Shown here piece by piece: positions 1-35,740 of a stretch of 35,740 nt of DNA. Origin of the DNA: an uncultured Oscillibacter sp. (GTDB lineage Bacteria > Bacillota > Clostridia > Oscillospirales > Oscillospiraceae); contig CANDBG010000024.1 in assembly GCA_947382875.1 (NCBI GenBank), positions 1 to 35,740 of the forward strand. The letters run 5' to 3'. Made by a program: the position numbers and the translations under genes. Below the pieces are notes generated by a model. The model was not told where the DNA came from, did not search any database, and was given only the letters and a program-made list of their open reading frames with translations. Numbering within the stretch: the first letter of the stretch is position 1; each line of letters begins with the position of its first letter.

Positions 1-61
1 TTATGAAGTGAAATACCAGATTCCGGATAAATAAGGTGTGTCGAAATACATATTCCGTCTC

Positions 62-907
62 TCAGCAGACCAGCCGGAGGCGATCCAGATACCGGGCGTG
101 CTCGGAGCCGGTGGAGAGCAGGTAAATGCGGGTGGTCTCAATGGAGCTGTGGCCCAGCACGTCGGCCAGCTTCACAATGTCCCGACAGACCCGGTAGAAG
201 GTTGACGCGAACAGGTGGCGCAGGTTGTGGGGAAACACCTTGGACGCCTCCACTCCCGCCCGGCGACAAAGCTGTTTCATCTCCCGCCAGATTTGCTTAC
301 GGTTCAGGCTGGTACCGCCTCTGGTGCGAAAAATCTCGCCGGAGGCGGTTTTCTGTGCCTGAGAGAACCGCAAGAGCTTCCGCCGCAGCTTTCCCGGCAG
401 CAGGATAGTCCGGATTTTTCCCTTCAGATACAAAATGGCCTGCCCGGCCTGGACGGCCTCCACCGTGATACAGCGCACCTCAGAGACCCGGATGCCGGTG
501 GAACAGATGGTTTCCATCAGCAGCCCCAGACGTTCCTGACCTCCGGCCCGGGCAGCGGCCAGCAGACGGAGGTATTCGTCCCGTGTCAGATCCCGGGCGG
601 TTTCCCGAAAGACCCGTCTTTGAAGACGGAGAAACCGAACGCGGCAGTCCTCCCGGCCCAGGAAGCGGAGCAGGCTGTTGAGTGCGGAGAGCTTACCGTT
701 GACCGTCGCCGGGGCGAGGCCCGCCGTTAAGAGGGATTCCTTCCAACGGGCAGCGGCTTCCTTGCTGACGGCTTCCTCCTGCAGAAACGCAGAGAATTCC
801 TGGATGTTCTGTATGTACTTTTCTATGGTGGCAGGGGCGCGTTCCTCCCGGCGCAGGTACCGGCGGAAGTCTGCAATTTGCAGGGGTGTCAGGCGGTGTT
901 GTTTCAT
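62..907 (-). CDS. tyrosine recombinase / integrase
   Basis: A 281-residue site-specific recombinase of the lambda-integrase/XerC-D superfamily, which cuts and rejoins DNA through a tyrosine. An N-terminal SAM-like core-binding domain covers about residues 8-85. The catalytic domain keeps R140 (in TGIRVSEV), a beta-hairpin lysine near 164, H227 and R230 (HNLRHL), H253 (LGHSS) and nucleophile Y262. The start at 907 is chosen because AAAGGAG lies at the right distance; a longer reading frame to 982 has no such site. The length matches Xer-like stand-alone recombinases rather than the roughly 400-residue integrases of large conjugative elements. No excisionase or obvious attachment repeat was seen beside it. 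Whether it serves a mobile element, DNA inversion or chromosome resolution cannot be decided here. Confidence 0.9.
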   Translation of the reverse strand: MKQHRLTPLQIADFRRYLRREERAPATIEKYIQNIQEFSAFLQEEAVSKEAAARWKESLLTAGLAPATVNGKLSALNSLLRFLGREDCRVRFLRLQRRVFRETARDLTRDEYLRLLAAARAGGQERLGLLMETICSTGIRVSEVRCITVEAVQAGQAILYLKGKIRTILLPGKLRRKLLRFSQAQKTASGEIFRTRGGTSLNRKQIWREMKQLCRRAGVEASKVFPHNLRHLFASTFYRVCRDIVKLADVLGHSSIETTRIYLLSTGSEHARYLDRLRLVC

Positions 908-1128
908 GTGTATTACTCCTTTGCAACAATTTCCGCAAAGCGGACGGTGGAAGAGAATGCATAAAATAAAACGCTCAGGCAATTATTTTACCGGATTTTA
1001 TGTGTTTTCTACAAGGGGGCTTTTTTGTGAGCACGTTTATTCTCTCTGGCCCGAGCGCTTGCAGGAAAAGGGCGGACACGCAGGTTCTCCCCCTGCGGGG
1101 CGCGTTTTATGCAGGTGCGTTTCAGATC
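908..1128. other. intergenic leader of the recombinase gene
   Basis: About 220 bases with no convincing gene. A perfect small inverted repeat (TCCGC-AAA-GCGGA, 932-944) lies in the recombinase leader just upstream of its ribosome binding site. No confident promoter was found. Short reading frames on both strands here lack ribosome binding sites and resemble no family I know. Confidence 0.4.
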
Positions 1129-1188
1129 ATTAAAAACGACAAAGCAGAACGTCAAACGATCTGAATTGATCATTTGGCGTTCTGCTTT
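1129..1188 (-). terminator. rho-independent terminator of the ssnA-ridA operon
   Basis: On the minus strand a 15-16 bp stem (AAAGCAGAACGCCAAA paired with the complementary arm, one G-T wobble) spans 1141-1188. It is followed by GTCGTTTTTAATG. It is the last strong hairpin after ridA and would end the long minus-strand operon. A second 8-base arm (TTCAGATC, 1121-1128) can pair with part of the loop. Confidence 0.75.
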
Positions 1189-1200
1189 CAGGTCTTTATA

Positions 1201-1264
1201 TTTGCAGTACAGCACTCTGCAAATTCCTTTTAAGGAGCATGGCAAACGGTTTCATAATCCGTTT
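1201..1264 (-). repeat. two small hairpins in the 3' region of ridA
   Basis: TTTGCAG/CTGCAAA (1201-1207 with 1217-1223) and AAACGG/CCGTTT (1244-1249 with 1259-1264) are perfect inverted repeats. They lie between the ridA stop codon and the terminator, and the second overlaps the stop. They may protect the 3' end of the operon transcript; this is inference. Confidence 0.4.
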
Positions 1265-1643
1265 AGCTGCAAATGGCAATGGCTTCGATTTCCACCAAAG
1301 CGCCTTTGGGCAGGTCCTTTACCGCAAAAGCTGCTCGTGCAGGACAGGTTTCGGTAAAATACTCGGCGTATACCGTGTTCATGGCGGCAAAATCACTGAT
1401 ATCCGCTAACAAAACCGTGGTTTTTACAATGTCGCTGTATTGGCAGCCTGCCTCGGTCAGGATTGCCCCGATATTCTTCAAAGACTGCCGGGTCTGACCG
1501 CTAATGTCTTCTGCCGCAAAATCCCCGGAAGACGGGTCAATCGGCAATTGTCCGGAAATATACAGCATCCCGCCAGCTTTTACCGCTTGTGAATAAGGTC
1601 CAATCGCCGCAGGAGCGTTTGATGCTGCAATTACTTCTTTCAT
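1263..1643 (-). CDS. ridA: RidA family enamine/imine deaminase
   Basis: A 126-residue member of the RidA/YjgF/UK114 family, full length for the family. These small trimeric enzymes hydrolyse reactive enamines such as 2-aminoacrylate to keto acid and ammonia. The signature stretches YISGQLPID (residues 28-36) and [10 protein letters not shown] (114-123) are present, as is the substrate-carboxylate-binding arginine R103 in CPARAAF. The start has GGAGG in front. It is the last gene of the minus-strand operon, 19 bp after arcC. The link makes chemical sense: DpaL in the same operon works through an aminoacrylate intermediate, so RidA could detoxify or finish that product (inference). Confidence 0.92.
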
Positions 1644-1662
1644 CGTAAAGCCTCCTCTGTGG

Positions 1663-2604
1663 TTACGCTTGAATCACGGTACCGGTTCGGCCTGCAACGC
1701 CGTCCCGCGCCTTTTCCAACAGCGTAATCAGCGCGGAGCGGCCAGGGGCCGACTTCGCAAATTCTACCGCCGCCTGTACCTTGGGCAACATGGACCCAGG
1801 CGCAAAGTGTCCCTCGGCCATGTAAGCCTCGGCCTCCTCCGGCGTGAGCGTGTCCAGCCACTTCTGTTCTGGCTTGCCGAAGTTTATCGCCGCCTTTTCC
1901 ACGGCGGTAAGAATAATCAAGGTATCCGCTTCCAGCTGCTGCGCCAAAACGCAGGATGCGAAGTCCTTGTCAATCACCGCCGCCGCGCCCTTCAAATGAT
2001 GGCCTTCCGTGGCATAGACCGGGATACCTCCGCCGCCGCAGGCTACGACAATCAAACCGGCTTCCACCATGTCCCGTATAGATTCAATCTCCACAATGGA
2101 CTGCGGCTTCGGGGAAGCCACTACACGCCGCCAGCCGCGTCCGGCATCCTCGATTACCTGATAATCCCGCTCCTGAACCATCTGATCCGCTTCCTCTTTG
2201 CTCATAAAAGCCCCGATGGGTTTCGTCGGATGGGCAAAAGCGGGGTCCTGCGGGTCCACCTCCACTTGGGTAAGAACGGTGGCTACGCCCTTTTTAATCC
2301 CACGTTCCAGCAGTTCCTCCCGCAGCGCGTTCTGCAAGTCATAGCCGATATACCCCTGACTCATCGCCACGCACACAGACAGCGGACAGGGAATATATTT
2401 CTCCGGATTGGAACGGGTCAGTTCGGCCATGGCCTTCTGAATCATACCCACCTGCGGGCCGTTCCCGTGGGAGAGAATGACCTGATGCCCGTCCTCCACG
2501 AGATCAGCAATGGCACGGGCGGTTTGCTTTACTGCGGTCATCTGCTCGGGAAGATTCCCGCCCAAAGCGTTGCCGCCCAGGGCAATGACAATACGTTTTC
2601 CCAT
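1663..2604 (-). CDS. arcC: carbamate kinase
   Basis: A 313-residue amino-acid-kinase-fold enzyme that transfers phosphate from carbamoyl phosphate to ADP, giving ATP, ammonia and CO2. Family motifs are clear: [11 protein letters not shown] near the N terminus (8-17), SHGNGPQVG (45-53), CGGGG (189-193) and DKD (212-214) followed by a nucleotide-binding ILTAVEKA segment. Length is typical of ArcC. It starts with GGAGG and lies 37 bp after the carbamoyltransferase gene ygeW. The pair suggests that YgeW makes carbamoyl phosphate from a ureido intermediate and ArcC harvests it as ATP. This would be the substrate-level phosphorylation step of purine fermentation (inference from context). No arginine deiminase genes are near, so a role in the usual ADI pathway is unlikely. 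Confidence 0.95.
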
Positions 2605-2641
2605 AATAAAGCCTCCAAAAAAACACTCCTATGGCTTCCGC

Positions 2642-3841
2642 TTACTTCTGGAACCAGCGGGCCGTTCCCCGTTCTTCCAGAGCCTTGAGGGCGGCCTGGG
2701 GATCTTTCACTTTCGCCAGGAAAATCATGGCGGCAATGATGTAGGGCTTGAAGCTGGCTTCCTTATACAAAGGCGTGCGGTAGCGGTCGAAGACGCTGGC
2801 CTCTACCTCGCCGTCCGTGCAGGATACGTCGTTGATATCGGCGGGCAGGCAGTGCAGGTACAGCGCCTTACCGTCCTTGGTGGTCTTCATCAGTTCCTCA
2901 GTACAGCACCAGTCCTTGTGCTGCGCGTTTTGTGCAAGCAGTTCCTTTTCCAGAGCCTTGATGCCCTCGGAATCGCCCTGCGCATACAGATCGGTCCGCT
3001 TTTCCATGGCCGCGAAGGGCGCCCAGCTCTTGGGATACACAATGTCAGCATTCCGGAACGCCTTGGCCATGGAGTGGGTTTTGGTGAAAGTACCGCCAGT
3101 GGCTGCGGCGTTTTTCTTTGCCACTTCCTCAACCTCGGGCATGACTTCGTAGCCCTCCGGATGTGCCAGAACCACATCCATGCCAAAACGGGTCATCAAA
3201 CCAATGACGCCCTGGGGTACAGACAGCGGTTTTCCATAACTGGGAGAGTAAGCCCAGGTCATGGCAACCTTTTTGCCCTTCAAATTCTCCACACCGCCGA
3301 ACTCATGAATAATATGCAGCATATCCGCCATGCACTGGGTCGGATGGTCGATGTCGCATTGGAGGTTGACCAGGGCAGGCTTCTGTTCCAGTACGCCGTC
3401 CTGGCGGCCCTGGGTGACGGCCTCCGCAACTTCTTTCTGATAGGTGTGACCCTTGCCAATGTACATATCATCCCGGATGCCAATGACATCGGCCATGAAG
3501 GAAATCATGTTGGCGGTTTCTCGGACCGTCTCACCGTGGGCGATCTGACTCTTTCCCTCGTCCAAATCCTGGACCTCCAGGCCCAGCAGGTTACAGGCGG
3601 AAGCAAAGGAAAACCGTGTGCGGGTAGAGTTGTCACGGAACAGGGAAATGCCTAAACCAGACTCAAAAATCTTGGTGGAGATGTTGTTCTCACGCATATA
3701 ACGCAGGGCGTCGGCCACTGTGAAGACGGCTTCAATCTCATCGTCGGTTTTGTCCCAGGTGAGGAAGAAATCGCCTTCATACATTTCCTTGAAGTTGAGG
3801 GAATTCAGTTTATCAATATAGGCTTGCAGTTTGGCATCCAT
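2642..3841 (-). CDS. ygeW: YgeW-type knotted carbamoyltransferase
   Basis: A 399-residue transcarbamylase. The carbamoyl-phosphate motif STRTRFSF begins at residue 72, HPTQ is at 166-169, and an HCLPADI motif of the ornithine-transcarbamylase kind lies near residue 330. The insertions, and matches such as QCDIDHPTQCMADM and TWAYSPSYGKPLS, point to the YgeW subgroup found in purine-degradation clusters, not to ArgF or PyrB. The physiological substrate of YgeW is not firmly known; in this setting a ureido acid or oxamate-like compound derived from urate is plausible (inference). Neighbours arcC (downstream) and ygeY (upstream) are on the same transcript. Confidence 0.93.
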   Translation of the reverse strand: MDAKLQAYIDKLNSLNFKEMYEGDFFLTWDKTDDEIEAVFTVADALRYMRENNISTKIFESGLGISLFRDNSTRTRFSFASACNLLGLEVQDLDEGKSQIAHGETVRETANMISFMADVIGIRDDMYIGKGHTYQKEVAEAVTQGRQDGVLEQKPALVNLQCDIDHPTQCMADMLHIIHEFGGVENLKGKKVAMTWAYSPSYGKPLSVPQGVIGLMTRFGMDVVLAHPEGYEVMPEVEEVAKKNAAATGGTFTKTHSMAKAFRNADIVYPKSWAPFAAMEKRTDLYAQGDSEGIKALEKELLAQNAQHKDWCCTEELMKTTKDGKALYLHCLPADINDVSCTDGEVEASVFDRYRTPLYKEASFKPYIIAAMIFLAKVKDPQAALKALEERGTARWFQK

Positions 3842-3878
3842 GGTTCATTTCTCCTTTTTTACTCAATGATTTAATGAT

Positions 3879-5288
3879 TTATTGAATGTCGTTATCGGTC
3901 TTGCCGGCCCGGAACTGGGAAACATCGCCTGTCTTGGCGTCCTCTTTGTACAGAGAGGGAACCGCGGCATACAAAGCTGCGCAGCGAACCAGGTCGTCTT
4001 TCCACGTGATTTCGTTCGGCGCGTGGGCCTGGCTCTCCGCACCGGGGCCGAAGCCCACGCACGGAATGCCATAGCGTCCCTGAATGGCGACGCCGTTGGT
4101 GGAAAACGTCCATTTGTCGGTCAGCGGACGATGGCGCAGATGCATGGCGTCCCGTGCGGGGTCCGGGTCACTGTGTCCCAGACGCTCAGCGCCAAACAGT
4201 GCATGGTGCGCGTCCACAAGGGCCTGTACGTGGGCGGCGCTCTCTTTGTTGATCCAAGTGGGGAAATAGGCTTCCGTTTCGTAAACCGTGCCGGTCCAGG
4301 CGGGACGGTCATACATATACATAGACACTTTCACGTCATCGCCGTACTTCTTCACGGCGGGCAGGTCCCGAATCTCCTGGAGGCAGGAGTCCCAGGTTTC
4401 ACCGGCGGTCATGCGGCGGTCGATGGAGATGGAGCAGCTGTCGGCCACGGCGCAGCGGCTGGGAGACGTATAGAAAATTTGTGAGGTTGTGCAGGTGCCC
4501 CGGCCCAGGAAACGGGCGTCCTCAAAATGCTCGGGGTTGTATTTGGGGTCCAGCATCTTGATTAAACCTTTCACTTCTGCGCTGTCATCGGCGGGGTTTT
4601 CGTTCAGGGCGCGGACGTCCTGAAGAATATCGGCCATTTTATAAATGGCGTTGTCCCCGCGCTCGGGGGCGGAACCGTGACAGGACACGCCCTTCACGTC
4701 CACACGGATTTCCATGCGTCCCCGATGGCCGCGGTAAATGCCGCCGTCGGTGGGTTCGGTGGAAATGACAAATTCCACCTGTTCCTTTTGAATGCCGTTT
4801 TCTGGGAAGTATTTGTTAACGATGTACTGCCAGCACATACCGTCGCAGTCTTCCTCCTGGACGGAGCCAACCACCATAATCTTGTAATCGGCGGGAATCA
4901 GTCCCAGGTCCTTCATGATCTTCGCGCCGTACACGGCGGACGCCATGCCGCCTTCCTGGTCGGAACCGCCCCGGCCATAGATAATGGCGTCGTCTTCCCA
5001 GCCCTGGTAGGGGTCCGCGGTCCAGTTGTCGCGGTTGCCAATGCCCACCGTGTCAATGTGGGAGTCGATGGCAATGATCTTGTCGCCGCTGCCCATCCAG
5101 CCAATGACGTTGCCCAGACCATCCACTTCTACCTTGTCATAGCCCAGTTTCTCCATCTCTTCCCTGATGCAGGCCACAACTTCCTTTTCCTCACAGCTCT
5201 CACTGGGGTGAGAGATCATCGCCCGAAGAAAGGCGCTCAGGTCTGCGCGGCAGCCCTCGGCGGCGGCTAAGATTTTTTCCTTGTCCAT
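3879..5288 (-). CDS. ygeY: YgeY-type M20 metallohydrolase
   Basis: A 469-residue zinc hydrolase of the M20/ArgE/DapE group, subgroup YgeY (selenium-metabolism-linked hydrolase). Metal and catalytic residues are visible: H77 and D79 in DSHIDT, D110 in [10 protein letters not shown], the E145-E146 pair, and a late histidine near residue 422 (QAHAPNE). A dimerisation lid with [11 protein letters not shown] lies in the middle. The start at 5288 is preferred over one 15 bp upstream because GGAGGAG sits 5 bp before it. It probably cleaves an amide or ureide intermediate of purine breakdown; the exact substrate is unknown. Spacing to dpaL is 41 bp and to ygeW 37 bp, consistent with a single operon. 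Confidence 0.92.
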
Positions 5289-5329
5289 GTTTGTCTCCTC
5301 CATGTCAATTTCCGTGTTTGATTGCGTTC

Positions 5330-6529
5330 TTATACGACCGAATACATGCCGTCCCAGACAATTTTACGGTATTTGTCCGGGTCGGTGTCTCCCTCGGTGG
5401 AAAACAGGAGTACGCGGGAATTTTGGTTCAGTTCCAGGGCGTCCCGCAGCTCTTTGTACGCCTCGTTCTTCATAATCGTTGAGATTACGCCCATGCCTAC
5501 CGCTCCGGACTCGCCGGAGGTAACAGGAGAATCGCCCTTCACCGGCGCGGCCAGCATCCGCATTCCCAGTGCGCTCACCCAGTCCGGGCAGGAGAGGAAG
5601 GCATCTGCGTGATTGCGCAGAATGTCCCAGCCAATGGTGTTGGGTTCCCCGCAGGCCAGACCGGCCATGATGGTTTCGAGGTCGCCCCCCACGATGCGGG
5701 GGGAACCGTCGCCGGCCGCTGCGCCCTGGTAGAGACAGTCTGCCGCGCCTGCCTCCATCACCACGAATTTCGGCGGATGTTCCGAAAAACGGTTTGCAAA
5801 ACAGCCCACCACAGCCCCGGCCAGGGAACCTACGCCTGCCTGCACAAAAACGTGAGTCGGCGGCTGTTCCAATTGCTGTGCGGCCTCCGCCGCCATGGTG
5901 CCGTATCCCTGCATAATCCAGGAGGGAATTTCTTCGTAGCCCTCCCAGGCGGTGTCCTGCACCACGACGCCATGTTCGGTCTGTGCCGCTTCCGCGGCGG
6001 CCATGCGAACACAGTCGTCATAGTTCACTGCCTCAATGGTGACTTGCGCGCCTTCTTTGGCAATGTTGTCAAAGCGGCTTTGCGCGCTGCCCTTGGGCAT
6101 ATGAACCACCGATTTCTGACCCAGTTTATTTGCCGCCCAGGCAACACCCCGGCCATGGTTGCCGTCGGTGGCGGTGAAGAAGGTCGCCTGACCGAATTCC
6201 TCTTTCAGCTTTTCGCTGGTCAGATAATCGTAGGACAATTCCGACACGTCCCGGCCAAGCTCCTTGGCGATGTACTGGGCCATCGCGAAAGAACCGCCCA
6301 GCACCTTGAATGCGTTCAGACCGAACCGGTAACTCTCGTCCTTAACCCACAAACCACCCAGTCCAAGCCGCTGCGCCATCTGCGGCAAAGCAGTCAGCGG
6401 CGTGACGCCGTACTGGGGAAAGCTCTCATGGAACGCCCGCGCCTTTGCAACCTGCCCGGCGGACATGACGTTCAGCCAGCGGTCGTCACTGCGGGGCATT
6501 CGATTCCATATCCATTTGATTGCTTCCAT
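5330..6529 (-). CDS. dpaL: diaminopropionate ammonia-lyase
   Basis: A 399-residue fold-type II PLP enzyme, also called YgeX, that converts 2,3-diaminopropionate to pyruvate and two ammonia molecules through aminoacrylate. The PLP lysine is K75 in [12 protein letters not shown]; the phosphate-loop-like TDGNHGRG and the glycine-rich [14 protein letters not shown] follow. Length and motifs match E. coli YgeX closely. A strong AAGGAGG precedes the start, which lies 14 bp after the membrane-protein gene. In urate-degrading bacteria this gene is among those reported as needed for breakdown. The aminoacrylate intermediate connects it with ridA at the operon end. Confidence 0.95.
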
Positions 6530-6543
6530 TTTTGATTCCTCCT

Positions 6544-7191
6544 TCAGTTTGCTTTATGCTCTTTATGATCGATTCGTTTATGAAGATGTCCATAGCACTT
6601 TACCAGCTGTCCCACGGCCAGAGCGGAAAACATCGTACCTTCCCGCACGCCGTTCAGGCGTCCAAAGGCGCACAACGCCACAACCGCCGCAATTACCGTC
6701 AAAGCGCCGTCGAAACAGACCTTTACGCTGCCAAACGCCTTTTTCAGCCGTTTCGATAACGCACGGACAAACGCTTCGCCAGGAAGCATGATGACGTCAG
6801 CCAGAACCTCCAGATAAATTCCAAAGGCCATAATCAGGCAGCCAAGCGCCAGGTATCCCACAGAGTAAAGCCAAGGGCCTCCATATTGCGAAGGAATCCA
6901 GGTCAACGCCGTATCCACACACAGGCTGAAAAAAACGGTAATCGGGATTTGAAGCGCTTGCGCGATGGTAAACCGGCCAATGAGCAGACTCTCGCAGAGC
7001 AGAAAAAACAGATTGAATGCAAACGTATAGACCCCCATGGAAACCGGCGTAATCAAGCTGAGAACAAAGGGGATGCTGGAAATCGGAGATGTGCCCAAAC
7101 CGGCCCGGGTGACAAAGGCAATTCCCGCAGCACAAATCAAAACCCCTGTCAGAAAGATGGTAAAACGCCGCAGGGTTTCTTTGCTGGTCAC
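6544..7191 (-). CDS. YczE/YitT-like integral membrane protein
   Basis: A 215-residue hydrophobic protein with about five or six membrane segments (roughly residues 8-28, 40-70, 78-98, 108-135, 158-178). It resembles the YczE/YyaS/YitT group, with the early motif GIAFVTRAGLGTSPISS. Molecular functions in this group are poorly known. It starts with GTG, preceded by GGAGGAGG, and lies 15 bp after ygfK and 14 bp before dpaL, so it is translated as part of the catabolic operon. Transport of a pathway intermediate or product is an open possibility, but nothing in the sequence proves it. Confidence 0.75.
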   Translation of the reverse strand: MTSKETLRRFTIFLTGVLICAAGIAFVTRAGLGTSPISSIPFVLSLITPVSMGVYTFAFNLFFLLCESLLIGRFTIAQALQIPITVFFSLCVDTALTWIPSQYGGPWLYSVGYLALGCLIMAFGIYLEVLADVIMLPGEAFVRALSKRLKKAFGSVKVCFDGALTVIAAVVALCAFGRLNGVREGTMFSALAVGQLVKCYGHLHKRIDHKEHKAN

Positions 7192-7206
7192 AGAATGCCT
7201 CCTCCC

Positions 7207-10134
7207 TTATCGGTTCAGCAGCCAGGGATAGTCATTGCAGACCGTCAGAATCAATTTGCGGATGGTTTCTGTCAGGCCGCAATCCGGAGCGGCGGCATCC
7301 AGTTCCTTGATTTCATCGTCCAGACGCACCAGACAGCGAGTCCCGTCCAGAGGAAGCCAGCCCTGATTGGCGCTGTTTTCAAAGTCTTCCCGGGACCAGT
7401 AGAGTGTCAGCTTATCTTTGTACGGCGCGCTGTCGTAGGGACAGAAAACCGCACAGTTGCCGCACTCATTGCACATTCCATCCACATGAACGATCTGCGG
7501 CATGGCGATGCCGGGGACTTGAATGGCGACATTGGCCCGGTTGGGACATACATCCACACAGCACTGGCAAATGGTCGCGCATTCCAGGCACCGTTCTCCT
7601 GCGCCGCACTGGGAACAGTCTGCGCAAAGCGAACCTTTTTGTTCCAGCGCATACGCGGCATCCGGACGTACATTCTGGTTCGCGTATTTGTCCAGCTCCA
7701 GCTCGTTCAGAATGCTTTCCACAGCCCTGGCGGCGTCCGCAATGGCCTCCACTACGGTAGCCGGTCCGCGTTTCCGGTCGCCAATGACCGGCCAGCCGCC
7801 AACGTCTACGCTTTCGTCGATTTTCTCACCGACGGCGGCAATCAGTGTTGTGCAGGGCAATTCCACCGTTTTTCCCGTTGGCGCAGGCGCACGGCGTCCA
7901 GAGGCATCCGGCTCGCCCAGCTGCATGACCTGACAGGTCAGAATGTCGTCCTTTACGCCCTCCGGAGCCATCAATTCCAGGAATTCGATGCCTTCTTCCA
8001 GCGCTAATTGCAGCTCCTCTTCCTCGGCGGGCATTTGCTTTTTCGTGCGGCGGTAGATCAATCGAACGCGCTCCACTCCCGGCACGCGCTTCACGGCCCG
8101 GGCGGTGTCCATGGCGGAGTTTCCGCCTCCGATTACCGCAACATCGCTTCCCAGCATTAACGTCTTGCCGCTTTTGAGCGCGGACAAAACCTGTGTGAAG
8201 TTCTGATAGCTTCCGTATTTCAGACGAGGATCGCCGGCTTTCTGTGCGCCGGTCGCAAAGAGGATGTGAGTATATCCCTTGCCCTCCAGTTCAGCGGCGG
8301 AGGAAACCGGGCTGTTCAGCCGGACCTCTGCGCCCATCGAACGAATGATAGCTTCATCCTTGTCAATGGCGGCAGAGGAAATGCGGAATTCCGGGATCAC
8401 ATGGCGAACCACACCGCCCAGTTTTCCGGAAGCTTCATAAATCGTAACCGGAACGCCTTCCCGGCCCAGGAAGAACGCCGCCGCCATACCGGCAGGGCCG
8501 CCGCCTACGACTGCCACGCTGACGCCGCTTTTGGGGGCCTTGGGTTTCAGCGCTGGAAGGAGTCCGTCGAAGCCGTTTTCCGCCGCAGTCAGCTTGGCCG
8601 CACGGATGGACACGGGTTCTTCGTAGAAATCACGTGTGCACTTGTTGGTGCATCGGTGAGGGCAGATCGTTCCCGTAATGAACGGCAGGGGATTTCGCTG
8701 TGTGATTACCGTCAACGCCTGCGTGTAGTTCCCCTCCCGAACCAATCGCAAATAAGCGGGAATGTCCTGATGAATCGGACAGCCGCTTCGACAGGGAGCC
8801 GTAAAGCAATCGGTCAGCGGCACTTTTTCTTCCAGCTTCCGACCGGCTGCCGGCTTGATTGGCTTACGATAATAGTCATCCTGGAAGACGTTTTCCGCCA
8901 TAGCCGACACCGCGGCAGGGTCGACGCCGGTCCAGGCGCCGCCGCTGAGGCTGTCCAGTTCCGCGCCCAGCTGGCGCAGACGCGGATAACCGCCGGGCTT
9001 CAATAGGGTTGTTGCCACGGTCACAGGCCAGATTCCTGCGCTGGCCAGGGCCTTGATGCTGTGAAGGTCCGCGCCGCCGGAGTAGGAGATGCGCAGTTTG
9101 CCGCTGAACTCCTGGGACAGCCGGGAAGCCAATGTAATCGAAAGCGGGAAAAGCGAGCGTCCGGACATATACATTTCTTCGCTCGGCAATTCTCCGGCGG
9201 CAACATCCACGGGGAACGTGTTGGTCAGCTTGACGCCAAACTCTACGCCGCGTTTGGCCGCCAGGGCTTGCAGACGCTGGAACATCGGCACCGCGTCAGT
9301 CCACTGCAAATCCTCGTTAAAGTGGTGATCGTCGAAGGTAACGTAGTCAAAACCCAGACGGTCGAGGATGCTTCGCGCGGAGGAATAGCCCAGCAGGGTT
9401 GGATTGCATTTGACGTAAGTATGCAGCCCTTTCTCCTGAATCAAATAGGCTGCAATGCCCTCGATTTCGGCGGGCGGACAGCCGTGGAGCGTGGATTCCG
9501 TGATGGAGCGGGAGACAACCGGGGTTATGCCCTCCACAAAGGCGGCGTCCACCTTGCGGAACTGGTTCAGGTGGTCCAGCGCCCACTGGCGGCAGTTCTG
9601 GAACTCCGGCGTTTTGGACGCGTCCATCATTTCCGTGATGTATCGGTCAACCTTCGGACTTTTGATTCCCGCCAGGTCATAGCCTACGCTCATGTTAAAC
9701 ACAAAGCCGTTTTCGCTTCCCAGTTCCAGCTCCTGGGAGAGCAGCTTACAGGCAAACCATGCCTTGACATACTCCTCAAATGCCTGGGGGACCGTGAGTT
9801 CGGTGGACCATTCGCAGTTGTAGCACTCGTCACCGGCAGTAATGCAGGGCTTGTTTACACACTTGGATAACTCTTCGCCGTCCATAATCTGCACCGTTTT
9901 CAGCTCAAAGAAGCGGGCGCCTGAAACATAGGCCGCAACGATGTTCTGCGCAAGCTGTGTGTGCGGGCCGGCGGCGGGTCCCAGAGGAACTTCCACAGTT
10001 TCCTTGAAAAGGGGCCGTTTGGTGCCGTAAGCAGGTCCTTTCGGCACGCCAAACACAGTGCCCTGACGATGGTATTCCTCCAAGATCCAGTGCATCAGTC
10101 TGCCAAATGGAATCGGCCGCATGAGATCGCTCAT
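7207..10134 (-). CDS. ygfK: YgfK, iron-sulfur flavoprotein oxidoreductase subunit
   Basis: A 975-residue multidomain redox protein of the YgfK family (named as a putative selenate reductase subunit in E. coli). The first 400 residues form a dihydropyrimidine/dihydroorotate-dehydrogenase-like barrel. Next comes a glutamate-synthase-small-subunit-like module with an Fe-S cysteine group near 443-455 (CRSGCPIHQ), an FAD-binding VVGGGPAG near 540 and an NAD(P)-binding VIGGGNSAMD near 668. Two 4Fe-4S ferredoxin motifs close the protein (CQCCVDVCP near 860; CNECGNCAVFCP near 890). Such an architecture can pass electrons between NAD(P)H, flavin and a substrate or partner. In urate-degrading gut bacteria it is in the conserved gene set. 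It is a candidate for the reductive step on the purine ring, or an electron partner for the molybdenum hydroxylase (inference). Confidence 0.93.
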   Translation of the reverse strand: MSDLMRPIPFGRLMHWILEEYHRQGTVFGVPKGPAYGTKRPLFKETVEVPLGPAAGPHTQLAQNIVAAYVSGARFFELKTVQIMDGEELSKCVNKPCITAGDECYNCEWSTELTVPQAFEEYVKAWFACKLLSQELELGSENGFVFNMSVGYDLAGIKSPKVDRYITEMMDASKTPEFQNCRQWALDHLNQFRKVDAAFVEGITPVVSRSITESTLHGCPPAEIEGIAAYLIQEKGLHTYVKCNPTLLGYSSARSILDRLGFDYVTFDDHHFNEDLQWTDAVPMFQRLQALAAKRGVEFGVKLTNTFPVDVAAGELPSEEMYMSGRSLFPLSITLASRLSQEFSGKLRISYSGGADLHSIKALASAGIWPVTVATTLLKPGGYPRLRQLGAELDSLSGGAWTGVDPAAVSAMAENVFQDDYYRKPIKPAAGRKLEEKVPLTDCFTAPCRSGCPIHQDIPAYLRLVREGNYTQALTVITQRNPLPFITGTICPHRCTNKCTRDFYEEPVSIRAAKLTAAENGFDGLLPALKPKAPKSGVSVAVVGGGPAGMAAAFFLGREGVPVTIYEASGKLGGVVRHVIPEFRISSAAIDKDEAIIRSMGAEVRLNSPVSSAAELEGKGYTHILFATGAQKAGDPRLKYGSYQNFTQVLSALKSGKTLMLGSDVAVIGGGNSAMDTARAVKRVPGVERVRLIYRRTKKQMPAEEEELQLALEEGIEFLELMAPEGVKDDILTCQVMQLGEPDASGRRAPAPTGKTVELPCTTLIAAVGEKIDESVDVGGWPVIGDRKRGPATVVEAIADAARAVESILNELELDKYANQNVRPDAAYALEQKGSLCADCSQCGAGERCLECATICQCCVDVCPNRANVAIQVPGIAMPQIVHVDGMCNECGNCAVFCPYDSAPYKDKLTLYWSREDFENSANQGWLPLDGTRCLVRLDDEIKELDAAAPDCGLTETIRKLILTVCNDYPWLLNR

Positions 10135-10147
10135 AATTTTTTCCTCC

Positions 10148-11488
10148 TTAATAGCTTCGGTGATTTAATTCGCCCCAAAGTTTTTTGCTCTGCTCCATAA
10201 CCCAGGCATTGATTTTCTCCTCGTCAATGCCTGTGAATGCGCGGTCCTGATATACGACTTTTCCGTTGATGATGGTTGTGCGGCAGTTCTTGCCCATCAT
10301 GCCAAAGAGCATATGACCGTCGATGTTGTCCGGTCCAAAGGGCGTGAAGGGCTTGTAATCCATAACGATGATATCTGCGGCGGCTCCGGGCTTGAGTACG
10401 CCCAGGGGCTTTTCAAAATACCGGGCGCAAATCGCCGGGTTGTTCCGAAAGAGCATCCCGGCAGCCTCGCACCAGCCGACGCTGGGATCGCAGGCGTTGT
10501 GCCGCTGCATCGGCAGCACGACTTTCAGGCTTTCCAGCATATCGTGGGTGTAGGCGTCGGAACCCAATCCGATGAGGATGTTTCTGGCGCACATTTGCAG
10601 AACCGGCGAACAGCCTACGGCATTGCCCATATTGGACTCCGGGTTGTGGCAAACCATGGTGTTGGTTTCCTTGAGAATGTCCAGCTCGGCGGGGGAAACA
10701 TGGATGCAGTGGCCCAGCATGGTTTTTTCTCCCAGAATTCCGTTATACAGCAGCCGGTTAACAGGCCGGCAGCCATAATTGCGCAGGCTGTCGTAAACGT
10801 CGTTCATGCCCTCGGCCACATGAATATGGAAACCGGTTATGCCGTCGTTGGCTTTGACCATCTCCTCAAATGTACGGTCCGAAATGGTAAACAGGGCGTG
10901 ACCGCCAAACATGGCTTTGATCATATCGCTGTTTTCGTTCCTGGCCCACTTGGCGAAGTCCGCGTTCTCCTCAATGGACTGCCGGCATTTTTCCTGTCCG
11001 TCCCGTTCCGAGACCTCGTAGCACAGACAGGCGCGCATTCCCAATTCCTGACAAACGTCCTTAATGGCGAACAGGGAACCGGGAATCTCGCCAAAAGAGG
11101 CGTGGTGGTCAAAGATCGTCGTTACGCCATCCCGGATGCAGTCCAGCACAGTGGCGTAGGCACAGGCCCGCGTTCCATCCAAAGTAAGGTGGCGGTCGAT
11201 GTACCACCATTGGCCGTCCAGCACCTCGAGAAAGTTGGTGGGATGAAAGCCGTCGATGGACAGCCCGCGGGCCAATCCACTGTATATGTGGGTGTGTACG
11301 TTGATCAGGCCCGGCATGATGACGCCGCCTTTGGCATCAACGAACTCCGCTTGCGGGAACCGGGCCCGCAGGTCATCCAGTTTTCCTACCTCCTGAATGC
11401 GTTCGCCGTCCGTCAGAACTGCGCCGTCTTCCAGCCAGGGGGTTTCTTCGTCTCGCGTACATACACGTCCATTTCCAATCAGCAACAT
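10148..11488 (-). CDS. ssnA: SsnA, putative aminohydrolase
   Basis: A 446-residue amidohydrolase-superfamily protein of the SsnA subgroup, related to guanine deaminase and chlorohydrolases. Metal-binding residues are H65 and H67 (VHTHIYSG), histidines near 221-223 (GFHIHVAEG) and 259 (GHCIHVS), and an aspartate near 311 (GLGSDAYTHD). It is the first gene of the minus-strand operon, with AAAGGAGG before the ATG, and is followed 13 bp later by ygfK. Its leader carries the conserved 29-nt element and a terminator. A role in hydrolytic deamination or ring opening of a purine derivative is the natural reading; the exact substrate is not established. Confidence 0.93.
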   Translation of the reverse strand: MLLIGNGRVCTRDEETPWLEDGAVLTDGERIQEVGKLDDLRARFPQAEFVDAKGGVIMPGLINVHTHIYSGLARGLSIDGFHPTNFLEVLDGQWWYIDRHLTLDGTRACAYATVLDCIRDGVTTIFDHHASFGEIPGSLFAIKDVCQELGMRACLCYEVSERDGQEKCRQSIEENADFAKWARNENSDMIKAMFGGHALFTISDRTFEEMVKANDGITGFHIHVAEGMNDVYDSLRNYGCRPVNRLLYNGILGEKTMLGHCIHVSPAELDILKETNTMVCHNPESNMGNAVGCSPVLQMCARNILIGLGSDAYTHDMLESLKVVLPMQRHNACDPSVGWCEAAGMLFRNNPAICARYFEKPLGVLKPGAAADIIVMDYKPFTPFGPDNIDGHMLFGMMGKNCRTTIINGKVVYQDRAFTGIDEEKINAWVMEQSKKLWGELNHRSY

Positions 11489-11506
11489 GGTCAGCGGCCT
11501 CCTTTT

Positions 11507-11580
11507 GATAAATAAAAATGGCGCTCATCTCCTGAAAAGATGAACACCAGCCCGTGCGCGCAGCACTTCGTTACAGCCTT
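11507..11580 (-). promoter_or_regulatory. candidate riboswitch leader of the ssnA operon
   Basis: The 5' leader between the promoter and ssnA holds a 29-nt core (11578-11550) that is identical, base for base, to the core in the leader of the hydantoinase operon. The core includes UAACGAAGUGC, then a short hairpin GUGC-UGCGC-GCAC, then GGGC. Directly after it an 11-bp hairpin (arms 11548-11538 and 11530-11520, two G-U pairs) is followed by AUUUUUAUUU, a terminator. The first base pairs of that terminator lie next to the core, so folding of the core could prevent termination. The ligand is unknown; xanthine or urate would fit the genes. A protein-binding DNA site is the alternative. Confidence 0.65.
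11513..11548 (-). terminator. leader terminator (attenuator) before ssnA
   Basis: GGTGTTCATCT pairs with AGATGAGCGCC around a 7-base loop and is followed by ATTTTTATTT. It stands 30 bases before the ssnA start codon, so it must be read through for expression. This marks transcription attenuation. Confidence 0.75.
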
Positions 11581-11611
11581 AAATTGTCGGGGAAATTTGC
11601 TTGTTGGATGT

Positions 11612-11640
11612 ATTCTATCACACTGTTTTTTCAAATGCAA
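11612..11640 (-). promoter_or_regulatory. promoter of the ssnA-ridA operon
   Basis: On the minus strand TTGCAT (11640-11635) and TAGAAT (11617-11612) are separated by 17 bp. Transcription would begin near 11605, about 27 bases before the conserved leader core. It is back to back with the regulator promoter. Confidence 0.7.
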
Positions 11641-11651
11641 TAGGAAAAATA

Positions 11652-11680
11652 AAAAAATTTCTTTCCAACTAAAATTTTTT
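11652..11680. promoter_or_regulatory. AT-rich inverted repeat between divergent promoters
   Basis: AAAAAATTT (11652-11660) and AAATTTTTT (11672-11680) form a perfect 9-bp inverted repeat with an 11-bp spacer. It lies between the -35 boxes of the ssnA operon and of the regulator gene. Similar AT-rich inverted repeats stand at the permease promoter and upstream of the hydantoinase promoter, so it may be an operator of the local regulator. A-tract repeats occur by chance in AT-rich intergenic DNA, so the call is tentative. Confidence 0.4.
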
Positions 11681-11681
11681 C

Positions 11682-11710
11682 TTGCGCCCTTTCTGCGTTC
11701 GTGGTAAAAT
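11682..11710 (+). promoter_or_regulatory. promoter of the PAS/HTH regulator
   Basis: TTGCGC (11682-11687), a 17-bp spacer and TAAAAT (11705-11710) lie about 38 bp before the regulator start codon. Confidence 0.6.
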
Positions 11711-11747
11711 AGGAACTATCCATTCCATAAAAAGGGGGATATTGTTT

Positions 11748-12398
11748 ATGCAGGCATCTGATTTTCAATTTTACTTCCACCTGGCCCACGCTATAGCCCA
11801 GCAGTTCGGCCCGGACTGCGAGGTTGTTGTCCATGACCTGGAAAGCAATGACCCGGATCGTTCCATCGTGGCCATTGAAAACGGGCACGTCACCGGGCGG
11901 CAGGTTGGAGACGGTCCTTCACGGATCGTTCTGGACGCCCTGCGGGGCGACCGCTCGAACTTGCAGGACCATCTGGCATACCTGACAAAAACCGCCGACG
12001 GAAAAATTCTGAAATCCAGTACCATTTACATTCGGGACGACTCCGGAATTGCCCGCGGCATTTTCTCCATCAACTACGACATTACCATGATGCTCTCCAT
12101 GGAAAAAACGCTGCGGGAATTCACCGCGACGGACCTTCCGGAACCGGAACCCGCTCCAATTTCCCGCAGCGTCAGCGACCTTCTGGACGAGCTGATCGCA
12201 CGGAGTGCAGAGGTGGTTGGAAAGCCGGTTGCACTTATGGGAAAGGAAGATAAAATTCGGGCGATTCAGTTTTTGAACGACTCCGGCGCTTTTTTGATTA
12301 CAAAGTCCGGGGACAAGGTATGCAAATTTTTCGGAATTTCCAAATACACGCTGTACAATTACATTGATGAAGCAAAGGCGCAGAACGCCTCGGAATAA
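11748..12398 (+). CDS. YheO/DauR-like PAS-HTH transcriptional regulator
   Basis: A 216-residue predicted DNA-binding regulator. The first 115 residues match the YheO-type PAS domain (HLAHAIAQQFGPDCEVVVHDL at the start, then IVAIENGHVTGR and GIFSINYD). A C-terminal helix-turn-helix of about residues 155-212 ends in KFFGISKYTLYNYIDEAK. DauR and YheO are the known examples of this layout, and DauR responds to a small molecule. The start at 11748 follows AAGGGGGA; an upstream ATG at 11682 would fall in the promoter and is rejected. It is divergent from the ssnA operon and convergent with the permease, so it is the likely local regulator of the purine genes (inference). Confidence 0.85.
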   Translation: MQASDFQFYFHLAHAIAQQFGPDCEVVVHDLESNDPDRSIVAIENGHVTGRQVGDGPSRIVLDALRGDRSNLQDHLAYLTKTADGKILKSSTIYIRDDSGIARGIFSINYDITMMLSMEKTLREFTATDLPEPEPAPISRSVSDLLDELIARSAEVVGKPVALMGKEDKIRAIQFLNDSGAFLITKSGDKVCKFFGISKYTLYNYIDEAKAQNASE

Positions 12399-12426
12399 CA
12401 GAAATCATTGCTTTGCCTTTGCCTCT

Positions 12427-12464
12427 CCCCAAAGCGGCGCCGTACGCATGACGCCGCTTTGGGG
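12427..12464. terminator. hairpin between the convergent regulator and permease genes
   Basis: CCCCAAAGCGGCG and CGCCGCTTTGGGG form a perfect 13-bp stem with a 12-base loop, placed between two converging genes. It lacks a clear T tract on either side, so it may act as a bidirectional terminator only in part or with help from Rho. Confidence 0.6.
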
Positions 12465-12478
12465 GCGCTTATTCGTCG

Positions 12479-13813
12479 TCAGTCCGACGTTTCTTTTGGT
12501 AAAATCAGGTTGAGCAGAATCGCCATAAGGGTTGCAGCGACCACCGCCGTCGAGCCAAACACGGTAGACACCCAGCCCGGAAAACCGTTGCCGGACAGAC
12601 AGCCGGGCACCTGCGTAATTCCGACGCCCAGCGCAACCGACAGACCGACCACGGTGCTTTTGCGCATCGTAAAAGCGCCTTCTGAGGTAATCATGCGGAT
12701 GCCGGTCATGGTAATGGTCGCGAACACCGACAGCGTTGCGCCGCCAATGACACACTGTGGAATCGTCGTCAGAAGCGACGCAAATTTCGGCATAAAGCCA
12801 GCAATCAAAAGAATCCCGGAGGCGAATGTAAAGACCGCGCGGTTAATGACTTTATTGACCGTAACAATTCCCACATTCTGGCTGAACGAAGCAACCGGCA
12901 GCCCGCCAAAAAAGACGCCGATCAGGCTCATGACGCCCTGTCCGATAATGCCGTCGGAAAGCTCCTTGTCCGTCGGCACACGGTCCATACCGCCCATGGT
13001 GGTGGAAGTCAGGTCACCGATGGTCTGCACGGAATTGACCACATAGACAATCGCCAGGGAGACAATCGCCGAGGGAACAAACTCGATTTCAAAGGGCATG
13101 AACTTCGGCAGCGCCACCCAGGAGGCTCCCGCCACTCCGGACAGCTCCACAATCCCCACGAAACAGGCGGCGATATATCCTGCAATCATTCCGAACAATA
13201 AAGAACCTAACTTCCAGATACCCTGGGTGAAGTTGTTCAGGAAAATGACGATGGCAAAGGTAAACAGCGCAACGCCCCAGCTCCGCACGCCTCCGAACCA
13301 TTCGCTGGACGCGTTGCCGCCAGCCATATAACGGACAGCAGTGGGATAGAGGGAAAGGCCGATGGTGAAAATAACGGTACCTGTCACCAGGGGCGGAAAC
13401 AGCTTGCGGATTTGCTTCACAAAAATTCCGAACACAATCGCAACCATGCCGCCCACAAGCTCCGCGCCTAAGATTGTGGAAAGGCCGAACTGTCCGCCGA
13501 TGGCCGTCAGCGTGGGGACGTAAGCGAAGCTGATTCCCATGATGACCGGCAGACGCGCGCCGATGCGGTGGAAAATCGGAAACAGCTGAAGAAGTGTCGC
13601 GAGAGCCGTAATAATCAGGGACGCCTGAATCAGGATCGTTTTTTCCTCCGCGTTGAGACTGCACACTTCGCTGCCGGAAATAATGAGGGCCGGTGTGATG
13701 ACGCCTACCACCGCCGCAACGACATGCTGAAGTCCCAGCGGAATCAGCTGACCTGCGGGGGGAATGCCCTCATACGAAAAAACACTGGCGGCGTTCTTTG
13801 CTGACCGTTCCAT
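12479..13813 (-). CDS. NCS2-family xanthine/urate permease
   Basis: A 444-residue membrane transporter of the nucleobase-ascorbate (NCS2) family with about 12-14 hydrophobic segments. The early QHVVAAVVG and the later SFSQNVGIVTVNK fit the family; the latter is the substrate-site signature Q-N-x-G-x4-T, here with N in place of the final T. The subgroup looks like xanthine/urate carriers (PbuX, XanQ, UacT) rather than uracil carriers. The start at 13813 follows GAAGGAG; the reading frame open to 13840 would begin inside a palindrome. It is a single gene with its own promoter, and is the obvious uptake route for the substrates of both operons. Confidence 0.88.
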   Translation of the reverse strand: MERSAKNAASVFSYEGIPPAGQLIPLGLQHVVAAVVGVITPALIISGSEVCSLNAEEKTILIQASLIITALATLLQLFPIFHRIGARLPVIMGISFAYVPTLTAIGGQFGLSTILGAELVGGMVAIVFGIFVKQIRKLFPPLVTGTVIFTIGLSLYPTAVRYMAGGNASSEWFGGVRSWGVALFTFAIVIFLNNFTQGIWKLGSLLFGMIAGYIAACFVGIVELSGVAGASWVALPKFMPFEIEFVPSAIVSLAIVYVVNSVQTIGDLTSTTMGGMDRVPTDKELSDGIIGQGVMSLIGVFFGGLPVASFSQNVGIVTVNKVINRAVFTFASGILLIAGFMPKFASLLTTIPQCVIGGATLSVFATITMTGIRMITSEGAFTMRKSTVVGLSVALGVGITQVPGCLSGNGFPGWVSTVFGSTAVVAATLMAILLNLILPKETSD

Positions 13814-13838
13814 TTTTCTAATTCTCCTTCTGATAATC

Positions 13839-13870
13839 ATTAAAATTTTTTATTGCTAAAAAATTTTAAT
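13839..13870. promoter_or_regulatory. perfect 14-bp palindrome at the permease transcription start
   Basis: ATTAAAATTTTTTA, a 4-base centre and TAAAAAATTTTAAT form a perfect inverted repeat. With the promoter at 13874-13902 the transcript would begin within or at its edge. It can be an operator that blocks transcription start, or a 5' hairpin in the mRNA 26 bases before the start codon. The AAAAAATTT half-site also occurs in the ssnA/regulator intergenic region. Confidence 0.6.
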
Positions 13871-13873
13871 TCA

Positions 13874-13902
13874 ATCATAGACGTTTTTTCCATCCTTTTC
13901 AA
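13874..13902 (-). promoter_or_regulatory. promoter of the purine permease
   Basis: On the minus strand TTGAAA (13902-13897) and TATGAT (13879-13874) are separated by exactly 17 bp. The start point would be near 13867. Confidence 0.7.
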
Positions 13903-14130
13903 GTACATTTCTTTGTTTTCCGGGAGTCTTCGGAGGAATCGGCGGTGGTTTCAAAAAATTTCCGTCAAAATTCCAAGAACATTTTACACACTGATCGAAG
14001 CGGAATCCCACAAACCATTTATAATTCCGCATTTTAAGGCAAAAAATATGGATTGTATTTTTTCCCGGCCGTGAAAACAGATAATTTTTCAATGCCCCTG
14101 AATTTTTTTCTGTTCATTGTAAAAATTCTG
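13903..14130. other. intergenic region between permease and hydantoinase promoters
   Basis: About 230 AT-rich bases with no gene. They hold two inverted repeats: GCGGAAT/ATTCCGC (13998-14030) and AAAAAATA/TATTTTTT (14041-14063, 7-base spacer). The second recalls the AT-rich repeats at the permease and regulator promoters and lies about 50 bp upstream of the hydantoinase operon's -35 region. Confidence 0.45.
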
Positions 14131-14133
14131 TGT

Positions 14134-14139
14134 TATACT
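14134..14139 (+). promoter_or_regulatory. extended -10 promoter of the hydantoinase-molybdenum operon
   Basis: TATACT preceded by TGT makes an extended -10 box. The -35 region (around 14111-14116) is weak. Transcription would start near 14146, only about 14 bases before the 29-nt core. A weak -35 suggests dependence on an activator. Confidence 0.6.
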
Positions 14140-14150
14140 ACTTCATAAGA

Positions 14151-14230
14151 AAACACAGCGGCTGTAACGAAGTGCTGCGCGCACGGGCCACCCCTTTTGG
14201 GTATACGTTACAGCGGCTGTGTTTGTTTTT
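14151..14230 (+). promoter_or_regulatory. candidate riboswitch leader of the hydantoinase operon
   Basis: The leader carries the same 29-nt core as the ssnA leader (here 14160-14188). Arms 14151-14169 and 14206-14224 are complementary over 19 bp with one mismatch, and the right arm runs into GTTTGTTTTT, a terminator. The left arm takes in the conserved UAACG, so the core cannot be both in the terminator stem and in an aptamer fold. Ligand binding to the core would thus favour read-through (ON switch). Between the arms lie two small hairpins, GUGC-UGCGC-GCAC and ACCC-CUUUU-GGGU. AGGAGG of the first gene follows at once. The ligand is unknown; purine catabolites are the likely class (inference). 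Confidence 0.7.
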
Positions 14231-14247
14231 CAGGAGGAGGCAACAGA

Positions 14248-15630
14248 ATGTACATTATCCAAAACGGAACTTTGGTTTCGTCCGAAAGAGTATGGCGGGC
14301 GGACCTGGCGATGGAGGACGGAAAAATCACTGCGATTGCACCAAACCTTGCGCCGAAACCGGGGGACTGCGTTACCGATGCAAAAGGGTGCTTTGTATTT
14401 CCGGGTTTCATTGACCCCCATACGCATCTGGACATGAACAACGGCGTCACCACAACGGCGGACGATTTTTCCTCCGGCACGCTGGCGGCGGTGTGCGGAG
14501 GCACAACAACGCTCCTCGACTTCGCCACACAGGACAAGGGAAAGAGCTTAAAAGAGGCGTTGGAGCTCTGGCACAAAAAGGCCGGCGGCCGCAGCAGCTG
14601 CAATTACGGTTTTCACATGGCCGTTACCGACTGGAACGAACATACCCGGCAGGAATTGATGGAAATGATTTCCGCCGGCGTCACATCGCTCAAGGTCTAT
14701 CTGGCCTATGACGCCCTCCGCATTTCCGATGCCCAGCTTCTGGACATTTTGCAGGAGTGCCGTTCGTTAGGCCTGCAAATTGGCTGTCACTGTGAAAACG
14801 GTGAGATTGTGAACTTTTTGCAGCGCCGGGAGTTATCCCGGGGAAATTACGGTCCGGCGGCGCATCCGGTTTCGAGGCCCGCCGCGGTCGAGGCGGAAGC
14901 CATCAGCCGTTACGCATACATCGCCGGTCTGGCGGAATGTCCCATTACCGTAGTGCATCTGTCCAGCGCCGCAGGACTGGAAGAAGTCCGGAATGCACGG
15001 CGGCGCGGGCAAACCGTTCAGGTGGAAACCTGCCCCCAGTATTTGCTGCTGGATGAGAGCCGGTATCTGCTTCCCGGATTTGAGGGCGCGAAGTTCGTGA
15101 TGAGTCCGCCCCTGCGGAGCGTTTCTGACCGGAATACTTTGTGTCAGGCGGTTTTGGACGGAGAAATCGACACCATTGCCACCGACCATTGTTCGTACCG
15201 TTTCGCCGGACAGAAGGAGCTTGGACGAAATGATTTTACCAAAATCCCCAACGGAGCGCCTGGTCTGGAACACCGGCCTGCACTGTTTTTTACCCAATTT
15301 GTCTCCACAGGTCTGCTTGACCCGGAACGAATGTGCGCGCTGCTGTCGGAAAACCCGGCCCGCCAATATGGAATGTTTCCTCAAAAGGGGCTCCTTGCGG
15401 TTGGCGCGGACGCCGACATAACCGTTTGGAATCCAAATACTGTCCGGACCATTTCCGCCGCAAACCAGCGCCATCAAACAGATTATACTCCCTACGAGGG
15501 AATGACGGTCAAGGGCAGCGCCAGCATGGTTTTTGTCAACGGAATCCTGACGGTCCGGGACGGCGTGCCTGTTCAGACAGGCGCGGGAGCCTATGTTTTC
15601 CGCAAATGCACATCCACGTCCCTTCGTTAG
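14248..15630 (+). CDS. hyuA: hydantoinase / dihydropyrimidinase family hydrolase
   Basis: A 460-residue cyclic-amidase of the dihydropyrimidinase/D-hydantoinase family, which opens hydantoin-like or dihydropyrimidine rings to carbamoyl amino acids. Metal ligands are in place: H58 and H60 (DPHTHLD), the carboxylated lysine K149 (TSLKVYLAYD), H181, H237 and D313 (TDHCSY). The start at 14248 follows AGGAGGAGG; a frame open from 14197 runs through the leader hairpin and is rejected. HyuA-type enzymes are in the conserved urate-degradation gene set. It is the first gene of the operon that then supplies the molybdenum hydroxylase, and its ureido products would be substrates for YgeY/YgeW in the other operon (inference). 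Confidence 0.92.
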   Translation: MYIIQNGTLVSSERVWRADLAMEDGKITAIAPNLAPKPGDCVTDAKGCFVFPGFIDPHTHLDMNNGVTTTADDFSSGTLAAVCGGTTTLLDFATQDKGKSLKEALELWHKKAGGRSSCNYGFHMAVTDWNEHTRQELMEMISAGVTSLKVYLAYDALRISDAQLLDILQECRSLGLQIGCHCENGEIVNFLQRRELSRGNYGPAAHPVSRPAAVEAEAISRYAYIAGLAECPITVVHLSSAAGLEEVRNARRRGQTVQVETCPQYLLLDESRYLLPGFEGAKFVMSPPLRSVSDRNTLCQAVLDGEIDTIATDHCSYRFAGQKELGRNDFTKIPNGAPGLEHRPALFFTQFVSTGLLDPERMCALLSENPARQYGMFPQKGLLAVGADADITVWNPNTVRTISAANQRHQTDYTPYEGMTVKGSASMVFVNGILTVRDGVPVQTGAGAYVFRKCTSTSLR

Positions 15631-15652
15631 AACGTCAAACAGGAGAGCAACT

Positions 15653-16582
15653 ATGAAAATCAGTCGCGTAGGCGGCATGATTGCCGCGGCCAGTCAAAGC
15701 ATTGCAAGACCTATGCTGCAAGTGGGATCGATTTCGATTATCCGCCGGATTGTCATTACCTTCCAGCAAGCCGGAATTTTTCCGATTGTTGTCATTACCG
15801 GCGCGGATGAAGACCGGGTTCGGTATGAGCTATCCAATCACGGCGTTATTTTTCTGTCCAGCGCGCCGTCCGCGAACGCAAAGCTGCTGGAATGCGCACA
15901 GATTGGAATGCGTTACCTGGCGGGGAAGTGTGAACAAATGGTGTTTACGCCCGTCAATACGCCGATGTTCCGGCCCAATACCTTACAAACATTGATTCAC
16001 GCCAAAGGCGATCTGATTTTACCGTCCTTCGGCGGGAAAAGCGGGCATCCTCTGCTTGTATCGGCCGCCGCTGCGAAACAGATTGTCGGCTTCCGTGGTG
16101 AGGAGGGCTTGCCGGAAGTTCTGCAAGCCCTGACCGGAAGCAAAATTACCGTGGAAGTCGAGGACCCGGGAATTCTGACAAATATATGCAACGATCAGGA
16201 GCTGCAAAAACAGCTGGACAGCCACAATCAATCGCTTTTGCATCCGCAGGTTCAGCTGAGCATTGGACGGGAAACGCCCTTTTTTAACGCACGCTTAAAG
16301 CTGCTGCTCTTTCTGCTTTCGGACACGCACAATATGCGCAAGGCCTGTTCCGCCATGGCGATTTCCTACGGAAAGGCATGGGACATGATCAACCGTCTGG
16401 AACGGGAACTGGGGTATTTTGTGGTCGAACGGGCCCAGGGCGGAAGAAACGGCGGAAATACCTCCCTGACAGAAGCGGGGATTCGGTTTCTGCGGGCCTG
16501 TCAGGAATACGAGGAGACCGTATTTCAATTTGCACAAAATCAGTTTCAGGATATGTTTATCTCATCAAAAATCATAGGATAA
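15653..16582 (+). CDS. NTP-transferase-like domain fused to ModE-type winged helix
   Basis: A 309-residue fusion. Residues 1-195 have the MobA/MocA nucleotidyltransferase fold pattern, with GKSGHPLLVS at 129-137. Residues about 205-285 are a ModE/LysR-type winged helix (NARLKLLLFLLSDTHNMRKACSAM, then GGRNGG-TSLTEAG). The enzyme signature LAAGxSSRMG is degraded to IAAASQSIAR at 10-19, and the metal-binding aspartate of TPADIP is an asparagine (TPVNTP, N102). Compare the intact MocA encoded at 25307. The N-terminal part is therefore probably a sensor of nucleotide or molybdopterin rather than an enzyme. The protein likely controls molybdenum genes of this operon, with candidate sites before xdh and modA (inference). 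It begins 22 bp after hyuA, behind AGGAG. Confidence 0.85.
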   Translation: MKISRVGGMIAAASQSIARPMLQVGSISIIRRIVITFQQAGIFPIVVITGADEDRVRYELSNHGVIFLSSAPSANAKLLECAQIGMRYLAGKCEQMVFTPVNTPMFRPNTLQTLIHAKGDLILPSFGGKSGHPLLVSAAAAKQIVGFRGEEGLPEVLQALTGSKITVEVEDPGILTNICNDQELQKQLDSHNQSLLHPQVQLSIGRETPFFNARLKLLLFLLSDTHNMRKACSAMAISYGKAWDMINRLERELGYFVVERAQGGRNGGNTSLTEAGIRFLRACQEYEETVFQFAQNQFQDMFISSKIIG

Positions 16583-16586
16583 AATC

Positions 16587-16638
16587 TGCAAGTTCTTCCG
16601 GGGAATAACTTGCAACTCCAGGCGGCGGCACGTATCAT
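16587..16638 (+). promoter_or_regulatory. internal promoter with overlapping palindrome before xdh
   Basis: TTGCAA (16610-16615), 17 bp, TATCAT (16633-16638) make a plausible internal promoter 36 bp before the xdh start codon. TGCAAGTT (16587-16594) and AACTTGCA (16607-16614) form a perfect inverted repeat whose right half covers the -35 box, as a repressor site would. No T tract follows, so it is not a terminator. Confidence 0.5.
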
Positions 16639-16673
16639 GAATTTGTAACATTTCACAAGAAAAGAGGGTATGA

Positions 16674-19241
16674 ATGATGTTTGCTGTAAATGTCAACGGA
16701 AAAAATTACGAAGCGGAACAGGATAAAAAGCTGCTGTCGTTTCTGCGGGACGACCTCCATCTGACGGCGGCCAAGGACGGATGCAGCGAAGGCGCCTGCG
16801 GCACCTGTACGGTGCTGGTGGACGGCGTGAAAACAAAGGCGTGCGTGGTGTCCGTCAGCAAGCTGGAAGGAAAAAAGGTTCTGACCGTGGAGGGCATCGC
16901 GCCGGAGGAAATGCGTATTTACGAGCATTGCTTTGCGGAAGCGGGAGCCGTTCAATGTGGGTTCTGCATTCCCGGCATGATTCTTTCCGCGAAAAGTCTG
17001 CTGGATAAAAATTTGAATCCCACGCGGGCGGATGTCAAACAGGCCATTCGAGGCAACCTGTGCCGCTGCACGGGCTACAAGAAAATTGAGGATGCCATTT
17101 TGATGGCAGCGGAGTTCTTCCGGGAGAACAAGCCGATCCCCCCCGCTCCGACTTCCTTACATATGGACGAGTATGCCAAACGCATCGACGCTGCGGAAAA
17201 GATCAATGGTACGGGCCTGTTTGCGGACGACATTGCGGTAGAGGGAATGCTTTATGCAAAGCCGGTCTACTCCAAGTACCCGCGGGCCAGAATCAACCGA
17301 ATTGACGTGAGCCGCGCCCAGGCGCACCCGGACTGCGTAAAGGTTCTGACAAAAAAGGATGTGCCCTGCAACAAAATCGGGCACATCAAGCAGGACTGGG
17401 ATGTTATGATGGGCGAAGGTGATATTACCCGCTATGTCGGAAATGTCCTGGCGGTTATTGCCACCGGCAAAAAGGAAAAGCTGGAAGAAATTGCCGCGCT
17501 GGTGGAGGTGGATTACACCGAACTGGAACCGGTAACGACCCCGTTCGACGCCCTGAAGGGTGACGCGCCCCTCCTGCATCCCGACGGCAACATCATGAGC
17601 CGGGCCAATCTGATTCGGGGCAATGCGGACGAGGCGATCAAGAACGCAAAGTATGTTGTTACCCGAAAATATAAGACCTCCTGGCAGGACCACGGCTTCA
17701 TGGAGCCCGAATGCTGCGTGGCCATGCCGGAGGGTGAGGACGGACTTCTGGTCTATACCAGCAGTCAATCGGTTTATGATGTACAGCGGGAATGTTCCGC
17801 GATGCTGCAAATTCCGCCGGAAAAGTTACATTGCCGTGCACCGCTGGTCGGCGGCGGCTTTGGCGGAAAAGAGGATATGTCGGTTCAGCAATACGCCGTT
17901 TTGACGGCCTGGGTGACAAAGCGGCCTGTCAAGGTAAAATATACCCGTCAGGAATCTTTGAATTACCACGTAAAGCGTCACCCGATGGAGATGGAGTTCA
18001 CGACCGCCTGTGATGAAAACGGTATTTTAGTGGGCATGAAAGGCGTTATCATCGCGGACACCGGAGCCTATGCCTCTTTGGGCGGTCCGGTGCTTCACCG
18101 GGCCTGCACCCACGCCGCCGGTCCTTACAATTACCAGAACATTGACATCCTTGGTATGTCTGTATATACCAACAATGTGGTTTCCGGAGCTTTCCGCGGC
18201 TTCGGCGTGACTCAGAGCTGCTTTGCAACGGAAATGAACATCAATCTTCTGGCGGAGATGGCCGGTCTGGACCCGTGGGAAATCCGCCGCCGCAATGCGA
18301 TCAAGCCGGGCGACGTACTGCCCAATGGTCAGACGGCAGAGCCAAACACCAACATGGCCGCCTGTCTGGACGCGGTGAAGGACGTGTTCTACTCGAACCC
18401 CTATGCCGGAATCGCCTGCGGCTTCAAGAATTCCGGTACAGGCATGGGCAAAAAGGATATTGGCCGGGTGCTGCTCAGTGTGGAACAGGGAAAGGTCCAC
18501 ATTCGAACATCCGCCTCCTGCATGGGCCAGGGAATCGGGCAGATGACGCTGACGGAAATCTGTCATGTGACCGGTCTGGACCCGGCGTTGTTTGTCTTCG
18601 AGAACGCCGACACGGTTCGCACGCCCAACTCGGGTACGTCCACAGCGTCCCGTCAGACGGTGATGACGGGCGAGGCGGCCCGCCGTGCGGGAGAAAAGCT
18701 GAAGCTGGCTCTGGACGGCGGAAAGACCGTCGCGGACCTGGAAGGACAGGAATTTTTCGGCGAGTATTCCGCCAAAACGGACCCGCTGGGCGCTGTCAAG
18801 GAAAATCCGGTCAGCCATGTTTCGTATTCGTACGGCGCACAGGTAATCCTTTTGAACGAGGAAGGTAAGATTACAAAAGCGGTCTCCGCTTTCGACGTGG
18901 GCACTCCGGTTAACATTCAATCGGTCGAGGGCCAGATTGAAGGCGGTATGGTTATGGGCATTGGCTATGGCGTTACCGAAAAGTTTGAGTGCGTCGATGG
19001 ACGGCCAACCAGCAAATTCGGTACGATTGGTTTTATGCGTGCCACGGAAGCGCCGGAATTGGAGGTCATTCTGTGCCAGCCCGAGGAAAAGGATAGGCTC
19101 CCCTACTCCCTGGGCGCGAAGGGCTGCGGCGAGCTGTGCATGATTCCCACCGCCCCCGCCTGTGCGCACGCCTATTACCGTTTTGACGGAAAATTCCGTC
19201 AGAGCCTGCCCCTGGCGGGGACGCCTTACCGCAAAAAATAA
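16674..19241 (+). CDS. xdh: xanthine dehydrogenase, selenium-dependent-type molybdenum hydroxylase
   Basis: An 855-residue fusion of the [2Fe-2S] and molybdenum-binding subunits. The first ferredoxin cluster uses C37, C42, C45 and C57 (CSEGACGTC), the second C95, C98, C130 and C132 (CGFC, CRCTG). The molybdenum half has GGGFGGKED, the FRGFGVTQ loop, QGIGQM and the active-site glutamate near 820 in GAKGCGELC. Length and layout fit the family annotated as selenium-dependent xanthine dehydrogenase, in which a labile selenium replaces the Mo=S sulfur. Selenium itself cannot be read from sequence, and no selD, yqeB or yqeC is in the window. No FAD subunit is encoded nearby. It would interconvert hypoxanthine, xanthine and urate, in the reductive or oxidative direction. 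Confidence 0.92.
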   Translation: MMFAVNVNGKNYEAEQDKKLLSFLRDDLHLTAAKDGCSEGACGTCTVLVDGVKTKACVVSVSKLEGKKVLTVEGIAPEEMRIYEHCFAEAGAVQCGFCIPGMILSAKSLLDKNLNPTRADVKQAIRGNLCRCTGYKKIEDAILMAAEFFRENKPIPPAPTSLHMDEYAKRIDAAEKINGTGLFADDIAVEGMLYAKPVYSKYPRARINRIDVSRAQAHPDCVKVLTKKDVPCNKIGHIKQDWDVMMGEGDITRYVGNVLAVIATGKKEKLEEIAALVEVDYTELEPVTTPFDALKGDAPLLHPDGNIMSRANLIRGNADEAIKNAKYVVTRKYKTSWQDHGFMEPECCVAMPEGEDGLLVYTSSQSVYDVQRECSAMLQIPPEKLHCRAPLVGGGFGGKEDMSVQQYAVLTAWVTKRPVKVKYTRQESLNYHVKRHPMEMEFTTACDENGILVGMKGVIIADTGAYASLGGPVLHRACTHAAGPYNYQNIDILGMSVYTNNVVSGAFRGFGVTQSCFATEMNINLLAEMAGLDPWEIRRRNAIKPGDVLPNGQTAEPNTNMAACLDAVKDVFYSNPYAGIACGFKNSGTGMGKKDIGRVLLSVEQGKVHIRTSASCMGQGIGQMTLTEICHVTGLDPALFVFENADTVRTPNSGTSTASRQTVMTGEAARRAGEKLKLALDGGKTVADLEGQEFFGEYSAKTDPLGAVKENPVSHVSYSYGAQVILLNEEGKITKAVSAFDVGTPVNIQSVEGQIEGGMVMGIGYGVTEKFECVDGRPTSKFGTIGFMRATEAPELEVILCQPEEKDRLPYSLGAKGCGELCMIPTAPACAHAYYRFDGKFRQSLPLAGTPYRKK

Positions 19242-19267
19242 ATCAGGAAACCCTTTGCGACAACACA

Positions 19268-19295
19268 GAGCGCTTGGGCCAACGCCCAGGCGCTC
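19268..19295 (+). other. intercistronic hairpin after xdh
   Basis: GAGCGCTTGGGC and GCCCAGGCGCTC pair over 12 bp (one G-T wobble) around a 4-base loop. The following bases are TAAAAAC, not a T tract, so it more likely stabilises or marks processing of the mRNA than ends transcription. The next gene's AGGAGG lies immediately downstream. Confidence 0.5.
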
Positions 19296-19315
19296 TAAAA
19301 ACAGGAGGAAGCCAT

Positions 19316-20350
19316 ATGCGGTTGATAAAAACAGAGGAAGCCGTGGGTCAGGTACTCTGTCACGACATTACCCAGATTATCCCTGGCGTGACCAAAGACG
19401 CCGTATTTCGCAAAGGCCATGTGGTGCGGGAGGAAGATATTCCCGTATTGTTGAGCGTAGGCAAGGAGCACCTGTACGTTTGGGAAAAGGATGAAACGCT
19501 GCTCCACGAGGACGAAGCGGCGGAGGCGCTGCGGGAGATTTGCCAGGGGGAGCATATGCATTCGACACCGCCCAAAGAGGGAAAAATTGAACTCTTTGCG
19601 GAGTGCGGCGGGCTGCTCAAGATAAACCGGGAAATGCTGCGGAGGGTGAATTCGTTTGGAGAAATGATGATTGCCTGTCGGCACGGGAATTTCCTGGTAA
19701 AGGCTGGCGACAAGCTGGCCGGGACCCGGATCATCCCCCTGGTCATTGCCAAAGAGAAAATAGAACAGGTTCGGAAGGTCTGCCAGGGCGGTTCCATTCT
19801 GCGTCTGCTGCCGTTCCGCCATAAACGGGTGGGCATTCTGACCACCGGAAGCGAGGTCTTTCATGGACGCATTCAGGATGCGTTCACGCCGGTACTGGAA
19901 CAAAAACTGGCGGAATATGACACGGAAATCGTCTATCACGAACTTTTTGACGACGACCACGAAAAAATTACGTCCGGCTGCCTGGAAGCCATTCGGCAGG
20001 GCGCGGACCTGGTAATTTGTACCGGCGGCATGAGTGTGGACCCGGACGACAAAACGCCCTTAGCGATCAAAAACACCGGGGCGGCGGTTGTCAGCTACGG
20101 CGCTCCGGTACTGCCCGGCGCGATGTTTTTGTTAAGCTATTACCAGGACGCAGGCCGTTCTGTCCCAATTATGGGGCTTCCGGGATGTGTGATGTACGCG
20201 AAACGCACGATTTTTGATTTGATTCTTCCCCGTCTGATGGCGGATGATCCCGTAACGGCGGAGGAGCTGGCCGGTTTGGGTGAGGGCGGTCTTTGCCTGA
20301 ATTGTCCGGTTTGTACATTCCCGAACTGCGGGTTTGGAAAGGGTGTTTAG
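19316..20350 (+). CDS. MoeA/CinA-type molybdopterin-binding protein with cysteine tail
   Basis: A 344-residue protein with a MoCF/MoeA-like molybdopterin-binding fold in its second half (VGILTTGSEVFHGR near 178, then VICTGGMSVDPDD near 235). It is shorter than true MoeA (about 400) and its N-terminal half does not match MoeA well. Such proteins are common next to selenium-dependent molybdenum hydroxylases, and a role in cofactor insertion or maturation is likely. The C terminus bears C327, C330, C333 and C338 in a CxxCxxCx4C pattern that could bind metal or sulfur/selenium. The start at 19316 follows AGGAGG; it is one base from moaC. Confidence 0.8.
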   Translation: MRLIKTEEAVGQVLCHDITQIIPGVTKDAVFRKGHVVREEDIPVLLSVGKEHLYVWEKDETLLHEDEAAEALREICQGEHMHSTPPKEGKIELFAECGGLLKINREMLRRVNSFGEMMIACRHGNFLVKAGDKLAGTRIIPLVIAKEKIEQVRKVCQGGSILRLLPFRHKRVGILTTGSEVFHGRIQDAFTPVLEQKLAEYDTEIVYHELFDDDHEKITSGCLEAIRQGADLVICTGGMSVDPDDKTPLAIKNTGAAVVSYGAPVLPGAMFLLSYYQDAGRSVPIMGLPGCVMYAKRTIFDLILPRLMADDPVTAEELAGLGEGGLCLNCPVCTFPNCGFGKGV

Positions 20351-20351
20351 A

Positions 20352-20834
20352 ATGGAGTTTACGCACATGGACGAACAAGGCAACGCCCGTATGGTGGATG
20401 TCGGAGGAAAGGCGGTAACGCAGCGCACGGCAGTGGCGGAGGGCCGGATTGTCATGAGCGCCGAATGCTTCCGCATGGTGCGGGAGGGCCGGATAAAAAA
20501 GGGCGACGTTCTGGGGGTGGCCCAGGTTGCGGGAATCCAAGCAGTCAAGCAGACCGCCAATCTGATTCCCCTTTGTCATCCTCTATACGTCACAAAAAGC
20601 GATGTGGCATTTGAACTGGATGACGCATCGCATTCCATCGCCGTCCGCTGCGCCGCGGCGTGTGACGGAAAAACCGGCGTGGAAATGGAAGCTCTTACAG
20701 GCGTGACGGCGGCTCTGCTAACCATCTACGATATGTGCAAGGCGGCGGACAAACGCATGATGATTCAAAATGTTCATCTGCTGGAAAAGCAGGGAGGAAA
20801 CAGCGGAGACTTCCGCTTTGAGGAGCCGCTATGA
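20352..20834 (+). CDS. moaC: cyclic pyranopterin monophosphate synthase
   Basis: A 160-residue MoaC, which together with MoaA turns GTP into cyclic pyranopterin monophosphate, the first step of molybdenum cofactor synthesis. Typical stretches are MVDVGGKAVTQRTAVA, LIPLCHPL (active-site histidine), GVEMEALTGV and IYDMCKAADK. The start at 20352 leaves one base after the preceding stop. Its stop overlaps the moaA start by four bases (ATGA), so the two are translationally coupled. Confidence 0.96.
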   Translation: MEFTHMDEQGNARMVDVGGKAVTQRTAVAEGRIVMSAECFRMVREGRIKKGDVLGVAQVAGIQAVKQTANLIPLCHPLYVTKSDVAFELDDASHSIAVRCAAACDGKTGVEMEALTGVTAALLTIYDMCKAADKRMMIQNVHLLEKQGGNSGDFRFEEPL

Positions 20835-21787
20835 CCGATCAATACAGGAGAACCATCGACTATATGCGCCTGTCCGTCACGGACCGCTGCAATCTGCGCT
20901 GCCGCTACTGTATGCCGAACGGCATAGCGCAAGTGTCTCATGCCGATATTCTCACCTACGAAGAATTTTTGCAGGTGGCCGCTACAGCGGTGGAACTGGG
21001 TATTACGAAGTTCAAGGTAACGGGCGGGGAACCTCTGGCCCGATTGGGCTGTGTGGATTTCATTTCCTGTCTGAAGGCTCTGCCCGGAGTGGAACAGGTT
21101 ACACTAACCACAAACGGGGTGTTGCTTTCTCCGTTTGTCTCCTGTCTGGCAGAGGCCGGTATTGATGGCGTAAATGTCAGCCTGGACGCCCCGGACCGGG
21201 AAACCTTTGCAGACATCACCGGTTTCGACGCACTGCCTCAAGTGCTGCGGAGTCTGGACGCGCTGCTGTCGGCGGGAATCCATACAAAACTGAACTGCGT
21301 CCTTCTTCCCGGCAGCGAAGAACGTTTAACGTCTCTGGCCCGATTCGCCCGGCGGGGGCTGGACGTGCGGTTCATTGAGATCATGCCGATTGGCGCGGGC
21401 GTCGGAAGCCATGGTCCAAGCCGTGAGGAAGCGTTAACGGTTCTGCGCCGCGAGTGGCCCGACCTGCGTCCGACGGATATACGCCGCGGCAATGGTCCTG
21501 CGCATTATTACATATGCGCTTCCCTGCCGGGACACATCGGCATGATCGACGCGGTAAGTCACAAATTCTGCGGGGAATGCAATCGGGTACGTCTGACCAG
21601 CACCGGCTTTTTGAAGCCATGTCTGTGTTACGGCGAAGGAACCAATCTGCGGGCGGTACTGCGGGAGCGGCCTGAGGAATTGTCAGAAGTTCTCCGCGCC
21701 GCCATTTACAAAAAACCACAAGCGCATTGCTTTGATCGTACAGCATCTGTCACAGAGCAAAAGGCCATGAGCCAGATTGGAGGATAA
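20831..21787 (+). CDS. moaA: GTP 3',8-cyclase (radical SAM)
   Basis: A 318-residue radical SAM enzyme. The SAM cluster cysteines are C20, C24 and C27 in DRCNLRCRYC. The second [4Fe-4S] cluster uses C247, C250 and C264 (CGEC, 13 residues, C). The protein ends in a GG tail, which is needed in MoaA proteins. It overlaps moaC by 4 bp and is followed 2 bp later by the MOSC/MogA gene. moaD, moaE and moeB are not in this window, so molybdopterin synthase must be encoded elsewhere. Confidence 0.96.
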   Translation: MTDQYRRTIDYMRLSVTDRCNLRCRYCMPNGIAQVSHADILTYEEFLQVAATAVELGITKFKVTGGEPLARLGCVDFISCLKALPGVEQVTLTTNGVLLSPFVSCLAEAGIDGVNVSLDAPDRETFADITGFDALPQVLRSLDALLSAGIHTKLNCVLLPGSEERLTSLARFARRGLDVRFIEIMPIGAGVGSHGPSREEALTVLRREWPDLRPTDIRRGNGPAHYYICASLPGHIGMIDAVSHKFCGECNRVRLTSTGFLKPCLCYGEGTNLRAVLRERPEELSEVLRAAIYKKPQAHCFDRTASVTEQKAMSQIGG

Positions 21788-21789
21788 GC

Positions 21790-22725
21790 ATGGGAAACGT
21801 AATTGCAATCTGCACCAGCGACGTCCGCGGCATTCAGAAGCAGCCCCGGCAGCGCGCCGAATTTGTTGTAAACTGGGGAATTCGGGGCGACGCGCACGGT
21901 GGAAGCTGGCATCGTCAGGTGAGCTTAATCAGCGCGGACAAGATTGCCGCGTTCAACGCGAAAGGCGCCGGCGTGGAACCGGGAGCCTTCGGGGAAAATC
22001 TGGTGGTGAAGGGCTTTGACTTCCGAACCCTGCCGGTAGGCACAATGCTGCGCTGCGGCAAGGTTCTTCTGGAAATGACCCAGATCGGAAAAGACTGTCA
22101 CAGCCATTGCGCGATTTACCGGAAAATGGGTGACTGCATCATGCCGCGGGAGGGCGCCTTCGCCCGGGTGCTGGAACCGGGAATCCTTTCCGTCGGAGAC
22201 GAGATGACCATCCAGCCGCGCAGTACGCCGCGCCCCTGGCAGGCGGCGGTAATTACCCTGAGCGACAAAGGGTCCGTAGGAGAGCGGGAGGATAAAAGCG
22301 GTCCGGCGATTGCCCGGCGTCTGACGGAAAACGGCTATGAGATTACAGAGCAGATTCTCCTTGCGGACGACCCGGAATTGCTCAAACGCCATTTGATTCG
22401 TCTGGCCGACCAGCGGCAGCTGGATTTGATTCTCACCACCGGCGGTACAGGCCTTGCGCCTCGTGACACCACGCCGGAAGCGACACTAGCCATAGCGGAC
22501 CGGAACGTTCCCGGCATTGCGGAAGCCATCCGCGCCGCGTCCATGTCCATCACACCCAGGGCGATGCTCTCACGGGCGGCATCGGTTATTCGGGGAAAGA
22601 GCCTGATTATCAACCTCCCCGGCAGTCCCAAAGCCTGTATGGAGAGTATGGATGTTTTTCTGGACGTAATCCCCCACGGTTTGAATTTGCTTCGGGGCGC
22701 GGCGTTCGACTGCGCCCGCGTCTGA
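21790..22725 (+). CDS. MOSC domain - MogA/MoaB fusion
   Basis: A 311-residue two-domain protein. Residues 1-143 are a MOSC domain (GDAHGGSWHRQVSL at 33-46, GAFGENLVV at 65-73, cysteines C103 and C107). Residues 148-311 are a MogA/MoaB molybdopterin adenylyltransferase domain, with TTGGTG near 217 and LPGSPKAC near 276. MogA adenylates molybdopterin before metal insertion. MOSC domains bind sulfur- or cofactor-bearing ligands and may deliver sulfur or carry cofactor. The fusion is common in Clostridia. The start codon lies 2 bp after moaA, and its ribosome binding site GGAGG is within the moaA end. Confidence 0.92.
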   Translation: MGNVIAICTSDVRGIQKQPRQRAEFVVNWGIRGDAHGGSWHRQVSLISADKIAAFNAKGAGVEPGAFGENLVVKGFDFRTLPVGTMLRCGKVLLEMTQIGKDCHSHCAIYRKMGDCIMPREGAFARVLEPGILSVGDEMTIQPRSTPRPWQAAVITLSDKGSVGEREDKSGPAIARRLTENGYEITEQILLADDPELLKRHLIRLADQRQLDLILTTGGTGLAPRDTTPEATLAIADRNVPGIAEAIRAASMSITPRAMLSRAASVIRGKSLIINLPGSPKACMESMDVFLDVIPHGLNLLRGAAFDCARV

Positions 22726-22730
22726 ATAAT

Positions 22731-22764
22731 CGTTTGCATGGCAAACGTGTAAATCCACGTTTGC
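22731..22764 (+). promoter_or_regulatory. triple-arm inverted repeat before modA (candidate operator)
   Basis: CGTTTGC (22731-22737) pairs with GCAAACG (22741-22747); the same middle arm, extended to GCAAACGTG (22741-22749), also pairs perfectly with CACGTTTGC (22756-22764). Three copies of one half-site in 34 bp fit cooperative binding of a regulator or two mutually exclusive RNA hairpins. It lies 42 bp before modA. The ModE-like fusion protein of this operon is a candidate binder (inference). Confidence 0.5.
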
Positions 22765-22806
22765 ATGAAATTTCCCTGAAACACGGGAGACAAGGAGCGA
22801 ACAACC

Positions 22807-23592
22807 ATGAAAAAAGTTCTGTATATGATTCTGCTGGCGGTCATACTGCCGGCGCTCTCCGCCTGCGGCGGGGAAACGGCGCAAGACGTGGAAGTAACCG
22901 TCTTTGCCGCCGCATCCATGACGGAAAACCTCACCGAAATCAAGACAACCTACGAGAAAGATCACCCCGGCGTTACGCTGACCTTTAACTTTGATTCTTC
23001 TGGTACGCTGCTCACTCAAATCCAGGAGGGAGCAGACTGTGACCTGTTTATCTCCGCCGCATCCAAGCAGATGAACGCGTTGGAGCAGGCGGGAGCCCTG
23101 GCGGAAAACAGCCGTGTGGACCTGTTGGAAAACCAGGTGGTGCTGTGCGTCCCCGACGGCAACCCGGCGAACATCAGGAGCTTTGACCAGCTGGCCCAGG
23201 AGCTGAAGAATGAAAACGTATTGCTGGCGATGGGAAACAGCGACGTTCCCGTCGGGCAGTACACCCGGGAAATTCTGTTCTTCTACGGCATGAGCGAGGA
23301 CGCGCTTGCAGCCGTCGGCTGCATTACATACGGTTCCAACGTAAAGGAAGTCACCACCCAAATCAGCGAGGCCAGTGTGGATTGCGGTGTCATCTACTCC
23401 ACAGACGCGTTTAGTGCCGGACTTACTGCAGTTGACCGTGCCGCGGGTGAGATGTGCAGTCCGGTGATTTACCCCGCCGCGGTACTGAAAGAGAGCAAAA
23501 ACATGGAAGCGGCGCAAACATTTCTGGCCTATCTGATCAGCGATGAAGCAATGGCCGTTTTTCAGAGCGCAGGCTTTGTCCCTGCCGGGTGA
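22807..23592 (+). CDS. modA: molybdate ABC transporter, substrate-binding lipoprotein
   Basis: A 261-residue ModA. Signal sequence of residues 1-19 and lipobox LSAC with lipidated C20. The mature part begins VTVFAAASMTENL, the classic ModA oxyanion-binding start, and carries FDSSGTL and the NVLLAMGNSDVPVGQY segment. It captures molybdate (or tungstate) outside the membrane for ModBC. ATG follows AAGGAG. Its stop overlaps the start region of modB. Confidence 0.95.
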   Translation: MKKVLYMILLAVILPALSACGGETAQDVEVTVFAAASMTENLTEIKTTYEKDHPGVTLTFNFDSSGTLLTQIQEGADCDLFISAASKQMNALEQAGALAENSRVDLLENQVVLCVPDGNPANIRSFDQLAQELKNENVLLAMGNSDVPVGQYTREILFFYGMSEDALAAVGCITYGSNVKEVTTQISEASVDCGVIYSTDAFSAGLTAVDRAAGEMCSPVIYPAAVLKESKNMEAAQTFLAYLISDEAMAVFQSAGFVPAG

Positions 23593-23600
23593 GGGGGCGT

Positions 23601-24266
23601 ATGGACTGGTATCCTTTGTTCAACTCTCTGCGCATTGCGGCGGCAAGCTGTATACTGGTGTTCTTCCTGGGCATTCTGTGCGCCTACTACGCCGCCCGGC
23701 TTCCCCGCATGATAAAGGGCGTACTGGATGTGGCGCTCACGCTGCCTATGGTGCTGCCGCCTACGGTGTGCGGGTACTTTCTCCTTCTTGCGTTTGGCAT
23801 CAAGCGGCCTTTGGGCTCATTTCTGGCACGTTTCGGCATACAGTTCGTCATGACCTGGTACGGCGGAATTTTAGCCGCATCGGCGGTAGCGTTTCCATTA
23901 ATGTACCGCACAGCCCGCGGGGCCTTTGAGACTTTTGACGAAACCCTTGCCTGCGCCGGACAGACCCTGGGACTATCCAACACCTGCATTTTCTGGCGAA
24001 TCCGAATGCCGGCCTGCCGCCAGGGCATCCTGGCCGGGACGGTGCTGGCGTTTGCCCGCGCGCTGGGAGAGTATGGCGCAACGAGTATGCTCATTGGCTA
24101 CACGCCCGGAAAAACTGCCACGATTTCGACCACGGTGTATCAGCTGTGGCGAACAAACGACGAAGCCGGAGCTTTCCGCTGGGTGCTTGTCAATCTGGCG
24201 ATCAGCATTGTCGTACTGCTGGCGGTGAACCTGCTGGAACGGCCCCAGAGGACGGTGAAAAAATGA
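23601..24266 (+). CDS. modB: molybdate ABC transporter permease
   Basis: A 221-residue inner-membrane permease with about five or six membrane helices and the EAA-loop signature ALGEYGATSMLIG near residues 155-167. ATG at 23601 is chosen because GAGGGGG lies just before it; a GTG at 23589 overlapping the modA stop is possible. Its stop codon overlaps the modC start (ATGA). Confidence 0.94.
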   Translation: MDWYPLFNSLRIAAASCILVFFLGILCAYYAARLPRMIKGVLDVALTLPMVLPPTVCGYFLLLAFGIKRPLGSFLARFGIQFVMTWYGGILAASAVAFPLMYRTARGAFETFDETLACAGQTLGLSNTCIFWRIRMPACRQGILAGTVLAFARALGEYGATSMLIGYTPGKTATISTTVYQLWRTNDEAGAFRWVLVNLAISIVVLLAVNLLERPQRTVKK

Positions 24267-25297
24267 GTCTGTTTGTGGATATTGAGAAACGGCTGCAGGA
24301 TTTCCGCCTCAAAATCCGGTTTGAGACCGAAGGCGGCGTACTGGGCATATTAGGGGCTTCCGGGTGCGGCAAAAGCATGACGCTGAAATGCATTGCAGGC
24401 ATTGAACGCCCGGATCGGGGACGCATCCTTCTGAACGGCAGGACGTTGTTTGATTCCGAGAAAAAAATCGACCTTCCCCCTCAGAAGCGAAAGGTTGGAT
24501 ATTTGTTTCAAAATTACGCCCTGTTTCCAAACATGACGGTGCAGCAAAACATTTTGTGCGGCATGCACAAGGAAACGGACAAGGCGAAACGGATAAATGA
24601 GCTGCAGAAAGCCATCCGTCTTTTTCGTCTGGACGGCCTGGAAAAACAGCGTCCCTGCCAGCTGTCCGGCGGGCAGCAGCAGCGTACGGCGCTGGCGCGT
24701 ATTCTGGTGAACCGTCCGCAAGTGCTGCTGTTGGACGAGCCGTTCAGCGCTCTGGACAGCCATTTACGGGAAAAGCTCCAATTAGAGCTGCTGGAGCGGT
24801 TCAGCCAGGATGTGGTAATGGTCACGCACAGCCGGGACGAGGCGTATCATATGTGCCAAAGGACCGCCGTCATGGACTGCGGGCGGCTGTTGTCCGTCAA
24901 GAATACGAAGGCGCTGTTTGCCGACCCGGGAAGTGTATGTGCGTGCATTCTCACCGGCTGCAAAAACGTGACTCCTGCCCGGAAAACCGGGGAATACGAA
25001 GTAGAGGCCCCCGACTGGGGAATTCGGCTTCAGACCGCACAGCCCGTTTTGGATGGCGTAAAAGCAATCGGTATTCGTGCGCACTATTTCCATGTCAAAG
25101 CGAACCAAAATCGTTACCCGGTGGAGTATTTGGGCGAGATGGAGGAACCTTTTGAGTGGATTGTAAAATTCCGCTGGCGGAATCAGTCTTCGGACGCGCC
25201 GCCTCTTTGGTGGCGGGTGCCTAAGGATCGTCGGCCGGCGGAATTTCCGGCACAGCTCGGCGCCGCGCCGGTTAATGTATTGCTGTTATATGAGTGA
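24263..25297 (+). CDS. modC: molybdate ABC transporter ATPase
   Basis: A 344-residue ATPase: Walker A GASGCGKS (31-38), ABC signature LSGGQQQR (about 134-141), Walker B LLLDEP (about 155-160) and the switch histidine in VTHSRDEA. The last 120 residues form an accessory domain less conserved than the usual TOBE domain. It overlaps modB by 4 bp. The reading frame open from 24146 runs inside modB and is not used. Confidence 0.94.
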   Translation: MSLFVDIEKRLQDFRLKIRFETEGGVLGILGASGCGKSMTLKCIAGIERPDRGRILLNGRTLFDSEKKIDLPPQKRKVGYLFQNYALFPNMTVQQNILCGMHKETDKAKRINELQKAIRLFRLDGLEKQRPCQLSGGQQQRTALARILVNRPQVLLLDEPFSALDSHLREKLQLELLERFSQDVVMVTHSRDEAYHMCQRTAVMDCGRLLSVKNTKALFADPGSVCACILTGCKNVTPARKTGEYEVEAPDWGIRLQTAQPVLDGVKAIGIRAHYFHVKANQNRYPVEYLGEMEEPFEWIVKFRWRNQSSDAPPLWWRVPKDRRPAEFPAQLGAAPVNVLLLYE

Positions 25298-25306
25298 GGC
25301 GATGAT

Positions 25307-25924
25307 ATGGCAATGTTGGCGGGTATCATTTTAGCCGCGGGTTTGTCTTCTCGAATGGGAGCCTTTAAGCCTTTGCTGGATATCGGCGGCAAAAGCATGG
25401 CGGTATGGGTAACAGAGTTATTGCAAAGCGCTGGGGCGGAGCCGGTTGTTGTCGTCACCGGCCACCGGCGCGAAGAACTGGAACGTCATCTGTCAGGGCG
25501 GGGACTGCAATTCGTATTCAACCCCGACTATGCCTGCACCCAGCAAATGGAATCGCTGCAATTAGGCTTGGCTGCGCTGCCTGAAGATTGCAGGCGGGTA
25601 CTGGTCACTCCGGCGGACATTCCTCTGGTGCGGCCAGAGACAGTAAAGCGGCTGTTGGCGGCGAAGGGAGATTTTATTCGTCCCCGCTGCGGCGGCCGGA
25701 CCGGTCATCCGGTAGTGTTGTCTGCAAGATGGATTCCCGCGCTGCTGAATTGCAATGGTTCCGGGGGTCTGCGAGGCGCAATCAGGGACGCCGGCTGTGC
25801 GATTGAAGATGTAGAAGTAGAGGACATAGGCGTTTTGATGGATAACGATACGCCCAGGGACTTTTCCGCAACGCTGCATTTAAGCGCCGCCCGGCGTATC
25901 ACGGCAGGAGGAGAAAGCAAATGA
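25307..25924 (+). CDS. mocA: MocA-like molybdenum cofactor nucleotidyltransferase
   Basis: A 205-residue NTP transferase with the intact signature LAAGLSSRMG (9-18), K21 and the metal-binding D104 in TPADIP. MocA cytidylylates molybdopterin to the MCD form used by xanthine-dehydrogenase-family enzymes, which suits the operon. A MobA-type guanylyltransferase is less likely because the product here is a hydroxylase. It starts 9 bp after modC and overlaps xdhC by 4 bp. Confidence 0.88.
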   Translation: MAMLAGIILAAGLSSRMGAFKPLLDIGGKSMAVWVTELLQSAGAEPVVVVTGHRREELERHLSGRGLQFVFNPDYACTQQMESLQLGLAALPEDCRRVLVTPADIPLVRPETVKRLLAAKGDFIRPRCGGRTGHPVVLSARWIPALLNCNGSGGLRGAIRDAGCAIEDVEVEDIGVLMDNDTPRDFSATLHLSAARRITAGGESK

Positions 25925-26853
25925 AGATCCATTTCCGCAAAATATTAAACGACTGTCTGGCAGGCCGCCCGGCTTCGTTAACGGTGGAAGCCGAAGGACA
26001 TTTCTACACACGCTTATTTCGTCCTCAGGAGCGGTTGATTCTGCTGGGTGCAGGGCATATTTCCCAATCTCTTTGCCGGTTTGCTGTTGAGCTGGGCTTT
26101 TCCGTGACGACAGTGGATGAGCGTCCCGAGTTTGCAAATAAGGAGCGCTTTCCGGAGGCGGATGGGATCCTGTGCAGTGATTTTTGCAGTGCAATCAAAA
26201 CACTGGACATCCAGGAGCGCGACTATGTGGCAATCCTGACACGAGGGCATCAATATGACGCAGAGTGTTTGCGTATGGTGTTATCCGGGAAAATGCCTTG
26301 CTATTTGGGAATGATCGGTTCCAGAAAGCGTGTGACAGAGCAGTTCCGTCTGCTGGAAGCGGAAGGGTTTTCCAGAAAGGCTTTGGAACAGGTTCACACA
26401 CCGATTGGCTTGGAGATCGGAGCGCTGACGGTACCAGAGATTGCGGTGTCGATTCTAGCTCAAATGATTCAGTGCCGCCGTCGGGGGAGTGCGCATAAAT
26501 CCGGCAGTTCGGTGCTGCTGTTGGAAGACATTGATCTGTCTTTGTTGAATTTTCTGTCGGCAAAAGGGGAAAAGGTTCTGCTGATGGTGTATGAAAGCAG
26601 CGGTTCCACCCCTGCAAAATCGGGGGCAATGATGGCGGCAGATCGGGCCGGGAACTGGGCGGGCACAATTGGAGGCGGCGCAGGAGAACACATCGCAGCA
26701 GAAGCCGCCCGTCAATTGATTGGCACAGGCCAAAGCCGGTGCCTCACAATTGATATGAGCCATGATGCAGCGGCAGAAGAAGGCATGGCTTGCGGCGGAG
26801 CGATCAAGGTCTTTCTCACGGACGTTGAGCAGGAACCCGAACAGCACAATTAG
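25921..26853 (+). CDS. xdhC: XdhC/CoxI-family maturation factor, domains in reversed order
   Basis: A 310-residue protein of the XdhC family, which binds and matures (sulfurates) the cofactor before insertion in xanthine dehydrogenase. The Rossmann part comes first (LLGAGHIS at 42-48, GMIGSRKRV near 130, HTPIGLEIGA near 160). The XdhC_CoxI part comes last (SSGSTPAKSGAMM near 226-238, GTIGGGAGE, then CGGAIKVFL at the end). Usual XdhC proteins have the opposite order. Last gene of the operon; a terminator follows 45 bp later. Confidence 0.87.
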   Translation: MKIHFRKILNDCLAGRPASLTVEAEGHFYTRLFRPQERLILLGAGHISQSLCRFAVELGFSVTTVDERPEFANKERFPEADGILCSDFCSAIKTLDIQERDYVAILTRGHQYDAECLRMVLSGKMPCYLGMIGSRKRVTEQFRLLEAEGFSRKALEQVHTPIGLEIGALTVPEIAVSILAQMIQCRRRGSAHKSGSSVLLLEDIDLSLLNFLSAKGEKVLLMVYESSGSTPAKSGAMMAADRAGNWAGTIGGGAGEHIAAEAARQLIGTGQSRCLTIDMSHDAAAEEGMACGGAIKVFLTDVEQEPEQHN

Positions 26854-26897
26854 CGGCCATTGGATTAACTGCAGGTTCGTTTGCCTGAGATGAGCAG

Positions 26898-26936
26898 AAC
26901 CGGGCGCTGTCGAAAAGACAACGCCCGGTTTCTTTT
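26898..26936 (+). terminator. terminator of the hydantoinase-molybdenum operon
   Basis: AACCGGGCGCTGTC and GACAACGCCCGGTT form a 14-bp stem with one mismatch and a 5-base loop, followed by TCTTTTG. It stands between xdhC and the decayed transporter fragment on the other strand. Confidence 0.85.
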
Positions 26937-26937
26937 G

Positions 26938-27333
26938 AAATTCCATATTTTTTCTGTCCTGATTGAAGACATGGCAGACATTTCCGCTGAAAATAAAATT
27001 CAGCTTGTTGTCAGGATGGAAAGAATCAATAAGCGTTCCATTTGTATCCATGGTTGGCACAATGACCACCACATCTTTTCCATCGGCGCTCGCATGGAAG
27101 TGCACTTTACTGCCCATCATTTCAGACACTTCCACCATTGCAGTAAGCGTATTGCCGGGGGCCTTGGCCAAAACCATATGGCTGGGCTGTACTCCCAGAG
27201 TGCTTTCCTGTGCGGCGGCCCGATGTTCCGCCAAACTTTTCTTCTTATCCGGGAACAGCTCCGCTTTGCAGCCTCCCACAGAAACAAAATACTTTCCGTT
27301 CTCCTCAGACAATTTTGCGTTAAAGTCGGACAA
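26938..27333 (-). pseudogene. C-terminal remnant of a sugar ABC transporter ATPase (UgpC/MsmX type)
   Basis: About 132 codons match only the C-terminal regulatory (TOBE/OB) part of MalK/UgpC/MsmX ATPases: FNAKLSEENGKYFV, STLGVQPSHMVLA, VEVSEMMGSKVHFH and a final FSGNVCHVFNQDRKNMEF. Walker A, signature and Walker B are absent. The frame runs on without a stop through the neighbouring terminator into xdhC antisense, so the natural 3' end is also lost. It is a remnant of a deleted sugar-uptake gene, and carries no likely function. Confidence 0.75.
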
Positions 27334-27507
27334 CCGAACAGAGAGGCCGTCAGGTTTTCTTTATTCCAGTTGGGGAGCAAGGTCAGCTCCCCTGGATCCG
27401 CTTTGAAAGAAAACCTCCAATCCAAGGTACCGGATACCTCCGCCAGCGCGGAACGGATAGCTGCACATTGCTCTCCTAAAGTGCCATGCCCGGCAAAATC
27501 ATCGGAT
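27334..27507 (-). other. unassigned open stretch between ABC remnant and CDF gene
   Basis: On the minus strand a frame stays open from just after the CDF stop codon through about 60 codons (with KADPGELTLLPNWNKEN). It then runs into the ABC remnant in another frame. It has no start codon with a ribosome binding site, and I do not recognise the protein. It may be a second gene fragment joined by the same deletion. Confidence 0.35.
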
Positions 27508-28431
27508 TTATTTGGCCGGATTTACATGGATCATGATGTGTTTAATGTCCGGGAAACTGCTCTCTACATTTGCGTGTACCTGTTCTGCTACCGCGTGAGC
27601 ATCCCGCAGGGATTTATCACCATCCACCTCAATTTCCAGGTCCACATACACCTTGTTGCCAAAGGCCCGGCTTCGCAGAACATCTACACAGACCACATCC
27701 TTTTGTGCGGAAACAAATTCTTCCAGCTTCTTGTCGTACTCCTCGCCGCAAGAAGTATCCATCATATTGGAAAGAGCGGTTTTCAAAATATCATAGGCCA
27801 CCTTCAGAATAAACAGACAGATCACCACGCTGGCTGCGGAATCCAGCACAGGAAAGCCCAGCATAGCGCCGCCAATGCCGATCAAAGAGCCAATCGAGGA
27901 AAAAGCGTCAGAACGGTGATGCCATGCGTCTGCCAAAAAAGCGGGTGAGTTGAGTATTTTGGCATAATGCCGGGTGTACCAGTACATTCCCTCTTTCACT
28001 ACAATGGAAATGACCGCGGCCACCAATGCAATGACACCTGGAATGGTCAGAGTTTCATAGCTGCCGGAGAAAATGTTTTCCAGGCCAACCTTACCAATTC
28101 CAAAGCCCGTAACCAGCAGAATGACGCCCAGCAGCAGAGAAGCCAGGCACTCCAGCCGCTCATGGCCGTAAGGGTGTTGTTTGTCTGCGGAACGCTTCGA
28201 GAGCTTAACGCCCAGAAATGCAATAAATGTTGCAAACACATCGGACAAAGAATGGACCGCATCGGACACCATAGCGCCCGATTTGCCATAGATACCGGCA
28301 AACAATTTGAAGGCGCTCAAAACAATGTTGCCAAAGATGCCCACGGAAGACACCTGCCTGATTATGCGGTCCTCATTGACCGCGGTTTGCGTTCCGGTTT
28401 TGACGCGGTTTTGTACCTTATTTTGTTTCAT
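27508..28431 (-). CDS. cation diffusion facilitator family metal exporter
   Basis: A 307-residue CDF transporter. Metal-site motifs are H60-x3-D64 in SDAVHSLSD (helix 2) and H/D near 170/174 in ADAWHHRSD (helix 5). About six membrane helices are followed by a cytoplasmic ferredoxin-like domain (VDLEIEVDGDKSLRDAH, HIMIHVNP). Such proteins expel Zn, Fe, Mn, Co or Ni in exchange for protons. The NiCo-like riboswitch in its leader points to cobalt and nickel here. It is a single gene with its own consensus promoter. Confidence 0.92.
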   Translation of the reverse strand: MKQNKVQNRVKTGTQTAVNEDRIIRQVSSVGIFGNIVLSAFKLFAGIYGKSGAMVSDAVHSLSDVFATFIAFLGVKLSKRSADKQHPYGHERLECLASLLLGVILLVTGFGIGKVGLENIFSGSYETLTIPGVIALVAAVISIVVKEGMYWYTRHYAKILNSPAFLADAWHHRSDAFSSIGSLIGIGGAMLGFPVLDSAASVVICLFILKVAYDILKTALSNMMDTSCGEEYDKKLEEFVSAQKDVVCVDVLRSRAFGNKVYVDLEIEVDGDKSLRDAHAVAEQVHANVESSFPDIKHIMIHVNPAK

Positions 28432-28465
28432 AAAAACAACCTCCCATTTTTATCTGCACAAAAGT

Positions 28466-28511
28466 ATAAAAAAGCACATCTGTGGAACATACAACTGTCC
28501 CACAGATGTGC
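28466..28511 (-). terminator. riboswitch expression-platform terminator
   Basis: GCACATCTGTGG and CCACAGATGTGC form a perfect 12-bp stem with a 14-base loop, followed on the minus strand by TTTTTTAT. It stands 35 bases before the CDF start codon. Confidence 0.85.
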
Positions 28512-28600
28512 TGAAACATACATCTGCTGCCGCTCGTCAGCGGCCCAGCCCCACGGCCTCGAAAAAAGGCCATCGCCTGCTCAGTTTGTACTGTAGCTTT
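28474..28600 (-). promoter_or_regulatory. NiCo (czcD-type) riboswitch with terminator
   Basis: The leader of the CDF gene has the conserved pieces I associate with NiCo riboswitches: GAGCAGGCGAUGG, GGGCUGGGCCGC, GGCAGC and UGUGGGACAG. They are spaced around several hairpins (for example GCCGCUGACGAGCGGC), with outer arms ACAAACUG and CAGUUGU. The 3' part of the aptamer also forms the 5' arm of the terminator, so metal binding would let transcription proceed and turn on export. A covariance-model search would settle it. Confidence 0.75.
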
Positions 28601-28641
28601 CCATCCTTTCACAGGATGCGTGCAGTGCAAATAATTTAGCT

Positions 28642-28670
28642 ATTATATACCAAAACAGCCGGTTTGTCAA
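28642..28670 (-). promoter_or_regulatory. consensus promoter of the CDF gene
   Basis: TTGACA (28670-28665), 17 bp, TATAAT (28647-28642): a perfect sigma-A promoter on the minus strand. Strong constitutive initiation suits control by the riboswitch downstream. Confidence 0.88.
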
Positions 28671-28721
28671 TAGGCTTTCCACAGAATATTCAAACTATCC
28701 TATGTAATATGTAATTTTCGC

Positions 28722-31700
28722 TTACTTTCTCCTTTCCCGGAGCGCCTGATTCAAGGTTTGATACAGCTTATCCACATCCACCGGCTTGGACAAGTGCCCG
28801 TTCATACCACATTCCACCGATTTTTTCAAATCGTCATCGAAGGCATTGGCTGACATGGCAATGATGGGAATTGTGCGGCAATCCTCCCGGTCCATGCTTC
28901 GAATGGTTCGCGCAGCTTCCAGACCGTCCATCACCGGCATCATAATATCCATCAGAATTACATCAAACGTCCCCGGCGGAGCGGAACGGATGCGCTCTAC
29001 CGCCTTGGCTCCGTCGCAGGCCCATTCCACCTCAAAATTACGCTCTTCCAGCAGACTTTGGGCAATCTCGGCGTTCAGCTCGTTGTCCTCCACTACCAGA
29101 ATACGGAAGCCTTCAAAGGAAATGATTTCTTCCTCTTTCTCCCTTCCCTCCGGGTGGCCCAGAGCCAGATGGACGGAAAAACTGAACGTACTCCCTTCAC
29201 CGGGCTCGCTGTTCAGCTGAATGCTGCTGCCCATCATTTGAATCAGCCGGCTGCTGATGGACAATCCCAGTCCGGTTCCCTGCTGTTTGAAGGAGTTCGC
29301 GCCAGCCGCCTGCTCAAAAGAACGGAACACACGCTCCTGATCTTCCTTGGCAATGCCTACCCCGGTGTCGCTCACCGCGAAGGAAACCAGGGCGTTTTCC
29401 TCCCGTACCGTAAGAGTCACTTGTCCCCTGGACGGGGTGAACTTTACCGCGTTGCCCAGCAGATTGATCAACACCTGACTGATTCGTACCCGATCCGCCT
29501 GAAACCAGTGGTTTGTCAGCGCAGCCTCCTGAACAAAGCGAACCTCCTTCGCCGCCGCCTGGGGAGAAATGAGGTCGTGAATGGTGTCCAGCATCTCATC
29601 CATATTGAAATTGACGGGTTCCAGCTTCATCTTGCCGCTTTCAATCTTGGACATATCCAAAATATCGTTGATGAGTCCCAGCAGGTAGTCGGAGGAAGAT
29701 CGGATTTTTTGAAGACAGTCCATTACCCGCTCCTGGTCCTGCCCCTGCTGAAGTGCAATCGCCGTCATGCCGATGATGCCGTTCATGGGGGTACGAATCT
29801 CGTGGCTCATACGGGAAAGGAATTCCGATTTCGCTTTGCTGGCGATATCATGCCGCTGCTGGCTCAGCTGACCCTGTACCACCTGACTGAGTTCAATCAG
29901 GTTCTGCTCCTCCTCCGGGTTTTCCAGCAGCTGCGGGGGAACGTCCAGAATACAGATATTGCCAATGTAATTGCCGCTGTCATACAGGGGTAAAGTGATT
30001 CCCCGCTGTCCTGGCCGGACGCTCAAAAAGCGCTGAATGACGCTTTGTCCGCTGTCCTCCGGAGAGAAATAGCGAGCCTCTTTTTGACCCAGCCACTGGA
30101 AAAAGGCCGTTTTTTCCTCCTCCCGGTATTTTTTCACACTTTCATCCGCCACATCGCCGTTTCGGCTCCATTGGTACTCCAAATAGTTGGAGTTGAATTC
30201 CGCCTGAAGCAGAGAAACCAGTACGCCGCCGGCCTGATAGAAGCGGTCGATTTTCCGGAGGAGCAGCATCATTTGTGCATGAAAATCCGGGCCTTTGCCA
30301 AAGAGGTTCAGGGCCACCGATACCAGGCTGATATCCTTGTTATATCCCAAACTGTTGAACTCGTACTCCCGCAGGGGAGGTAAAACCAAATTCTTCGCCG
30401 CATCTCCGCAGAAGCGGTACTGCTGCTCGTCGTCGGGAAGAACTTGACTTCGGGCCAGCTTTGCCATACGAATGAGGTCCCGGCTGTCCCGGGCCTGGAC
30501 CGCCGGAGCCAACCCGGCGCACATCCGGACAAGAAACACCTCGTCCGGGAAAAGAACCGTCGAGCGTTTCAGCAGTTTTTCCATGAAGGCCGCCGCCTGT
30601 TCCGCGGACACCCCTTCCAGCCACAGGACGAACTCCTCCTCGTTCAGACGCAGCGCCACCGTACGACACCCGGCTTCCCGCTGGAGCTCCTGACAGCGTT
30701 TGCGAATCATAACTCCAGCTTCTTCCAAAATCATGTCGCCAAAGACGATGCCATTTTTTTCATTGGTCTGACGCAGGCGGTCCAGATACAGATTAACCAT
30801 TACGCCTGCCGGTTTTTCCCTGCGGTATTCCTCCAGACGCTGGATACCTGCGCTGAAGCCATAGAGATTTGTCGTGCCGTCCATGGCATTTTTTCTGCGC
30901 TGCTCGGCCTCCTTTTCCTTTTGCTCCTGGATGCTGCGGATGCTGCCCACAATCTTCCACCGCTGGCCATCCGTGTCCCGAACCGCCTTGCCGCTCAGGG
31001 CCACCCAGGTAAACTTCGTTTCCTCTGGCCAGCGCAGACGGAATTCCGCATAAGGACTGTCCGGGTTTTGCTGCAACGCTTGAACCGCTGTTGCACGATC
31101 TTCCTCGTGAATAAAGCCGGAGTTGGTGAAATCGTCTTTCGTTCTGGAACAGGCCCATTGACCGCTCAAGCCTGGATGATTCACAATATCCAGCATTTGG
31201 GTTCGCAGGTCGTAGGTGAAAAAGATATCCTCTGAGGATTCCAGCGCCACCTTATAGCGTTCCTTTTCTTCCAGAAGAATATTTTCCGCTTCCTTCTGCT
31301 GCTCCGTCAAGTCGGTCACTACGTCGTAGAGGGCGTCAATTTCCAGGATGTTAGCGGGCTTGAAGTTCTGGAGTCCCGCCCGGCCCTCACGGATACACTG
31401 CATCAGCCTTTGGACGGGTCTGGTCAGGTGACGCACCAGGAGATAAATCCCCAGCACGCCAAAGGCCAGTCCAGCCAAGACGGCGGCTACCATCCACCCG
31501 TAAAGCTGCTGACTCAAGCCGAACAAATCCTCTTCGGTGTTCAGGCCCAGAAGCACCCAATGAGTATGCTCATAGGGAACATTGTTGCTGTACAGCTTCA
31601 GCGGACACGCCACGGCGAAAACCCCCTGGCCGTTCAGCCGGACGTCCCGCACCAAGGACAGACCATCATAGGCCGTTTCCTTCAAATCAAAGCTGTCGCC

Positions 31701-32630
31701 GGAGGCGCGGACCAAATCGTAAAGAATCCCCTTGCCCGTCAGAGGGATGCCATGTTCCTCCTGAACGGCCAGCATATACCCTGACTGCTGGTTTTTGTTC
31801 AGCTCCGCCACGGGGAAATAATCGTACAGATTTCTGGTGGCAATTTCCACGCCCAATACGGCGTACGTCTGTCCCTGATACCGCAGGGGCAGGGAATAGG
31901 TAATCATCTCATGCGGATCGGCCATGTCTTTTTCCAGGGTGAACGGGAGAGACCAATAGCCCAAATCTTCGGTGGCGGCCTCCGGGTACGTCTGCCCGGC
32001 GCGCCATGGCTCATAGAAAAAGCGGTCGGCATCGTTCCGGTTCAGGCCATCCATGTAAAAATGAGTGGTCCAGCTGGTATCCAGGGGAATGTCCCAGCCT
32101 CTGGACAACTGCTTGTTTCCCCGTTCCAGCAAAAGGTCGGAGTAGTTCGCGGGACTCTTGGCCGGGTCGGAATCCCGGATAAAAAATCCGTCGTATTCTC
32201 CGGAAGCTCCCATTTCCTCCCCATCGGTCAGAATGAGAAAGAGACCCGAGGCGGAGCTGCCGCGCAGAATGTCCAGACATTCCGGAAATAACCGTTCCAG
32301 AAGCCGGTCACGCCCCTCGCCGGACCGCATGAAGGCATCCAGTTCCATTCCCTCTTGTGCGAGGGTCTGTTTCAGCAGGTCCGTGACAACCGTTTCCTGT
32401 TCCCGAATGGAGGCCCAACGCTGATTCATCTCATTTTGCAGCACCACCTGACGGTTTTCCACTAACCGGCTCATCATGCCGCTGGAATATTCCTTCAACG
32501 TTCGCGCGGTGCCCATCATGACGAGAGTGCCGATGGTAATAACGCTCTGCACCAGCATAATGGCAATCAGGGGAATCAGGAATATTCGGAAGATGGTGGC
32601 TTTTTTCTTCGTTCGACTCTTACCTCTCAT
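28722..32630 (-). CDS. hybrid sensor histidine kinase / response regulator with PAS and degenerate GGDEF
   Basis: A 1302-residue membrane sensor. Order: first membrane helix (about 13-36), large extracellular Cache-like sensor domain, second helix (about 377-397), PAS domain (about 470-560), GGDEF-like domain (about 580-690), a further sensor-like region, kinase domain with phospho-acceptor H943 (MSHEIRTPMNG), ATPase motifs (NAVKF, DTGVGI, GTGLGL), and a receiver with phospho-acceptor D1228 (ILMDIMMP). The GGDEF motif reads RLNEEEF, so it is not expected to make c-di-GMP. The start at 32630 follows AGGGA; upstream codons in this frame lie inside the binding-protein gene. It is cotranscribed with that gene, 8 bp apart. 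Confidence 0.88.
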   Translation of the reverse strand: MRGKSRTKKKATIFRIFLIPLIAIMLVQSVITIGTLVMMGTARTLKEYSSGMMSRLVENRQVVLQNEMNQRWASIREQETVVTDLLKQTLAQEGMELDAFMRSGEGRDRLLERLFPECLDILRGSSASGLFLILTDGEEMGASGEYDGFFIRDSDPAKSPANYSDLLLERGNKQLSRGWDIPLDTSWTTHFYMDGLNRNDADRFFYEPWRAGQTYPEAATEDLGYWSLPFTLEKDMADPHEMITYSLPLRYQGQTYAVLGVEIATRNLYDYFPVAELNKNQQSGYMLAVQEEHGIPLTGKGILYDLVRASGDSFDLKETAYDGLSLVRDVRLNGQGVFAVACPLKLYSNNVPYEHTHWVLLGLNTEEDLFGLSQQLYGWMVAAVLAGLAFGVLGIYLLVRHLTRPVQRLMQCIREGRAGLQNFKPANILEIDALYDVVTDLTEQQKEAENILLEEKERYKVALESSEDIFFTYDLRTQMLDIVNHPGLSGQWACSRTKDDFTNSGFIHEEDRATAVQALQQNPDSPYAEFRLRWPEETKFTWVALSGKAVRDTDGQRWKIVGSIRSIQEQKEKEAEQRRKNAMDGTTNLYGFSAGIQRLEEYRREKPAGVMVNLYLDRLRQTNEKNGIVFGDMILEEAGVMIRKRCQELQREAGCRTVALRLNEEEFVLWLEGVSAEQAAAFMEKLLKRSTVLFPDEVFLVRMCAGLAPAVQARDSRDLIRMAKLARSQVLPDDEQQYRFCGDAAKNLVLPPLREYEFNSLGYNKDISLVSVALNLFGKGPDFHAQMMLLLRKIDRFYQAGGVLVSLLQAEFNSNYLEYQWSRNGDVADESVKKYREEEKTAFFQWLGQKEARYFSPEDSGQSVIQRFLSVRPGQRGITLPLYDSGNYIGNICILDVPPQLLENPEEEQNLIELSQVVQGQLSQQRHDIASKAKSEFLSRMSHEIRTPMNGIIGMTAIALQQGQDQERVMDCLQKIRSSSDYLLGLINDILDMSKIESGKMKLEPVNFNMDEMLDTIHDLISPQAAAKEVRFVQEAALTNHWFQADRVRISQVLINLLGNAVKFTPSRGQVTLTVREENALVSFAVSDTGVGIAKEDQERVFRSFEQAAGANSFKQQGTGLGLSISSRLIQMMGSSIQLNSEPGEGSTFSFSVHLALGHPEGREKEEEIISFEGFRILVVEDNELNAEIAQSLLEERNFEVEWACDGAKAVERIRSAPPGTFDVILMDIMMPVMDGLEAARTIRSMDREDCRTIPIIAMSANAFDDDLKKSVECGMNGHLSKPVDVDKLYQTLNQALRERRK

Positions 32631-32638
32631 TACAATCC

Positions 32639-34111
32639 CTACTTGTTGATCGCGGCGTTCAGCGCCTGAACAAAGTCGGCGTACCACGCGGCAAACGCCT
32701 CCTGGTTCACATAGGGAGCGGCGGCGTCCTCCAGGTCCGCGCCCTGCTCCATGGCCGCCTTCACCGCGGCGCGGCTCTCCGCCGCCAGGTCCGCCAGGTG
32801 ATATTCCAGCACCTTCCGGGCCTCTGTACCGTTTTTGAAGCTCTTGTTGGTATAGGGGGTTACATTTGCCATGTTGTCCAGCATGATCGTAAGACAATCA
32901 TAGGTTTTGGGAGAGACTTCCAGGCCCCGATCCGAAATCACCTGATCCAGCTTCTGAACGCTGTTGGCCTCTTTGCGCACGGGCAGATAACCGGACACAC
33001 TGCCGAACTGGAGGTTGTTTTCCGCCTGGGTGAACCACTTCAGAAATTCCACGGCGGCATATTCGTGCTGCTGGTCCGACTTGCTGACCACCATGCCGGC
33101 CCCTTGCTGCACAGCGTAGTTTTCTCCCCCCTGGAAGATAGGGGGCATTTTTACGATATAATCAATGGCATGGCTTCCGCTGTCCAGCTCTACCTGGCTG
33201 GGAAAGTACATGGCGGAGGCAGTGGAGCCGGTATAGGCCAGGATATCCCCGGTTTTCACGTCATCCGAGCGGAAGGAGCCATAGGCACCGAAATAGCCCT
33301 TGACCATGGGGACGTAGTAGCTCTCCCACAGGCGGTATAACTCCTCCTGCGGGGTGTTGAGGGTCACTTCTCCGTTTTCCACATGGAAAATCTCCACGCC
33401 CAGCTGCTGCATACCGATAATGAAATAGTTCGCCATGGCGTCCCGGCCGTAAAATGCCTTGCCGTCTCCGGGGACATCAGGAGTAAGGCTGTCCGTCCAT
33501 TCGTAATAGGTTTTCGCGGTGGCCGCTACGCCCTCAATGGTGTTCAGATCTTCCAGAGAGGCCCCGGCAGCCGCGGCAAAGGTTTCCCAGTCCGTTTTAT
33601 TGAGCATCATGACTTCGGTGGATTTCGCCGTAGGGAAAATGCGCAGGGTACCGTCAGCAACAATGCGGCCCTCCTCGATGTAGGAGTCCACATATTGTTC
33701 CAGCTCTTCCTGGCTGAGGTAATCCGACAGATTTGCCAAAGCCCCGGCCTGCTCCACTTCGTAGGCGGTGTCGGCATAGGAGGAGAAAATGTCCGGCATG
33801 ACGTCAGCCCCCACCTTGCCGTTGATGGCGTTCCGTACCGCTGTTTCCAGGTCGGAGACGGAACCCTGAGAGTAACCCCGGACATAGATGCCCCGTTCGA
33901 GTCCAACGGTGTCGTTAAACGTATCGACCAGCGCGTCAAAAGCGGCCTGCTGGGAGCCGTTGTAGTAATGCCACACCGTAAGAGACACCGGATTTTTGGG
34001 GTCCAGGAGGTCCTTGCTTCCGCACCCCGCCAGACTGAAAATGTACACTGCTGCCAGGGTGAGCAGAACACCGTTCTTCCCTGTACGCCATAACTGTTTC
34101 AATTTCAACAA
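32639..34111 (-). CDS. extracellular solute-binding lipoprotein (sugar-type)
   Basis: A 490-residue binding protein of the family 1 (carbohydrate) kind: lipoprotein signal with lipobox LAGC (C30), then VSLTVWHYYNGSQQAAFDALVDTFN at the start of the mature domain. The preferred start is TTG at 34111, six bases after AAGGAG; a longer ATG frame to 34174 runs through the promoter. No permease or ATPase genes are adjacent; instead a hybrid histidine kinase follows by 8 bp. The protein probably presents its ligand to that kinase (inference). The ligand is unknown. Confidence 0.85.
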   Translation of the reverse strand: MLKLKQLWRTGKNGVLLTLAAVYIFSLAGCGSKDLLDPKNPVSLTVWHYYNGSQQAAFDALVDTFNDTVGLERGIYVRGYSQGSVSDLETAVRNAINGKVGADVMPDIFSSYADTAYEVEQAGALANLSDYLSQEELEQYVDSYIEEGRIVADGTLRIFPTAKSTEVMMLNKTDWETFAAAAGASLEDLNTIEGVAATAKTYYEWTDSLTPDVPGDGKAFYGRDAMANYFIIGMQQLGVEIFHVENGEVTLNTPQEELYRLWESYYVPMVKGYFGAYGSFRSDDVKTGDILAYTGSTASAMYFPSQVELDSGSHAIDYIVKMPPIFQGGENYAVQQGAGMVVSKSDQQHEYAAVEFLKWFTQAENNLQFGSVSGYLPVRKEANSVQKLDQVISDRGLEVSPKTYDCLTIMLDNMANVTPYTNKSFKNGTEARKVLEYHLADLAAESRAAVKAAMEQGADLEDAAAPYVNQEAFAAWYADFVQALNAAINK

Positions 34112-34145
34112 TAACCACTCCTTCCATTTGCTGCAAATATAATTT

Positions 34146-34174
34146 ATTGTACCATACCCCCACCGGCTTTTCAA
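34146..34174 (-). promoter_or_regulatory. promoter of the binding protein-kinase operon
   Basis: TTGAAA (34174-34169), 17 bp, TACAAT (34151-34146) on the minus strand, about 28 bp before the expected transcription-to-translation start at 34111. Confidence 0.7.
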
Positions 34175-34471
34175 GTCAGCTTTCCCATCTTGCCCGTCCG
34201 GACAGAGTCGATGTGCGTCGACTGCCTAATTGTAAGGGGACAGGATATTTGAGAATCCGGGACAAGGCGGACAAGGGCGGGAAATCGTGGGACACGGAGG
34301 GAAATAACAGTGCTTCTATGGGATAAGGCATGGTTTTTATGGAAAAAAGTTCAGGATGAAAAGAGTGTGTATCAAATATCTTGTCCGAAAGGGCGTCGGC
34401 TACAGTCGGCGTCTTTTTTTATGCTTTGAGGGCAATGGAAGTTGGCGGCGGATAGTTTGATTCATGTACGG
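34175..34471. other. gene-free stretch upstream of the binding-protein operon
   Basis: About 300 bases without a supportable gene on either strand. A TTTTTTT run lies at 34414-34420 but no convincing stem precedes it. I see no other feature. Confidence 0.4.
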
Positions 34472-34516
34472 AAAAAGCCCCTGGATTGCCGTAAAAACGG
34501 CTTTCCTGGGGTTTTT
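34472..34516. terminator. bidirectional terminator ending the candidate small RNA
   Basis: CCCC-T-GGA-TT-GCCGT and ACGGC-TTT-CC-T-GGGG form an interrupted stem (34478-34511). It is flanked by AAAAA on the left and TTTTT on the right, so it can end transcription on both strands. Confidence 0.75.
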
Positions 34517-34612
34517 CCGGTAAAAAAGAAAGGACGTCGCTTGGGAGGGTCGGGCCTGCGCCTCCCTCGGAAGCAGCAGCAACTTACGAAGAAGGGAGAC
34601 GATCGGCCCTTG
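34472..34612 (-). ncRNA. candidate small structured RNA
   Basis: A well-placed promoter and a strong terminator delimit a transcript of about 140 nt with no plausible reading frame. Inside, GGGCC (near 34608-34604) can pair with GGCCC (near 34556-34552), and UCCCU with AGGGA. A rival stem GGGAGG/CCUCCC can form in their place. The terminal hairpin is at 34478-34511. I do not recognise the family; it is not 6S, SRP, tmRNA, RNase P or a T-box by its visible motifs. Confidence 0.55.
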
Positions 34613-34617
34613 AGGAT

Positions 34618-34646
34618 AGTATAGCAGAGTGCGGCGGGCCGCGCAA
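34618..34646 (-). promoter_or_regulatory. promoter of the candidate small RNA
   Basis: TTGCGC (34646-34641), 17 bp, TATACT (34623-34618) on the minus strand; start near 34611. A perfect 14-bp palindrome CTGCACGCGTGCAG (34650-34663) lies just upstream of the -35 box and could bind a regulator. Confidence 0.6.
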
Positions 34647-34663
34647 GGGCTGCACGCGTGCAG

Positions 34664-34882
34664 GAAAATCGTGAACGCGCAGGGGTGAACCGGGCGAAAA
34701 CACTACGGGCACAAGCGTTTCCGCTGTTCACGGGCAGGAACGGCCAGCGTGCCGGCACACGAAAAACGACCCCAAAATCAGGCGATACTTTAGCGTGATG
34801 AATGGGACAAGAATTGATAAAGTTTTTTATCAAAACACCACAAAAAAATAGGAGATTTTATTTTGAGTGTAAGAGTAAAGAT
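34664..34882. other. gene-free stretch before the XRE regulator 3' end
   Basis: No gene is supportable. A 10-bp palindrome GTGCCGGCAC is at 34749-34758. A hairpin TTGATAAA-GTTT-TTTATCAA (34814-34833) may serve as a weak terminator for the XRE gene. Confidence 0.35.
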
Positions 34883-35305
34883 TTAGGCAATTCCGTCCTG
34901 CACAGCATCACTTGGGATGCTTTTGTTTGTCTGCCTCTGCTCGTCTTCGGTATATGTCAAATAGACAGAGCCCTTCTTGCCTGCAGCCTTTTCGTAAAGC
35001 ATAGTGACAAAGTCGAATACATTTTCTCGGTCATGTTTATTTAAGCATTTTATCATAGTAATTAGACTGTTTTCCCAGGAATTCAAAGTTCTATCGCCAC
35101 ATGTAGTGTTTTCACAACAGTCGATGGCTAGATAATCGATACTCACACCAAGGTACTGAGCAACTGTAATTACACTTTCAAGTCGCGGACTTTGAGTTTC
35201 CCAGCGTCGAATGGTAGCATTAACAAGGCCGCATTCTCGCTCAACCTTACGAAATGTAAGGTTTTTTTCTGCTATTAAGTCAGAAAGCCTGTTGTAAAAA
35301 GACAA
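34883..35305 (-). CDS. XRE-family transcriptional repressor
   Basis: A 140-residue protein with an N-terminal cro/cI-type helix-turn-helix (about residues 5-60: RLSDLIAEKNLTFRKVERECGL, then IRRWETQSPRLESVITVAQYLGVSIDYL). The C-terminal part is not assigned. The start is probably the TTG at 35305, seven bases after GGGAGG; a longer frame reaches 35320. It reads away from a promoter-operator region and a conjugative-transfer fragment, as immunity-type repressors of integrative elements do. Confidence 0.82.
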   Translation of the reverse strand: MSFYNRLSDLIAEKNLTFRKVERECGLVNATIRRWETQSPRLESVITVAQYLGVSIDYLAIDCCENTTCGDRTLNSWENSLITMIKCLNKHDRENVFDFVTMLYEKAAGKKGSVYLTYTEDEQRQTNKSIPSDAVQDGIA

Positions 35306-35351
35306 GAAAATACCTCCCAAAAATTAATGCAGTTTTTTCGCTACATTGTTC

Positions 35352-35388
35352 TTGACATATAGTGAAAAACTATTGTACTAGCAATAGT
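35352..35388 (+). promoter_or_regulatory. TTGACA box with overlapping operator-like inverted repeat
   Basis: TTGACA (35352-35357) is followed 11 bp later by ACTATTG/CAATAGT (35369-35375 and 35382-35388), a perfect 7-bp inverted repeat covering the expected -10 position, where no good -10 box is visible. A site for the neighbouring XRE protein is likely (inference). Confidence 0.5.
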
Positions 35389-35436
35389 AGATAAAAAAAT
35401 TTATCTCTGTCCAGCATACCACATCCCACCAACTAA

Positions 35437-35673
35437 CACAACCGGGAATGGGGGCAGATGGGCAACAACTACCTGCGCGGTCTTGTGGCCCTGGGGCTGC
35501 AAGGCTTTTTCATTATGATCTGTGTGGCGATTTACGCTGTGCTGGTGGGACAGATTACCAGCGGCGGCAGTCTCCATATCGCTATCTGGCAATGCGCCGG
35601 ATATACGGTGCTGCTGTGTTTCTCCCTGTTCAAAACCGGAGCGGTCAGCAAGTCAATTTTTAATGCGCATTAA
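35437..35673 (+). pseudogene. 3' fragment of a VirB6/TrbL-like conjugative-transfer membrane protein
   Basis: The last 78 codons match the C terminus of the TrbL/VirB6-type (CD1112-like) membrane proteins of Tn916/Tn1549-like and other Gram-positive conjugative elements: NREWGQMGNNYLRGLVALG, a membrane segment FFIMICVAIYAVLVGQI, then YTVLLCFSLFKTG and the typical end SIFNAH. The frame has a stop (TAA, 35434-35436) directly before the match, and the upstream 200 residues of the family are missing. It marks a deletion junction in an integrated element. Confidence 0.75.
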
Positions 35674-35740
35674 CACATTAAAATGATGGTGGGAATCAAG
35701 TATAACAGCCTGGCGGACCTAAATGGACAGGCCTTAGCCT

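Follow-up and report, generated by a model that had tools for sequence, protein, structure and literature searches.

Two copies of the ssnA RNA precede reductive urate pathway operons, with yanthine as a candidate ligand

Two identical 29-base elements, lying before two operons on opposite strands of a 35,740-nucleotide stretch of DNA (the window), belong to the ssnA RNA family (RF03031), and RNAs of this family probably act as ON switches of urate pathway operons that bind yanthine or another pathway purine, yanthine being the most likely. Our analysis establishes the family membership of both copies, their structure and RNA nature, the presence of terminators, the linkage to pathway genes and, for the copy before hyuA and 23 further leaders, the mutual exclusion of terminator and core. 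A wider and more tentative proposal is that the ssnA RNA constitutes a yanthine riboswitch class, possibly with at least four expression platforms that would all switch the urate pathway ON in gut Oscillospiraceae and their relatives. The family itself was already catalogued, and a search confined to open-access PMC full text found no ligand stated for it. Added here are a family name for both copies, a gene rule (ssnA-ygfK first, other pathway genes second), a single logic by which very different leaders can be read, and a ligand proposal that draws on biochemistry from 2025.

Two copies of one RNA family and the operons behind them

The element on the minus strand (11578-11550) matches 14160-14188 on the plus strand without mismatch over 29 bases. 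The flanks of the two copies are dissimilar, a third copy is absent from the window at up to three mismatches, and 100 dinucleotide shuffles of this DNA produced no 29-mer match, all of which upholds the identity between two otherwise differing leaders that a sequence-only reading of this DNA had pointed out. Upon scanning with cmscan against Rfam 15, both copies exceeded the RF03031 gathering score of 37.3 bits: copy 1, in the leader of the ssnA operon, scored 49.2 bits (11539..11586, minus strand) and copy 2, in the leader of the hyuA operon, 46.9 bits (14153..14198, plus strand; core 14160-14188). Our own model R1, which had both copies among its training sequences, gave 52.4 and 47.1 bits, respectively. 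Since both copies match RF03031, they are neither a new class nor relatives of NMT1, the two options that the sequence-only reading had considered. Rfam has models for NMT1 and purine riboswitches, and that reading had expected these above all to be informative; NMT1 and the guanine/adenine purine riboswitches are absent from the three window matches over gathering, and the ssnA RNA was found instead. Likewise, no other riboswitch family appears at the two leaders among seven Rfam matches (E <= 10) in 11400-14400, where matches to mir-6, SNORD23, mir-4899 and U6atac fall far under the respective gathering scores and were dismissed as chance. The ssnA motif was reportedly described by Weinberg et al. 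in NAR in 2017, and the Rfam type of RF03031 is Cis-reg, without the riboswitch label that the same table gives to a NiCo match. This NiCo riboswitch (RF02683, 28493-28594, minus strand, 81.6 bits) lies directly before a cation-efflux (CDF) gene (27508-28431, minus strand), the expected arrangement.

In the Rfam alignments both copies carry the helices P1 and P2 and the conserved internal loop, and the core holds a conserved GNAANGNA strand and the bulged G34. In copy 1 (core 11578-11550, minus strand), P1 pairs 11578-11575 with 11552-11549 and P2 pairs 11566-11563 with 11557-11554; in copy 2, the only mismatch in the helices is the outermost P1 pair. Each copy is preceded at a short distance by a -10-like box and followed by an operon. 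For the ssnA operon, a promoter-like TTGCAT-17-TAGAAT identified by eye (11612..11640, minus strand; -35 at 11640-11635, -10 at 11617-11612) is to be regarded as weak because it is absent from the consensus promoter matches of the region; its -10 box lies 32 nt before motif column 8, near the promoter-to-core spacing of about 27 nt given earlier. Copy 1 is followed by an intrinsic terminator stem and then TTTTTATTTA (11519..11549, minus strand), the stem sharing motif columns 38-39 with P1. The hairpin described earlier right after the core is present at 11549-11519, with 14 pairs in place of the 11 bp first counted, and the proposed riboswitch order is likewise borne out on this side: promoter-like site, core, terminator, ribosome-binding site and the ssnA start at 11488. 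In the hyuA leader, a terminator-like hairpin overlooked in the earlier reading (arms 14151-14169 and 14206-14224, plus strand, 95% complementary, then GTTTTT) has the first ten bases of the 29-base core in its 5' arm.

Profile matches identify reductive urate pathway genes behind the two cores, in agreement with the earlier assignment of these genes to purine degradation. The minus-strand operon, ordered ssnA-ygfK-DUF6198-ygeX-ygeY-ygeW-arcC-ridA, begins with SsnA, the yanthine pathway aminohydrolase (10148..11488; NF005540 630 bits, TIGR03314 554.5 bits), and YgfK, the flavin/Fe-S reductase of the yanthine step (7207..10134; TIGR03315 1286 bits); a DUF6198 membrane protein (6544..7191; PF19700) is its third gene, and ygeX, ygeY, ygeW, arcC and ridA, the remainder of the pathway, occupy 1263..6529. 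The plus-strand operon, ordered hyuA-mocA-like-xdh(Se)-Moco genes-mod genes, opens with HyuA of the dihydropyrimidinase family (14248..15630; TIGR02033 564.5 bits) and continues over 15593..25297 with a MocA-like protein, a homolog of Se-dependent xanthine dehydrogenase (XdhD-like), MoeA-like, MoaC, MoaA, MOSC-MoaB, ModA, ModB and a ModC-like ATPase, the MocA-, MoeA- and ModC-like labels falling below NCBIfam cut-offs. Between the operons lie a YheO-like PAS_6/HTH_22 regulator (11748..12398, plus strand) and an NCS2 purine permease (12479..13840, minus strand); no RNA precedes the permease, cmscan having found only two ssnA RNA matches in the whole window.

Covariation, distribution and gene linkage of the ssnA RNA

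We aligned 119 distinct sequences (alignment A1), 69 of them found via the Rfam model and 50 via our own pattern; since the pattern fixes most core bases, the invariance of most core columns is partly by construction in 50 of the 119. Outside these leaders are G611, G508 and L173, missed by the regular expression. P1 and P2 were paired in 97.2% of cells, against at most 56% for slid structures, and cells in which both partners had changed numbered 23, compared to a shuffled mean of 6.8 (0 of 500 shuffles as high). Two of the five measures were no different from shuffles: the number of pairs with a double change (3 vs 2.5 in shuffles, 251/500 as high) and further pair types (64/500 as high). 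These counts are not independent, as the leaders are related by descent. Among the 89 distinct cores, the best-covarying column pairs of the core were 24-30 in P2 and 9-38 in P1, both free to mismatch in the search pattern. Furthermore, the 12-35 pair is a U-G wobble in 119/119 sequences (69/69 among those found by the model), and 9-38 is A-U in 75, G-U in 31, G-C in 11 and other in 2. Conserved wobbles of this kind argue for RNA, since a symmetrical (inverted-repeat) DNA operator would not yield them. Homologous leaders thus retain the core, with covariation in both helices, and the covariation, the wobble pairs and the terminators described below support the earlier view of a conserved, apparently transcribed, cis-acting RNA under selection.

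A search of 300 genomes of the family with the Rfam model returned matches at E <= 0.001 in 78; 71 of these were over cut-off, at 73 places in all. In the class, where 391 genomes were searched, the window's own genome alone was over cut-off. Sub-threshold matches occurred in five other genomes of the class; the two inspected (G611 and G508) were without the core pattern and were dropped. Across 295 genomes of the order, model R1 had matches in nine, every one a member of the window's family. An exact-pattern scan of named genomes yielded at least 119 loci, with labels among those listed that include Oscillibacter, Flavonifractor, Intestinimonas, Dysosmobacter, Pseudoflavonifractor, Gemmiger, Subdoligranulum, Fournierella, uncultured Oscillospiraceae and others; in one scan of viral contigs the consensus pattern was unmatched. 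Approached from the gene, 90 ssnA genes pass NCBI's cut-off; the RNA lies no more than 600 nt upstream of 72 of them, and 18 are without it. One of the 18 (G095) was probably separated from its RNA by a contig break, the RNA standing at the end of a different contig, and the upstream regions of the other 17 yielded a relic at L250 alone. The L250 relic (G196:C67) is a diverged sequence before ssnA whose P1 is changed and still pairable (ACC/GGU); as it scores only 9.9 bits (E 0.52), the ssnA RNA family may be wider than the model finds. Two weak places within the family, G221 (24.3 bits) and G186 (23.3 bits), are without ssnA behind them and were left out of the 119 leaders.

The gene that follows the RNA is nearly constant. 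Within the 300 family genomes, ssnA is directly next in 71 of the 73 places over cut-off, the two exceptions being copy 2 of the window, before hyuA, and a second copy in G287, before an NfnAB-like pair. Of the named loci listed, the first 80 are followed by ssnA in 76, by hyuA in one (L136, Intestinimonas), by an NfnAB-like pair in one and by the contig end in two; a further 39 (L198-L236), which served this tally alone and stayed outside alignment and folding, are followed by ssnA in 34, the contig end in three, DUF6198 in one and another gene in one (L208). By eye, the first codons at the three contig-end loci resemble SsnA starts, and the first gene of L208 begins like DUF6198 before it is broken off. 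Across the whole-genome set without the window, ssnA is next in 74 of 80 places, with ygfK among the next genes in 68 of these 74. All 76 RNA-bearing genomes examined (the 78 minus the weak G221 and G186) match the Se-dependent xanthine dehydrogenase model at E <= 0.001; 72 of them do so over cut-off, and 67 carry YgeW over cut-off. An XdhD-like gene lies within 12 kb behind the RNA on the same strand in only 10 of the 72, the window's genome included, a count that may miss some neighbours because many assemblies are fragmented.

The window copies agree with the catalogued ssnA RNA in sequence, structure and gene association. The window differs in its second copy, before hyuA-xdh-Moco-mod, and relatives differ in copies before NfnAB-like or DUF6198 genes. 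The NfnAB-like case is a second ssnA RNA copy in Intestinimonas (L106:2283-4519, minus strand), which precedes genes for an FAD/NAD-binding protein, similar to sulfide/dihydroorotate dehydrogenases, and for GltA. Such a pair of FAD/NAD-binding subunit and GltA we take to be a source of NADPH, and this copy may therefore link the ssnA RNA to NADPH supply. The RNA also stands directly before the DUF6198 gene in L230, and the DUF6198 protein is a possible transporter for a pathway compound.

Terminators, folding and expression platforms

Of the 119 leaders, 113 have an intrinsic terminator (E <= -10) in the stretch from core to start codon, compared to 90 of 1190 dinucleotide-shuffled leaders (7.6%). 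The case for terminators rests on this leader comparison, as a generic terminator scan of the window region found four against a shuffled mean of 4.7. Leaders were grouped into four types, A (58), B (24), C (5) and D (27), with five leaders lacking a terminator by these criteria. In four of these five (L125, L158, L174 and L195), where the RNA is present and 26-53 nt separate core and start, no terminator was found, and these four short leaders may be under translational control.

Conflict between core and terminator is most direct in type B, defined by a terminator 5' arm with four or more core bases and including the window's hyuA copy. Enforcing the aptamer removed at least four terminator pairs in 24/24 type B leaders, a result that is partly circular because the type is defined by overlap; pairing of the core with downstream sequence beat shuffles in 14 of the 24. 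For the hyuA copy this pairing did not beat shuffles (p 0.52). We attribute this to a GC-rich core that pairs with almost anything, and rely on the specific stem instead: enforcing the aptamer in the hyuA leader costs 12.7 kcal/mol and lowers the terminator pairs from 18 to 9 (about nine outer pairs can remain). The P1 5' strand and joining nucleotides are part of the 5' arm of the hairpin, so that the inner half of this arm is incompatible with the aptamer fold.

Type A leaders contain a further helix, P0, in which the 5' flank and columns 8-10 pair with bases just after the core, so that P0 and P1 are exclusive. P0 was paired in 90.5% of type A cells, with 16 double-change cells against a mean of 4.4 (0/500 shuffles as high), and it beat shuffles in 28 of 58 leaders (p <= 0.05), the remainder not doing so. 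An antiterminator formed by the post-core region and the terminator 5' arm beat shuffles in 42 of the 58 (p <= 0.05). In type D, many of whose members come from Flavonifractor-like genomes, an antiterminator beside the core beat shuffles in 20 of 27 leaders, pairing between core and linker being weak (6/27 beyond shuffles). Taken over the leaders outside type B, antiterminators exceeded chance in 62 of 95. When the core was enforced and the transcript folded up to the terminator 5' arm, an antiterminator of at least five pairs formed in 58/58 type A leaders (48 unconstrained) and in 26/27 of type D (20 unconstrained). In full-length leaders of types A and D with the core enforced, most terminators can still form (the median number of pairs goes from 14 to 13 in type A and stays at 11 in type D), so that the switching effect would be kinetic and the antiterminator argument applies to the transcript as it stands before synthesis of the terminator 3' arm. 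Under these folding models, the simplest reading of types A, B and D suggests that a stable core means no terminator and an operon that is ON.

Type C comprises the five leaders, the window's ssnA copy included, whose terminator starts in the last one or two P1 bases. Here the aptamer costs at most 3.7 kcal/mol, 0/5 leaders lose four or more terminator pairs, and pairing of the core with downstream sequence beats shuffles in 0/5. In the window's ssnA leader, the cost of enforcing the aptamer varies with the segment folded, from 2.8 to 3.5 kcal/mol, and the terminator stays; as folding shows no conflict between terminator and aptamer, the logic of this leader is taken from its relatives. An expression platform that excludes the fold or is linked to the aptamer is thus present in copy 2 and in many type A, B and D leaders and is not visible in copy 1. 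Unconstrained folding of the window leaders gave 0 to 4 of the 8 aptamer pairs.

Candidate ligands and rival explanations

The reactions of the ssnA RNA's partner genes have been assigned only since 2025 (Li et al. 2025, PMC12507026; commentary PMC12990295). By these accounts, an XdhD-type enzyme reduces urate to yanthine (2,8-dioxopurine), YgfK and SsnA together, and not singly in assays, turn yanthine into ureidomethyl-hydantoin, and HyuA opens the latter compound. Of the reductive urate cluster in these papers, ssnA, ygfK, hyuA, ygeW/X/Y, carbamate kinase and an xdh-like gene are all in the window. The word riboswitch is absent from the main text of PMC12507026, and PMC12990295 nowhere mentions an RNA regulator. 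As the RNA stands before ssnA-ygfK and this pair consumes yanthine, it marks the yanthine-consuming pair, and a substrate-induced switch for SsnA and YgfK would point to yanthine as its ligand, with urate as the nearest rival. On the grounds of gene neighbourhood, we therefore propose to narrow the earlier candidates (xanthine, urate or a breakdown product) to yanthine or urate, yanthine first. Molybdenum cofactor is an unlikely ligand, given that neither SsnA nor YgfK is a molybdoenzyme.

In the mechanism that we propose, both copies would be 30-nt hairpin aptamers (P1, an 8x1 internal loop and P2), each beginning one of two transcripts. Between them, these transcripts carry the genes of the reductive (anaerobic) urate pathway along with those that supply it with molybdenum cofactor and molybdenum uptake. 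A pathway purine, most likely yanthine, would bind and stabilise the core; the nascent RNA would then fail to complete the terminator, or would keep an antiterminator, and transcription would continue (ON). Switching ON in this way fits a catabolic pathway whose substrate is its inducer. We infer the ON sign, the identity of the ligand and a small molecule, rather than a protein, as the stabiliser.

The same RNA switch might instead respond to the pathway's entry compound, uric acid (or xanthine), which we judge unlikely, even though urate fits the gene set nearly as well as yanthine. The whole pathway, with its XdhD-like and Moco genes, is contained in the two operons under RNA control in the window; ygfK, ssnA and other pathway genes are urate-induced in gut bacteria (PMC12990295); and the unrelated class NMT1 senses both xanthine and urate (PMC7373994). 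NMT1 resembles the ssnA RNA in being a small hairpin whose internal bulge is conserved and which precedes purine-degradation genes; among the genes near NMT1 are those for dioxygenases, transporters and deaminases, whereas the ssnA RNA in the window accompanies the reductive urate pathway. The RNA tracks ssnA-ygfK, however, and not the urate-consuming XdhD-like gene, found close behind it in the 10 of 72 genomes noted above (with many assemblies fragmented), and the window's NCS2 permease has no RNA before it; both points speak against urate. Decidedly less probable is that the core serves an RNA-binding antiterminator protein, by logic like that of LicT or PyrR, in place of a metabolite. Protein antitermination targets also look like hairpins of about 30 nt that compete with terminators, and the conserved internal-loop bases would suit protein recognition too. 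Against this, no known RNA-binding antiterminator gene recurs beside the RNA in 23 of the 30 neighbour clusters with four or more members: 13 of the 30 match window proteins, and ten further annotated clusters are Upp-, FtsW-, TsaE- and TsaD-like, a response regulator, DUF1292, a penicillin-binding protein, PALP, DUF362 and a symporter. The YheO-like gene is divergent within 2 kb in only 21/74 and 25/76 ssnA-linked places (overlapping sets, some contigs ending sooner).

That same regulator, lying between the window's operons and beside those 21 and 25 places, raises the further possibility that the YheO-like PAS/HTH protein binds the 29-mer as its DNA operator, copied to both promoters, which we regard as very improbable. 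The conserved G-U wobbles and the covariation of pairs speak for RNA, as does the position of the regulator gene, which was not found divergent within 2 kb in 53/74 and 51/76 places and is thus not adjacent in most; the earlier preference for RNA over the regulator's DNA site is sustained on these grounds. Furthermore, the terminator 5' arm contains core bases in 24 leaders, and in 53 of 119 leaders column 8 is preceded, at a distance of 19-24 nt, by the best -10-like box. That 21 nt is the commonest spacing (36/119 leaders) partly reflects shared descent, as 35 of the 36 are type A, and leader promoter scores are slightly above shuffles (mean 9.8 vs 8.8).

Joining the RNA family to the 2025 reactions leaves this orphan RNA with a few candidate ligands that can be tested, yanthine foremost. 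We know of no other genetic sensor for yanthine, and an RNA that senses it, if confirmed as such, would be of use for reporting urate breakdown in the gut, a process relevant to gout. The varied platforms around one conserved core also form a good natural series for the study of switch evolution.

Two side observations concern the window itself. Its SsnA shares 81-85% identity with that of several Intestinimonas and Flavonifractor genomes and only 66-67% with the SsnA of five genomes of its own assigned genus (e.g. G155), and a tyrosine recombinase lies at 62-982; these identities and the recombinase may point to transfer or to a misplaced contig. In the hyuA operon, the MocA-like nucleotidyltransferase (15593-16582, plus strand) is fused to a LysR-type HTH (25.3 bits vs the Pfam cut-off of 26.6), a fusion that is perhaps a ModE-like sensor.
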